DNA from: a virus
Virus record (IMG/VR): IMGVR_UViG_3300036806_000241
Span: 1 to 42,922 of that record
Reading direction: 5' to 3' (one strand)
Length of the DNA: 42,922 bases
Shown here: positions 1 to 42,922 of the stretch, one piece after another
Layout of the letters: every line of letters begins with the position of its first letter
Position numbering within the stretch: position 1 is the stretch's first letter
Translations under genes and position numbers: made by a program
The notes under the pieces: generated by a model
Told to the model about the DNA's origin: nothing
The model's database searches: none
Seen by the model: only the letters and a program-made list of their open reading frames with translations

Positions 1-738
1 ATCGCCTTCCACGGAGACACGAATCTCAAGCAAAAGTACCTCGAGCGGGTCAAGGCCCATGCACTCGCCGATGAGATCATTCACGGCAAATATTGGGAAG
101 AGGGTAAAGGCTGCGCGGTCGGTTGCACGATCCATGGAAGCAATCACAGCCGCTATGAAAATGAACTGGGCATTCCTCGAATCCTCGCTCGCTTGGAGGA
201 TCGGATCTTCGAGGGAATGCCAAACGGTGATTCCAAGGAGTTCCCGCTTCGATTCCTCTGCGCGATCGAGCCGGGCGCCGATCTATCTCTCGTCTGGTAT
301 CAGTTCGCGCACTGGTTGCTCGTCGATCCAGAGGATGGGGTGATCCAATTTTCCAAGACCGACAAAACGAAGAAGGCCATCAATCAGGTCGCCGAACTCT
401 ACGGTAGGGCCGCTCGAGGCCTTCGAGTTGAAAAACATGAGTGGGAAAGCGCTCATAAAACCGCCTACGCCGCCGACGCCGCCGCCTACGCCGCCGCCGC
501 CGCCGACGCCGCCGCCTACGCCGCCGCCACCGCCGACGCCGCCGCCTACGCCGCCTACGCCGCCTACGCCGCCGCCGCCGCCTACGCCGCCGCCGCCGCC
601 GCCTACGCCGCCTACGCCGCCGCCACCGCCGACGCCGCCGCCTACGCCGCCGCCCGTCGAAAAGCCTTCAGGCGGCAGGCCGACAAGCTGATCGAACTGC
701 TGGCAGCGGCTCCTGTACCGATCGAAGCGGCCGCGTGA
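1..738 (+). CDS. Phage protein of unknown function with Ala/Tyr/Asp repeat tail (5' partial)
   Basis: The reading frame is open from the first base, so the start lies just outside the window. The opening residues IAFHGDTNLKQKYLERV look like the very N-terminus of a widespread phage hypothetical family, so perhaps only a few codons are missing. The conserved-looking N-terminal part (about 150 residues) contains GKGCAVGCTIHG and HSRYENELGIPRILARLED. The C-terminal third is a low-complexity run built from AAAYAAAD-like units, followed by a basic end and a short helix (RRKAFRRQADKLIELLAAAP). No catalytic motif is recognised and the function is unknown. The Ala-rich tail would probably be helical and could mediate oligomerisation; that is inference. 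Its stop overlaps the GTG start of the next gene, so it belongs to the same operon as the sugar genes. Confidence 0.75.
   Translation: MAFHGDTNLKQKYLERVKAHALADEIIHGKYWEEGKGCAVGCTIHGSNHSRYENELGIPRILARLEDRIFEGMPNGDSKEFPLRFLCAIEPGADLSLVWYQFAHWLLVDPEDGVIQFSKTDKTKKAINQVAELYGRAARGLRVEKHEWESAHKTAYAADAAAYAAAAADAAAYAAATADAAAYAAYAAYAAAAAYAAAAAAYAAYAAATADAAAYAAARRKAFRRQADKLIELLAAAPVPIEAAA
463..654 (+). repeat. GCC-rich low-complexity repeat coding for A/Y/D/T units
   Basis: The run consists almost only of GCC codons interrupted by TAC, GAC and a few ACC codons. In frame it reads as alanine with regularly spaced tyrosine or aspartate. The near-perfect codon identity suggests recent expansion by slippage or unequal recombination. 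In the +1 frame the same bases give a proline/threonine run without a stop, which explains a spurious open frame at 428-691. Confidence 0.85.
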
Positions 739-1661
739 CGAAAAACGCGAGAAACGGGTATCTGATCACCGGGGGCACGGGATTCCTCGGGCGAGCGCTC
801 GTGCGCCGGCTGCTCACCGAGGGCGGGGTGTATCCCGAGCATCACCCCGAGCGCGTGTGCATCTACTCGCGCGGTGAGGCCGCCCAGGCGCTGATGCGCT
901 CCGAGCTCAAGGATGATCCGCGCCTTCGCTGGTTCATCGGGGATGTGCGCGATCGCGATCGCCTCGCCCAGGCGATGGAATCGGTGCGGATCGTCGTGCA
1001 CGCGGCGGCGTTGAAGCGCATCGAGGTCGGGATCTACAACCCCACCGAAATGGTGAAGACGAACGTGCTGGGGACCCAGAATGTCATCGAGGCGGCGATC
1101 GCGACCGACGTCGCGCGCGCGGTGCTCGTATCCACGGACAAGGCGGTCGAGCCCTTGAACTGTTATGGGGCGACGAAGCTCGTCGCGGAGAAGCTCTTCT
1201 TGAACGCCCAAGCGCTCGCGGGCGCCCACGGCCCGCGTTTCAGCGCTGTGCGCTACGGGCACGTCGCCGGCAGCACGGGGTCGGTCGTGCCGACCTGGCG
1301 AGCCGCGATCAAGGCGGGGGAGAAGCTGAGGATCACGCACCCGGATGCGACGCGCTTCTGGCTGAGCGCGAGGCAGGCCGTCGATCTCGTGCTGCAGGCC
1401 CTGGAGGCTGAAACCGGATCCCTTGTCGTCCCCGAGCTCCCCGCCTACCGCTTGGGTGATCTCCTCCTCACAATGACCCTGAAGGATGACGAAGCTCTGG
1501 GCGCGGATGTGGAGATCCTCGGAGCGCTGGGGCCCGATGAGAAGTTGCACGAATCGCTCCTGAGCCGACACGAGCCGGGCGGCCCGCGCGACTCCGATCG
1601 CGCACCGCGCCTGTCGATCGACGGCTTGCGCAAGCTCCTCGAGGAGGTCGAGGGCACATGA
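735..1661 (+). CDS. pseB: PseB-like UDP-N-acetylglucosamine 4,6-dehydratase (inverting)
   Basis: This is a short-chain dehydrogenase/reductase of 308 residues. It is expected to catalyse the first step of pseudaminic acid synthesis, dehydration and C5 inversion of UDP-GlcNAc. The Rossmann motif TGGTGFLG is at residues 12-19. VVHAAALKRIE, STDKAVEPLNCYGATK and RYGHVAGSTGSVVP all match the PseB/FlaA1 pattern. The catalytic set D135, K136, Y144 and K148 has the same spacing as D132/K133/Y141/K145 of Helicobacter PseB, from memory of that family. A GPDEKLHESLLS motif near the C-terminus is also typical. The GTG start overlaps the upstream stop by 4 bases, and the gene is followed with a 4-base overlap by an aminotransferase. 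A related dehydratase such as a CapD-type enzyme is possible, but the neighbours favour PseB. Confidence 0.88.
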   Translation: MTKNARNGYLITGGTGFLGRALVRRLLTEGGVYPEHHPERVCIYSRGEAAQALMRSELKDDPRLRWFIGDVRDRDRLAQAMESVRIVVHAAALKRIEVGIYNPTEMVKTNVLGTQNVIEAAIATDVARAVLVSTDKAVEPLNCYGATKLVAEKLFLNAQALAGAHGPRFSAVRYGHVAGSTGSVVPTWRAAIKAGEKLRITHPDATRFWLSARQAVDLVLQALEAETGSLVVPELPAYRLGDLLLTMTLKDDEALGADVEILGALGPDEKLHESLLSRHEPGGPRDSDRAPRLSIDGLRKLLEEVEGT

Positions 1662-2389
1662 GAACGGACGCTTTCAACGTGGTGCACGAGTTCGAGCGCG
1701 CGCTGTGCGACTACACGGGCGCTCCGCACTGCGTCGCGGTCTCGAGTTGCACCATGGCGCTCCTCCTCGCGATGGCGTGGCACCTCCGTAAGTTGCCCTC
1801 CGGCGACCAGATGGTCGTGTGGGCCCGGGAGAGAACGCTCCCAGAAATCGACCAGTGGACCCAAAAACACGGCGGGCGCAGCGAGATCGAAATCCCCAAG
1901 CGCACCTACGTGAGCGTGCCGATGAGCATCATCCACGCGGGAGGGTGGCCCGCGTTTCGGGACGAAGACTGGAAGGGCGCATACCGCCTTCATCCCCTGC
2001 CGATCTGGGATAGTGCGAGGCGGCTGCGCCGCGGCATGTATCACTGGTCGACCCGGTGGAACCCTCCCGCGAACGAGGACGCGCCCGCCCTTCACGGGGA
2101 CATGGTGTGCCTCTCCTTCCACTGGTCGAAGATCCTCGGCATCCAGCAAGGCGGGGCGATCCTGCTCACCGATCCCGAGGCTGACGCCTGGCTTCGCCGC
2201 GCTCGCTTCGATGGCCGGCGCGAGGGCGTTGCCCCGAAGGACGATGAGATACTGCTCGGCTGGCACGCTTATCTTAGCCCAGAAAGTGCGGCGGCCGGGC
2301 TGGTGCGCATGCAATTCCTGCCCGATGACAACGAGGATCTGCCCAACGACGATTATCCCGATCTGAGCAAAATGGAGGTGTTCAAGTGA
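1658..2389 (+). CDS. DegT/DnrJ/EryC1-type sugar aminotransferase, short (PseC role)
   Basis: A PLP-dependent fold type I aminotransferase of the DegT family, 243 residues against roughly 370-390 for usual PseC. The N-terminus has FERALCDYTGAPHCVAVSSCTMAL, split here as FERALCDYTGAPHC and VAVSSCTMAL, matching the substrate/PLP entry of the family. IWDSARRL around residue 118 supplies the aspartate that contacts the PLP ring nitrogen. SFHWSKILGIQQGGAILLTD contains K158, the likely Schiff-base lysine. Its place directly after PseB supports amination of the 4-keto sugar at C4. The C-terminal small domain is largely missing, although the gene is not visibly frameshifted: the downstream gene starts inside its stop. 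Whether the short form is active is uncertain. Confidence 0.78.
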   Translation: MRTDAFNVVHEFERALCDYTGAPHCVAVSSCTMALLLAMAWHLRKLPSGDQMVVWARERTLPEIDQWTQKHGGRSEIEIPKRTYVSVPMSIIHAGGWPAFRDEDWKGAYRLHPLPIWDSARRLRRGMYHWSTRWNPPANEDAPALHGDMVCLSFHWSKILGIQQGGAILLTDPEADAWLRRARFDGRREGVAPKDDEILLGWHAYLSPESAAAGLVRMQFLPDDNEDLPNDDYPDLSKMEVFK

Positions 2390-2625
2390 AACCCGAGGAG
2401 ATGCGAAAGGCCCTGGCCGCGAAGCAGCACCAACCGGAGATCGTCGAGAATTTCGTCGACATCTTCGCGAACAAGGATACCCACGCCCTGCTGCTGCGAT
2501 TTCGCAAAGCCACCGACAACTTTATTTTCAGCGAGGTGCAGGCCAAAGAGCACATCCTCGCCCTGATCAAGGCGGCCAAGGAAGCGGGGATCCACGTGAA
2601 ACAGGATCTGATGTGGGCCGAATAG
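2386..2625 (+). CDS. Small hypothetical protein
   Basis: A 79-residue, mostly helical and charged protein starting at a GTG that overlaps the aminotransferase stop by 4 bases. It shows no signal peptide, membrane segment or recognisable motif. Co-transcription with the sugar operon is clear from the overlap. The role is unknown. Confidence 0.6.
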   Translation: MKPEEMRKALAAKQHQPEIVENFVDIFANKDTHALLLRFRKATDNFIFSEVQAKEHILALIKAAKEAGIHVKQDLMWAE

Positions 2626-3044
2626 TCGTCCCCGGAGAGCCCTTCCCCGCGGAGGACCCGCTGCGCGATCAGCCCCCCGCGCCCGTCCTCTCGGGCACCT
2701 CCGGGGACAAGCCCACGCAGCTCGCCATCACCTCCGAGGCCGAGCGCGTGATCATCCGCTTCCCTGAGCCCAAGCTCTGGGTCGCCCTGGATGTCACCGG
2801 CGCCCGCAATCTCGCCGATGCGCTCAAGGCCGAGGCTGAGCGCGTGAAGCCCTCGGTGAGCGAGCACCGGATCCTCGATCGTGCCGCGAACCGCATGCGC
2901 GATCGGCTGGTGGTCCGGGTGAGCATCATGCTGAACAGCATGGACCGGAAGAAGAAGAAAACCTCCTACCAGGCCGGCGCGATCGTTGATCAGGTGCTCT
3001 CGGCCGTGAACGAGCTCGCCGATCGCTATCGGAGCATCCTGTGA
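2613..3044 (+). CDS. Hypothetical phage protein
   Basis: A 143-residue protein with a GTG start inside the end of the preceding gene. The N-terminal 35 residues are proline-rich and probably disordered. The middle has an alternating beta-like stretch (ERVIIRFPEPKLWVALDVTGARNLADAL) better read as two pieces, ERVIIRFPEPKLWVALDV and TGARNLADAL. The end is a long helix. No catalytic residues are recognised. It sits between sugar genes but looks like a general phage gene, so a role in the pathway is not supported. Confidence 0.6.
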   Translation: MGRIVVPGEPFPAEDPLRDQPPAPVLSGTSGDKPTQLAITSEAERVIIRFPEPKLWVALDVTGARNLADALKAEAERVKPSVSEHRILDRAANRMRDRLVVRVSIMLNSMDRKKKKTSYQAGAIVDQVLSAVNELADRYRSIL

Positions 3045-3496
3045 GACTCGTCAAGCTGACCGGCATGCCGCACCCGGACTACGGGAACGAATCCCGGCCG
3101 CTCTACATCGACGCCGAGCACGTGCTCTACGTCGAGCGCAGCTTCTCGGGCTGGATGAAAGAGGACGTCCAGGAACAATGGCGCCAGTCCCTGCAGCAGC
3201 TCTTCGAGGAGGTCGAGCGGGTGGGCGAGGACTTGAAGCGAATGCGCTCCTTCGAGGGCGAGGACCAGGTGAACAAGACCATGGACTTGCGCGATGCGAT
3301 CGGGTCGCTCTCGTCCGCCGCCAACCTGTGCGCGAGGTTCGCATCCAACCCAGCCTTCCACAAGCGGGTCGAGGTGACGACGATCGGCCTCGCCTATGAG
3401 GGTTCGGGCAATACGCTTGCGCGCGTGCACGTGATGGAGAGCCCCGATCAGGTCGCGCAGCTGATCTATCCCGATGATCCGAGGACGACATCATGA
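3041..3496 (+). CDS. Hypothetical protein with split FlbD-like beta edges
   Basis: 151 residues with a GTG start overlapping the upstream stop. The N-terminus (VKLTGMPHPDYG, then RPLYIDAEHVLYVER) and the C-terminus (VEVTTIGLAYEGS, then ARVHVMESPDQVAQLI) together resemble the short FlbD-type fold known from small phage and flagellar proteins. A helical insertion of about 70 residues separates the two halves. That resemblance is by eye only. No enzymatic motif is seen and the function is unknown. Confidence 0.6.
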   Translation: MRLVKLTGMPHPDYGNESRPLYIDAEHVLYVERSFSGWMKEDVQEQWRQSLQQLFEEVERVGEDLKRMRSFEGEDQVNKTMDLRDAIGSLSSAANLCARFASNPAFHKRVEVTTIGLAYEGSGNTLARVHVMESPDQVAQLIYPDDPRTTS

Positions 3497-4134
3497 GTAA
3501 AAGCAAAACGACGAAGAAACCGCTCAAGGTGGCGATCATCGCGGGCGGCGCGAAGGAAGCGAATTTTCTTGACCCCAAGACGAGCGGGCAGTGGGAGGTA
3601 TGGGGCCTGAACGCGATCCGCCCGAACGAGCGTCTGCGCGGGTCCTGGGTGCGTCCGATCACCTGGGCGCGCATGTTCAACCTGCACCGCTTCGAGCACC
3701 TGAACCGCGACTGCCCGGAATACATCTACACGGATTCCGAGTGGGCGAAGCGCAACCGCGAGGTGCCCTTCTACGTGGTCGACAGCTGGCACGGGCTGCT
3801 CCCGAACGAGCACCTCTTTCCGATCGCGGACCTGCAAAGCCTTCCCCGGGGCGGGCTCTACCATGCGGGCAGCCTCGACATGCTGGTCGCCTATGCCGTG
3901 CACCTCGGGGCGGTGGCAATCTCCTTGCATGGGATCGGCCTCTCGCTAGATAGCCACCGCGATGAGCCGATCTCGGCTCGCGCGTGCCTTGAATACTGGT
4001 GCGGGGTGGCCGAAGGGCGCGGCCGCAACGTGAGCGCCGCCCCCGACTGTGACATCTTCTACCAGTATCACCTGGTGCGCTCGAGGAGCGTCTACGGGTT
4101 CGACGACGTGCAGCTGATCGAGCGCCGGCCGTGA
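3493..4134 (+). CDS. Rossmann-like MptE/DUF115-type protein, candidate glycosyltransferase
   Basis: 213 residues. After a basic N-terminal tail comes a beta-strand/glycine motif KVAIIAGGAKEANF, then WEVWGLNAIRP, a histidine-rich middle (MFNLHRFEHLN) and a later GGLYHAGSLDMLVAYAV, AISLHGIGLSL block. The order of motifs matches the protein encoded at 13425-14525 (IVGSAPSS, WAIWGCSPGA, FWTSTMAYMLALAI, IGLWGVDMA), so the two look like paralogues. This architecture recalls the MptE-like/DUF115 group, which includes Maf flagellin nonulosonate transferases, and bacterial sialyltransferases of the Cst-II type. Lying directly in front of the CMP-sugar synthetase gene with a 4-base overlap, it is a candidate user of CMP-pseudaminic acid. 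The family assignment is tentative and the substrate is inference. Confidence 0.6.
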   Translation: MSKSKTTKKPLKVAIIAGGAKEANFLDPKTSGQWEVWGLNAIRPNERLRGSWVRPITWARMFNLHRFEHLNRDCPEYIYTDSEWAKRNREVPFYVVDSWHGLLPNEHLFPIADLQSLPRGGLYHAGSLDMLVAYAVHLGAVAISLHGIGLSLDSHRDEPISARACLEYWCGVAEGRGRNVSAAPDCDIFYQYHLVRSRSVYGFDDVQLIERRP

Positions 4135-4724
4135 ACGTCGCCATCATCCCGGCGCGCGGAGGCAGCAGGAGGATCCCGCGGAAGAACATCCGCGATTTCC
4201 ACGGCAAGCCGATCATCGCCTACTCGATCGAGAAGGCGCTCACGTGCGGCGTGTTCGACCTCGTCTACGTGAGCACCGAGGACAATGAGATCGACCTCGT
4301 CGCCAGAAGATACGGCGCGGAAACCTTGCGCCGCGATCTTGCACTCGCGCGCGATGAAGTGGGAACGCAGGAGGTGATGCGCTCGGAGCTGGGCTATATC
4401 GTGTCGCAGGCAGTAGGGAAATCGTCAATCGAATACGCTTGCTGCATCTACCCATGCGCTCCGATGCTCAGCAGGGGCGATCTGTGGCGAGGTCTGGAAG
4501 CCCTGAAGCAGGCCAACGCCTGGTACGCCTTCTCCGTGCTCACGCGGCCGCTCGCGGATGCCGGGATGTTCTACTGGGGCCAAGCGACGAGCTTCCTCGA
4601 GGGGGCTTTCTTGTACGGACCGCGTTCGGTGATGATCCCGATTCCCGATGAGCGCGGGATCGACATCAATACGCCCGAGGACTGGGCGAGGGCGGAAGCC
4701 ATGTCCGCGGCCCTGAAACCATGA
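4131..4724 (+). CDS. pseF: PseF-like acylneuraminate/pseudaminate cytidylyltransferase
   Basis: A 197-residue nucleotidyltransferase expected to activate the nonulosonic acid with CTP, giving the CMP-sugar. The N-terminal nucleotide-binding motif is IIPARGGSRRIPRKNI, followed by GKPIIAYSIEKAL and VYVSTEDNEI. CCIYPCAPML and the DAGMFYWG segment fit the PseF/NeuA pattern, and DINTPEDWARAE is the usual C-terminal signature. It is about 30 residues shorter than typical PseF, with the shortening in the middle. The GTG start lies within the upstream stop and the stop overlaps the methylase start. Specificity for pseudaminic rather than neuraminic or legionaminic acid rests on its neighbours. Confidence 0.88.
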   Translation: MNVAIIPARGGSRRIPRKNIRDFHGKPIIAYSIEKALTCGVFDLVYVSTEDNEIDLVARRYGAETLRRDLALARDEVGTQEVMRSELGYIVSQAVGKSSIEYACCIYPCAPMLSRGDLWRGLEALKQANAWYAFSVLTRPLADAGMFYWGQATSFLEGAFLYGPRSVMIPIPDERGIDINTPEDWARAEAMSAALKP

Positions 4725-5335
4725 ATCCGCAAGAAGAGCTCTGGGCGGGGAAATTCGGGGACGAGTACCAGCGACGCTCACCCGGGGATGTCGAGGCGAA
4801 CCGCGTGCTGTTCGAGCACGTCCTGCGGCGCCTGTCGATTCGCTCGGTGATCGAGTTCGGCGCAGGAGTCGGGAACAACCTGCTCGCGCTCCGCGAGCTG
4901 CTGCCAGAGGTCGCCCTAGCAGCCATCGAGATCAATCTGCTTGCCGCGGAGGAGATCCGTCTGAAACGCCTAGCCGTCGACATTTTCGTAGGATCAGCAC
5001 TCACCCTCAATCCCTGGGCGAACCCCGGAAGATCGACGTGGGACCTGGTGCTCACGAAGGGCTTCCTGATCCACATCCCCCCGGATGACCTGCCCATGGT
5101 CTACGAGAAGATGCACCAAGCGAGCCAGCGCTACATCATGGTGGCGGAGTACTACAACCCGAAACCGGTCGCCATCCCCTACCGCGGGCAGGAACAGGCC
5201 TTGTGGAAGCGCGATTTCGCGGGCGAGCTCCTCGATCGCTATACCGACCTCTGTCTGATCGACTATGGTTTCGTGTACCACCGGGATCCGCATCCCCAGG
5301 ACGACCTCACCTGGTTCTTGATGGAAAAGCGATGA
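4721..5335 (+). CDS. Pseudaminic acid biosynthesis-associated methyltransferase
   Basis: 204 residues with a class I SAM-dependent methyltransferase fold. Motif I is VIEFGAGVGNN at about residues 43-53, with the acidic ribose-binding position in AAIEIN. WDLVLTKGFLIHIPPDDL matches the post-motif region of the pseudaminic-acid-associated methylase family (TIGR03587, named from memory). MVAEYYNPKPVAIPYRG is another stretch typical of that family. Such enzymes are found in pseudaminic acid clusters and are thought to methylate the sugar or a precursor; the exact position is not established here. ATG start with a 4-base overlap after pseF. Confidence 0.85.
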   Translation: MNPQEELWAGKFGDEYQRRSPGDVEANRVLFEHVLRRLSIRSVIEFGAGVGNNLLALRELLPEVALAAIEINLLAAEEIRLKRLAVDIFVGSALTLNPWANPGRSTWDLVLTKGFLIHIPPDDLPMVYEKMHQASQRYIMVAEYYNPKPVAIPYRGQEQALWKRDFAGELLDRYTDLCLIDYGFVYHRDPHPQDDLTWFLMEKR

Positions 5336-5487
5336 GGCCGACGAAGAGTCCGGAGGAGATCGTGCGCGAGGTGGCCAAACGCATCAAACAGGATGCTCCA
5401 CACGCCGATCCCATTGTCGTCGAGGCGCTGATGAGCCGCTTACGCGCGAAATTGCGTCGACTCCAACTCGAGGATCATCCGAAATGA
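5332..5487 (+). CDS. Very small hypothetical protein (51 aa)
   Basis: The start was chosen at the ATG that overlaps the methylase stop (ATGA); the longer open frame upstream lies inside the methylase. The product is a highly charged helical peptide, beginning MRPTKSPEEIVREVAKRI and rich in Arg/Lys. Its own stop overlaps the next gene's ATG, so it is cleanly fitted into the operon. No function can be proposed. Confidence 0.5.
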   Translation: MRPTKSPEEIVREVAKRIKQDAPHADPIVVEALMSRLRAKLRRLQLEDHPK

Positions 5488-6599
5488 ACCGCTGCCGCCT
5501 GTGCGTGATCCCGGACACGCGCCCGGACACACCCTTCGAGGACGGGGTGTGCTCGGCGTGCCGCTCCTTCGCGCGCCGGCCGAGGATCGACTGGGAAGCG
5601 AGGCTCTTGCACTTCCGTGAGGTGATCCGCCGCGCCTGGCAGGATTACCCGAGCGCTCACCCCTACGATTGCATCGTCGCGAGCTCAGGGGGCAAGGACA
5701 GCCACTGGCAGGTGCTCAAAGTGCTCGAGCTCGGCTACCGGCCGCTCGTGGTGACCGCCTCGACCTGCATGCTCACCCCGATCGGGCGAGCGAATATCGA
5801 CAACCTCGCGCGCTTCGCCCCGACGATCGAAGTGACCCCCAACCGCACGGTGCGCGCGAAGCTGAATAAGTTGGGGCTTGAGTTGGTGGGGGATATCTCC
5901 TGGCCCGAGCACGCCACGATCTTCAACGCTCCCTGGTCGATCGCCGCGGCGATGCAAATCCCGGTCGTGCTCTACGGGGAGAACCCCCAGGAGGCCTACG
6001 GCGGGCCGGCGGGCACCGAGGACGCCCGCCAGATGACCCGGCGCTGGGTGAGCGAATTCGGTGGGTTCCTTGGCCTACGCGCGCAGGACCTGGTGGGGAA
6101 GGAGGATCTCAGCGCGGATGATCTTCGGCCCTACACGCCCCTTGATCCCGCCGCAGTCGAGGCTGCAAGAGTCCAGGCCCATTTCATGGGGGCGTATTTC
6201 GAATGGGATTCCGAGCGCAACGCCACGGTCGCGGCCGAGCACGGGATGGTGCAGGAGCTGCCCTGTGAGGCGAACTGGTGGAAGGCCGAGAACCTGGACA
6301 ACGCGATGACCGGCCTGCACGATCACGGGTGCTATCGCAAGTATGGCTACGGGCGCGCCGCCGCGCAGCTCTCGGTGGATATCCGAAACGGCAGGATGAC
6401 GCGGGAGCGCGCGATCAGTATCGTGCAGGGGCGAGATGGCATCTTTCCCTGGGACTATGCCGACGTCGCGTTCGATGACGTGCTCGATCGCCTGCAAATG
6501 CCCGAGAAACAGCTGCTCAGGGTGCTCGATCGTTTCACGAACTGGGAGCTCTTTGGCAAGATCGATAACGCTCGCCCGATCCTGAAGGAGTTCCTCTGA
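5484..6599 (+). CDS. N-acetyl-sugar amidotransferase (PseA/WbpG type)
   Basis: 371 residues. The N-terminus carries a four-cysteine zinc-like site (C4, C7, C23, C26). A PP-loop ATP pyrophosphatase motif SSGGKDS is at residues 67-73, followed by VLKVLELGYRPLVV. GENPQEAYGGPAGTED and the DHGCYRKYGYGR block are characteristic of the N-acetyl sugar amidotransferase family (WbpG, PseA). In those systems the enzyme converts an N-acetyl group into an acetamidino group, with ammonia channelled from a HisH/HisF-like pair. A HisF-like gene follows immediately, consistent with this, but no HisH was seen. The expected product would be an acetamidino form of the nonulosonic acid. Length is normal for the family and no key residue appears missing. 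Confidence 0.88.
   Translation: MNRCRLCVIPDTRPDTPFEDGVCSACRSFARRPRIDWEARLLHFREVIRRAWQDYPSAHPYDCIVASSGGKDSHWQVLKVLELGYRPLVVTASTCMLTPIGRANIDNLARFAPTIEVTPNRTVRAKLNKLGLELVGDISWPEHATIFNAPWSIAAAMQIPVVLYGENPQEAYGGPAGTEDARQMTRRWVSEFGGFLGLRAQDLVGKEDLSADDLRPYTPLDPAAVEAARVQAHFMGAYFEWDSERNATVAAEHGMVQELPCEANWWKAENLDNAMTGLHDHGCYRKYGYGRAAAQLSVDIRNGRMTRERAISIVQGRDGIFPWDYADVAFDDVLDRLQMPEKQLLRVLDRFTNWELFGKIDNARPILKEFL
6585..6598 (+). promoter_or_regulatory. Strong ribosome binding site deciding a CTG start
   Basis: AAGGAG at 6585-6590 sits five bases before a CTG at 6596 that overlaps the upstream TGA stop (CTGA). No ATG, GTG or TTG with comparable spacing exists before the conserved HisF N-terminus. Starting at the later GTG at 6626 would remove the first beta strand (KRIIPT). 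Confidence 0.65.
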
Positions 6600-7330
6600 C
6601 CCTCGCGAAGCGCATCATTCCCACGGTGCTCTGCCGCGGGCGCGTGATGGTGAAGGGGACGCGCTTCAACGCCTGGCGCTCCGTGGGGCTCGCCGCCCAG
6701 GCGGTAAGGATCCACGCGGCGCGTGGGGTGGACGAGGTGTGCCTCCTTGACATCGCAGCGACCCCCGAGGGCCGGCTGATCGATCCGGAGCTCGTGAGCG
6801 AGTTGGCCGATTCCCTCTTCGTGCCCCTTACCGTGGGAGGAGGTATCAGGACGGCCGAGGACGCGCGCAGGCTCCTTCGCGCCGGCGCCGACAAGGTAGT
6901 GGTCGGGACCGCGGGCCCCAGGGCGATCTCCGAGATCTCGATGAAGGTGGGGAGCCAAGCGGTCGTCGCCGCTTGCGACGACCGGAACGGCCGGGCCCAC
7001 GTGCGCTGCGGCAACGCGTCCACGCACCAAAGTGCCCTGGGCTGGGCGAGGAGCTGCTACCAGCACGGGGCGGGAGAGATCCTCCTCACTGCGATCGACT
7101 TGGAGGGCACGATGCAGGGCTACGATCTGTACCTGATCGGGCGAATCAGCGAGGCACTCCCGATTCCGGTCATCGCCCACGGGGGGGCGGGCACCTACCA
7201 GCACCTGCTCGAGGCGCTCGAAGTCGGGGCGGATGCGGTGGCGGCGGGGGCCATGTTTCAGTTCACCGATCAGACCCCGCGGGGCGCGGCCGCGTATCTG
7301 TGCGAGCACGGCCTTGAAGTGCGGGTATGA
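6596..7330 (+). CDS. HisF-like cyclase-family protein of the acetamidino-sugar type (HisF2)
   Basis: About 244 residues with a (beta/alpha)8-barrel pattern: AKRIIPTVL, EVCLLDIAATPEGRLID, PLTVGGGIRTAEDARRLL, GADKVVVGTAG, GAGEILLTAIDLEGTMQGYD, PIPVIAHGGAG and GADAVAAGAMF. These are the phosphate-binding and core loops of HisF. The first catalytic aspartate of true HisF (in the ACLDV strand) is replaced by Leu in PTVL, while the second (in AACDDR) is kept. This matches the HisF2/AglZ subgroup that delivers ammonia for acetamidino sugars and not histidine synthesis. The start is placed at CTG 6596 because the conserved first strand precedes the GTG at 6626 and a good Shine-Dalgarno sequence is present. 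The HisH glutaminase partner is not in the window; host HisH or free ammonia may serve. Confidence 0.82.
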   Translation: MTLAKRIIPTVLCRGRVMVKGTRFNAWRSVGLAAQAVRIHAARGVDEVCLLDIAATPEGRLIDPELVSELADSLFVPLTVGGGIRTAEDARRLLRAGADKVVVGTAGPRAISEISMKVGSQAVVAACDDRNGRAHVRCGNASTHQSALGWARSCYQHGAGEILLTAIDLEGTMQGYDLYLIGRISEALPIPVIAHGGAGTYQHLLEALEVGADAVAAGAMFQFTDQTPRGAAAYLCEHGLEVRV

Positions 7331-7509
7331 TCAGGCATCACCCCGCGGAGGGCGCCAACGTAGCGAGAATCGATGATTCCGACCCCGCGCATCCCTTCGT
7401 GATCCCGTTCTTGTGCGCTCGGTGCGGGAGCCCCGCCTGCTACGGCCGCGGGCCGTTGTGGGCTTGCAGCAGCTGTTGGCAGTGGACCGGACTCTGGAGG
7501 AGGCAATAA
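7327..7509 (+). CDS. Small putative zinc-ribbon protein
   Basis: 60 residues, with an ATG overlapping the HisF2 stop. The pairs C30-x2-C33 and C47-x2-C50, with an additional C38, form a zinc-ribbon-like arrangement within LCARCGSPACYGRGPLWACSSCW, read as LCARCGSPACY and LWACSSCW. A DNA, RNA or protein contact role is possible but cannot be assigned. It is separated from the next gene by only the strong GGAGGAGG ribosome binding site region. Confidence 0.55.
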   Translation: MIRHHPAEGANVARIDDSDPAHPFVIPFLCARCGSPACYGRGPLWACSSCWQWTGLWRRQ

Positions 7510-8019
7510 ATGGAACACCAGAAAGTGAGCCTCATCGCGGTCAAGGGACAGCCGCCCGGCCACGGAGTAGTCGAATTCCTCTGGGAATTGCTGAAGGAAC
7601 GCGAGGCCGAGCGCTGGACGAACATCAGCCACCAGAACATGCCGAGCATGCAAGAGCACCTGGATTACGTCGGTAACCATCCCTACCGTGCGTGGTATCT
7701 GATCCAGAACACGACTGCGGAACTCGTGGGCTCGATCAGTCTCTCCCCGCGAAACGAGATCGGCATCCACATCGCCCGCTTGCATCGCCGGCACGGGTAT
7801 GCGAGCGCAGCGATCAAGGAGCTCCTGCGAACCCACGGGGCGCTTCCGGGAGTCCCCGGGGTCAGTTCCGATGAATTTCTCGCCAACATCAACCCGAGGA
7901 ATGCCGCCTCGATCGCGCTCTTCGAGCGCTTGGGCGGGATTCCCTTACAGATCACTTTCCGAATCCCGAAGCTGCACGAGGTGAAAGATGCCGAAGTCCG
8001 AACGCAAGCCCAGGCATAA
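7510..8019 (+). CDS. GNAT-family acetyltransferase (possible PseH role)
   Basis: 169 residues. A central ELVGSISLSPRNEIGIHI strand pair is followed by RRHGYASAAIKELL, the acetyl-CoA pyrophosphate-binding region of the GNAT fold. FLANINPRNAASIALFERLGG then supplies the conserved late strand and helix. In the pseudaminic acid pathway PseH, a GNAT enzyme, N-acetylates the 4-amino sugar. Position between HisF2 and PseI fits that role, but the first 60 residues are not clearly PseH-like, so the specificity is inferred from context. An excellent ribosome binding site (GGAGGAGG) precedes the ATG. A different acceptor, such as a host protein, cannot be excluded. Confidence 0.75.
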   Translation: MEHQKVSLIAVKGQPPGHGVVEFLWELLKEREAERWTNISHQNMPSMQEHLDYVGNHPYRAWYLIQNTTAELVGSISLSPRNEIGIHIARLHRRHGYASAAIKELLRTHGALPGVPGVSSDEFLANINPRNAASIALFERLGGIPLQITFRIPKLHEVKDAEVRTQAQA

Positions 8020-8503
8020 GGACGCTCTGGATAGTTTCGCCACCGCGCCCCTTGATCGGGTGCTGCAGCTCGTCCTCTGGAAGCTGCGACACAAGAACCC
8101 GGAGATGGCGGTCCTCATCACCGAGGGCGATATCACCGGGTTCGAGCAGTCGATGAGCTACCAGGGGGTGGTGCCCGCGATCCTGATCGAGCGCCCACAA
8201 GGCCGCCCGGCACACGCCGGTGCCCGCGGGAAGGTGGTGAGCGTGGCGCCCTTCTCGGGGGAACCCCCCCGTCCCTTCGTCATCGTCGCCGTGGTGGAGC
8301 GGGGGAAGAAGAACGCGATCCGGGCGATCGAGAACAACCAGGATGACTTCGAGCGGGGGGATCTTGCCCGGCGGATCGCGCTTGCCCGCGGGAAGGCTGC
8401 CACGCTCGCGCAGCAGGTGAGGAACGCCGCCGCAAGCGGGGATTTCACCTCCGGGACCCTGGAGGACGCCGCTGAAGCGCTCGAAGTGCTCGCCAAAGCA
8501 TGA
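7988..8503 (+). CDS. Hypothetical phage protein
   Basis: 171 residues, with an ATG located 32 bases inside the acetyltransferase gene. The N-terminus is basic (MPKSERKPRHKDALD), followed by mixed alpha/beta segments (ILIERPQGRPAHAG, VIVAVVERGKKN) and a helical C-terminal half. No known motif is visible. Its stop overlaps the pseI start. Confidence 0.6.
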   Translation: MPKSERKPRHKDALDSFATAPLDRVLQLVLWKLRHKNPEMAVLITEGDITGFEQSMSYQGVVPAILIERPQGRPAHAGARGKVVSVAPFSGEPPRPFVIVAVVERGKKNAIRAIENNQDDFERGDLARRIALARGKAATLAQQVRNAAASGDFTSGTLEDAAEALEVLAKA

Positions 8504-9522
8504 GCGAATACCCGTTCTTCGTCGCGGAGATGGGGGCGAACCACAACCATGATCTTGATCTGGCGCTCGCGATTGCCGATGCGGCCAAGTCCGTCGGCGC
8601 GGATGCCCTGAAGCTGCAGACCTACACCCCCGAGTGCATGGTGGTGCGCGAGCAGAAGGCGCTTGCGACCGGCCCCTGGGCGGGGATAAGCCTGTGGGAG
8701 CTCTACGAGCGCGCCGCGCTCCCCTGGTCCTGGCACCAGAGGATCTTCGAGCACTGTCACTCGATCGGGCTCCCCTGCTTCAGCAGCCCCTTCTCGATCG
8801 AAGCGGTGGATCTCCTTGAGCGCCTGGGTTGCCCGATGTACAAGATCGCGAGCTTCGAGATCCTCGACCTCGAGCTGATCGAGCGCTGCGCCAAGACCGG
8901 ACAGCCCCTCGTCATTTCAACGGGCATGGCGACGATGTTGGAGATCGGGGATGCGATCGAGGCCGCGCGCGCCGGCGGGTGCGTGGGGGAGCAGCTGACG
9001 CTCCTCAAGTGCACGAGCTCTTACCCCGCTCCCGCCTCCGAGGCGAACCTGCGCACGATGCCAGACCTTGGCAAGTTCGGCTGCCGGGTCGGGTTGTCTG
9101 ACCACACCCGAGGCGTGGGGGTCGCCGTGGCGGCGGCGCTCGGCGGCGCCACCATGATCGAGCGGCATTTCACCCTGGGGGTGGCCGATAAAGGCCCCGA
9201 TGTGCCCTTTTCGAGCTCCCCGCACCAGTTCAGGCAGATGATCGAGGCGGTGCACGACGCGATCGACGCCCAGGGCTCGGGGCGCTTGGGGCCCACGGCC
9301 TCGGAAATGCCCATGCTTGAGCTGCGGCGCACCTTGCGGGCCCTGCGGGGGATCAGGGAGGGCGAAGTCTTCACCCGGCAGAACATCGGTGCGCGGCGCC
9401 CCGCTGGAGGCCTGCCACCGCGCTTCATCTCCCGCTTCCTGGGAGGCTTTGCCCCCCACGCCATCCAGGCTGGGGAAGCCCTGACCGAGGACACTGTTCC
9501 ACGTGAAACCGGCTCGAGGTGA
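8500..9522 (+). CDS. pseI: PseI/NeuB-type nonulosonic acid synthase (pseudaminic acid synthase)
   Basis: 340 residues comprising the NeuB TIM barrel (about 1-270) and a C-terminal SAF/antifreeze-like domain (about 280-340). The enzyme condenses a 6-carbon amino sugar with phosphoenolpyruvate. Seen motifs are VAEMGANHNHDLDLAL, GADALKLQTYTPE, FSSPFSIEAVDLLE, YKIASFEI, VISTGMAT, LLKCTSSYPAP, GLSDHTRG and MIERHFTL; the last two hold the metal-binding histidines of NeuB enzymes. LWELYERAALPW is closer to PseI (LYxxAxTPW) than to NeuB. Length is standard and no key residue is missing. The gene overlaps the small terminase start by 20 bases, so sugar synthesis and packaging genes share a transcript. 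Confidence 0.92.
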   Translation: MSEYPFFVAEMGANHNHDLDLALAIADAAKSVGADALKLQTYTPECMVVREQKALATGPWAGISLWELYERAALPWSWHQRIFEHCHSIGLPCFSSPFSIEAVDLLERLGCPMYKIASFEILDLELIERCAKTGQPLVISTGMATMLEIGDAIEAARAGGCVGEQLTLLKCTSSYPAPASEANLRTMPDLGKFGCRVGLSDHTRGVGVAVAAALGGATMIERHFTLGVADKGPDVPFSSSPHQFRQMIEAVHDAIDAQGSGRLGPTASEMPMLELRRTLRALRGIREGEVFTRQNIGARRPAGGLPPRFISRFLGGFAPHAIQAGEALTEDTVPRETGSR

Positions 9523-10111
9523 GCGCCGTTACGCGGTCTTCGCGCAGGAATACGCGAAGCACCACAACGCCACCCGGGCGGCGATCACCGCCGGCTACAG
9601 CCCCAAGAGCGCAAACTCCCAGGGCAGTAGGTTGTTGACCCATGCCAAGGTTTTGGAGATTCTGAGCGCGCTCGAAGCCAAAGCGCTCGAGCAAGCCGGG
9701 ATCGATACCGTAGCGCTTCTGCGGGAATCCAAGCGGATCGGGTTCTCCGATCCGCGCAAGCTCTTCCACCCCGATGGCCGCCCCAAGCAGCCCCACGAGT
9801 TGGATGACGATACGGCGGCCGCGGTCTGCGGGATCGAACGCATGGTCGAATACAGGGAGTCCGTCGGGAAGAACGGCAAGCCGCGCAAGCAGCGCGTCGT
9901 CACCTTCCGGTATAAGCTCCTTGACAAGAACCCGACCCACGAGCGCCTCTTCAAGCACAAGGGCCTCTTCAAGCAGGAGGTGCTGCCGCCCCTGCCCGGG
10001 GATATCGAGGTGGAGGAGGTGAGCGCTCTGGATCTCGCGCGGCGTATCGCCTTCATCCTCGTCGTCGGGGCACGACACAAGAAAGAGGCCGCTTCGGGCA
10101 AACGCAAATGA
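9503..10111 (+). CDS. terS: Terminase small subunit
   Basis: 202 residues of Terminase_2 type. The N-terminal helix-turn-helix region (RRYAVFAQEYAKHHNATRAA, ITAGYSPKSANSQGSRLL) is the usual DNA-recognition part that binds the packaging site. The C-terminal part is basic and low in recognisable motifs. The GTG start lies within the end of pseI. The large subunit gene is not adjacent but begins at 14530, an unusual separation of over 4 kb. Confidence 0.85.
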   Translation: MKPARGERRYAVFAQEYAKHHNATRAAITAGYSPKSANSQGSRLLTHAKVLEILSALEAKALEQAGIDTVALLRESKRIGFSDPRKLFHPDGRPKQPHELDDDTAAAVCGIERMVEYRESVGKNGKPRKQRVVTFRYKLLDKNPTHERLFKHKGLFKQEVLPPLPGDIEVEEVSALDLARRIAFILVVGARHKKEAASGKRK

Positions 10112-10124
10112 AGGGGATTCTCCG

Positions 10125-10406
10125 GTGGCGAGGGCAAGCAGGAAGAACCGGGAGATCGTGCGCATCCTCGCGAAGCGAACGAGCAGAGGGCGCCTCGTGG
10201 CAACGCTGCCCTGCCCGCTGACCACCCGGCAGCGCACGCTGTGCCAACTCCTCGCTGATGGCCGCCGGCTGGTCGACCTGGGCAAGGAGCTCGGAGCATC
10301 CAAGACCTTGCTCACGCAACGGGCCGATGCAATCCGCGATCTCCTGGATGCGAAGACCACCACGCACGCCGTCGTGATCGCGGTGAGAAACGGCTGGGTG
10401 AGGTGA
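10125..10406 (+). CDS. LuxR-type HTH DNA-binding protein
   Basis: 93 residues. The C-terminal 62 residues match the GerE/LuxR helix-turn-helix: LTTRQRTLCQLLADGRRLVD, LGKELGASKTLLTQRADAI, RDLLDAKTTTHAV. The first 28 residues are very basic. It has no receiver or ligand domain, so it would act as a stand-alone transcription regulator or DNA-binding accessory protein. GTG start; the stop overlaps the methyltransferase start by one or four bases depending on the chosen start. Confidence 0.7.
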   Translation: MARASRKNREIVRILAKRTSRGRLVATLPCPLTTRQRTLCQLLADGRRLVDLGKELGASKTLLTQRADAIRDLLDAKTTTHAVVIAVRNGWVR

Positions 10407-11197
10407 TGAGGCCATTGGCGATCGATTTGTTCTGCGGCCTCGGCGGTTGGACCGAAGGCCTGCTCAAGGAGGGCTGGTGGGTGATCGGCTTCGACATCGA
10501 GCGCCACGATTACGGGACAGGAGGCTATCCCGCGCAGCTCGTGCTGCAGGATGTGTTGACGCTCCACGGCTCGCAGTTCAAAGATGCGGACCTGATCGTC
10601 GCGAGTCCGCCCTGCCAGGCCTACAGCTACCGCGCTATGCCCTGGTCGCGCGCTAAGGCTTTGCCGCCTCCTGATAATTCGCTGTTCGAGGCGTGCTTTC
10701 GGATTCAGCGCGAAGCTATCGAAGTTGCGGGACATTTCATCCCGCTCGTGGTCGAGAACGTGCGCGGGGCGCAGAAGTGGGTCGGGCGAGCGCGCTGGAA
10801 CTTCGGGAGTTTCTATCTGTGGGGCGATGTGCCGGCGCTGATGCCGATGACACGCAAGGCTGTCAAGGTCGCGACAATGGGGCAAGGCTGGTATCCGCCA
10901 GACCATCCGAAGCACATTCCAGGTCTCGGCTTTAATACGCATGCTGCCCGAGCGATCAAGAACAATGGCGGCTCGTGGTTCAACGTCGCACACAACACCA
11001 CGAGCGGCAAGGGGCAGAATCCGGATGGTCGGAAGCTCAAGGATAGCGACGGCTACGAGCGCGACCATCCTGTGGCCTTTGGTTGGAAGAAACCGCGCAC
11101 ATCCAGCAAGAGCCTCGCCCGCAAAGCCGCCTCAGCAATGATCGCCAAGATTCCGCTAGTGCTCTCCCAGCATATCGCTCGCACGTTCAAGCCCTGA
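10406..11197 (+). CDS. Cytosine-C5 DNA methyltransferase-like protein
   Basis: 263 residues. The SAM-binding motif AIDLFCGLGGWTEGL is close to the N-terminus. IVASPPCQAYSY holds the catalytic PCQ cysteine, and PLVVENVRGAQKWVG holds the ENV motif. The target recognition region is short, and the C-terminal SLARKAASAMIAKIPLVLSQHIA fits the closing motif of the family when read in two parts. ATG at 10406 was preferred; a GTG at 10403 is equally placed. It probably protects phage DNA from host restriction; that is the usual role in phages, not shown here. No restriction enzyme gene is adjacent. Confidence 0.85.
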   Translation: MRPLAIDLFCGLGGWTEGLLKEGWWVIGFDIERHDYGTGGYPAQLVLQDVLTLHGSQFKDADLIVASPPCQAYSYRAMPWSRAKALPPPDNSLFEACFRIQREAIEVAGHFIPLVVENVRGAQKWVGRARWNFGSFYLWGDVPALMPMTRKAVKVATMGQGWYPPDHPKHIPGLGFNTHAARAIKNNGGSWFNVAHNTTSGKGQNPDGRKLKDSDGYERDHPVAFGWKKPRTSSKSLARKAASAMIAKIPLVLSQHIARTFKP

Positions 11198-11207
11198 TGT
11201 GCCTGCC

Positions 11208-11253
11208 GGGGCTTGTGCGCCCCTACCGATTCCCGTATCGTGCGCGGGAATCG
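11208..11253 (+). other. Tandem intergenic hairpins before the structural module
   Basis: Two inverted repeats lie in the 69-base gap after the methyltransferase gene. GGGGC (11208-11212) pairs with GCCCC (11219-11223). CGATTCCCG (11227-11235) pairs perfectly over 9 bases with CGGGAATCG (11245-11253). The second stem ends four bases before the GGAGG of the next gene. No T-run follows, so an RNA processing or stability element fits better than an intrinsic terminator. Confidence 0.6.
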
Positions 11254-11266
11254 CACCGGAGGCTGC

Positions 11267-11458
11267 ATGCCACAAGGGACCGCTGTAGCGCAGGTTGAGT
11301 CCAAGCTCAAGTCGCGCTACGGGTCGAACAAGCGTGCGATCTACGGCACGCTGAACAAGATCGGTCTGATGCACGGCTCCAAGGTCACCAAGAAGGGCAT
11401 GAAAAAGCCGCGCATGCTCAAGCGCAGCGCAGCGCCGCGCTACACGGCGATCACCTAA
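11267..11458 (+). CDS. Small basic phage protein
   Basis: 63 residues, strongly basic, with segments VAQVESKLKSRYGSNKRAIY and GTLNKIGLMHGSKVTKKG. The ATG at 11267 was chosen because GGAGG lies four bases upstream; the longer open frame from 11213 would run through the hairpins. Such small basic proteins are common just before head genes in podoviruses. Function unknown. Confidence 0.6.
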   Translation: MPQGTAVAQVESKLKSRYGSNKRAIYGTLNKIGLMHGSKVTKKGMKKPRMLKRSAAPRYTAIT

Positions 11459-11459
11459 A

Positions 11460-11765
11460 ATGCCAGCGCCCAAGGCCGATGAACCACGCCTGGTCAGCAT
11501 GCGCCGCCCGAAAAGAAAGGATGGCGGCAAGGACATCACCTCAGCATCCCCGATGGCGCAGGAGGAGTACTCCTACGGGCTGGGGATCCGCTTGGAGAAC
11601 TTCGAACTCGATGCCCTCAAGATGAAGCTGCCCGAGATCGGCCAGGAGTTCACGATCGAGGCCAAGGTCAAGGTGACGAACGTCCATCGCTCGGCCTCGA
11701 TCGAGCGCGACGACGAGGACCGTGGTGTGCAGCTGCAGATCATTGCCATGGCGATCGAGAAATAA
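11460..11765 (+). CDS. Capsid staple-like small structural protein
   Basis: 101 residues. After a basic leader the segment YSYGLGIRLENFELDALKMK and the beta strands EFTIEAKVKVTNVHRSAS and GVQLQIIAMAIEK resemble small head proteins annotated as capsid staples in related phages. The assignment is from recall of the pattern, so it stays tentative. It starts one base after the preceding stop. Confidence 0.55.
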   Translation: MPAPKADEPRLVSMRRPKRKDGGKDITSASPMAQEEYSYGLGIRLENFELDALKMKLPEIGQEFTIEAKVKVTNVHRSASIERDDEDRGVQLQIIAMAIEK

Positions 11766-11776
11766 GGAGCCCACCG

Positions 11777-12160
11777 ATGACCCAGCCTGGCGTATTCACT
11801 GGCGGCCGCGTCAACCTGCTCACCTCGACCTCGACGGGGATCGGCGCCTGGCAGAGGATCGATCGGACGCTGCGCAACATGGAGTTCCAAGCGACCATGC
11901 AGGGCTCGAGCATCGGCGCCCTCGTATCGGGCACGGTCTCGATCGAGGTATCCGAGGACGGGGTGAACCCGATCGCGACCAAGGCGGGCACGATCGCCTT
12001 CTCGAGCGTCGCGACGCCGGCGGTCGACGGGTTCGTGATCGACACGCACCACGAGTACGTGCGCGCGAATCTCTCCAGCTACTCGACCGCGAATTCAAGC
12101 GTCGGGGTGATCGCGACCCCCAATCTCGCGATCGACATTGCCGCCTGGCAGCCCAAGTGA
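11777..12160 (+). CDS. Putative structural (decoration or fibre) protein
   Basis: 127 residues, rich in Ser, Thr, Gly and beta-prone segments (LVSGTVSIEVSEDGVNP, AGTIAFSSVATPAVDGFV), with very few lysines. Composition and position among head genes suggest a virion surface protein. There is no enzymatic motif. An AAGGAG ribosome binding site precedes the ATG, and its stop overlaps the next gene. Confidence 0.55.
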   Translation: MTQPGVFTGGRVNLLTSTSTGIGAWQRIDRTLRNMEFQATMQGSSIGALVSGTVSIEVSEDGVNPIATKAGTIAFSSVATPAVDGFVIDTHHEYVRANLSSYSTANSSVGVIATPNLAIDIAAWQPK

Positions 12161-12840
12161 AGTCCCTGCGCTCGCTCTTCTCGCCCCTCGTGCTCGTGGG
12201 CGCGCTTCTTGTCCTGAGCGCGATGGCGGCAATGACGCTCAGCATCGGCGCCCAGGTCACGACCAATCCGAATGTGACTGGGGTCCCGGCGCCGCAGTCC
12301 GCGGTCGCGATCACCGGGGGCACGATCAGCGGCACTTCAGTTGCCGCGACCACGCTCTCATCGACCAGCACGACGACCTTCAGCGGGGTCACGACCGGGA
12401 CGAACGCCGACTTCGTGTGCATGGCCGCGGGCGGCGTCCTCACGCTTCAGACCTCCTCCTGCACGATCAGCTCGATCCGGTTCAAGACCGACGTCGAGCT
12501 CTACCAGGACGCGGCGCTCGCCGCGGTGCGCCTGCTGCACCCGGTCGCCTTCAACATGAAGCCCCAGGGCGCCCCCAACCCCGATCCGAACTTCGGCACC
12601 AGGCAGATCGGGCTCCTCGCCGAGAACGTCGCGGCGGTGGATCCCCGCATGGCGATCTACGAGCGCGACGGCAAGACCCCGAAGTCCTATCGCCAGGAAG
12701 CGCTGATCGCGCTCCTTGTGAAGGCGATCCAGGAGCAGCAGCTCGAGATCCTTTCCCTTCGCCGCACCGTTCAGGGCTTGACGAACGGCACGGTGTACAC
12801 CCGGAAGACGGACACCGCGACGAGCTCGGTCAGCCCGTGA
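12157..12840 (+). CDS. S74-type intramolecular chaperone domain protein with N-terminal signal-like segment
   Basis: 227 residues from a GTG that overlaps the previous stop. Residues 5-30 form a hydrophobic, signal-peptide-like segment (SPLVLVGALLVLSAMAAM). A Thr/Ser-rich shaft follows. The C-terminal 110 residues match the peptidase_S74/endosialidase chaperone pattern: SSIRFKTDVELY with the Ser...Lys pair, LLHPVAFNMKPQ, IGLLAENVAAVDPRMA, SYRQEALIALLVKAIQEQQ and a trailing helix. Such domains trimerise and then cleave themselves from tail fibres and spikes. Here the carrier part is very short and an export-like segment is present, which is unusual. It may be a fibre remnant or a separately acting trimerisation module. 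Confidence 0.75.
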   Translation: MKSLRSLFSPLVLVGALLVLSAMAAMTLSIGAQVTTNPNVTGVPAPQSAVAITGGTISGTSVAATTLSSTSTTTFSGVTTGTNADFVCMAAGGVLTLQTSSCTISSIRFKTDVELYQDAALAAVRLLHPVAFNMKPQGAPNPDPNFGTRQIGLLAENVAAVDPRMAIYERDGKTPKSYRQEALIALLVKAIQEQQLEILSLRRTVQGLTNGTVYTRKTDTATSSVSP

Positions 12841-12872
12841 TCTCCATATAAACGGAATAAGGAGACTTCGCC

Positions 12873-13370
12873 ATGGGTATCGCCCCTGCAAACTTGCAGG
12901 CCATCACCAAAGAGGGCCTGCGCAACCAAGGCATCACGAACGTCTACGGCCGGCGCGCCTCGATCGACATCGCGGGCTACGAGGTCGGCGAGCAGGACAC
13001 GAGAACGCCGATCGACGTCGTGAGCACGACCGCCCCCACATCCCTCGCACCCAACGGCTTCTCGCTCCTGGCCTGCACCGCGGCCTCGAGCGCGATCTAC
13101 ACGATGAACACGGCCGTGGGCTCGGTCTACAAGCAGATCACCCAGGTGAGCAGCTCCACCTTGGGCTACGTGGTGCAGTTCGGTGCGAACGCTCTGATCG
13201 TCACTTCGGCGGGCTCGAGCTTCAACCAGATCACGTTCCAGGGGGTCGGCCACACGGCGAACCTCGCGTGCGTGGTCCCCAGTTCAGGCCAGGGATCGAG
13301 CGCGAACACAGGTCCGGTGTGGATCTCCTGCTCGCCCGCTTCACCCGGCCTCGCGTTCTCGACCTTCTAG
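12873..13370 (+). CDS. Putative structural protein, beta-rich
   Basis: 165 residues following an AAGGAG ribosome binding site. Rich in Ser, Thr and Ala with beta segments (FGANALIVTSAGSSFNQITF) and several cysteines. No recognised domain. Location between other small head genes suggests a virion component. The function is unknown. Confidence 0.55.
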   Translation: MGIAPANLQAITKEGLRNQGITNVYGRRASIDIAGYEVGEQDTRTPIDVVSTTAPTSLAPNGFSLLACTAASSAIYTMNTAVGSVYKQITQVSSSTLGYVVQFGANALIVTSAGSSFNQITFQGVGHTANLACVVPSSGQGSSANTGPVWISCSPASPGLAFSTF

Positions 13371-13424
13371 GAGGCCCTGAGAACCCGTAGCAAAACCGTG
13401 CAAGATCAGAAAGCGAGGTTACAG

Positions 13425-14525
13425 ATGCAAGCAGCAGCAAAACCCCTGGTGCTGGGGCCCCGGGGGTTCGACAAGATCGCGATCGTCGGGAGCGCCCCGA
13501 GCTCCGTGCAGCTGGGACCCTGGGGGGACAAGTCCTGGGCGATCTGGGGATGTTCCCCCGGCGCCTACGGGATGATTCCGCCCAACCGATCCGACGTCTG
13601 GTTCGAGGTGCACCGCTGGGAACCCCCGGCGCTCGGGGATCCGAGGAATCCCGCGAACAAGCCCTGGTTCTCCCCGGAGTACACGCGCTTCCTCGAGCTC
13701 TTCGAGGGTCCGGTGTACATGTCGGCGCCCGTCCCCACCGTGGGGAACTGCGTCGTCTACCCCTTCGATGAGATGAACGCCGAGTTCGGGCCCTACTTCT
13801 GGACCTCGACCATGGCCTACATGCTCGCCCTCGCGATCAAGGTGCGTCCGCGCGCAATCGGCCTGTGGGGGGTGGACATGGCGCACGGCACCGAGTACGT
13901 GTTCCAGCGCCCCGCCTGCCAGCATTTCCTGGGGATCGCGGCGTCCTTGGGGATCCAGATCGTGCTGCCTCCGGAATCCGATCTCGAACAGCCGCACACC
14001 CCCTACGGGTTCATCGAGTACCACCCGCGCCACCAGAAGCTGCTGCGCCGGCGCGAGGAGCTGAATTCGCAGCTCGTGCATCACCAGAACACCATGACGG
14101 CGAGCTCGAAGCAGGCCGACATCATGCGCGGGGCGATCGACAACCTCGACTACGTCCTGAACACGTGGGCGGGGGATATCGACGTGGGCTTGCGCTTCTC
14201 CGACGCCATCTGCCATTCCGCGGTGCTGGGCGGGCGGCCCGCGCCCCTGGTCGCCGCCGCCCACCGCTTCGAGCAATCGGCCGTGCCCTTGCCCCTTACG
14301 CTTGACCCGCCCCTTGTGCCGCTGGATCGCAAGCAATGGGATGCGCCTGCTCCCGTTCCCGCGCGCCTCGCAGTCTCGGAGCTGATCGGCCAGCTGATGG
14401 AGCAGGATCCCGACACGCGCGGCCGTATCGCCCAGGCGGTGCTCCCGAAGCCTCCTACACCATTCGCCCCGATTCCGCCCGCTCCGATCCCGGCGAAGAA
14501 ACGCAAGCACAAGAAAGGGGGCTAG
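13425..14525 (+). CDS. Rossmann-like MptE/sialyltransferase-type protein with coiled-coil C-terminal region
   Basis: 366 residues. The ATG at 13425 was chosen because GAGG lies six bases upstream; a GTG at 13398 in the same frame has no clear ribosome binding site. The N-terminal domain has KIAIVGSAPSSVQLGPWGDK, WAIWGCSPGAYG, VWFEVHRWEP, STMAYMLALAIKVRPRAIGL and LWGVDMAHGTEYVFQR, resembling MptE-like/DUF115 and Cst-II-type sialyltransferase folds. The C-terminal 170 residues hold a helical stretch (RRREELNSQLVHHQNTMTAS) and a Pro/Lys-rich end. It parallels the smaller protein at 3493-4134. It sits immediately before the large terminase, so it may be a virion-linked glycosyltransferase; that role is inference. 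Confidence 0.62.
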   Translation: MQAAAKPLVLGPRGFDKIAIVGSAPSSVQLGPWGDKSWAIWGCSPGAYGMIPPNRSDVWFEVHRWEPPALGDPRNPANKPWFSPEYTRFLELFEGPVYMSAPVPTVGNCVVYPFDEMNAEFGPYFWTSTMAYMLALAIKVRPRAIGLWGVDMAHGTEYVFQRPACQHFLGIAASLGIQIVLPPESDLEQPHTPYGFIEYHPRHQKLLRRREELNSQLVHHQNTMTASSKQADIMRGAIDNLDYVLNTWAGDIDVGLRFSDAICHSAVLGGRPAPLVAAAHRFEQSAVPLPLTLDPPLVPLDRKQWDAPAPVPARLAVSELIGQLMEQDPDTRGRIAQAVLPKPPTPFAPIPPAPIPAKKRKHKKGG

Positions 14526-14529
14526 AACC

Positions 14530-16131
14530 GTGGGGATGCTCGATGAACTGATCGAGCAGGTCGGGGTCCTTCCTCCCCAAGGCAAGCGCAAGCTCGAGCG
14601 CGAGGTGATGCAGCGCACGAAGCGCATGGCCTGGGTCCCCAACCCGGGGTTTCAGACCGAGGCCTACTTCTCGGAGGCTGATGAAACCGGGTGCGGGGGC
14701 GAGGCGGGCCCGGGCAAGACCGACCTCGCCCTCGGGCTCTCCCTGAACGAGCACCGGCGAGCGTTGCTGCTGCGGCGCACCCACAAGGAGGCCGATAAGC
14801 TGCAGCCGAGGCTCGAGGAGATCCTGAAGACGCGCGAGGGCTGGAACGGCAAGGGGTTCTGGACGCTCCCCGGTGGCCGGCGGATCGACATCGGGGGCTG
14901 CCAGCTCGAATCCGACAAGCAGAACTACAAGGGCGACCCCCACGATCTGATCGTCTTCGACCAAGTGGAGGACTTCACGCAGAGCCAGTTCGAGTTCATC
15001 ATCGCCTGGAACCGCTCGACCATCCCGGGGCAACGCTGCCGCATCATGACGACGCTCAACCCGCCCACGCAAGCCGCCGGCATGTGGGTGATGAGCCGCT
15101 ACGGGCCCTGGCTCGATCCGAAGCACCCGCATCCGGCAAAGTCAGGGGAGCTTCGCTGGTACACGACGATCGATGCCAAGGACACCGAGGTCGACGGCCC
15201 GGGCCCGCACCTCGTGGAGGGCCGAAAGATCATGGCGAAGAGCCGCACCTTCATCCGCGGCCACCTCTGGGAGAACCCCGATCTCGCGGGCACGGGCTAC
15301 GAGGGGCGTCTGGCCGGCCTCCCCGAGGAGCTGCGCGCGGCGTACATGCAGGGCTCGTTCGAAGCGTCGCTGCGCGATGCCCCGAACCAGGTGATCCCCA
15401 CGACCTGGGTGAAGCTCGCGCAGAAGCGCTGGACAGAGCTCCCGCCCGTGAACGTGCCGATGTGCTCGATGGGCGTGGACTGCTCGGGGGGCGGGCGCGA
15501 TCCCCTCATCCTCGCGCGGCGCTACGACGGTTGGTACGACACGCTGGTCAAGGTCCCGGGAAAGGAGATCCCGGTGGATCGGATCGGCAGCTACTGTGCG
15601 GGCATCATCGTCAGCTACCGCGAGGACAAGGCGATGGTGGTGATCGACATGGGCGGGGGATACGGGAGCTCGACTTACGAGCATTGCAACGCGAACGACA
15701 TCGAATCCTTCGCCTACAAGGGCGCCGAGCGCACCGATCGCCGCAGCGCCGACAAGCGCCTGCGCTTCGTGAACGTGCGAAGCGCCGCGCACTGGATGTT
15801 CCGCGAGGCGCTCGATCCCGATCAGCCCGGCGGCTCCCCGATCGCCCTCCCCGATGATCCGGAGCTCGTGGCTGATCTCACCACGCCGACCTTCGAGGCG
15901 ACCCCCAATGGGATCAAGATCGAGGAGAAGGAGAAGGTGACCGAGCGCCTGGGGCGATCAACCGACAGCGGGGACGCCGTCATCATGTCCTGGTGGGCGG
16001 GTCCCAAAGAGATCAATTCGGCTCTGGACTGGGCAACCCGCGCCGAGGAGCAGGGGTTGCATCGCGGCCCGGCGCGGCCCGGAAAGGTGATCCTGGGACG
16101 CGAGGCCGCGCAGCGCGCGCGCGGACGCTGA
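14530..16131 (+). CDS. terL: Terminase large subunit
   Basis: 533 residues with the two expected domains. In the ATPase, Walker A is GEAGPGKT at residues 57-64. The Walker B position reads LIVFDQVEDF, with D144 followed by Gln where the catalytic Glu is usual; E147 lies two positions later. TTLNPP is the coupling motif. In the nuclease, MGVDCSGGG, VVIDMGGGYG and STDSGDAVIMSWW provide three acidic metal ligands. It drives DNA into the prohead and cuts it. GTG start with GGGGG eight bases upstream; an in-frame ATG lies six bases later. The stop overlaps the next ATG. Confidence 0.93.
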   Translation: MGMLDELIEQVGVLPPQGKRKLEREVMQRTKRMAWVPNPGFQTEAYFSEADETGCGGEAGPGKTDLALGLSLNEHRRALLLRRTHKEADKLQPRLEEILKTREGWNGKGFWTLPGGRRIDIGGCQLESDKQNYKGDPHDLIVFDQVEDFTQSQFEFIIAWNRSTIPGQRCRIMTTLNPPTQAAGMWVMSRYGPWLDPKHPHPAKSGELRWYTTIDAKDTEVDGPGPHLVEGRKIMAKSRTFIRGHLWENPDLAGTGYEGRLAGLPEELRAAYMQGSFEASLRDAPNQVIPTTWVKLAQKRWTELPPVNVPMCSMGVDCSGGGRDPLILARRYDGWYDTLVKVPGKEIPVDRIGSYCAGIIVSYREDKAMVVIDMGGGYGSSTYEHCNANDIESFAYKGAERTDRRSADKRLRFVNVRSAAHWMFREALDPDQPGGSPIALPDDPELVADLTTPTFEATPNGIKIEEKEKVTERLGRSTDSGDAVIMSWWAGPKEINSALDWATRAEEQGLHRGPARPGKVILGREAAQRARGR

Positions 16132-16634
16132 TGGAAGTGCTCGAGCACCCGGTGCGTGAGCTCGTCGTCTTCGCGATCGAACGCGCTTCCGCCCTGTGGA
16201 CGGAGATCGGCCCGCTTCTTCAGGCGCACTTCGATGAGATCGCCCACGACAGGACGCTCAAGCTCGAGCCCTATCACCTCGCCTACATGCAATTCGAAGC
16301 GGCCGGCTCCCTTCGCTGCTACACTGCCCGCGTTGAAGGCAAGCTCGTGGGGTATCTCGTGGTGGTGATCGCGCCCCACATGCACTACGTGAGCCTCCTG
16401 CAGGCGACGCAGGACGTGATCTACGTCGACCCCGAGCACAGGAAGAGCGGCACGGGCCTGGGATTGCTGCGCTTCGCCGAGCGTCACCTCGAGCAAGACG
16501 GGGTCGACGTCATCTCGCAGCACGTGAAGATTGCGCATCCGACGCTTGGGAAAGTCCTCGAGCACATGGGATACGAGCCGGTCGACACGATCTACGTGAA
16601 AAGGATCCGCCATGGGATGGGGAGCGGCGATTAG
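16131..16634 (+). CDS. GNAT-like acetyltransferase of the phage head operon
   Basis: 167 residues with a start overlapping the TerL stop. GKLVGYLVVVIAPHMHYVSL is followed by DVIYVDPEHRKSGTGLGLLR, the acetyl-CoA binding loop of GNAT enzymes, and TLGKVLEHMGYEPVDTIYVK is the late strand-helix-strand. Similar acetyltransferase-like genes are often found between terminase and portal in related podoviruses. The substrate is unknown; a virion or host protein is possible. Confidence 0.75.
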   Translation: MEVLEHPVRELVVFAIERASALWTEIGPLLQAHFDEIAHDRTLKLEPYHLAYMQFEAAGSLRCYTARVEGKLVGYLVVVIAPHMHYVSLLQATQDVIYVDPEHRKSGTGLGLLRFAERHLEQDGVDVISQHVKIAHPTLGKVLEHMGYEPVDTIYVKRIRHGMGSGD

Positions 16635-16854
16635 CGCCATCGCCGGGGTGTACGCGGCGACGCAGCGTCCGAAGGTTCCAAGCATTCCCTCGATCCCGGC
16701 GCCGGCTCCGATGCCCGTGCCCGGGCCCGATGATCCCTCCACCATCAACGCTCGGCGAAACTCGATCCAGGCGCAGCTCCTTCGCCGCGGGCGCCTCTCG
16801 AGCATCCTCTCGCAAGGCGCGCAGTCTGAACCCCTCGGAGGCCTCGGGCCGTGA
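16612..16854 (+). CDS. Small Pro-rich protein before the portal
   Basis: 80 residues, overlapping both neighbours. A short hydrophobic N-terminus (WGAAISAIAGVYAA) is followed by a Pro-rich linker (PSIPSIPAPAPMPVPGP) and a basic helix. A minor virion component is plausible from the location. No motif. Confidence 0.5.
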   Translation: MGWGAAISAIAGVYAATQRPKVPSIPSIPAPAPMPVPGPDDPSTINARRNSIQAQLLRRGRLSSILSQGAQSEPLGGLGP

Positions 16855-18515
16855 ACCCCAAAGCTCTCGTCGACCTCGGGGAGCGCACGCTCTCCAAGCG
16901 CGGGTCGCTCGTCAACCTGTGGCAGGACATCGCCATGAACTTCTACCCCGAGCGCGCCGATTTCACCTACCAGCGCGCCCTGGGGACGGAGTTCGCCGCG
17001 AACATCATGTCGAGCTACCCGATCATCTGCCGGCGCGATCTGGGCAACCAGTTCAGCACGATGCTGCGGCCGACCGAGAAGACCTGGTTCGAGATGCAAA
17101 CGGTGGACGAGCGCCTGAACCGCGACAACGAGATCCGTGCGTGCCTGGAATACTTCGGCACGGTGATGCGCCGCGCGATGTACGATCGGATGGCGAAGTT
17201 CAACCAAGCGACCAAGGAGGGCGATCACGACTTCGCCGCTTTCGGGCAAACGGTGATCTCAGGGGAGCTCGGACGCTACCGCGATGCGCTCCTGTACCGC
17301 TCCTGGCACCTGAAGGACTGCGCGTGGCTCGAGAACTCCGAGCGCGACCTCGGAGCGATCTTCAGGCGCTGGAAGCCCTACATCTGCGACCTGCGACGGC
17401 TCTTCCCGAAGACCACGCAGGGCCCGCGGCATGTGAACCTCGAGCGCCAGGACCCCTACACCGAGGTGAACTGCATGCACCTCGTGGTGGAAGCGGAGAT
17501 GTTCGATGGGGCCGAGGCGAAGAACAAGCCCTACGTTTCGATCTTCTACGACATCGACAACGACACGCCCCTGGAAGTGCTCGGGGTGTGGAATCAGATC
17601 TATGTGATCCCGCGCTGGCAGACCGTGTCGGGGAGCCAGTATTCCTTCTCTCCTGCCACGGTCGCCGCGCTCCCCGAATCGCGCCTGCTGCAGGCGATGA
17701 CCTACACGCTCCTGGAGGCCGGGGAGAAGATGACAAGCCCCCCGTATCTCGCGAACCAGAACGTGATCCGCGGGGACATGGGCCTGTACGCGGGCGGGTT
17801 CGTCTGGGCGGACATCCACGAGGGGAGCGTGAAAGACGCGATGATGCCCCTCGTGACCGACAAGTCGGGGATGCCCATCGGGATCGAGATGCAGAAGGAC
17901 TCGAAGGAAATGATCCTCAAGGCCTTCTACCTCGATACGCTGAAACCTTTCAACCCGACGACCGACCCCGAGATGACCGCCTTTCAGGCGGGGCAGATCG
18001 TGCAGGACTACATCAGGAAGGCGCTCCCGCTCTTTGAACCGATGGAGGCCTCCTACAACGGCGGCCTGTGCGAGCTCACCTTCGATGTGCTGCTGCGAAA
18101 CGGCGCCTTTGGCGCCCCGGACTCGATGCCGCGGCGATTGCGTCAGGTGATGGCAGGCGAAGGGAAAAAGGCGATCCAGTTCCGCTTCAAGAGTCCGCTG
18201 CACGACTCGATCGACCAACTGAAGGGGCAGCTCTTCCTGCAGGCGAAGCAGCTCACGGCCGAAGCCGTGGGCTTGGATCCTGCCGCCGGAGAGCTCCTGA
18301 AAGCGACCGATGCGCTTCGCGATGCCCTGCAGGGGATCGGCGTTCCGGCCGCCTGGACGCGTAGCGAGGAAGAGGTGAAGAAGATGTCCCTCGAAGCGGG
18401 TGCCGCCGCCGATGCGCAGCACAAGCTCGATCTCATGCAAAAGGGCGCGGACGTCGCGGCGACGATGGCCAAGGCGAGGCCAAACAGCCCCGCCGCGGCG
18501 CCGATCCCGGCCTGA
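16851..18515 (+). CDS. Portal (head-to-tail connecting protein)
   Basis: 554 residues, a typical length for the podovirus head-tail connector family. N-terminal features are LVNLWQDIAMNFYPERADF and NQFSTMLRPTEKTWFEM; the middle has GELGRYRDALLYRSWHLKD and SQYSFSPATVAALPESRLLQ; MTSPPYLANQNVIRGDMGLY and an Ala-rich helical C-terminus follow. It forms the dodecameric channel through which DNA enters and leaves the capsid. GTG start overlaps the previous stop. Location between terminase and scaffold is the standard order. Confidence 0.9.
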   Translation: MNPKALVDLGERTLSKRGSLVNLWQDIAMNFYPERADFTYQRALGTEFAANIMSSYPIICRRDLGNQFSTMLRPTEKTWFEMQTVDERLNRDNEIRACLEYFGTVMRRAMYDRMAKFNQATKEGDHDFAAFGQTVISGELGRYRDALLYRSWHLKDCAWLENSERDLGAIFRRWKPYICDLRRLFPKTTQGPRHVNLERQDPYTEVNCMHLVVEAEMFDGAEAKNKPYVSIFYDIDNDTPLEVLGVWNQIYVIPRWQTVSGSQYSFSPATVAALPESRLLQAMTYTLLEAGEKMTSPPYLANQNVIRGDMGLYAGGFVWADIHEGSVKDAMMPLVTDKSGMPIGIEMQKDSKEMILKAFYLDTLKPFNPTTDPEMTAFQAGQIVQDYIRKALPLFEPMEASYNGGLCELTFDVLLRNGAFGAPDSMPRRLRQVMAGEGKKAIQFRFKSPLHDSIDQLKGQLFLQAKQLTAEAVGLDPAAGELLKATDALRDALQGIGVPAAWTRSEEEVKKMSLEAGAAADAQHKLDLMQKGADVAATMAKARPNSPAAAPIPA

Positions 18516-18521
18516 AAATAA

Positions 18522-18863
18522 GTGGCAAGTGCGCGCAATGCACCCGAGCAACCGCCCGTGCGAAGGACGCGCGCGCAGATTCCGGCCGAGAACGTCGTCG
18601 TTCCCGCTCCCTACGGGATGCCCGAGGCCTCGGCCTGGAAGGCGCTCGCCGTGGGCACGGCGACCAAGGACCAGCAGCTCCTCGCCGTGCGCTGGCTCTT
18701 GGAGGGCGCCTGTGCACTGTTCGATCTGCAGTACCGGCCCGGTGAGGCCGGGCGGCGCGATACCGATTTCGCCCTGGGCAAGCGCTATGTGGGCCTGCAG
18801 GTGGTGAAGCTCATCAACATCGATCTTGAAGCACTCCGAAAGAGGACAATCGCAAATGGCTAA
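18522..18863 (+). CDS. Bbp19-like small structural protein
   Basis: 113 residues from a GTG. The C-terminal half contains LQYRPGEAGRRDTDFALGKR and YVGLQVVKLINIDLE, which resembles the Bbp19 group of small proteins placed between portal and scaffold in BPP-1-like phages. The similarity is judged by eye. The gene overlaps the scaffold start by a few bases. Confidence 0.55.
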   Translation: MASARNAPEQPPVRRTRAQIPAENVVVPAPYGMPEASAWKALAVGTATKDQQLLAVRWLLEGACALFDLQYRPGEAGRRDTDFALGKRYVGLQVVKLINIDLEALRKRTIANG

Positions 18864-19944
18864 CGCCCTCGCTGTAACCGCACTCTCCGCCAAACCCGCC
18901 GCTCCCGCGGCCGTGCCCGCGAAACCCGCAGCCGGGGATCCTCCCGCACCGGCGCCGAAGAGTGCTGCGGCGCCCGTCGTCCCGGAGGTCACCCCGGACA
19001 AGGCGCGCGAGTACCTGAAGGGCTTCGTGATCGATGCCACGTCCCTGGACACGATCGAGGACGACAAGGTGCTCGAGCTGCATGGCAAGTACCAGGAGCG
19101 CTTCGGGCAAAAGGGCACCTGGCCCGATGACTGGCGCGAGCAGATCGCGGGGAACGACGAGAAGATCCTGAAGCGCCTGGGGCGCTATGCGACCCCGCGC
19201 GATGTCACCAACGCCCTTCTCGCCGCGCAGAACCGCATCAGCTCGGGTGAGCTTCGCTCGGCCTTGAAGGAGGGCGCGACCGAAGAGGAGCACAAGGCCT
19301 GGCGCGCCGAGAACGGGATCCCGGAGAAGCCCGAGGACTACGATCTCACTCTTCCGAGCGGCGTCGTCTTCGGGGACGAGGACAAGCCCTTCATCGAGGA
19401 CTTCCTGAAGAGCGCCGCACACCCGGCGAACCTGCACCCCAGCCAGGTGAAGTCCGTGCTCGCCTGGTACTACGCCGATCGCGAGAAGCAAATCGAGCAC
19501 CTCGCCGAGCAGGACCTGAACGAGGCGCGCGCGACGAGCGATGAGCTGCATCAGGAGTGGGGCAACAACTTCCGCGGCGAGTCGAACCTGATCATGTCGC
19601 TCCTGGATGGCGCCCCACAGGGCATCAAGGAAAAGGTGATGTCCGCCCGGTACGGGGAGAAGGACCAGGTGCTCTTCAACGACGTCGGGTTCCTGCGCTG
19701 GCTCTCGAGCCTGCAACACCAGATCGATCCACACGCGACGGTCGTACCCGGGGGCGGCGCCGCGGCTCTGGACACGATCGAGAGCGAGATCACGAAGATC
19801 GAGGGTATGATGAAGGACAAGCGCAGCGCCTACTGGAAGGGCAAGATGGTCACGAGAGAGGGCGTCGAGGACACCGAGCTCGCGCACCGCTATCGCGAGC
19901 TCATCTCCGCCAAGGACGCGATCGCGAAGCGGCGGGCTGCGTAA
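18856..19944 (+). CDS. Scaffolding protein
   Basis: 362 residues, acidic and helical, with an Ala/Pro-rich N-terminus and a long central domain (EEHKAWRAENGIPEKPEDYD is a hallmark seen in podovirus scaffolds). The C-terminal 60 residues are a coiled-coil-like helix with basic end (IESEITKIEGMMKDK, then SAKDAIAKRRAA). It guides assembly of the capsid protein into a prohead. The ATG at 18856 was chosen over a TTG at 18826. It lies directly before the major capsid gene. Confidence 0.8.
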   Translation: MANALAVTALSAKPAAPAAVPAKPAAGDPPAPAPKSAAAPVVPEVTPDKAREYLKGFVIDATSLDTIEDDKVLELHGKYQERFGQKGTWPDDWREQIAGNDEKILKRLGRYATPRDVTNALLAAQNRISSGELRSALKEGATEEEHKAWRAENGIPEKPEDYDLTLPSGVVFGDEDKPFIEDFLKSAAHPANLHPSQVKSVLAWYYADREKQIEHLAEQDLNEARATSDELHQEWGNNFRGESNLIMSLLDGAPQGIKEKVMSARYGEKDQVLFNDVGFLRWLSSLQHQIDPHATVVPGGGAAALDTIESEITKIEGMMKDKRSAYWKGKMVTREGVEDTELAHRYRELISAKDAIAKRRAA

Positions 19945-19950
19945 ATCCCT

Positions 19951-19976
19951 TGTGCGCTGCTACCGAGCAGCGTACA
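19951..19976 (+). other. Strong hairpin in the 217-base gap before the major capsid gene
   Basis: TGTGCGCTGCT (19951-19961) pairs with AGCAGCGTACA (19966-19976) over 11 positions with one G.U pair and an ACCG loop. No T-run follows. The rest of the gap (19977-20161) holds no supportable gene; it ends in a strong AAAGGAGGG ribosome binding site. An RNase processing or transcript-stabilising element for capsid mRNA is the most natural reading. Confidence 0.6.
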
Positions 19977-20161
19977 GTGGCGCGCAACGGCGGACACACG
20001 TGGGGAAAAAGACCCGCGTCCCGGCGTAGCAATCAAAGCACCAGGTAGCGAGGCCCCATAGGGTCGCGCGCCGGCTCCTCCTGCAAAGGGGGACACCCCT
20101 GGCGATCGGCATGATGGATACCCCGAGCGACGGTTTGTAAAACGTGCAAAGGAGGGCCATC

Positions 20162-21121
20162 ATGGCCAACGCCTTCAAGCGCTTCACCGCACGGGTCAAG
20201 CTGTGGCTGATCCTCATCGCGCAGCTGCTGCTCGGGCCCGTCAGGAATTACGCGGAGCGTCACCTCGTTTTCTATCTGGATTCGGCATTCCAGACCCAGT
20301 ATCGCCAGGAGTTCATCCAGGGCTTTGAAGCCCACCAGACGCTGTTGCGTCCCTGCGTCACGACCGAGGCCGTCATCAAGGGCAACACGGCGGTATTCCT
20401 GGTCGCGGACTCAGGAGGTGCGACCGCCGTCACCCGGGGCATCAACGGCCTCATCCCGGCCCGCCCGGACAACCTGAACCAGTTCTCGGCGGTCCTGCAG
20501 GAGTGGCACGACCTCGTCCGGAAGACCGGCTTCAACGTCTTCGCAAGCCAAGGCGATCAGCGCCGCATCATGCAGGTCACCTCGATGGGCGTGTTGAACC
20601 GCAAGATCGACGACACGATCATCCAGGAGCTGAACAACGGCACCGTCGCCGTGGGCGCCTCAGGGGTCACCCCCAACGTGAGCCTGTGGGCGAACATGCA
20701 GGTGAAGCTGCAAAATGCGTCCGTCCCCTGGGACTCGCGCATCACGGGGCTCCTGCAACCCTCGTTTCTCGCGTACCTCGAGCAAGCTCCGGAGTTCGCC
20801 AGCGCGGACTACGTCGACCTGCGGCCTTTCGCGGGCGATCATCCCGACTGGCGCGACGCTCCGATGGCCTACCGCTGGAGGAATGCGGCGATCGTCGCGC
20901 ACCCCAATCTGCCGAACAAGGGGCTCTCGAACGAGACCTCGTTCCTGTTCCACCAGAGCGCGATCGGGCATGCGGCCAACGTGGGGTTCGTCGACACGGC
21001 GATCGGGTACAACGAGGAGCAGAACTACTCCTACGCCCGGGCGTCGCTTTTCATGGCGGCCAAGCTCCTGCAGAACGCGGGCGTTGCGGTCACCACCCAC
21101 GACGGTTCGGCTTACGCCTAA
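20162..21121 (+). CDS. Major capsid protein
   Basis: 319 residues. Expected as the most expressed gene: it has the best ribosome binding site in the area (AAAGGAGGG) and is isolated by hairpins on both sides. FVFASQG-like core segments appear as TGFNVFASQGDQRRIMQVTS, and WDSRITGLLQPSFLAYLEQA, RNAAIVAHPNLPNKGL and GYNEEQNYSYARASLFMAAK fit the phage capsid family of BPP-1-like podoviruses. The N-terminus has an unusual hydrophobic stretch (KLWLILIAQLLLGPV, residues about 13-27) preceded by basic residues. Position after the scaffold supports the call. Confidence 0.85.
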   Translation: MANAFKRFTARVKLWLILIAQLLLGPVRNYAERHLVFYLDSAFQTQYRQEFIQGFEAHQTLLRPCVTTEAVIKGNTAVFLVADSGGATAVTRGINGLIPARPDNLNQFSAVLQEWHDLVRKTGFNVFASQGDQRRIMQVTSMGVLNRKIDDTIIQELNNGTVAVGASGVTPNVSLWANMQVKLQNASVPWDSRITGLLQPSFLAYLEQAPEFASADYVDLRPFAGDHPDWRDAPMAYRWRNAAIVAHPNLPNKGLSNETSFLFHQSAIGHAANVGFVDTAIGYNEEQNYSYARASLFMAAKLLQNAGVAVTTHDGSAYA

Positions 21122-21137
21122 CCCCGATGGTCTGCTA

Positions 21138-21173
21138 GGGGGATCCCCGAAGGTGAGCATCAGGGGAACCCCC
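21138..21173 (+). other. Hairpin after the major capsid gene
   Basis: GGGGGATCCCC (21138-21148) pairs with GGGGAACCCCC (21163-21173), with one A.A mismatch and a 14-base loop. It lies in the 80-base gap before the next gene and has no T-run. Together with the hairpin at 19951-19976 it brackets the capsid gene. Confidence 0.55.
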
Positions 21174-21201
21174 ATCCGGACCGAACGATAAGGAGGCCAA
21201 C

Positions 21202-21564
21202 ATGGCCTACTCCGGCAGCACCGCAGGATCATCGGTTTCGAACCCCCCGATCGAGCTGAACCGACTCGCAGGGTCTCGTACCGTTCTGGGCACGAGCCAG
21301 ACCACGCAATGGAGCTCGGCCTCGCCGCGCGCCGGCGGGATCGGGCTGTGGCAGTACATCTCGACCAACCTCACGACCGACATGACCGCCGCCGGGTTTT
21401 TCTCCGATGGCAAGCAGTTGGGCATGCAGGTGGGCGATATCATGATGGCCGTGCAATACACCTCGGCCGGGTCGAGCTTCATCCTGACGATCGGTATTCT
21501 CACGACCACCAACAGCTCGGCGGGCTGGAACCTCACGACCGGGGGCACGCTGCATTCGACGTAA
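21202..21564 (+). CDS. Probable capsid decoration protein
   Basis: 120 residues, beta-rich and small, following an AAGGAGG ribosome binding site. Segments GGIGLWQYISTNLTTDMTAA and VGDIMMAVQYTSAGSSFIL resemble small proteins encoded after the major capsid gene in related phages. The strong translation signal and capsid-adjacent location suggest a high-copy virion protein. No enzymatic motif is present. Confidence 0.6.
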   Translation: MAYSGSTAGSSVSNPPIELNRLAGSRTVLGTSQTTQWSSASPRAGGIGLWQYISTNLTTDMTAAGFFSDGKQLGMQVGDIMMAVQYTSAGSSFILTIGILTTTNSSAGWNLTTGGTLHST

Positions 21565-21599
21565 TCCCGGCCACAGGACTCCGGCAGGGAAGTTGTTGC

Positions 21600-21630
21600 C
21601 CGGCCCTCAAGGCCCATCCTTGGGGGCCGG
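21600..21630 (+). other. Long perfect hairpin after the decoration gene
   Basis: CCGGCCCTCAAGG (21600-21612) pairs with CCTTGGGGGCCGG (21618-21630): 13 pairs including one T.G, with a 5-base loop CCCAT. This is the strongest stem seen in the window. No T-run follows directly, but a second hairpin with a short T-run begins 19 bases later. Confidence 0.65.
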
Positions 21631-21648
21631 TGGCGGGAAGTAACAGGC

Positions 21649-21681
21649 GCTCGAGGGTTCCCAAAGGCCCTCGGGCTTTCC
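21649..21681 (+). terminator. Probable intrinsic terminator
   Basis: GCTCGAGGG (21649-21657) pairs with CCCTCGGGC (21668-21676), 9 pairs with one T.G, around a 10-base loop, and TTTCCT follows. It lies between the capsid/decoration genes and the tail genes. The T-run is short, so termination may be partial, allowing read-through into the tail operon. Confidence 0.6.
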
Positions 21682-21706
21682 TACGTTTCGAACGGGAGAA
21701 AGACGA

Positions 21707-22276
21707 ATGTCCCCAGTCCCTGAAGTGAGCCAAGCCAAACCGAAGAACCCCGCACCCACCCGGCGCCACGTGCCGGGCGTATCCGCCCAGAGCGCGCCTG
21801 TGGATAAGTCACCCACAGCCCAGGCCGAGCCCAAGCCGCGGGCCATTTCCCTGGACTCGCACCGGCTGAAGGACATCGAGTTCCAGCGCCTGGTGATGGG
21901 CTGCTACCCCCCGAAGGAGCACACGATCGAGGACATGAAGCGGCCGGAATACTGGGCCGCTGTGGCGGGGAAGCTGCGTCCCTGGAACCACATCGAGGTG
22001 TATTCCGAGGACGGCACCTGGTACGCGGAACTCCTCGTCCTCGCGGTCGAGCGGGCGCACGCGGTCGTGCACGTGCTCGCCTATCACAGCCTGAGCACCT
22101 CCGATGTCGTCATGACGAGCCTCGCGGGAAGTTCCAAGTACGAGATCCGGCACACGCCCGGCCTGCAGTGGCACATCATCCGGCGAGCCGATCGTCACAT
22201 CGTGCGCGACCAGATGGCGCGGCGCGAGGATGCCGAGTTCGCCCTTACGGAGCATCTGAAGACCGTGCCGGCGTAG
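21707..22276 (+). CDS. Phage virion-region protein of unknown function
   Basis: 189 residues. The first 45 residues are Pro/Ala-rich and probably disordered. The remainder (PEYWAAVAGKLRPWNHIEVY, DGTWYAELLVLAVERAHAVV) is a family commonly found between capsid and tail adaptor genes in BPP-1-like phages. No catalytic motif. Its role is unknown; a minor head protein is possible. Confidence 0.65.
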   Translation: MSPVPEVSQAKPKNPAPTRRHVPGVSAQSAPVDKSPTAQAEPKPRAISLDSHRLKDIEFQRLVMGCYPPKEHTIEDMKRPEYWAAVAGKLRPWNHIEVYSEDGTWYAELLVLAVERAHAVVHVLAYHSLSTSDVVMTSLAGSSKYEIRHTPGLQWHIIRRADRHIVRDQMARREDAEFALTEHLKTVPA

Positions 22277-22283
22277 CCGCGCG

Positions 22284-22931
22284 GTGACCACCAGCAAGCT
22301 CCTTCTGTACAACGGCGCCCTCATCGTCTGCGGGGCACGGATCCTTGCCGCGCTCTCGGATGAATCCAAGGGGCGACGGCTCCTCGATCAGGCTTGGGAC
22401 GACGGGGCGGTCGATGGGGCGCTGGAAGCCGCGCAGTGGTATTTTGCGATGCGCTCGCAGCGCATCACCTTCGACCCTTCGATCACCCCGGACTGGGGGT
22501 TTCGCCGCGTCTTCGAGGTGCCCGAGGACCACGTGCGCACGGTCGCCGTGTGCCAGGATGAGAATTTCAAGGTCCCGCTGATCGCGGTGAAGGAGGAGGC
22601 GGGATTCTGGTACGCGCACCTGGACACGCTCTTCGTGCGCTTCGTGTCGAACGATCCCACTTTCGGGAACGACTTCTCCCTGTGGCCCAATTCCTTCGTG
22701 AAGTTCGTGAAGGCCGATCTCGCCTCGCAGATCGTGCGCGATCTCACCGGGAGCGATGCAAAGGTGACCGAGGTGGAAAAGCGTCGCCTGGGCGCTCTGA
22801 ACGCCGCCAAGTCCCTCGCCGCCATGGCCGACTCGACCCAGTTTCCCGCCGAAGGGAGCTGGGTGCGCGCCCGGCGCGGTGATCGCCGGGGATGGCCTGA
22901 TGGGGGCAACCGCGGGCAGCTGATCGGGTAG
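22284..22931 (+). CDS. Tail adaptor (tail tubular protein A-like)
   Basis: 215 residues from a GTG. The opening KLLLYNGALIVCGARILAAL with LLDQAWDDGAVDGALEAAQW is the typical start of gp11/tubular-A type adaptors that bind beneath the portal. DWGFRRVFEVPEDHVRTVAV and YAHLDTLFVRFVSNDPTFG follow the same family pattern. The next gene, a nozzle-type protein, matches the usual pairing. Confidence 0.8.
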   Translation: MTTSKLLLYNGALIVCGARILAALSDESKGRRLLDQAWDDGAVDGALEAAQWYFAMRSQRITFDPSITPDWGFRRVFEVPEDHVRTVAVCQDENFKVPLIAVKEEAGFWYAHLDTLFVRFVSNDPTFGNDFSLWPNSFVKFVKADLASQIVRDLTGSDAKVTEVEKRRLGALNAAKSLAAMADSTQFPAEGSWVRARRGDRRGWPDGGNRGQLIG

Positions 22932-22935
22932 GACC

Positions 22936-25788
22936 GTGGGCCTGCAAAACGCGGTCATCCAAGCGTTCAACCGGGGCCTGGTGAGCCGGCTTGGTCTCGC
23001 GCGCACCGACATCAAGCGCACGGCCATGGCGGCCGAGGTGATGACCAATTGGATCGCTCGGGTGCTCGGGAGCATGATGCTGCGCCCGGGCACCCAATTC
23101 CTCGGGGATACGAACGCCGATCTGCAGGCGAAATACCTCGACTTCGTCTTTCGCAACAACGACACCGCGCTGATCGAGCTCACCAACCTGATCCTGCGGA
23201 TCTGGGTGAACGACGCCCTGGTGACCCGGGTTGCGGTGGGCAGCCAGACCGTGAACGGCACCTTCGCCGCGAGCTTGGCCAGCTGGACGAGCCTGGATGC
23301 CGGTGGGGCGGTATCGGACTGGGTCAACGCAGGGGATGTGCGCTTCATCGGTGATGGGGTGAATTCCGCCGGCCGCGAGCAGCAGGTGGTCGTTGCGGCC
23401 GGGGACATCGGCAAGGAGCACGCGCTTCGCATCATCGTGAGCGGCAGCGTCGCTGGCCAAACCACCTCTGCGGCGTCACTCACCCTGCGCGTGGGCTCGG
23501 CGAGCGGCCAGGATGATTACGTGAACCGCACGGATCTCTCCACCGGCACGCATTCGATCGCCTTTACTCCGGCTGGCAATTTCTGGGTACGCTTCACCAA
23601 CACGAGCCTGAACCAGGTGCACCTGGCATCCTGCGTCGTCGAGGGCGCAGGCGTGATGACGCTTCCCACCCCCTGGGCGAGCGCGGATCTGGGAAATGTC
23701 CGCAAGGACCAGTCTCTCGATCTTGTCTTCGTGGGCTGTGATGGACACCAGCAAAAGACGATCGAGCGCCGCGGGGTCCACTCCTGGTCGATCACGACGT
23801 ATGCCCCGAACGATGGTCCCTTCCTCACCGAGAACGTGAGCGGGATCACGATCACGCCAGGCGCGCTGGGACCCGGTCAGGTGCAGCTCAACGCGAGCGA
23901 ATCGATCTTCAACAATGGACACCTGGGGGCGCTTTTCCGAGTCACCTCGATCGGGCAGTCGGTGATCCGCGGTATCGCTGCGGCGAACGTATTCACCAAT
24001 TCGATCAGGATCTCCGGGGTGAGTGACGGCTTGTTCGGTCAGATACCCCTCATCGCTTTTCCGGGCCAACCATTGCAGCAATTTTTCGGGACCGGAGGCC
24101 CTCCCCCCACGGGACCACGCCGGTTCATCTATACCCTGTCTGGCACTTTTACGGGGATCGTGACATTGCAGCAATCGATGGACAACGCGACCTGGACGGA
24201 TTTCTTGCAGCACGCAGGACCCGTCAACGTCATCTCTTTCGCCCTGAGCATCGATGACGGGCTGAGCAATCAGATCATCTACTACCGCGCCGGTTTCAAG
24301 GCGGGGGATTACACCTCGGGCCAGGTCAATATCACCTTGCAGTACGCGAATGGCAGCCGCGTGGGCGTCGGTCGGGTCATCGATGTCCTTTCCGATACGG
24401 CGGTGCTCGTCGATGCAATCCAGGCCTTCGGGGGAACCACCGCCACCAACATCTGGGCCGAGGGCTCCTGGTCAACCTTCCGCGGGTTCCCTACAAGCGT
24501 CAGCCTGCACCAAGGACGATTGTGGTGGTTCGGCCAGGGGAAGGAGTTCGGTTCGGTATCCGATGGTTTCTTCAGCTTCGATGACACCGTGATCGGTGAT
24601 GCGGGGCCGATTCAGCGCTCGATCGGCTCAGGGCCCCTGGACAACATCAACTGGGCGCTCTCCTTGCAGCGCCTCCTGCTCGGGGCCGATCTGTCGGAAT
24701 ACGAGACCATTACCTCGAGCTTGGATGAGCCGATCACCCCGACCAACTTCACGCTTCGCCCGGCCTCAACGCACGGCTCAGCCAAGGTGCAGGCGGTGAA
24801 GGTGGATGCGACCGCGGTGTTCGCGCGGCGCGCCGGCACCCGGGTGCTGCAGCTCGCGATCGATCCCTACATCGGGGATTACGCGCCGCAGGACCTCACG
24901 GCGCTCGTGCCCGAGCTCTTCGACAGCCGCTTGGCGCCGGTGGTGGACATCAGCATCCAGAGGATGGCCGTGCAGCGCCTGCCCGACACCCGGGTGCATT
25001 TCGTGCGCGCCGACGGCGCGGTGGGGATCCTGATCTTCGACCGGGTCGAGAACGTGATCTGCTGGGTGCTCCTTGAAACCCCTGGCGCCGGGGGGTTCGT
25101 TGAGGACGTCGTCGTGCTCCCCAACACACCCGAGGATGCCGTGTATTACTGCGTGCGCCGCACGATCGGAGGAGTCACGAAGCGCTTCCTCGAGCGCTGG
25201 GCGCTGGAAGCCGAGGGACGGGGCGCCGCGATCACCAAGCTCTCGGATGCCTGCGTGCTCTACAACGGAGCGCCCGCCACCTCGATCGCGGTGGCCCACC
25301 TGATCGGGCAATCGGTCACCGTCTGGGCCGACGGGAAGGACGTCGGCACCGATGCGAACGGCAACCAGATCTACACCGTGGACAACACCGGGCACATCAC
25401 CCTTGCCCTCGCCGCCTCGATCGTCGTGGTGGGCCTTCCCTACGCCGCGCAGTGGCAAAGCGCGAAGCTCGCCTATGGCGCCCAGATGGGCACGGCGCTC
25501 ACCCAGCCCAAGCGTATTCCGGGCCTGGGGGTGATCATGGCCGACACTCATGCGCAAGGGCTGAAATACGGGAAGGACTTCACCAACCTCGATCCCCTGC
25601 CCACGACCGAGGACATCGTGCCCGTGGATCCTGACAAGATCTGGGACGAATACGACAAGCCGGTATTCGCCTTCGATGGGGACTGGGACACCGACGCCCG
25701 GGTGTGCCTGCAGGCGGCCTCACCGCGCTGTTGCACGCTCCTCGGGCTCGTGATCCCGGTCGACACCGAGGAGACCGTGGGGTCATGA
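22936..25788 (+). CDS. Large tail tube/nozzle-type structural protein
   Basis: 950 residues from a GTG. The N-terminus (NAVIQAFNRGLVSRLGLART, then MRPGTQFLG-like LRPGTQFLGDTNADLQAKY) and the block GSWSTFRGFPTSVSLHQGRL with WWFGQGKEFGSVSDGF are characteristic of tail tubular B/nozzle proteins of podoviruses. A central insertion of about 250 residues rich in Thr, Ser and Gly may be a carbohydrate-binding-like module (SWTSLDAGGAVSDW region). It forms the distal tail tube and probably contacts the host surface. It directly follows the adaptor and overlaps the next gene. Confidence 0.8.
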   Translation: MGLQNAVIQAFNRGLVSRLGLARTDIKRTAMAAEVMTNWIARVLGSMMLRPGTQFLGDTNADLQAKYLDFVFRNNDTALIELTNLILRIWVNDALVTRVAVGSQTVNGTFAASLASWTSLDAGGAVSDWVNAGDVRFIGDGVNSAGREQQVVVAAGDIGKEHALRIIVSGSVAGQTTSAASLTLRVGSASGQDDYVNRTDLSTGTHSIAFTPAGNFWVRFTNTSLNQVHLASCVVEGAGVMTLPTPWASADLGNVRKDQSLDLVFVGCDGHQQKTIERRGVHSWSITTYAPNDGPFLTENVSGITITPGALGPGQVQLNASESIFNNGHLGALFRVTSIGQSVIRGIAAANVFTNSIRISGVSDGLFGQIPLIAFPGQPLQQFFGTGGPPPTGPRRFIYTLSGTFTGIVTLQQSMDNATWTDFLQHAGPVNVISFALSIDDGLSNQIIYYRAGFKAGDYTSGQVNITLQYANGSRVGVGRVIDVLSDTAVLVDAIQAFGGTTATNIWAEGSWSTFRGFPTSVSLHQGRLWWFGQGKEFGSVSDGFFSFDDTVIGDAGPIQRSIGSGPLDNINWALSLQRLLLGADLSEYETITSSLDEPITPTNFTLRPASTHGSAKVQAVKVDATAVFARRAGTRVLQLAIDPYIGDYAPQDLTALVPELFDSRLAPVVDISIQRMAVQRLPDTRVHFVRADGAVGILIFDRVENVICWVLLETPGAGGFVEDVVVLPNTPEDAVYYCVRRTIGGVTKRFLERWALEAEGRGAAITKLSDACVLYNGAPATSIAVAHLIGQSVTVWADGKDVGTDANGNQIYTVDNTGHITLALAASIVVVGLPYAAQWQSAKLAYGAQMGTALTQPKRIPGLGVIMADTHAQGLKYGKDFTNLDPLPTTEDIVPVDPDKIWDEYDKPVFAFDGDWDTDARVCLQAASPRCCTLLGLVIPVDTEETVGS

Positions 25789-26135
25789 AACCGCAGATCA
25801 TTCCCGGGAACCGCGCGCTCCTTGATCAACTCGGGGTCGCGTTCCCGCACGGCGCGCGCACGCTGATCGGCCTTGTCGGTGAGCGGCCGGTGGGTGCGGT
25901 GGGCGTGTACCCGGAGCGCGGGCGGCTCATCCTCTTCGCGCACCTCACACCTGAAGCTCGGGTCTACAAGCGCTACCTCCTCCTCGCCGGCCGGCGCATC
26001 CTCGCTTCGATCGCGCACATCCGCGCTCCGGTTGAAGCGCGCGCGAACCCCCACATCGCTGGCTCGGCGCGGCTCCTCGAGCACCTGGGGTTTCGCAAGA
26101 TGTGGGGCGACGTCTTCCGGTGGACCGATGGGTGA
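25785..26135 (+). CDS. GNAT-like small protein in the tail operon
   Basis: 116 residues; the ATG overlaps the nozzle gene stop by four bases. The end VEARANPHIAGSARLLEHLG with FRKMWGDVFRWTDG is the late strand-helix-strand of GNAT acyltransferases, while GLVGERPVGAVGVYPERG supplies the early strands. It is shorter than a full GNAT domain, and the classic acetyl-CoA loop is not obvious. Homologous small genes occur at this place in related phages. Catalytic activity is doubtful. Confidence 0.6.
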   Translation: MKPQIIPGNRALLDQLGVAFPHGARTLIGLVGERPVGAVGVYPERGRLILFAHLTPEARVYKRYLLLAGRRILASIAHIRAPVEARANPHIAGSARLLEHLGFRKMWGDVFRWTDG

Positions 26136-26697
26136 CCAGGCCGGTGGCGTCGGCATCGGAGGGCTGGCCCTGCAGCTTGCCGGGGTGGCGAATGCCGAGC
26201 GCTCCTCGCGCCAGGCGGCGGCGACCCGGATGGACGCGGCGAAGTTCGAGGCCGACCAGGCGCTGCAGGAGGCAGGGCAAAGCGTCGCGGTCGCGCAGCG
26301 CGGCGCCTTTGCGATCGATCGGCAAACGCAGCTCCTGCAGTCCCGGGCGCTCGCGCTCGCCGCAGCGAGCGGCGGCGGGGCAAGTGATCCCACGGTGATG
26401 AACATCATCGGGAACCTGGGCGGAGAGGGATCCTACCGCAAGGCGCAGGCGCTCTACGAGGGCGAGGCGCAGGCGCGCGCGCTGCGTCTGAAAGCCACCT
26501 CCGACATCGTGAGCGGGGAGATCGGGGCGCAGGCGAGCCTGGCCGAAGGGCGCTCCACCATGATCACGGGCTCGGCGAGCGCGTTCAAGAGTGCTTCGAG
26601 CTTGTACGCCAAGTACGGCTACAAGAGCCCCCCGACGGGTGGCGCTGACCTGAGCTACATCGAGCGCGATGACGCGGCTCCGAGCGGATATCGCTGA
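26128..26697 (+). CDS. Internal virion protein (gp14-like)
   Basis: 189 residues, starting inside the end of the preceding gene. After a Gly-rich start it is almost entirely helical and Ala-rich (DAAKFEADQALQEAGQSVAV, RKAQALYEGEAQARALRLKA), as expected for the smallest ejected core protein of podoviruses. It precedes the two larger internal virion genes in the usual order. Role in ejection is inferred from position and composition. Confidence 0.65.
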   Translation: MGDQAGGVGIGGLALQLAGVANAERSSRQAAATRMDAAKFEADQALQEAGQSVAVAQRGAFAIDRQTQLLQSRALALAAASGGGASDPTVMNIIGNLGGEGSYRKAQALYEGEAQARALRLKATSDIVSGEIGAQASLAEGRSTMITGSASAFKSASSLYAKYGYKSPPTGGADLSYIERDDAAPSGYR

Positions 26698-28592
26698 TGG
26701 CTGAGCTCCCCAACCCCCTGAGCGCATTCGGGCCGCTTCAACCCCCGCAGTTGCCCCGTGGGCAGGCGAACGTGAACGTGCGCCTGGTCGACAAGATCCA
26801 GGAGCCCGCGCGCTCCGAGATCGGCGCGGGTGGCGTGATGGAGCAGGCGGCAAACGAGCTCGACACGATCAACACGCTCAAGGCCGAGGACGCCTTCAAC
26901 CAGCTGCGCCAGAAGCAGCTCGAGCTCACCACCGGCCAGGATGGTTTCGCGAACGTGCGCGGGGGTGATGCGATCGACCCCAAGTTCTACCCCGGGGCGG
27001 TGTCGCGCTTTGCCGATGCGCAGCGCGAGGTGGGCGATGGCCTGACGAACGATCGCCAGCGCTTCCTCTTCGATCAGCGCTCGAAGGTGGCCGAGCTGCA
27101 GTACAAGGAGCAGCTCCTCGCGCACGTGCACCAGGAGAACAATACCTTCCAAGCGCAAACGAACCAGGCGGTGATCTCGACCGAAGTGCAAAGCATCGCC
27201 GCAAACTATCGGGATCCGAAGGCGATCGGCCTCTCGAACGTGCGCATCGCCGCGGCGATCGACCGCGAGTCCGAGCGCCTGGGCTGGTCGAAAGAGGAAA
27301 AATCACTCGCTACCCAGAAGGCAACCGATGCCGCCTGGAGCGGCCGGCTTTCCGCGCAGCTCCTCGATGACCCGGTGGGGGCGCTGAAAAGCTTCAACGA
27401 GGCCGGCCGTGACGAGATGAGTAAGCCCCTTGCCGAGCAGATGTTCTTGAAATTGAAGTCCGCCGCGCTCCCCGTGGATGCGAAGAACGCGGCGACGGAC
27501 ATCATCAACGGCAAGGGCATGCAGCACCTGACTGATCAGCTCGCCTCGGGGGGCCAGAGCGCGGTGGATCAGGCGATCGCCCAGGGCGCGGCCGCCGCGC
27601 CAAGCGGGAGCGTGAATCCTCCCGGGCCCGGCGCCGCGGGCCTCCCGCCCAGCGGCACGAAATACGACATCAAGGCGGGGTTCATGGGCTGGGTGCAGCA
27701 GGCGGAGGCGATCGCGCAGAAACAGCATCCCGATGATCCGGTCTACCGAGACCTCCTCGTATCGAACGTGAAGAGCCACATGAACACGCTCATCACGGCG
27801 CAGGACGGACTTGCGCGCCAGGCGCACGCTTCCCTCATGTCGGCGGCGACCCCGCAGCCGGGGAAGCCCGCGCCGCTCGTCCTCGATCAGCTCCTCACGA
27901 GCCCCCAGCTTCGCCAGGCGTGGCTCGATGACCCGCAGGGGCAGCGCGGGGTGCTCGCGCTCCTCGATCACAACGCCCGGCAAGCGAACGGCCTTCCGAT
28001 CCGCACCAACCCCCTCACCTTCGAGAGCGTCTGGAACCGAATCAACCTGTCCGATGACAACCCGAACAAGATCCGCCAGCCCGGGCAGCTTGCGCCCTAT
28101 CTCGCGCACGGGATCAACCGCACGGACTATGACTGGTTCAAGCAGCGGATCGACGAGAACCAGACCCCTGAGGGGCAGCGGCTCTCGGAGGTGAGAAAGA
28201 TGTTCCTCGAGCAGGCGAAGGCGCAGTTCGACTCGAGCACGATGATGTTCCACGATGCGAAGGGGAAGAGCGACAACTACCGCTTCTGGTACTACGCGAC
28301 TGACCAGGAGCGCCAGGCGCGCGCCGGCAACAAGGATCCCTTCCAGCTCTACAACCCGCAGAGCCCGGAATATCTCGGGAATAAGATTCCCGCCTTCAAG
28401 CGCACCCTGGAGCAGCGCATCCAGGATATGACCGATGACATCTCGGCCGGGCAAAGCGCGGCGGTGACGCCGACCCAGCCCGCGCCGCAGGCTGCCGCGG
28501 CGCCAGGCGCCGCGGGCGCGATCACGGCGACCAACCCGAAAACGGGCGAGCGCAGGATCCACCAGGACGGAAAATGGCAGCCGCTCAAATAG
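26697..28592 (+). CDS. Internal virion protein (gp15-like)
   Basis: 631 residues, largely helical and rich in Gln, Ala and charged residues, with EDAFNQLRQKQLELTTGQDG and VRGGDAIDPKFYPG near the N-terminus and a Pro/Ala/Gly-rich C-terminal end. The size, helix content and location between the small internal protein and the giant polyvalent protein fit a gp15-type ejection protein forming part of the trans-envelope channel. The ATG overlaps the previous stop; the C-terminus overlaps the next gene by 19 bases. No lytic transglycosylase motif is seen. Confidence 0.7.
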   Translation: MAELPNPLSAFGPLQPPQLPRGQANVNVRLVDKIQEPARSEIGAGGVMEQAANELDTINTLKAEDAFNQLRQKQLELTTGQDGFANVRGGDAIDPKFYPGAVSRFADAQREVGDGLTNDRQRFLFDQRSKVAELQYKEQLLAHVHQENNTFQAQTNQAVISTEVQSIAANYRDPKAIGLSNVRIAAAIDRESERLGWSKEEKSLATQKATDAAWSGRLSAQLLDDPVGALKSFNEAGRDEMSKPLAEQMFLKLKSAALPVDAKNAATDIINGKGMQHLTDQLASGGQSAVDQAIAQGAAAAPSGSVNPPGPGAAGLPPSGTKYDIKAGFMGWVQQAEAIAQKQHPDDPVYRDLLVSNVKSHMNTLITAQDGLARQAHASLMSAATPQPGKPAPLVLDQLLTSPQLRQAWLDDPQGQRGVLALLDHNARQANGLPIRTNPLTFESVWNRINLSDDNPNKIRQPGQLAPYLAHGINRTDYDWFKQRIDENQTPEGQRLSEVRKMFLEQAKAQFDSSTMMFHDAKGKSDNYRFWYYATDQERQARAGNKDPFQLYNPQSPEYLGNKIPAFKRTLEQRIQDMTDDISAGQSAAVTPTQPAPQAAAAPGAAGAITATNPKTGERRIHQDGKWQPLK

Positions 28593-31500
28593 CCCCGCCC
28601 GAAGGCTTCGAGCTGGATGGCGCGCAGCCCCAGCCGGGGGCACCCCGCGCACCGCAGGCGCCTGCGGGGTTCCAGATCGACCAGCCCGCTCCGGACCCGG
28701 TGCTTGGAGCGATCAACCAATCGCGCATCGCCGCGCCCATTGAAGCCGGGCTCAATCTCGTGACCGGCCTGGGCTTGGGGATGCCCGTATATCTCGCGCG
28801 CGGTCTGTACGGGGCGCTCACGGGCGAGGAGGACCGCCAGGAGAAGGCGACCGAGGCCGCGCACGCGGTGACCTACGAACCGAGGGGGGAGAAGGGGAAA
28901 AGGCTCTCCGCGCTCATCAACCTGCCCTTCGAGAAGCTGACCGAGAAGTCGACTGAGATCGGCCACAAGGTCACCGATCTGACCGGAAGCCCGGTGCTGG
29001 GGGCGATCACCGAGGGTGCGATCCAGACCCTGACCCCGTTGGGGGTGGCGAAAGGCGCTGGCACTCTTGCGGCTCTCGGGCGAAGCGCACCCACTCCCGC
29101 GGCTTTCGAGTCGGCCGCGGTCGCGATCGAGGGGCATGCGCCGCGTCCTGGGCAGACCCCGGCGATGGCGGGGAAGCTCGAGCGCATCTACGAGGCGACC
29201 GGCAAGAAGCCCTCGGAGGTGATCGCCGCGGCCTTGCAGGACTCCAACACCCTCGCCGACCTCGTTGCCGACAACCGGGAGATCCCGGCGGGGCTTGAAA
29301 AGGGCAAAGCCAAGGAAACCGGGGCGCCAGCGGCTGAACCGGGGGCGCCAGCGGCTGAACCGGAGGCGGGCGGGGTGAAGGAGGCAGCGGCGGGCGAGAC
29401 GCTCCCAGGGCGTCCTACGCACGCTGGTGAGGAAATCCGCATGCCACCTGCGGATGCCCCGATCCCGGCAACCAACCTGCCCCGCGCGACCGACATCACC
29501 CTGGTGCGCCATGGGGAGACCGCGCTCAACAACCAGAATCTCGTGCGCGGCTGGACCGACATCCCCTTGAACGAGATGGGGGCGAAGCAGGCGGGGGAGC
29601 TCGGGGAGCAGCTGAAAGACAAGGGGATCGACACGATCGTCACCTCGGACCTCGTGCGCGCGAGCGCAACCGCCCGGGAGATCGGCAAGGCCTCCGGAGC
29701 GCCGGTGATCGAGGACCCGGCGTTTCGCCCCTGGAATGTGGGAGAGTACGCCGGCAAGCCGAACGAGGCGGTCGCTCGGGTGCTCGAGGACTACGCGAGC
29801 AACCGGCCAAGCGAACCGCTACCGGGCGGTGAGAGTTTCAACCAATTCCGCGAGCGCTACCTCTCGGGGGTCGAGCGGATCGCCGCCGAGCACCCCGGGG
29901 AGCGCATCGCGCTCGTCAGCCACCACCGCGGGGACCGGCTGTTTGCCGCCTGGCAGAAGGCCGCAATGCCTGTGGATCATTCTGTGGATATGTCGACCTT
30001 TCTCGACTGGCAGGGGGGGATCAAGACCGGCACGGCGGCCGACATGGAGCCCGTCCCGGTACGCGCCGGGCCGCAGGGGAGCGCCATGGCGGCGGCGATC
30101 GGCGAGCGCATGAAAGCGAAGGGAGCGCAGGAGCCCGAGGTGAAGGGCGCGGTTGCGGCCTGGGAGAAGTGGTTCGCCGCGGCGAGTGAGCGCTACGGGA
30201 TACCCCCTTCGGAGATCCTCTCGACGCGCGGCCTGGAAGAGTTGCGCAAGGACCCGGATCTGCCCCCTGAGTTGCGCTCGGTGATCGAGCGCGCGGGAAG
30301 TGATCCGGCCGCCGCCGCCTTCGAGCGCGATGCGCAAGAGCAGATCGCCTTCCTCAACCGAGAAGCGAAGTCCCGCGGCTTCGCGGATATCGATCAGCTC
30401 ACAAAGAAGGACCCCGAGGAGTTCCAGAAGCTCGCGAGCGCCTACCGCGCCGGGCGCGCGAAATCCGAGGAACCGCTCCCGATCCCCTACGCGCAGAGGC
30501 TGCGCCCCGAGCAGCGCGAGGTCGAAACCCGAGCGCGCGAGCAGGTGCAAGGGGATCTCGAGGGCCAGATCAAGGCCTACGAGAAGCTCCCCGACTCCGA
30601 TGGCGGCAAGATCATCAACACGGACATCGCGCGCGAGCTCTTCCCGGACTATCGGCAATCGCGCTCGATCCACTCGCCCTCGGTGCACGAGCCGGCAAGC
30701 GCCCTCGTGAAGGAGATGTTCCTGCGCAAGGTCTCCGAGGCCGATCCGAACGGGCTCAACATGGTGACCTTCACCGCAGGCGGCACGGGCGCGGGCAAGA
30801 CGAGCGGCATCAACGCCGTGCCGCTTGTTTCCAACGTGGTCGAGGCCTCCCAGCTCGTCTACGACACGAACATGGCGAATTTCAAGAGCGCCAAGGCGAA
30901 GATCGACCTCGCCCTGGAGCACGGAAAGCAGGCGAACATCATCTTCGTGGGCGCCGATCCCCTGGAGGCCCTGGATCGGGCGCTGAAGCGCGCGATGCGC
31001 ACCGGGCGCACCGTGCCCCTGGAAGAACATGCGAAAACACACGAAGGCTCCGCGCGAGCGCTCGAGCAGCTGATGCAGGAATACAAGGGCGATGACCGGG
31101 TACAATTCATCATCATCGACAACGGGGCGGGTGCCAAGGGCGAGATCCGCCTGGTCGACCCCGCCGATGCGCGCGAGTACCTGCATTCCCTTGATTTCAG
31201 CAATCTGCGCGAACGATTGAAAGGACGACTCGATGCCGCGTTCGAACAAGGCAAAATCACCGAAGCAATTTATCGAGGAACTGAAGCCCCTGTCGGCGAA
31301 GGAGAGGGGACAGCGCCTGGGGCAGGAGGTGGTGAAGAACCTCCAGCAGGTGGCCAACCAGGAGAGCGAGGAGCCGCAGGCGCCCCCCGAGGGCGTTACG
31401 CTCCACTAAGGGAGCGCGGCGGCCCGCCTCGGCCGCCAGAGATTCCCCCGCCTTCACCCGCCCAGGCGGCGGTGCTCGAGCGCATCTCCAAGGAGCCCGG

Positions 31501-34138
31501 CAAACCCGCGGGCTACACCTGGGAAGCGTTCTACGCGGACGTGAAGGATGACCTCTACCCGATCAAGCGGCTGGTCAACGCGCTGCGCTCGGGGGAGGAT
31601 CTGGGCACGGCGGAGGATCCCTACAAGCTCGCGCGCCTCACGCGCGGCGCCTACGGCAAGGCCGAGCAATTCCTCGAGTATTCCCCCTTCGACTTCAAGA
31701 CCTACAAGAACGTCGGCAAATCGATGCGCGACATCATCGATCCCGTGAAGAACGACCTGGATGGTCTTCGCGCCTACGCGGTGAGCCGCCGCTCCGTTGA
31801 GCTCGACGGTCGCGGGATCCAAACCGGCGTGCCTCTGGATGAGGCGAAGCAGGTGATCGCCGAGGGCGGCAAGTACGCTCAAGTGCTAAAAGAGCTGCAG
31901 GCCTACCAGGACCACCTGGTCGCGTATCTCAAGGACAGCGGCGTCCTGTCCGAGGAGAGCGTGAAGGCGATGCGCGAGGCGAACAAGGACTACGTGCCCT
32001 TCTTCCGGCTGATGGATGACGCCGAGGGAGCGGCGAGCGCCGGCGCCGGATTGAAGACTCACCAGCCGATCAAACGCATCAAAGGGAGCGAGCGCCTGAT
32101 CATCGATCCTCTGGAATCGATCGTGAAGAACACCTACCTGTACACGACGCTCGCCGAGCGCAACGCCGTGGGACGCTCGTTGGTCGAGCTCGTTGAGCGC
32201 TCAGGACGCGATGACCTCGTGCGGCGTATCCCCGGGCCGGTGAAGCCGATCAAAGTCCAGGATGCCGAGATCCGAAAGTTCCTCGAGGAAAACGGGATCG
32301 ACGCGCCCGAGGAGTTCGAGCAGGCGATGACCATCTTTCGCCGCGGCAACCTGACGCCGGCGGAGGATCAGATCGTCGTCTTTCGCGAGGGCAAGCGTGA
32401 GCTCTACCAGGTTCCCGAGGAAGTGGCGAGCGCCTTCAAGGCGACCGATCGGGAGAGCGCCGGATGGTTGACGAGGGTTCTTGCGATCCCGGCGAAGATG
32501 CTGCGGGTCGGAGCGACGCTCTCCCCTGATTTCATCTCGAGGAACCCGGTGCGCGATCAGTTCAGCGCTTACGTGCTCTCCAAGAGCGGCTACGTGCCGG
32601 TGCTGGACATGGTGCGCGGCGCCGTGTCGATCGCGAAGCACGATCAGGACTTCCAGAACTGGTTGAAGTCGGGGGGTGCGAACGCGGCGATGGTGAGCCT
32701 CGATCGGGACTACGTGCAGCAGGAGCTCGCGCGCCGCTCGGGGGATCTGGATTTCACCACGCGCGCCTGGAACGTGATCAAAAACCCCCTTGAGCCCCTG
32801 CGCATTGCCTCCGAGCTCATGGAGAACGCGACGCGCTTGGGCGAGTTCAAGAAAGCGGCAGGAGGCGAGAGCACGAAAGAAGCGATCCAGTCGGCCGGGT
32901 TCGAGGCGCGCGAGGTGACGATCGACTTCGCGCGGATCGGGGCGAAGACGCGCGCGATGAACCTCATCACGGCCTTCTGGAATGCGAACCTGGAGGGCAT
33001 CGATCGCACGGTGCGCTCCTTCAAGGACCGGCCGTTTCAGACGACCGCCAAGATGGCCGTTTCGATCACGCTCCCCTCGGTGCTCCTGTGGTGGTCGAAC
33101 CACGATGACGGTCGCTATGGCGACCTCCCCAACTGGGAGAAGGACCTCTTCTGGATCGTGATGACCGATCACGTATCAAAGGAGCGCTGGGCGGGGATGA
33201 GCACCCAGAAGAAGCTCGCCTTCCAGGCGCAAACGCACATCTACCGGATCCCCAAGCCCTTCGAGCTCGGGGTGATCTTCGGGAGCGGCCCTGAGCGGCT
33301 GCTCGATGCCTTCTACGACAAGCACCCCGACGCCTTCAAGGACTTCACCAACTCGATGGCGAACACGATGGGGATCAATCTTGTGCCCACCGCCGCGGCG
33401 CCGGTGCTGGGACAGATCACGAACTGGAACTTCTTCACTGACCGGCCGCTCATTCCCGCCTCCCAGGAGCGCCTGCTACCCGAGTACCAGTATTCGAGCT
33501 ACACCACCCAGACGACGCGGGCGCTGGGGCACCTGGTGGGAAGCATCCCGGGGCTGCACGACAAGTCGATGGCCTCCCCCCAGGTGATCGACAACTACAT
33601 CCGCAGCTGGACGGGGACCCTCGGGAATTACACGCTGCAGATCGCCGATGCGGCGTTGAGGAAGACGGGCGTCCTCCCCGACCCCATCCGGCCCGCGAAG
33701 AGCTTGGAGGACCTGCCGGTGCTGCGCGGGTTCATGGTGCGCTTTCCTTCGGGCCAGGCGCAATCGATCCAGGACTTCTACGACAGCTACCAGGCCTCCA
33801 AGCGCGTCACCGACACGATCCAGACTCTGGCGCGCCAGGGGGACAGCGCCGCGGCGCTACGCGAGATGCAACTCGATCCCCAGCGTCTCGCGCGCCTGGA
33901 TTCGATTCACCAGGCGCTCTCGCGCGCCCAGGAAGCGATCCAGCTCGTGGACCGCAACCCGAAGATCGGCGAGCAGGAGAAGCGCCAGCTGATCGACACG
34001 ATGTACTACCAGATGATGATGATGAGCCGCGCCGGCAACCTCGCGCTCGCGCAGATGCAAAAGGCGCTCGCCAGCAGCTCACTTGCGCGGGCCAAAGAAG
34101 GAGCACCCAATGAAAACCAACCTGCACTCGCTCGCTGA
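28574..34138 (+). CDS. Giant polyvalent virion protein: histidine phosphatase + zeta-toxin-like kinase + LPD38-type C-terminal part
   Basis: 1854 residues, the largest gene here. Residues 307-470 form a histidine phosphatase (phosphoglycerate mutase-like) domain, with R312-H313-G314 in LVRHGETALNNQNLVRGWTD and the second catalytic His in ALVSHHRGDRLF. Residues about 680-890 form a zeta-toxin-like P-loop kinase, with Walker A GGTGAGKT at 736-743, then VYDTNMANFKSAKAKIDLAL and IIFVGADPLEALDRALKRAM. A Pro/Gly-rich linker (about 905-960) leads to a long helical region. Near residues 1450-1650, FWNANLEGIDRTVRSFKDRP and WWSNHDDGRYGDLPNWEKDL match the large polyvalent protein-associated domain 38 pattern. 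Polyvalent proteins are injected with phage DNA to counter host defences. The position after internal virion proteins makes it the gp16-like ejection protein. Individual domain activities are inferred. Confidence 0.82.
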   Translation: MAAAQIAPPEGFELDGAQPQPGAPRAPQAPAGFQIDQPAPDPVLGAINQSRIAAPIEAGLNLVTGLGLGMPVYLARGLYGALTGEEDRQEKATEAAHAVTYEPRGEKGKRLSALINLPFEKLTEKSTEIGHKVTDLTGSPVLGAITEGAIQTLTPLGVAKGAGTLAALGRSAPTPAAFESAAVAIEGHAPRPGQTPAMAGKLERIYEATGKKPSEVIAAALQDSNTLADLVADNREIPAGLEKGKAKETGAPAAEPGAPAAEPEAGGVKEAAAGETLPGRPTHAGEEIRMPPADAPIPATNLPRATDITLVRHGETALNNQNLVRGWTDIPLNEMGAKQAGELGEQLKDKGIDTIVTSDLVRASATAREIGKASGAPVIEDPAFRPWNVGEYAGKPNEAVARVLEDYASNRPSEPLPGGESFNQFRERYLSGVERIAAEHPGERIALVSHHRGDRLFAAWQKAAMPVDHSVDMSTFLDWQGGIKTGTAADMEPVPVRAGPQGSAMAAAIGERMKAKGAQEPEVKGAVAAWEKWFAAASERYGIPPSEILSTRGLEELRKDPDLPPELRSVIERAGSDPAAAAFERDAQEQIAFLNREAKSRGFADIDQLTKKDPEEFQKLASAYRAGRAKSEEPLPIPYAQRLRPEQREVETRAREQVQGDLEGQIKAYEKLPDSDGGKIINTDIARELFPDYRQSRSIHSPSVHEPASALVKEMFLRKVSEADPNGLNMVTFTAGGTGAGKTSGINAVPLVSNVVEASQLVYDTNMANFKSAKAKIDLALEHGKQANIIFVGADPLEALDRALKRAMRTGRTVPLEEHAKTHEGSARALEQLMQEYKGDDRVQFIIIDNGAGAKGEIRLVDPADAREYLHSLDFSNLRERLKGRLDAAFEQGKITEAIYRGTEAPVGEGEGTAPGAGGGEEPPAGGQPGERGAAGAPRGRYAPLRERGGPPRPPEIPPPSPAQAAVLERISKEPGKPAGYTWEAFYADVKDDLYPIKRLVNALRSGEDLGTAEDPYKLARLTRGAYGKAEQFLEYSPFDFKTYKNVGKSMRDIIDPVKNDLDGLRAYAVSRRSVELDGRGIQTGVPLDEAKQVIAEGGKYAQVLKELQAYQDHLVAYLKDSGVLSEESVKAMREANKDYVPFFRLMDDAEGAASAGAGLKTHQPIKRIKGSERLIIDPLESIVKNTYLYTTLAERNAVGRSLVELVERSGRDDLVRRIPGPVKPIKVQDAEIRKFLEENGIDAPEEFEQAMTIFRRGNLTPAEDQIVVFREGKRELYQVPEEVASAFKATDRESAGWLTRVLAIPAKMLRVGATLSPDFISRNPVRDQFSAYVLSKSGYVPVLDMVRGAVSIAKHDQDFQNWLKSGGANAAMVSLDRDYVQQELARRSGDLDFTTRAWNVIKNPLEPLRIASELMENATRLGEFKKAAGGESTKEAIQSAGFEAREVTIDFARIGAKTRAMNLITAFWNANLEGIDRTVRSFKDRPFQTTAKMAVSITLPSVLLWWSNHDDGRYGDLPNWEKDLFWIVMTDHVSKERWAGMSTQKKLAFQAQTHIYRIPKPFELGVIFGSGPERLLDAFYDKHPDAFKDFTNSMANTMGINLVPTAAAPVLGQITNWNFFTDRPLIPASQERLLPEYQYSSYTTQTTRALGHLVGSIPGLHDKSMASPQVIDNYIRSWTGTLGNYTLQIADAALRKTGVLPDPIRPAKSLEDLPVLRGFMVRFPSGQAQSIQDFYDSYQASKRVTDTIQTLARQGDSAAALREMQLDPQRLARLDSIHQALSRAQEAIQLVDRNPKIGEQEKRQLIDTMYYQMMMMSRAGNLALAQMQKALASSSLARAKEGAPNENQPALAR
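29321..29362 (+). repeat. Two exact 21-bp tandem copies in the polyvalent gene linker
   Basis: The 21-base unit coding for GAPAAEP occurs twice in direct succession, in frame, in the linker before the phosphatase domain. This is a simple in-frame expansion of a flexible linker. Confidence 0.9.
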
Positions 34139-34697
34139 CGCGAGCCTGGGCGTCTTCAAGCCCCTCGTGCTGGATGCGAGCACCGAGGCGTTGAAAAAGC
34201 AACTGAAGGACGAGCGCGAACTTCGCATCGCCGCGGTGCGGGCGCTTGCGGATGATTCGAGCGACAACGAGGGCCGGATCGCGCGGATCAGCGAATTGGA
34301 GGCCGAGGTGGGAACGCTGCGCGCGCAGCTCGCCTCAGGTGAAGGGGTGCTTGCGAGCGCACGTGATGAGGCCGAGCAGCGGCGCCTGGCGCTTGAGAAT
34401 GCGGCGGAGCTCCACGTTTCCCTGAAGGACCAGTACGACATCGAATCGCGCGGCCGGGCGAGCGCGGAAGCGTTCCAGGGCGCCGCGACACGGTCCCTGG
34501 AGGAGGCGACCAAGGCGCTTGAAACGGTACGGGCGGCGTACCTGCAGTCTGAGGCGCGCTGCACGGCGCTAACGACCGAGCTTCGCCGCCCGGTGCGCGC
34601 GCCGGAGGCGACCCCCTACGAGATCGAGCTCGTCCGGGCGGGCCCGGGCGGGGATCTTCACAAACTGCGCCTGCAGCCGGCGCCCAAGCAGGAATAG
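34110..34697 (+). CDS. Coiled-coil protein of unknown function
   Basis: 195 residues; the ATG at 34110 has GAAGGAG six bases upstream and lies within the end of the polyvalent gene. Residues about 25-140 form a heptad-rich coiled coil (ARISELEAEVGTLRAQLASG, EEATKALETVRAAYLQSEAR). The C-terminal 40 residues are Pro-rich. Probably an oligomeric virion or assembly protein; no motif allows more. Confidence 0.65.
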   Translation: MKTNLHSLADASLGVFKPLVLDASTEALKKQLKDERELRIAAVRALADDSSDNEGRIARISELEAEVGTLRAQLASGEGVLASARDEAEQRRLALENAAELHVSLKDQYDIESRGRASAEAFQGAATRSLEEATKALETVRAAYLQSEARCTALTTELRRPVRAPEATPYEIELVRAGPGGDLHKLRLQPAPKQE

Positions 34698-34706
34698 GAG
34701 AAAACC

Positions 34707-35156
34707 ATGGCCGGTAAAAGCGCGAAATTCGAAACGGACTTCCTGAAGATGGTGTTCAACGGGGTGCCGATCACCAACATCGACTCGAGCGGCGGGAGCA
34801 CGAGCCTTTGGATCGCGCTGCAAACGGCCGATCCTGGGGACCTGGGATCGACCGCGAACGAGGGTGGCTACACTGCCTACACGAGGGTGCAGACCGATCG
34901 CTCGACCGGGGCAAGCGGCTGGAGCGTGACGAGCGGCACGAGCAACGTGGTCGCCACCGTGAGCCCGGTCTCGACGATCAGCTTCCCGAAGGAGCTCACC
35001 ACAAGCACGGGGACTTTCGGCTGGTTCAGCGTCTACCCGAGCTCGAGCGCCGCGGGGAGTTCCGCGCTGTACAGCGGCACGATCGCGCCCACGATCGACT
35101 TCGGCCTGAACATCACCCCGCAGCTCACCAGCGGCAGCTCGATCACCGAGGACTGA
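34707..35156 (+). CDS. Phage tail fibre-family small protein
   Basis: 149 residues. The opening FETDFLKMVFNGVPITNI, SLWIALQTADPGD, ANEGGYTAYTRVQTDR and the late GTFGWFSVYPSSSAAGSSAL follow the pattern of small phage proteins usually annotated as tail fibre proteins. A GGAG ribosome binding site lies a few bases before the ATG. The precise place in the particle is unknown. Confidence 0.65.
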   Translation: MAGKSAKFETDFLKMVFNGVPITNIDSSGGSTSLWIALQTADPGDLGSTANEGGYTAYTRVQTDRSTGASGWSVTSGTSNVVATVSPVSTISFPKELTTSTGTFGWFSVYPSSSAAGSSALYSGTIAPTIDFGLNITPQLTSGSSITED

Positions 35157-35169
35157 ACAAGGTAGCGCG

Positions 35170-35490
35170 ATGAGCATCCGGTTTGAACAGCCTCTGAACG
35201 CACAGGCCCGAAGGGTCATGCAAGAGATCCTGGGGGCACCTTACGCGAGCGGGGAGCTTGCACGCGGCACGGGAGAGCTTGCCGATGCCCATGGCACCGA
35301 AACCCCTGGAGGGTGGATCTTCCTGTACGACCGGCCGCTCAATCGTGGCGTGAAACGCCAGCTCCTGCCGATCGCGCTCGCCTCCCAGCAGGGTATGCAC
35401 GTGATCGCCCACCTTGCGGGGGATCAGGTGGAGCTGAAAGACGGCTCGAAGCACATCTGGTCCGGTGAGAGCTGGAGGCGCTTGCAGTGA
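35170..35490 (+). CDS. Hypothetical protein in the fibre region
   Basis: 106 residues, mixed alpha/beta, with a basic central segment (LNRGVKRQLLPIALASQQGM) and a beta-like end (VELKDGSKHIWSGESW). Located between two fibre-type genes and overlapping the second by four bases. No recognised domain. Confidence 0.55.
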   Translation: MSIRFEQPLNAQARRVMQEILGAPYASGELARGTGELADAHGTETPGGWIFLYDRPLNRGVKRQLLPIALASQQGMHVIAHLAGDQVELKDGSKHIWSGESWRRLQ

Positions 35491-36668
35491 CCTACACCTA
35501 TCCGAATATCACCGAGAACCCGATCTCGGACGGGGGCAAGTGGAAGAACCAGGGTGCGGCGACGGGCGGCTGGACGCTGGTGCAGTCCAACGCCGGGACG
35601 CTCTTTGGCACGAACACGGTGGGAGGAACGGCCGACAGCTACGCCTATCTTGACCCGAGCGTGGGTCTCGGGAACGACTATGTGATGACCGGAGTTGTGC
35701 ACCGCGACGCGAGCGTGGTCGACGGTGGCACCGACCTCGAGATTGAGCTCCACATCCGGATGACGGACGATGCGACCCACGTCCACACCTACGAAGAGGA
35801 CTTGTCGAACACGATCGGGGGGAGCGGCTACCAGTTTGTTCGCTGGACAGGCACGAACGGGAGTTTCACTGACCTGAGTTCCCAGGTGACCGATAGCGGT
35901 CTTGCGCACGGCACTCCGCAGGACAACGATTCCTACACCTTGCAGGTGAAGGGGCTCGCCGTCATCGCGAAGGTGAACGGCGCGACCATGTTCACCTACA
36001 CGCTGGGCTCGGGAACGGGGGATGGCTCACCGCTTACGACGGGCAATCCTGGAGTCGGGTTCGATCTCTCCGCGGGCGCAACCAATGGGCTGCTCGCTTG
36101 GAAATCCTGGAGCGTGAGTCCTCTGGCGAGCGTATTCACGAGCGCAGGCACCTCGACCGCCAAGGCAACGGCCGCGGCGCTGAAGAGCGCCGACGCATCG
36201 AGCACCGCCGCCGCGGTGGCGACCGGGGTCGGCGCCTCGCTCAAGTCGGCTACCCTCGCGAGTGCCGGTGTGGCAGTTGCGACGGGGATCGGGTCCTCGC
36301 TCAAGGCGGCCGATATGGCGAGCACGGGCACCTCGACTGCGGTTGCAGTCGGGACTTCCCAGATCTCAACCGGGTCGGCCATGTCAAGCCCCGGGATGGC
36401 CACGGGCACGGCCGTGAGCGCGGCTCTCAAGAGCGCGGACATGTCTGGGGCGGGTGTATCGAGCGCCACCGCGGAGAGTACCTCGCCACAGCCTCCGGTC
36501 GTTCAGCCTGCGCAGATCCAGCAGATTTCCATGGGCGCAGGGGGCAGCGCGAGCAAGGCGCGGCACAAGCGCCGTCGGCGCGAGCGCGAGGAAGAAGAGA
36601 TGCTGCTCGTCGCGAGTGTCCTGGCGCAGTTCCTTTCGCACAAGCACCATAGAGGAGCACAACAATGA
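35487..36668 (+). CDS. Putative tail fibre/lectin-like protein with Ala/Ser repeats
   Basis: 393 residues from a GTG. Residues 1-210 look like a concanavalin/LamG-type beta sandwich (YVMTGVVHRDASVVDGG, IELHIRMTDDATHVHTY, YTLQVKGLAVIAKVNGATMF, GNPGVGFDLSAG), a fold often used for glycan binding. Residues about 217-330 are imperfect repeats of about 20 residues. The C-terminus is strongly basic (KARHKRRRREREEEE) followed by a short hydrophobic helix. A receptor-binding or capsid-surface role is possible, since such Ala/Ser/Gly repeats are typical of fibrous parts. The assignment is by fold pattern only. Confidence 0.6.
   Translation: MTYTYPNITENPISDGGKWKNQGAATGGWTLVQSNAGTLFGTNTVGGTADSYAYLDPSVGLGNDYVMTGVVHRDASVVDGGTDLEIELHIRMTDDATHVHTYEEDLSNTIGGSGYQFVRWTGTNGSFTDLSSQVTDSGLAHGTPQDNDSYTLQVKGLAVIAKVNGATMFTYTLGSGTGDGSPLTTGNPGVGFDLSAGATNGLLAWKSWSVSPLASVFTSAGTSTAKATAAALKSADASSTAAAVATGVGASLKSATLASAGVAVATGIGSSLKAADMASTGTSTAVAVGTSQISTGSAMSSPGMATGTAVSAALKSADMSGAGVSSATAESTSPQPPVVQPAQIQQISMGAGGSASKARHKRRRREREEEEMLLVASVLAQFLSHKHHRGAQQ
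36135..36480 (+). repeat. Imperfect ~20-residue coding repeats
   Basis: At least five degenerate units sharing the pattern S-A-G-x(3)-A-x(2)-G-x-x-A-x-LK-S-A-D-M, for example ending in ALKSADAS, SLKSATLA, SLKAADMA and ALKSADMS. The DNA period is about 60-63 bases. Divergence between units shows that the expansion is old. Confidence 0.8.
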
Positions 36669-37900
36669 GCTCAGTCAGCGAAGACCGCCAGGCGGCTTTC
36701 TCACCTGGCCTCGCGATCAAGCAAGCCTGCCGGCTCGCGAGCACGGCGAATATCGCCTTTGCGGCGGGCGCCCCGAATGGCCTCTCGGTGGTCGACGGGG
36801 TGCAGACGATCGAAGGCGATCGCGTGCTCCTCAAGAACCAGGTCGATCAGACCCAGAACGGGATCTGGAGCGCTTCCAGCGGTGCTTGGACGCGCACGCC
36901 AGACTTCGATGGTATCCGCGACGTCGCCGGGGGCACCCTGACGATGATTCTCGCGGGATCCCAGGCGCAGCAGCTCTTCGCGGTGATGACCACGGGCACG
37001 ATCACCCCAGGCACGACCGCGATCGCCTTCGCTGTTCTCACCAGCTCGGGGATATTGCTCAACCCGGCAACGCAGGGCGAATTGCTCTTCGGTGGTCCTC
37101 CCAACAGCATCGCCCAAGACGCGGCTCTTTTCTGGGACAACACGAACAAGCGCCTGGGGGTGGGTAATGCGGCGCCCACTGTGGCGCTGGACGTCACGGG
37201 CACGGTCAAAGCGTCAACGAGCGTGCAGAGCCAGTTCTATGATACGAGTGGCAGCGCAGGCGCCATCGGGGCGCAAGGCAACATCTACTGGAGGATACAT
37301 TCGGGGCAGGTAGGTAACTTCAAACCTGCCAATGACAACACCCAATTTATGGGTGACCCGGCCTTCCGCATCCAGGCCGTCTTTACCCCCATCGTCGACT
37401 CCGGTACGACCGGATCACTTTCGCTCGACACGAACAACGGCACGACGCAGCTTGAGGTGCTTCATGTCGCTTCGGCAAATGATCGAATCACCATTGCTGG
37501 GGCCTCCGGAGGCGCCAACCCAACGCTCGCGGTGAAGCTCGCGAGTCTCCTGGCGATCACTCCGAGCGTCGTGATCGCAGGGAACTCCTTGCAGGTTGGG
37601 CCGAATCCATCGGGGCAGTCGGGAGTAAATACTGCGTACAACACGGGGTACTCGAGCAGGAACAATGCGGGCAACAACGACTTAACCCTGATCAAGAATA
37701 CGACGATCAATTCCGTGGTGGATATCATTTCCATCGCCGCCGCCAACGGAGTGGTGCTCTCGGCTCGATCTGGTGCCGGAGCACCAACGACCTCAGACCT
37801 AACTGCCGGGAGGTTCACCGTTTGGCGCGACACCTCGGGGGCGAACACGAAGCTCTACTACAACAACGCCGGATCGATTCAAAGTGTGGCACTCACGTAA
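36665..37900 (+). CDS. Tail fibre protein
   Basis: 411 residues overlapping the previous gene by four bases. The N-terminal 130 residues contain KQACRLASTANIAFA, SVVDGVQTIEGDRVLLKNQ and VDQTQNGIWSASSGAWTRTP, a module found in many phage fibre proteins. A middle segment (ALFWDNTNKRLGVGNAAPTV, ALDVTGTVKAS) is the repeat type that often precedes fibre tips. The C-terminal part is Asn/Gly/Thr-rich and ends in RFTVWRDTSGANTKLYYNNA. It lacks an S74 chaperone domain of its own, which makes the separate chaperone-type gene at 12157-12840 noteworthy. Host receptor binding is inferred. Confidence 0.7.
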   Translation: MSSVSEDRQAAFSPGLAIKQACRLASTANIAFAAGAPNGLSVVDGVQTIEGDRVLLKNQVDQTQNGIWSASSGAWTRTPDFDGIRDVAGGTLTMILAGSQAQQLFAVMTTGTITPGTTAIAFAVLTSSGILLNPATQGELLFGGPPNSIAQDAALFWDNTNKRLGVGNAAPTVALDVTGTVKASTSVQSQFYDTSGSAGAIGAQGNIYWRIHSGQVGNFKPANDNTQFMGDPAFRIQAVFTPIVDSGTTGSLSLDTNNGTTQLEVLHVASANDRITIAGASGGANPTLAVKLASLLAITPSVVIAGNSLQVGPNPSGQSGVNTAYNTGYSSRNNAGNNDLTLIKNTTINSVVDIISIAAANGVVLSARSGAGAPTTSDLTAGRFTVWRDTSGANTKLYYNNAGSIQSVALT

Positions 37901-37940
37901 CCCGCCGTGATTCCCAGCGGGCATTGAAAGGAGCGGCAAG

Positions 37941-38198
37941 ATGATCGACTTCATGCGCTATCGAGAATTGAAGGAAAACGGCGGCCTGCAGCTGCAAAAG
38001 GTGGGCGGGCAGGCGGTCGTGTTCCTGAAGAAGTTCCACCCGAACACGGGTGCCGAGCAGCTGCCCGATATGGGCCCGGTCGACGTGCAGCTGCTCCTGA
38101 AGCAGCGCGAGAACTCGGCGAAGGTGCTCGAGGGGCATGACCTGCTGCTCGCCGATCTGAAGGCCATGGGGATCGACACCACCCCGAAGGCCGACTGA
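37941..38198 (+). CDS. Small hypothetical protein
   Basis: 85 residues with AAAGGAG 14-20 bases upstream of the ATG. Mixed composition (LQLQKVGGQAVVFLKKFHPN), helical C-terminus. The 40-base gap before it contains a weak 5-bp hairpin (CCCGC/GCGGG). Function unknown. Confidence 0.6.
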   Translation: MIDFMRYRELKENGGLQLQKVGGQAVVFLKKFHPNTGAEQLPDMGPVDVQLLLKQRENSAKVLEGHDLLLADLKAMGIDTTPKAD

Positions 38199-38236
38199 AG
38201 CCGGATTCCCGAGGAAAACTCTGCAAGAGGGGGAAC

Positions 38237-38611
38237 GTGGACGGCTCGGGACCCACCTGGTGGGAGATCTTCGCGGGGGCGTGCGGCGCGATCGTGCCGA
38301 TCGCCTTTCGCTCAGGTCTCTCGCCTCGTCAGGTGGTCGCCATGGGCTTCATCGGTCTTGCGTTTGCCGTGTTCGCGACTCCGGCCCTTTTTAACTATTA
38401 CCATGTTACGAATCCAGAATGGCGCGCAGCCATCATCTTCACGGTCGGGATGGGGGGCATGCGCGCGGCAGAGGCAATCCTCACTTGGTGGTCGATCAAC
38501 GTCGACGGGCTGGTCGCGGGAGCGCTCTCATCTTTTTCCCGATCCCGTCACCCCAACAAACAAGGAAAGGAACGAAGAAAAAGCCGTGATCGAAGAAAGA
38601 AAACTCGATGA
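38237..38611 (+). CDS. Membrane protein, holin candidate
   Basis: 124 residues from a GTG with GAGGGGG upstream. Two to three hydrophobic segments (WEIFAGACGAIVPIAF, VVAMGFIGLAFAVFATPALF, AAIIFTVGMGGM) and a strongly basic C-terminus (SRSRHPNKQGKERRKSRDRR). Size, membrane pattern and position two genes before the endolysin are those of a holin. The basic tail is typical of regulatory holin C-termini. Not proven. Confidence 0.6.
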   Translation: MDGSGPTWWEIFAGACGAIVPIAFRSGLSPRQVVAMGFIGLAFAVFATPALFNYYHVTNPEWRAAIIFTVGMGGMRAAEAILTWWSINVDGLVAGALSSFSRSRHPNKQGKERRKSRDRRKKTR

Positions 38612-38976
38612 TTATCTCGTGGACAGACGCTCTTTGGCTGATCGCCAACGGGCTCCTAGCGGTATCGTCTTTGATGTGCCTGGGTAAGCTCGTGTCGCGG
38701 GGCACCACGCTTCTCGCGACGCGGCTTTCCTACGTGGTCACCCCTCTGGGGGCGATGATCGCGATCGCCGGTTTCCTGCAGGATCGGATCCATGCGATCT
38801 ACTTGGGGGAGCTCCTGGAGATCCTCGGCATGCTGATCATCAGCGTACGCATTTACTACTTTCTTTCCCAGGAGGACAACGGCAAATACGGCGCCTACGT
38901 GGGCGAGGAGCGCCGCCGGCCCCCGGAAGACAATCACCGCATGGCGATGAAACCGAGAAGGACGATGCGTTCATGA
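38608..38976 (+). CDS. Membrane protein of the lysis region
   Basis: 122 residues with three predicted membrane segments (DALWLIANGLLAVSSLMCLG, YVVTPLGAMIAIAGFL, GELLEILGMLIISVRIYYFL) and a hydrophilic, basic tail. ATG overlaps the previous stop. Could be a second holin, antiholin or accessory membrane protein; the sequence does not decide. Confidence 0.6.
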   Translation: MIISWTDALWLIANGLLAVSSLMCLGKLVSRGTTLLATRLSYVVTPLGAMIAIAGFLQDRIHAIYLGELLEILGMLIISVRIYYFLSQEDNGKYGAYVGEERRRPPEDNHRMAMKPRRTMRS

Positions 38977-39578
38977 ACCCGATCGAGCTCGCTGATCTGC
39001 AGGAGATCTGCCCCAAGACGAATCAGGTGCGCTTGTCGGCGTTCGTGCAGCCGCTGAACGACACCTGCTTGGAGTTCGTGATCGACACGCGCGAGCGCCA
39101 GGCGCCCTTCCTCGCCCACCTCGCCCAGGAGTCGGGGTGCTTTCTGTGGATGCGCGAGATCTGGGGTCCAAGCGCCGCGCAGAGTTCCTACGAGCCGCCC
39201 TCGAGGAAGGCCGAGGACCTGGGGAACACCCAAACGGGGGACGGCTTTCGCTACCGCGGTCGCGGCCTGATCCAGATCACCGGCCGCGCGAACTACGCAG
39301 CCTGCGCTCGCGCGCTGGTCCTGCCCCTGGAAGAGCACCCCGAACTGTTGGAGGAACCCGCGGTCGCGGCCCGCTCGGCCGGCTGGTTCTGGACGCTTGG
39401 CGCGGGCCAGCGCCTCTCGGTCGCCGCCAAACAGTACGGGATCCCGATCGGGGTGAACTTGAACGAGCTCGCCGATCGCGGGGATTTCAAGGGCATCACC
39501 CTCGCGATCAACGGAGGCTTGAACGGATACGAGGAGCGCCTCGCGTTCCTGAAAGCTGCCCAAGGGGCGCTCGCGTGA
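38973..39578 (+). CDS. Endolysin, GH19 chitinase-like muramidase
   Basis: 201 residues of the glycoside hydrolase 19 type. HLAQESGCFLWMREIWGPSA contains the two catalytic glutamates (E53 and E62). The core FRYRGRGLIQITGRANYAAC is the diagnostic substrate-binding block, and the late AINGGLNGYEERLAFL is also conserved in the family. It hydrolyses peptidoglycan. No signal peptide, so release through a holin is expected. Start overlaps the preceding membrane protein by four bases. Confidence 0.9.
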   Translation: MNPIELADLQEICPKTNQVRLSAFVQPLNDTCLEFVIDTRERQAPFLAHLAQESGCFLWMREIWGPSAAQSSYEPPSRKAEDLGNTQTGDGFRYRGRGLIQITGRANYAACARALVLPLEEHPELLEEPAVAARSAGWFWTLGAGQRLSVAAKQYGIPIGVNLNELADRGDFKGITLAINGGLNGYEERLAFLKAAQGALA

Positions 39579-39760
39579 ACCTCGCTCAGGTGGTGAACCC
39601 CCACACGGGGAACCTCGATCTGAATCGCCTGCGAGCGCTGCACTTGACGGAATTGGGCTGCGGGTTCACCCTCGCGCATCTGCTGCGTTTTCACTTGGCG
39701 CAGGTACGCACGCACGAAGCACGCCCCGAGCAGCGCACCACCTGGCGGCGGGAAGAATGA
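39575..39760 (+). CDS. Small hypothetical protein (61 aa)
   Basis: The start is the GTG overlapping the endolysin stop; the longer open frame is a shadow within the endolysin. The product, starting VNLAQVVNPHTGNLDLNRLR, is basic at its end and has no membrane segment. Its stop overlaps the following membrane protein. Function unknown. Confidence 0.5.
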   Translation: MNLAQVVNPHTGNLDLNRLRALHLTELGCGFTLAHLLRFHLAQVRTHEARPEQRTTWRREE

Positions 39761-40095
39761 CCGACATGATGGAAGAAAAGCGCGCGACAGACCACGGCCT
39801 CTGGTGCACGGTCGCGCTTCGCTTTTCCCAGTTCTGGGACTTCGTCGACAAGCGCGACATCGACAAGCACACGGCCGCCTTTGGAATCATTTTCTTCATG
39901 CTCGATCGCACCGTGCGGATCGTGGTGTGGGGCCGGCAGCTCGCGATCGACTGGATGGAGGCCGCAAAATCCGGGCACGCCATCCCCGGGACGGACGTCG
40001 CTGCGGTGATCGTCGCGATCGCCGGACCCTGGTCGATCGCCTTGAGCGCGGTCCTTGGGACAACCCTCGCCTTTTACTTCCGAGCACGCCAATGA
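39757..40095 (+). CDS. Small membrane protein
   Basis: 112 residues with a membrane segment FGIIFFMLDRTVRIVVWG-like region and a clear C-terminal one (VAAVIVAIAGPWSIALSAVL). Overlaps both neighbours. A holin-like or antiholin role is possible given location between endolysin and spanins. Confidence 0.55.
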   Translation: MTDMMEEKRATDHGLWCTVALRFSQFWDFVDKRDIDKHTAAFGIIFFMLDRTVRIVVWGRQLAIDWMEAAKSGHAIPGTDVAAVIVAIAGPWSIALSAVLGTTLAFYFRARQ

Positions 40096-40427
40096 AACTT
40101 TATCTCCTGTCGTTCCTCGCCATCTCCTACCTGTTCTGGATCCACTTCCTGGTGTTCGCATCCTACAAGGGTGCCGTCGACGCGAAGCGCGGCGTCCCCA
40201 AGGTAACGCTGATCCTGATCGCTCCGCCGTTGCTGACGGGCTTGCTCATAGATGTCAGTTACAACCTCACGTTCGGGTGCTTGCTGTTCCTCGAACTACC
40301 GAGGACGTGGACTCTCACATCGCGGTGCGACTCCCACCTGAAGGAAACCACGTGGCGTGGATCCTTGGCGCGTTGGTTCTGCTCGAACCTCCTCGATCCA
40401 TTTCAGGCCGGAGGACATTGCAAATGA
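40092..40427 (+). CDS. Small membrane protein
   Basis: 111 residues starting at an ATG that overlaps the previous stop. Two hydrophobic segments (YLLSFLAISYLFWIHFLVFA and VTLILIAPPLLTGLLI). The C-terminal part is hydrophilic. One of four membrane proteins in this lysis region; function unknown. Confidence 0.55.
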   Translation: MKLYLLSFLAISYLFWIHFLVFASYKGAVDAKRGVPKVTLILIAPPLLTGLLIDVSYNLTFGCLLFLELPRTWTLTSRCDSHLKETTWRGSLARWFCSNLLDPFQAGGHCK

Positions 40428-40912
40428 ACGCCGTCCTCGGACTGATTCCCTCCTGGGCGTGGCGCTGGATCGCCATCGTCGTGCTCGCCGCGGCCACCGG
40501 CTGGGCGTTCTACCTGAAGGGCGAGGAGCGCGTCCAGGTCGATTTCGACGAGTACAAGGCTCAAGTGAGGGCGGCTGGGAACAAACAAAACGAGCTCACG
40601 CGGCAGAGCATTGCAGCGCACAAACAATTGAAGGAGATTGCCGATGGTAAAGCCAGGACTGCCGCTGCTGCTCGTGATGCTGCTCTTGCCAGGGTGCGCT
40701 CTCTTGAATCCGGCGCCGATCGCCGCCTCGTGCCCACCGCCCCCCCCCGCGCCGCAGGCGGTGACCGGATATGTTTCGCCCGCGAAGAACTTGATCGAGG
40801 ACTCCGGGACGCTTTTGCTCGACTATCGCAACGCGCTCTCGCAAACGCTGAAGAAGGCCAGCGGGGAGTCGATGTAGCTGCGCTTTGCAGGGATTGGGCC
40901 GCGAAGCGATGA
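40424..40912 (+). CDS. Rz: Rz-type i-spanin
   Basis: 162 residues from the ATG that overlaps the upstream stop. The N-terminal anchor WAWRWIAIVVLAAATGWAFY is followed by a periplasmic coiled coil (YKAQVRAAGNKQNELTRQSI, AARDAALARVRSLESGADRR) and a Cys-containing end, as in Rz spanins. It links the inner membrane to the outer-membrane lipoprotein encoded within it. The presence of a spanin pair shows a Gram-negative host. Confidence 0.82.
   Translation: MNAVLGLIPSWAWRWIAIVVLAAATGWAFYLKGEERVQVDFDEYKAQVRAAGNKQNELTRQSIAAHKQLKEIADGKARTAAAARDAALARVRSLESGADRRLVPTAPPRAAGGDRICFAREELDRGLRDAFARLSQRALANAEEGQRGVDVAALCRDWAAKR
40644..40877 (+). CDS. Rz1: Rz1-type o-spanin lipoprotein nested inside Rz
   Basis: 77 residues in another frame, entirely inside Rz. 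The ATG at 40644 has AAGGAG seven bases upstream. MVKPGLPLLLVMLLLPGC is a lipoprotein signal with lipobox LLPGC, giving lipidated Cys18. A proline-rich segment (SCPPPPPAP) follows, then a short helical C-terminus. This nested arrangement is that of lambda Rz/Rz1. The pair is expected to fuse inner and outer membrane in the last step of lysis. Confidence 0.82.
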   Translation: MVKPGLPLLLVMLLLPGCALLNPAPIAASCPPPPPAPQAVTGYVSPAKNLIEDSGTLLLDYRNALSQTLKKASGESM

Positions 40913-40921
40913 TGATCCGGC

Positions 40922-41200
40922 TCAGGTCGCCGGCTGCCCCCAGGTAAAACGGCGCGCGCGGCGTGTTCTGGGGGCCCACCGCCAGGGATGAATCACCCCC
41001 GGGACCGCATCGTGTTTATCCAGCACCACCGTATCCAACGCGCTGATCGAGCGCTCGTGGCCCAGTGACGCACGGCGGTAGCGCACACGCAGAATCAGAT
41101 ACCTTCGGCCAGTTCGAGTCTCTACCGCATCTCCGGCCACGGGCTCCTCGCCGTCCCACCAGATCACCGTGAGCGTGCTGGGATCACCCGGACGTTTCAT
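40922..41200 (-). CDS. Small hypothetical protein
   Basis: 92 residues from the ATG (complement of 41198-41200), which overlaps the stop of the upstream membrane protein. Contains TLTVIWWDGEEPVAGDAVET, GRRYLILRVRYRRAS and a basic C-terminus. Not assignable. It is the last gene of the minus-strand group and converges with the spanin gene, with only 9 bases between stops; a weak CCGGC/GCCGG hairpin (40917-40933) lies at the junction. Confidence 0.55.
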   Translation of the reverse strand: MKRPGDPSTLTVIWWDGEEPVAGDAVETRTGRRYLILRVRYRRASLGHERSISALDTVVLDKHDAVPGVIHPWRWAPRTRRARRFTWGQPAT

Positions 41201-41346
41201 CGGCGCTTCGAGCGAGCGAGAAAAGCGCAGTAGGCCGCCTGCGCAGCCACGATCAACACCAGACCGAGGAGAAGCTGGCCTCCCAATAGGGCGAACACGC
41301 CCACCCCACCCGTCCAGTGCACGGCGATCTTGTCGGCGAGGTTCAC
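41197..41346 (-). CDS. Small single-span membrane protein
   Basis: 49 residues from a GTG overlapping the upstream stop. A long hydrophobic run (VGVFALLGGQLLLGLVLIVA) crosses the membrane, and the end is basic (FLARSKRR). The longer open frame to 41382 overlaps the upstream gene and was not used. Function unknown. Confidence 0.5.
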   Translation of the reverse strand: MNLADKIAVHWTGGVGVFALLGGQLLLGLVLIVAAQAAYCAFLARSKRR

Positions 41347-42266
41347 GTTGGGAATTCCTGCACCCTGAGATCCTCGGGCCACTCGGCGGGATCTGCGCCG
41401 GCGCGATCGCGGAAGTGCGGCGCGTAGACGTCGCAGCCGCGCGCGAGGACGTTAGAACCAAGCTGTTTGATGAAACACGCGACGTCAGCCGCCCTGCACT
41501 GTCGGATAGTGCTGTAGGCCCACTCCCGGTCGAACGGCCGCGCCTTCCCAGCGCCCTGGGTGCTCTCACCGCCTACGATGATCCATTCCAGTGAACGTCT
41601 AGGCGTAAGATGCATCGGCAAAGGGAAGGCGCCGGGCGGAAAGGTGGCGATCAGATCCTTGAGGGATTTATCTCCGAGCCAGGGTGACCAATCCACCGAC
41701 CCGAGCGCCGGCTCGTAGCTGATGCCGTTCTTGCACGGCAGCGCGATCAGCTTCGGGATGTCGCGGTCGGCTTCCTCCTGGTTGCACACGGTAATGAGCA
41801 GGCGCACATGAACGGGGAACTCGGACTGCCATTTCCACGGAACCATGTTGTAGACGTTGCCGATTCGCTTGGTGACGAGGAGCCACGACAGGTTCGGCGT
41901 CGCCTCGATCAGGTTCCATAAATCAAAGCGCCACGATGACGGGACCTCATTGTCGAACACATCCGCGAGCGAGGCGCAGAATACGGGCCAGTAGCCGATT
42001 GGTCCGGACCATTCTGCGTTTGACGGGATGAGCGCTCCGCCCTTTTCGAGTTCGGCCTGCTTGTTCCATTTCAGCGGTTGCTTCCAGGTGTGCTCGCTGG
42101 TGCGATAACGCGGAACGCTAGCACCCCAATGAGTAGCGCCTCCCCACTTGTGACGCTTGTCCAGGGCCTCGGCGTAGCAGTGATCGCATCCCGGCCCAAC
42201 CTTGGAACATCCTATCCACGGATTCAGCGTAGACCGAGCCCAAGCAATCTTCGTCACTTGCGCCAC
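41343..42266 (-). CDS. DUF5131 family (phage Gp37/Gp68-type) protein
   Basis: 307 residues. The start was placed at the GTG (complement of 42264-42266) because a GGAGGG motif lies just upstream and the family normally begins close to TKIAWARSTLNPWIGC; a TTG at 42291-42293 gives a longer version. The three-cysteine motif C20-x6-C27-x2-C30-Y, with HCYAEALDKRH, recalls radical-SAM-like or iron-sulfur sites. FCASLADVFDNEVPSSWR, WLLVTKRIGNV, GISYEPALGSVDWSPWL and EWIIVGGESTQGAGKARPFD are the family's other conserved blocks. The biochemical function is not settled. The opposite strand from the virion genes suggests separate regulation. Confidence 0.85.
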   Translation of the reverse strand: MAQVTKIAWARSTLNPWIGCSKVGPGCDHCYAEALDKRHKWGGATHWGASVPRYRTSEHTWKQPLKWNKQAELEKGGALIPSNAEWSGPIGYWPVFCASLADVFDNEVPSSWRFDLWNLIEATPNLSWLLVTKRIGNVYNMVPWKWQSEFPVHVRLLITVCNQEEADRDIPKLIALPCKNGISYEPALGSVDWSPWLGDKSLKDLIATFPPGAFPLPMHLTPRRSLEWIIVGGESTQGAGKARPFDREWAYSTIRQCRAADVACFIKQLGSNVLARGCDVYAPHFRDRAGADPAEWPEDLRVQEFPT

Positions 42267-42319
42267 GTTCCCTCCGCAGTCGAACGCGTCCAACTGATCG
42301 CGCTTTTCTCAGCCATACG

Positions 42320-42922
42320 TCACCCCAAGTACTCTGGGATCAATCGCTTCAAAATCCGCGGGAATGCCCACGCGCCCTGCCGTTGGCAGCGCTTTTGAAA
42401 ACGACACAGCAACTGCGCGTGCATTTCCTGCAGCACCACATTGCCCTCCTCGTGCCAGAGATCGTGCCAGATGTAATCCCAGCGCTCACTCCCAGTGGAA
42501 AAAGTCAATGCATCGCCTTCATGCAGGCGGACCCGAGAGTTCCCGAGGAACTCGTGTCCCACCACGCGAAGCAACTGCCGATCAATCTCGACGACGTCGA
42601 CATGGGTGACAGAGGGCGAGGCAAGCAGGCCGCGAACCACGCATCCCAAACCGAGCCCGGTGACGAGCACTCGACCGCGAGCAGCGAGCCAGATCGGCAG
42701 GTGTTTCCGCAATTCGGACTCCGAATCCTCCATCACTAGATCGCCGAATTCCTCGAGCATCGTTCCCAACGAGACTCTATACAACAGCGTTTGATGTTGG
42801 CTGCCGATCATACGGCGATGCAATTCATTCTGGGCGAAGACGCGGTGAATCGTCCACAGTCCGAAGACCTGCGGTTTCAGGGAGAGCGGGACGCGCGCAG
42901 CAACGAAATAGTCCTGCGGTGT
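42320..42922 (-). CDS. Spermidine-synthase-like / class I methyltransferase fold protein (5' partial)
   Basis: The frame is open to the window end, so the N-terminus is missing; 200 residues are visible. A Rossmann motif GRVLVTGLGLGCVVRGLLAS is followed by THVDVVEIDRQLLRVVGHEF and VRLHEGDALTF, then WDYIWHDLWHEEGNVV, the arrangement of spermidine synthase-like proteins. Upstream the frame also looks coding (VPLSLKPQVFGLWTIHRVFA). Whether it is an aminopropyltransferase or a methyltransferase cannot be told. A 53-base gap separates it from the DUF5131 gene. Confidence 0.7.
   Translation of the reverse strand, partial: TPQDYFVAARVPLSLKPQVFGLWTIHRVFAQNELHRRMIGSQHQTLLYRVSLGTMLEEFGDLVMEDSESELRKHLPIWLAARGRVLVTGLGLGCVVRGLLASPSVTHVDVVEIDRQLLRVVGHEFLGNSRVRLHEGDALTFSTGSERWDYIWHDLWHEEGNVVLQEMHAQLLCRFQKRCQRQGAWAFPRILKRLIPEYLG

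Follow-up and report, generated by a model that had tools for sequence, protein, structure and literature searches.

A pseudaminic acid-type gene block beside the terminase genes of a podovirus: a candidate phage-borne glycosylation module

Why would a podovirus carry genes for a bacterial nonulosonic acid in its packaging region, and what would the sugar be attached to? The question arises in a viral stretch of 42,922 nucleotides (IMG/VR record IMGVR_UViG_3300036806_000241; hereafter the window), where a block at 735-9522 encodes PseB, a PseC-like aminotransferase, PseF, a pseudaminic acid methylase, WbuX, HisF2, a GNAT and PseI, all on the + strand (Table 1). Genes in this region overlap repeatedly by 4 bases (735/738, 1658/1661, 2386/2389, 3041/3044, 3493/3496, 4131/4134, 4721/4724, 5484/5487, 7327/7330 and 8500/8503), and the small terminase gene begins (9503) before PseI ends (9522). 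The gene list, positions, single direction, mostly 4-base overlaps and run into the small terminase given by the initial annotation all agree with the ORF calls. The connector and tail tube genes (phrog_332, phrog_394, phrog_376) indicate T7-type podovirus morphology, and the GC content of the block (0.63-0.67) lies inside the range of the remaining window. Unnamed ORFs between the Pse genes match no Pfam family at E ≤ 0.001, one of them (3493-4134) being Maf-like; the product of 7988..8503 matches no PHROG at E ≤ 0.001 and no Pfam family above cut-off. An ORF at 16730-18037, matched only in contigs that carry the module, reads another frame over the connector gene and is probably spurious.

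Table 1. Features of the window discussed in the text.
Feature	Position	Strand	Evidence
PseB-like UDP-GlcNAc 4,6-dehydratase (inverting)	735..1661	+	TIGR03589 283 bits, best family, under cut-off 408
Minimal DegT/PseC-like aminotransferase, 243 aa	1658..2389	+	weak Pfam DegT match, 61 bits
Maf/GT42-fold protein, second candidate nonulosonate transferase, intra-operon	3493..4134	+	AF2 model pTM 0.77, pLDDT 74.5
PseF-like CMP-pseudaminate synthetase, short form	4131..4724	+	TIGR03584 183 bits, cut-off 205.7
Pseudaminic acid biosynthesis-associated methylase	4721..5335	+	TIGR03587 219 bits, above cut-off 112
WbuX-type N-acetyl sugar amidotransferase	5484..6599	+	TIGR03573 244.6 bits, above cut-off 203.2
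HisF2/WbuZ-type protein, proposed start CTG 6596	6596..7330	+	TIGR03572 203 bits, under cut-off 300
GNAT acetyltransferase, candidate PseH from its context alone	7510..8019	+	Acetyltransf_3 PF13302 40.7 bits
Conserved protein, function not assigned, in close relatives	7988..8503	+	gene recurrence
PseI pseudaminic acid synthase (NeuB family), SAF domain	8500..9522	+	TIGR03586 360.4 bits, above cut-off 340.25
Small terminase subunit	9503..10111	+	Terminase_2 78 bits
Ser/Thr-rich small protein, candidate acceptor, immediately 5' of Maf-like gene	12873..13370	+	module-linked family
Maf/GT42-fold protein, main candidate nonulosonate transferase	13398..14525	+	AF2 model, NeuB co-occurrence
Large terminase subunit (TerL)	14530..16131	+	phrog_979 89 bits
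T7-type head-tail connector (podovirus marker)	16851..18515	+	phrog_332 172 bits

Pseudaminic acid (Pse) is made by the series PseB-C-H-G-I-F, with PseA and HisF/HisH-type tailoring. The block was first read as a pathway of this type, and that assignment stands: in PDB searches the nearest solved structure to PseI is pseudaminic acid synthase 8h2c (6.7e-65, versus about 1e-41 for N-acetylneuraminate synthase) and that to PseB is the UDP-GlcNAc C6 dehydratase 2gn4 (3e-59), and curated-model scores agree, the rival NeuB model reaching 272 bits on PseI. Set against NCBIfam models, PseI, the methylase and WbuX pass their cut-offs, while PseB, PseF and HisF2 fit their own families best at scores below them. 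Alignment shows PseI residues E10, K38, K115, H202, E221 and H223 to be invariant in 16 phage members; its SAF domain scores 26 bits, and the PseI of four relatives (L006, L021, L014, L029) stops short of this domain. PseF, on which KDO models score 45 bits at most, lacks a stretch that the PseF of L002, L003, L004 and L012 has. The aminotransferase is without the C-terminal part found in solved relatives (alignment, PDB profile search), and the model for full-length PseC matches it with 34 bits across 33 residues only; K158, D118, S153 and H155 are invariant in 11 of 11 phage members. A pattern-based scan of bacterial and archaeal genomes found such a minimal DegT protein in one contig, L032 (a MAG labelled Thiobacillaceae), which has PseB, PseF and the methylase too; a single contig is too thin a basis for naming a host. 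The GNAT matches no NCBIfam model at E ≤ 0.01.

Tailoring genes matching the acetamidino and methyl modifications that had been suggested for the product are present in WbuX, HisF2 and the TIGR03587 methylase. The SGGKDS motif and Cys 4, 7, 23 and 26 of WbuX are invariant in 13 aligned members, and on the HisF2 product the HisF model (195 bits) comes close behind WbuZ (203 bits). HisF2 probably starts at CTG 6596, not GTG 6626, since AAGGAG lies ahead of the former, which overlaps the WbuX stop, and the latter would drop the RIIP stretch. PseG was found in 0 of 23 records including the window, with a control positive in 8 of 14 genomes and many of the records, perhaps the window too, being fragments; HisH2/GATase (PF00117) was found in 0 of the same number of records, its control being positive in 14 of 14. 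The description of the pathway as near-complete is right for the named genes, all of which are there, and too generous as regards PseG, the GATase/HisH partner and the short PseC-like and PseF proteins. We also screened 18 long contigs for other families confined to the module that might substitute for PseG. Window-gene families aside, the families present in at least six module contigs lie antisense to a known gene, or over it in another frame, in nearly all of their members; three families without such overlap occur in 5 of the 11 module contigs, and a Pfam scan gave AAA_24.

The gene set is more than a chance assembly, since independent contigs carry it as well. Relatives were drawn by TerL (the best 80 of at least 547 confirmed) and by the Maf-like gene that precedes TerL (80 of 127). 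Of the 80 TerL-selected loci, 23 have 8 kb or more ahead of TerL. Here 10 of the 11 contigs that carry the Maf-like gene also encode a NeuB-family synthase, against 0 of the 12 that lack it (Fisher p 9.6e-6 without a kinship correction, with L150/L151 and L206/L210 being near-copies on the TerL tree), and these 12 are NeuB-negative across the whole record too. A kinship-corrected sign test has four supported pairs only, none in the opposite direction (p 0.125). Over all 80 loci, many of them short, the counts are 18/36 with the Maf-like gene and 0/44 without. From the Maf-selected set we searched 49 of 80 loci, the rest lying in already searched records (8) or short contigs (23), and found NeuB in 23 of the 49 and in 19 of the 24 records of at least 30 kb; the other five long records have the Maf-like gene without NeuB, and in five Maf-selected records the two genes are 18-27 kb apart.

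A further comparison used the 18 long contigs (49-56 kb), hand-picked for length and for having both or neither of the Maf-like gene and NeuB, so that these two genes divide 11/11 and 0/7 by construction and long contigs with the Maf-like gene alone (e.g. G033, G049, G055) fall outside the set. Here the WbuX, HisF2 and GNAT families occur in 11/11 module-bearing contigs versus 0/7 others, with TerL and the connector in 18/18. Among the 11, two contigs show no PseB, two no aminotransferase, one no PseF and two no methylase, where some blocks lie near a contig end and ORFs were read per 20-kb piece, so that a gene spanning a piece edge can be missed. The module genes are mostly neighbours, and a single event could delete several at once. 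At the same position, L029 has a legionaminic-type set in place of the pseudaminic one, with LegB-, LegC-, NeuC-, NeuB- and NeuD-type genes, each scoring best in its family and under the cut-off.

Two proteins of the window may use the sugar. For both AF2 models the top VIA match is the Maf protein 5mu5, with Z 11.3 and rmsd 2.8 Å over 153 residues for the protein before TerL, whose confident domain spans about 25-200 and whose C-terminal end is a long helix, and Z 11.3 and 3.2 Å over 161 residues for the intra-operon protein, for which Foldseek also returns CstII at E 4.6e-4. Other folds come within 1-2 Z of Maf. CstI/CstII score 8.7-10.3, and thiamine pyrophosphokinase (TPK), HPPK and SteA 9.1-10.6. 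At the sequence level neither protein (3493-4131, 13398-14522) has a Pfam Maf/MptE-like or GT42 domain at E ≤ 1, a GT42 (PF06002) profile search gave no match with its control also silent everywhere, and a PDB sequence search with the two families gave nothing for one and only CstII at E 1.3 for the other. These proteins might be MptE- or thiamine-pyrophosphokinase-like, or structural, with the sugar passing to host transferases or remaining a free metabolite; the missing family match fits such a role, as do the nearly equal scores of related folds on the protein before TerL (TPK Z 10.6, HPPK Z 10.2). We think it quite unlikely, as neither model has a better match than Maf, and as the two sets of relatives, drawn separately, both show the Maf-like gene going together with NeuB-family synthases.

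Directly before the main Maf-like gene lies the gene for the Ser/Thr-rich protein, a family found in 11/11 module-bearing long contigs versus 0/7 without the module. Its product bears an N-terminal TN-VYGR tag in alignment. Ser/Thr richness is not unique to it, window ORFs 21202-21564 and 34707-35156 being richer and the former belonging to a family also found without the module. Ser/Thr fractions of the upstream ORFs lean high, the most Ser/Thr-rich ORF having been taken where there was more than one candidate, and the upstream-ORF profile was built from 59 of the same ORFs, which makes its 84/113 partly circular, with a strict distance rule missing some (L016). Where relatives lack the module, two of seven tag-bearing proteins scanned from this slot have sub-cut-off matches to PF13385 (E 0.009 and 0.011), on which a lectin reading of the slot protein rests; in an eighth slot protein (L150) no tag was seen. 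We tentatively suggest, at clearly less than an even chance, that the position before TerL is a swappable surface slot. With the module it would hold a Ser/Thr-rich protein glycosylated by the phage's own Maf-like enzyme with self-made Pse or Leg, and without it a protein with the same kind of N-terminal tag and a larger, weakly lectin-like domain, so that the phage either shows or binds sugars; swaps of tailoring genes, or of the pathway as a whole, would diversify its sugar.

The initial annotation allowed for decoration of either the phage or the host. With a Maf-like gene next to TerL and a Ser/Thr-rich protein encoded next to that, the phage would be the likelier target. A phage that makes or alters CMP-Pse might instead change the capsule, lipopolysaccharide or flagellar glycans of its host, blocking superinfection or altering receptors, with the Maf-like protein working on a host acceptor. 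There are precedents: prophage epaA/epaB convert Pse to 8-epiPse in the Acinetobacter capsule (from the accessible part of PMC12053666), and phage O-acetyltransferases modify capsule nonulosonic acids (from the accessible part of PMC6586298). The missing PseG suggests a Pse-making host, and L029 carries a GT2 glycosyltransferase. Set against this, Pfam and NCBIfam recognise no polymerase, flippase or other glycosyltransferase in the window block, and the Maf-like gene goes with TerL and with the small phage protein encoded next to it; we regard host-surface modification as rather unlikely.

We propose, with about an even chance of being right, a phage-borne nonulosonic acid glycosylation module made up of a donor pathway, a Maf-like transferase and a probable virion acceptor; the data here cover gene content, family assignments, conservation, co-occurrence and predicted folds, and catalysis, acceptor, timing, virion location and purpose are our inference. 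PseB, the minimal PseC-like aminotransferase, the GNAT, PseI and PseF would lead to CMP-pseudaminate, which WbuX with HisF2 and the methylase may turn into an acetamidino and/or methyl form. The PseG and glutaminase steps would probably be lent by the host or carried out by something unrecognised. The Maf-like protein 13398-14525 (in close relatives also 3493-4134) would move the sugar onto protein Ser/Thr, as Maf does on flagellin, the most likely acceptor being the Ser/Thr-rich product of 12873-13370. Expression alongside the packaging genes would leave part of each new virion coated with an acidic bacterial-type sugar. In our best reading, the module is gained and lost as a unit.

How old is the module? 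It had been described as integrated into the core genome rather than recent cargo, and the related-genome comparison shows that close relatives do have it: wherever a nearest relative has sufficient sequence (L002, L004, L013/L016, L017), the block keeps its gene order, and it is shared by phages with TerL proteins 42-67% identical to that of the window. We read it as an old module of the lineage; it is not invariant core, as 12 of the 23 TerL-selected contigs and 7 long contigs have related TerL and connector genes without it, and module labels switch several times on the TerL tree. Every unsaturated comparison gives dN/dS below 1. In the pair L049/L052 the values are 0.059 for PseB, 0.059 for WbuX, 0.066 for HisF2, 0.076 for PseI, 0.010 for the Maf-like gene, 0.041 for the Ser/Thr-rich protein and 0.026 for TerL; other pairs are higher (methylase 0.64 and 0.75, GNAT 0.47, PseI 0.39, aminotransferase 0.34), and a stop codon falls within the GNAT or PseI match of two sequence pairs. 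That the block is recent or decaying cargo without function might be read from this fast divergence of methylase and aminotransferase, from the short DegT and PseF, and from L012 (the same record as G008), where PseB is absent and the aminotransferase is a 41-residue remnant. We consider it highly improbable given the conserved catalytic-type DegT residues and the unremarkable GC content, and recent bacterial cargo in particular is disfavoured by the spread among relatives and by selection.

If correct, the proposed module would give a bacterial virus its own system for glycosylating protein with nonulosonic acid, in which donor pathway, transferase and acceptor are linked. Phages would then be able to make themselves a sialic-acid-like coat, which would bear on adsorption and on how defence systems and immune systems recognise the particles, and the module would offer compact enzymes for sugar chemistry (an aminotransferase of 200-240 aa and a short Maf); its absence from some close relatives becomes a testable question. 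Among the matches listed from the literature searched, which held few subscription journals, we found no report of a phage-encoded Pse/Leg synthesis pathway or phage Maf; three papers matching neuB or nonulosonic acid did so through a cited author name or a cited title.

Mycobacteriophage virions are glycosylated by phage glycosyltransferases. That system resembles the window in having phage glycosyltransferase genes and a proposed decoration of the particle, and to our knowledge it has no nonulosonic acid synthesis genes, unlike the window. A genome note also suggests mycobacteriophage virion glycosylation (accessible part of PMC11256854). Compared with the known Pse pathway, the window has PseB, PseI, PseF, WbuX-type and HisF2 homologues and the TIGR03587 methylase; PseG and HisH2 were not found in it, a minimal DegT protein replaces full PseC, and the GNAT stands for PseH by context. 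Maf enzymes take Pse or Leg derivatives as donors, and their central domain is similar to Cst-II (accessible part of PMC11339370). Like Maf flagellin O-glycosylation, the window combines a nonulosonic acid pathway, a Maf-fold protein and a Ser/Thr-rich candidate acceptor; it differs in being podovirus-encoded next to terminase, in a candidate acceptor that is not flagellin, and in Maf-like proteins (213 and 375 aa) too short for all three domains of 5mu5. With EpaA/EpaB of Acinetobacter prophages it shares phage genes acting on pseudaminic acid, but those, as the accessible part of PMC12053666 describes them, convert Pse for the host capsule, whereas the window brings synthesis and transferase-like genes together in the packaging region.

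We propose that this phage owns a glycosylation module comprising pseudaminic acid (Pse)-type donor genes, Maf-like putative transferase genes and a gene for a Ser/Thr-rich candidate acceptor; this is the simplest account of the data, and the virion is its likely target. The window (42,922 bases of an IMG/VR-type virus record, GC 0.59-0.69, no tRNA genes found) encodes a podovirus virion set of small and large terminases, T7-type connector, major head protein and tail tube proteins, with every gene discussed on its + strand. The Pse block lies where the initial annotation had placed it. Three of its genes (PseI, the Pse methylase and WbuX) pass NCBI curated cut-offs, while PseB, PseF and HisF2 best match their own families with scores under those cut-offs, the PseC-like gene gives only a partial DegT match, and the GNAT owes its place in the pathway to its context. 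The solved structure closest to PseI is a pseudaminic acid synthase (8h2c, 6.7e-65; N-acetylneuraminate synthases score about 1e-41), and that closest to PseB is 2gn4. The CMP-synthetase nearest to PseF (9ftb) is named NeuA, so the structure search does not settle the sugar of PseF.

Coordinates of features in the window and in related viral contigs
Record	Feature	Position
Window	Ala/Tyr/Asp-repeat ORF	193-738
Window	Pse block	735-9522
Window	Minimal PseC-like aminotransferase (DegT)	1658-2389
Window	Maf-like ORF 3493 (inside Pse block)	3493-4134
Window	Conserved protein (ORF 7988)	7988-8503
Window	C5-cytosine DNA methylase	10403-11197
Window	Tail-fibre-like protein	11722-12840
Window	Ser/Thr-rich candidate acceptor	12873-13370
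Window	Maf-like ORF adjoining large terminase (TerL)	13398-14525
L016	DpdA (DeoxyPurine in DNA protein A)	14368-15102
G003	DUF4942 protein; SPFH/Band 7 protein	L217:3691-4587; L217:7181-8116
L029	TerL	L029:8717-11164
L033	Maf-like homologue	34781-35584

Querying viral contigs with PseI, ORF 3493 and WbuX recovered the block from separate contigs. Close relatives L002, L004, L013/L016 and L017 share the order PseB, DegT, ORF 3493, PseF, methylase, WbuX, HisF2, GNAT, ORF 7988, PseI; L022 keeps it without ORFs 3493 and 7988, L003 begins downstream of DegT, and L012 lacks PseB and retains a 41-residue aminotransferase remnant. Three others (L007, L021, L025) carry most block genes in other orders, with no PseF match in L021 and L025. 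In a search of 50,697 public phage records, neither WbuX nor the Pse methylase found a match; PseI found three distant ones and PseF one, the latter two queries meeting in a single record filed as Moritella viscosa; PseB alone had 83 matches, all below 60% identity. The aminotransferase is short in every member with full-length sequence available, and a pattern-based scan of an 84,980-species genome collection found this minimal form in one contig. All 11 members retain its K158, D118, S153 and H155, and all 16 PseI sequences retain E10, K38, K115, H202, E221 and H223; the PseI residues presumably correspond to the catalytic residues of NeuB. The window PseI includes a SAF domain, before which PseI stops short in L006, L021, L014 and L029.

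The second half of the Ala/Tyr/Asp-repeat ORF is a long repeat (AAYAAYAAA...), and its match to relative L013 is limited to the first 90 residues (82%). The C5-cytosine DNA methylase gene follows the small terminase gene and precedes a tail-fibre-like gene; a comparison with 18 long relatives turned up no match. A tail-fibre-like protein carrying a Peptidase_S74 domain (endosialidase-type chaperone) is encoded downstream of the Pse block and upstream of the TerL-adjoining Maf-like gene. Relative G003 carries DUF4942 and SPFH/Band 7 proteins outside its virion genes, and L016 has a DpdA gene shortly after PseI; some of these phages may therefore also modify their own DNA.

ORF 3493 has no Pfam match, and its predicted structure (pLDDT 74.5, pTM 0.77, from 11 sequences) best matches the Maf glycosyltransferase 5mu5 (Z 11.3, rmsd 3.2 A, 161 residues), followed by the sialyltransferases 9c08, CstI and CstII (Z about 10-10.6) and an MptE-type HPPK (10.0); Foldseek ranks CstII first. 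The TerL-adjoining ORF is a distant homologue, since both queries match one gene in L021 and L025. Its model, confident over about residues 25-200, also best matches 5mu5 (Z 11.3, rmsd 2.8 A, 153 residues). For this model thiamine pyrophosphokinase reaches Z 10.6 and HPPK Z 10.2. The predicted fold of both ORFs points to Maf/GT42 and leaves function undecided. In Microcystis phage Mvi-Yong1342-1 (PP496355.1, L033), a Maf-like homologue annotated as a methyltransferase lies immediately upstream of the terminase genes; this record is absent from the PseI matches.

The Maf-like gene and genes for sugar synthesis tend to occur together. When contigs were selected by TerL alone and those with at least 8 kb upstream of TerL kept (23 of 80), 10 of the 11 that carry the Maf-like gene had a NeuB-family synthase versus none of the 12 that lack it, the latter being NeuB-negative across their whole records as well (Fisher p 9.6e-6, uncorrected for kinship). 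The one exception, L164, carries WbuX. A 43-row TerL tree shows six changes for the Maf-like gene and eight for NeuB; across four supported independent pairs, too small a number for significance, NeuB is concordant in 3.5 on average and opposite in none. Among Maf-like-selected records of at least 30 kb, 19 of 24 carry NeuB, in five cases 18-27 kb from the Maf-like gene, so adjacency is not the sole reason for co-occurrence. We also compared 18 long contigs, picked so that 11 had both genes and 7 had neither, and all carrying TerL and connector: WbuX, HisF2 and GNAT occur in 11/11 versus 0/7, and PseB (9), aminotransferase (9), PseF (10) and methylase (9) are likewise confined to the module contigs.

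The Ser/Thr-rich protein (Ser+Thr 23%, rank four among the window ORFs listed) follows the same pattern, with its family in 11/11 module contigs and 0/7 others. Its gene lies immediately upstream of the Maf-like gene in ten of these and about 0.65 kb upstream in G009, and just upstream in 84 of 113 Maf-like loci, from which the profile was partly built. The protein has no match in Pfam, PHROG or phage records; a profile match to a WD40 chain (1.5e-4) was read as composition-driven. The family has a conserved N-terminal tag of the I-x-TS-x-(H/Y)-GRR-x-GL kind, and the same tag type, followed by divergent sequence, often opens the gene upstream of TerL in module-free relatives. At four such loci the family profile gives weak scores of 22-30 bits, and two of seven scanned tag-bearing proteins weakly match a lectin-like Pfam family.

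The sugar itself appears exchangeable. Relative L029 (TerL 53% in best segment) carries, upstream of its Maf-like gene and TerL, a GT2 glycosyltransferase gene and genes best fitting LegB, LegC, NeuC, NeuB and NeuD, each below its model cut-off, and L014 has LegB-like, NeuB and PseF-like genes. These Leg/Neu-type sets suggest that the kept feature is having some nonulosonic acid, rather than one particular kind. The L029 TerL is a single 815-aa frame with an in-frame insert, possibly an intein, that puts nearly 1 kb between its two parts matching the window TerL. Estimates of dN/dS came from seven sequence pairs, with many values saturated. In L049/L052 the Maf-like gene scored 0.010 and the Ser/Thr-rich protein 0.041, against 0.06-0.08 in PseB, WbuX, HisF2 and PseI; PseF and methylase reached 0.20-0.21 and the aminotransferase 0.34, its identity of 54% lying far under the 90-93% of PseB, WbuX, HisF2 and PseI, as though it had been swapped. 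For L003/L012 and L002/L003, respectively, values were 0.11 and 0.14 (WbuX), 0.21 and 0.19 (PseI), and 0.75 and 0.64 (methylase); because its high dN/dS and low identity (35-38%) stand beside a well-kept WbuX (86-90%), this tailoring enzyme is apparently variable or subject to exchange. No value was obtained for GNAT in one pair or for PseI in another, where the match crossed a stop codon; the NeuB domain itself is stop-free in those two records.

Since the hydrolase PseG and the acetamidino-tailoring glutaminase HisH2 were not found in the 23 records searched, host enzymes may complete the Pse path. The main rival to a virion target is that the phage-made sugar modifies the host surface, for which Acinetobacter prophages offer a precedent (PMC12053666). 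Among the papers listed by our literature searches, none described phage-encoded synthesis of a nonulosonic acid. We favor the phage-owned module directed at the virion, and propose that it works like the glycosylation of flagellin by Maf (PMC11339370).

Follow-up and report, generated by a model that had tools for sequence, protein, structure and literature searches.

The virus contig analysed here (the window: the whole stretch of 42,922 nucleotides, 42.9 kb, 65% GC, whose completeness as a contig is not established) encodes an 1854-aa protein in which a histidine phosphatase and a zeta_1-type kinase are inserted together into the gp16-type ejection protein of a podovirus (Table 1). The phosphatase falls into what, from sequence comparison, is a well-supported, distinct phage clade without the usual proton donor, here called RPW after its defining motif. 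Neither this clade nor a histidine phosphatase and zeta pair in one gp16-slot protein was found described in the literature, and the RPW clade is the novel part.

Table 1. Coordinates of features in the window (residue numbers refer to the 1854-aa protein)
Feature	Position	Strand	Remarks
UDP-sugar dehydratase	735-1661		
DegT aminotransferase	1658-2389		
NeuA-like CMP-transferase	4131-4724		
Methyltransferase-like	4721-5335		
N-acetyl sugar amidotransferase	5484-6599		
HisF-like	6626-7330		
NeuB	8500-9522		
Terminase	starts 14530		upstream of 1854-aa ORF
Portal	starts 16851		upstream of 1854-aa ORF
Major head protein	starts 20144		upstream of 1854-aa ORF
Tail tubular protein A (TTP-A)	starts 22284		upstream of 1854-aa ORF
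Tail tubular protein B (TTP-B)	22936-25788	+	phrog_376
Internal virion protein, gp14/IVP-B type by position	25873-26697	+	phrog_418
631-aa gp15-type ejection protein, endolysin/transglycosylase-like N-terminus	26697-28592	+	family by PHROG (phrog_10475, phrog_1044); gp15 role by position
gp16-type ejection / large polyvalent protein, 1854 aa	28574-34138	+	
N-terminal carrier part, hydrophobic/helical, residues 1-264	28574-29365	+	141-264 common to enzyme-free homologues L003, L019, L020, L040; hydrophobic peaks near 52 and 141
Pro/Ala/Glu-rich linker before cargo, residues 245-304	29306-29485	+	
His_Phos_1 domain, RPW clade, residues 308-452	29495-29929	+	R312, H313, N319, R362, H450 kept; canonical Glu replaced by Pro386
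R385-P386-W387 motif	29726-29734	+	clade-defining
zeta_1-type kinase domain, residues 641-900	30494-31273	+	catalytic D684, R687, P-loop K742, R806, R812
P-loop GGTGAGKT, residues 736-743	30779-30802	+	
Pro/Gly-rich linker after cargo, residues 905-965	31286-31468	+	
C-terminal carrier, residues 966-1830	31469-34063	+	conserved in podoviruses
LPD38 (PF18857), residues 1512-1716	33107-33721	+	Pfam

The 1854-residue reading frame named in the preliminary description is real. It begins with an ATG at 28574, is open throughout, and recurs in a second contig (IMGVR 3300036801_000284), which is 99.4% identical to the window in DNA over 17,078 bp with no gaps. The two copies of the gene differ by three codon changes, two of them silent and the third, T610A, falling in a linker. 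The sister contig L002 differs from the window at 101 positions, about half of which are crowded into ~250 bp (37609-37861). These clustered differences affect codons 337-394 of ORF 36665-37900, at the C-terminal end of this fibre/decoration-like ORF, and produce 15 amino-acid changes, while the virion proteins upstream are nearly identical between window and L002. The variable end looks like a switched receptor-binding tip.

The Pfam domains anticipated for the protein were all recovered, including the LPD38-type end: His_Phos_1 at residues 308-452 (E=4e-40), Zeta_toxin at 761-844 (E=1.4e-9), and LPD38 at 1512-1716 (E=1e-38). That such unrelated domains share a single long chain with an LPD domain is characteristic of phage-type large polyvalent proteins. 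Residues 141-264 and 966-1830 are common to enzyme-free homologues; consequently, by this comparison, residues ~265-960 (~700 aa) are an inserted enzymatic cargo between Pro/Ala/Gly/Glu-rich linkers. Without the ~700-aa cargo, the 1854-aa protein has the usual carrier length, the same carrier in related phages being ~1150-1250 aa long and devoid of enzymes. A tblastn search with the whole protein matched 90 deposited phages, and the 40 matches listed all fell within residues ~966-1828 only.

The 1854-aa gene is found directly after gp14/gp15-type genes and before podophage fibre genes. Gene order around its homologues in Pelagibacter phage HTVC034P and in the Manatee Spring podovirus (MW202898) is the same, and the gp16-type slot proposed earlier is thus matched by both order and homology. 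Judged in this way, the tail tubular, internal virion, endolysin-like, and 1854-aa genes include the gp14-gp15-gp16 ejection set. The enzyme domains, the LPD38 carrier, and the gp16-type position together make injection likely, and the protein, predicted to be present in the virion, probably enters the cell together with the phage DNA. A literature search found no virion proteomics or activity data for this protein or its close relatives.

Upstream of the packaging genes, the window also contains a sugar operon of the nonulosonic-acid (legionaminic/pseudaminic/sialic) type at 735-9522. Such an operon is rare in deposited phages, where NeuB matches 3 records. A small-terminase-like ORF (9503-10111, weak match) overlaps the end of NeuB, and the operon is therefore probably phage-borne. 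At 10403-11197, a C5 cytosine DNA methylase match covers the first third of the Pfam model only, possibly representing a short or truncated methylase.

Carrier relatives were fetched from viral contigs and genomes (84 loci, 63 examined), one of them being the second copy of the window gene. The carrier ORFs of the remaining 62 have a median length of 1228 aa, and in 49 of these loci the N-terminal part is ≤430 aa, with no room for cargo. In the nearest relative, the sister locus L018, the carrier is 68% identical, phosphatase and kinase are both absent, and a different cargo of ~1000 aa has only a 68-aa segment in common with that of the window. Among other carriers, L028 holds a pyrophosphatase (InPase) with ART, methylase, and helicase, and L100 a helicase with a methylase; L035 carries GNAT, L044 an endolysin-like block, and L099 a VanY-like domain that scores just under the cut-off. 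From these alignments, the enzyme block of the gp16-type carrier is swappable between close relatives. In the L018 cargo (L018:572-4684), no Pfam domain reaches the cut-off, and the segment at 1201-1343 is phrog_9880-like.

The modelled phosphatase domain (pLDDT 94.8) matches PGM, CobC, PhoE, and phosphoserine phosphatase with TM 0.64-0.81 (PhoE, TM 0.76), and on this model the fold is certain. R312-H313-G314, R362, and H450, with the Pfam score given above, place it in branch 1 of the histidine phosphatase superfamily. The RHG at 312-314 and the P-loop at 736-743 are exactly as previously described, and the Arg/His quartet of the phosphatase and D684, K742, R806, and R812 of the kinase are kept on alignment. 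The description of the signature residues as intact was incomplete, however, because the equivalent of PhoE Glu83, the proton donor of PhoE/PGM-like enzymes (position in PhoE/HFP from PMC12051542), is Pro386. Proton donors are said to vary across the superfamily (PMC12051542).

A scan of viral contigs with the RPW peptide yielded 14 other phage histidine phosphatases. RGW, which was not a search criterion, was also present in all scan-found members with the site covered except L154 (RGN). A profile scan with an RPW or RGW requirement gave 52 loci, and three members without the exact RPW-x-x-G motif (L175, L191, and L192) have Pro at the donor position. Pro386 and Arg325 (Gln22 in PhoE) are invariant in the 43 distinct viral RPW members, and R312, H313, R362, and H450 are kept in 43, 43, 43, and 42 of them, respectively. 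The donor position is Glu in all 31 sampled alphaproteobacterial chromosomal homologues. A tree with many long branches parts the viral RPW sequences from the alphaproteobacterial set with 99/98 support and places the window inside the viral clade. The conservation of the catalytic residues argues for RPW phosphatases being enzymatically active. Loss of the proton donor could mean altered or lost chemistry, and hints at either a different donor or a substrate whose leaving group is good.

The RPW clade did not turn up in 50,697 deposited phage records, and direct searches of deposited phages with four RPW domains returned nothing closer than 38%. Phosphatase matches in deposited phages (Listeria, Enterococcus, and gut-phage) were short unannotated records with 25-38% identity, and plasmid matches (≤39% identity) were ordinary-looking histidine phosphatases. 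The RPW DNA pattern occurred 0 times in 181 alphaproteobacterial genomes, and all 21 frames recovered from the best profile-match loci in 240 alphaproteobacterial genomes scored higher with the ordinary model. A His_Phos match in a 1102-codon open frame (L104) proved to be a ~200-aa phosphatase of the ordinary type, lying within a longer frame free of stops. Portal-phosphatase fusions, like the clade itself, were not found in the literature search.

RPW phosphatases are fused to portals of family PF04860 (L195, L191; weaker in L197), to a Mu portal (PF06074, L174), to the C-terminus of a PF06381 portal (L177), and to XkdF protease (L168; also L187, additionally with NUDIX). Others are joined to a 2H phosphoesterase (L205), an ART below cut-off (L165), a LigD-type 3'-phosphoesterase (L184), or a metallopeptidase with weak LPD23 (L181), and the window member is fused with zeta and LPD38. 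The portal fusions are scattered over different parts of the RPW tree. Nine of the 10 solo members with a neighbour scanned adjoin portal/head-tail adaptor or large terminase genes, and the 76 neighbours of RPW members are, as a set, rich in portal, terminase, and head proteins; the neighbouring portals were missed by phmmer with few portal queries and recovered by PHROG scans. Because they are fused to portals, XkdF, or polyvalent enzymes or adjoin portal and terminase genes, RPW phosphatases are a head-module family associated with the head or with ejection, and their site of action is probably the virion or reached from it. The portal-fused members need not be injected; their action could take place during assembly or within the head. 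The co-fused domains act on nucleotides or ADP-ribose, and a nucleotide-type substrate is therefore favoured, by guilt by association. L184:4857-7610 (LigD-type 3'-phosphoesterase) and L187:4983-6959 (NUDIX and XkdF) may represent modules for nucleotide processing within phage head genes.

The best PDB sequence match of the kinase is gonococcal ng_zeta1, which is also the best Foldseek match (6epg, E=4e-14, TM 0.75) of an AlphaFold2 model made from six sequences (pLDDT 79), followed by classical zeta, PezT, AvrRxo1 (E 5e-4), and polynucleotide kinase (Pnk; E 3e-3). In ng_zeta1 two blocks are topologically rewired, with Asp56 as the base, Lys115 as the P-loop lysine, and Arg175 and Arg181 lining the site (PMC5923241). 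These four residues map to D684, K742, R806, and R812, and the catalytic Asp precedes the P-loop; since both block order and residues match ng_zeta1, identification as a zeta_1-type kinase is well supported by sequence and model. D684, R687, K742, and R812 are kept without exception in phage relatives (439-aa marine proteins, 878-aa L015, and a 1967-aa polyvalent protein, L145). As ng_zeta1 phosphorylates UDP-MurNAc and other UDP-sugars at the 4'-OH (PMC5923241), the predicted substrate is a UDP-sugar, which is likely but not certain. It may differ from that of ng_zeta1 because the UDP-MurNAc contacts K59 and N75 are changed to R687 and S701. Among the window genes scanned, which included part of the small ORFs, no antitoxin family was recognised.

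Related kinases occur in other settings. Loci L136-L144 form a marine viral family of ~439-aa proteins consisting of a hydrophobic N-terminus and a zeta_1-type kinase with all catalytic residues kept, and their genes lie near DNA methylase and recombinase genes, not recognised virion genes. In L145 (5709-11612), the 1967-aa polyvalent protein of another phage combines the same zeta_1-type kinase with a different, phrog_9880-like carrier. A weak zeta match in an alphaproteobacterial genome (L134) was rejected on account of an internal stop and overlap with unrelated genes.

We give an even chance to the proposal that the 1854-aa protein is the gp16-type ejection protein of a 43-kb podovirus, injected with its inserted phosphatase and UDP-sugar kinase cargo for early counter-defence or takeover. 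A carrier of ~1150 aa, made up of N-terminal hydrophobic helices and the LPD38-containing C-terminal part, would hold the ~700-residue cargo between two flexible linkers. The protein would be packaged in the head and exit via the tail with its gp14/gp15-type partners. T7 gp16 spans the inner membrane with a large part projecting into the cytoplasm (PMC8954989); by analogy, the hydrophobic parts could anchor the protein in the inner membrane with the intervening cargo facing the cytoplasm. There, the kinase would phosphorylate UDP-amino sugars (UDP-MurNAc/UDP-GlcNAc type) using ATP, and new wall and envelope synthesis would stop at the entry site. The phosphatase would dephosphorylate a host nucleotide-type or phosphoprotein signal, most likely in early counter-defence or takeover. 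The injected enzymes may in this way disable host defences or reshape the cell ahead of all virus gene expression. A broader proposal, which we hold tentatively and with less than even confidence, is that RPW phosphatases make up a new enzyme family confined to phages and delivered from the head or by ejection, which hydrolyses phosphate from a good leaving group without the canonical donor, in early, pre-transcription counter-defence, and that independent phages have joined these enzymes to their portals, proheads, or ejection proteins, in the window as a pair with an injected UDP-sugar kinase.

It is also conceivable, if unlikely, that the carrier is injected and that both enzymes act on nucleotide/NAD-type molecules or RNA ends rather than wall precursors, the kinase on a dinucleotide (as AvrRxo1 on NAD) or RNA end and the phosphatase finishing products of co-delivered 2H/LigD-type phosphoesterases. 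The RPW partners in other phages (2H phosphoesterase, NUDIX, ADP-ribosyltransferase, and LigD 3'-phosphoesterase) all act on nucleotides or ADP-ribose, AvrRxo1 and polynucleotide kinases come next after the zeta toxins in Foldseek, and the substrate contacts differ from those of ng_zeta1. By the E-values above, however, ng_zeta1 is a much nearer match for the kinase than AvrRxo1 or Pnk, and fusion partners vary between phages, so that shared substrates are guilt by association only.

Injection itself would be dispensable if the protein were made late and acted in the cell that makes it, for instance on envelope synthesis ahead of lysis. This we consider rather improbable: the gene does lie within the late structural operon, and the solo zeta relatives L136-L144 are not placed among recognised virion genes, but synteny groups the carrier with internal virion proteins and the RPW phosphatase is recurrently fused to the portal, a virion part. 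About equally improbable, in our estimate, is a pseudo-enzyme role in virion assembly, structural or regulatory, for the phosphatase and perhaps also for the kinase, with the cargo adding only bulk or a binding surface. Pro in place of the proton-donor Glu in all RPW members would fit such a role, as would fusion to portals and prohead proteases, which function in assembly. Pseudo-enzymes, however, usually lose residues of the kind kept almost throughout the 43 divergent RPW members; all four catalytic kinase residues are also retained, and the reported variation of proton donors across the superfamily (PMC12051542) weakens the argument from Pro386.

Polyvalent injected proteins are known, with their cargo mostly unread, and the window provides the case of a gp16-type ejection protein with a swappable enzyme block. 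For the question of UDP-sugar kinase and phosphatase delivery it offers small expressible domains with named residues. Phage-type large polyvalent proteins, the zeta-like kinases within them, and LPD38 have already been described (Iyer et al. 2017, PMC5512222), the zeta-like kinase being listed for conjugative elements and MuF fusions. The word "phosphatase" is absent from that text, and the histidine phosphatase and zeta pair in a gp16-slot LPD38 protein was not found there. Like the gp16-type proteins of T7 and P22 (PMC8954989), the window protein is encoded after gp14/gp15-type genes and has a large, mostly helical carrier with hydrophobic segments near both ends, a likeness of position and layout; unlike them, it is 1854 aa long rather than 609-1337 aa and has two cytosolic-type enzyme domains. 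The kinase resembles ng_zeta1 of the Neisseria gonorrhoeae epsilon/zeta system (PDB 6EPG/6EPH/6EPI) in fold, rewired order, and catalytic equivalents, but lacks the OB domain, has altered K59/N75 contacts, and is fused to a virion carrier. The phosphatase shares the fold and catalytic Arg-His-Arg-His quartet of branch 1 PhoE/CobC-type enzymes, and differs from these in the donor (Glu to Pro), the residue at PhoE Gln22 (Arg325), its separate clade, and its fusion to phage virion proteins. Portal-linked counter-defence enzymes are exemplified by the Acb1-type 2H phosphoesterases with DUF1073 portals. The PF06381 portal of L177, which we take to be of DUF1073 type, similarly bears a C-terminal RPW phosphatase, and in L205 the phosphatase occurs together with a 2H domain, although the RPW phosphatase belongs to another enzyme family with another chemistry.
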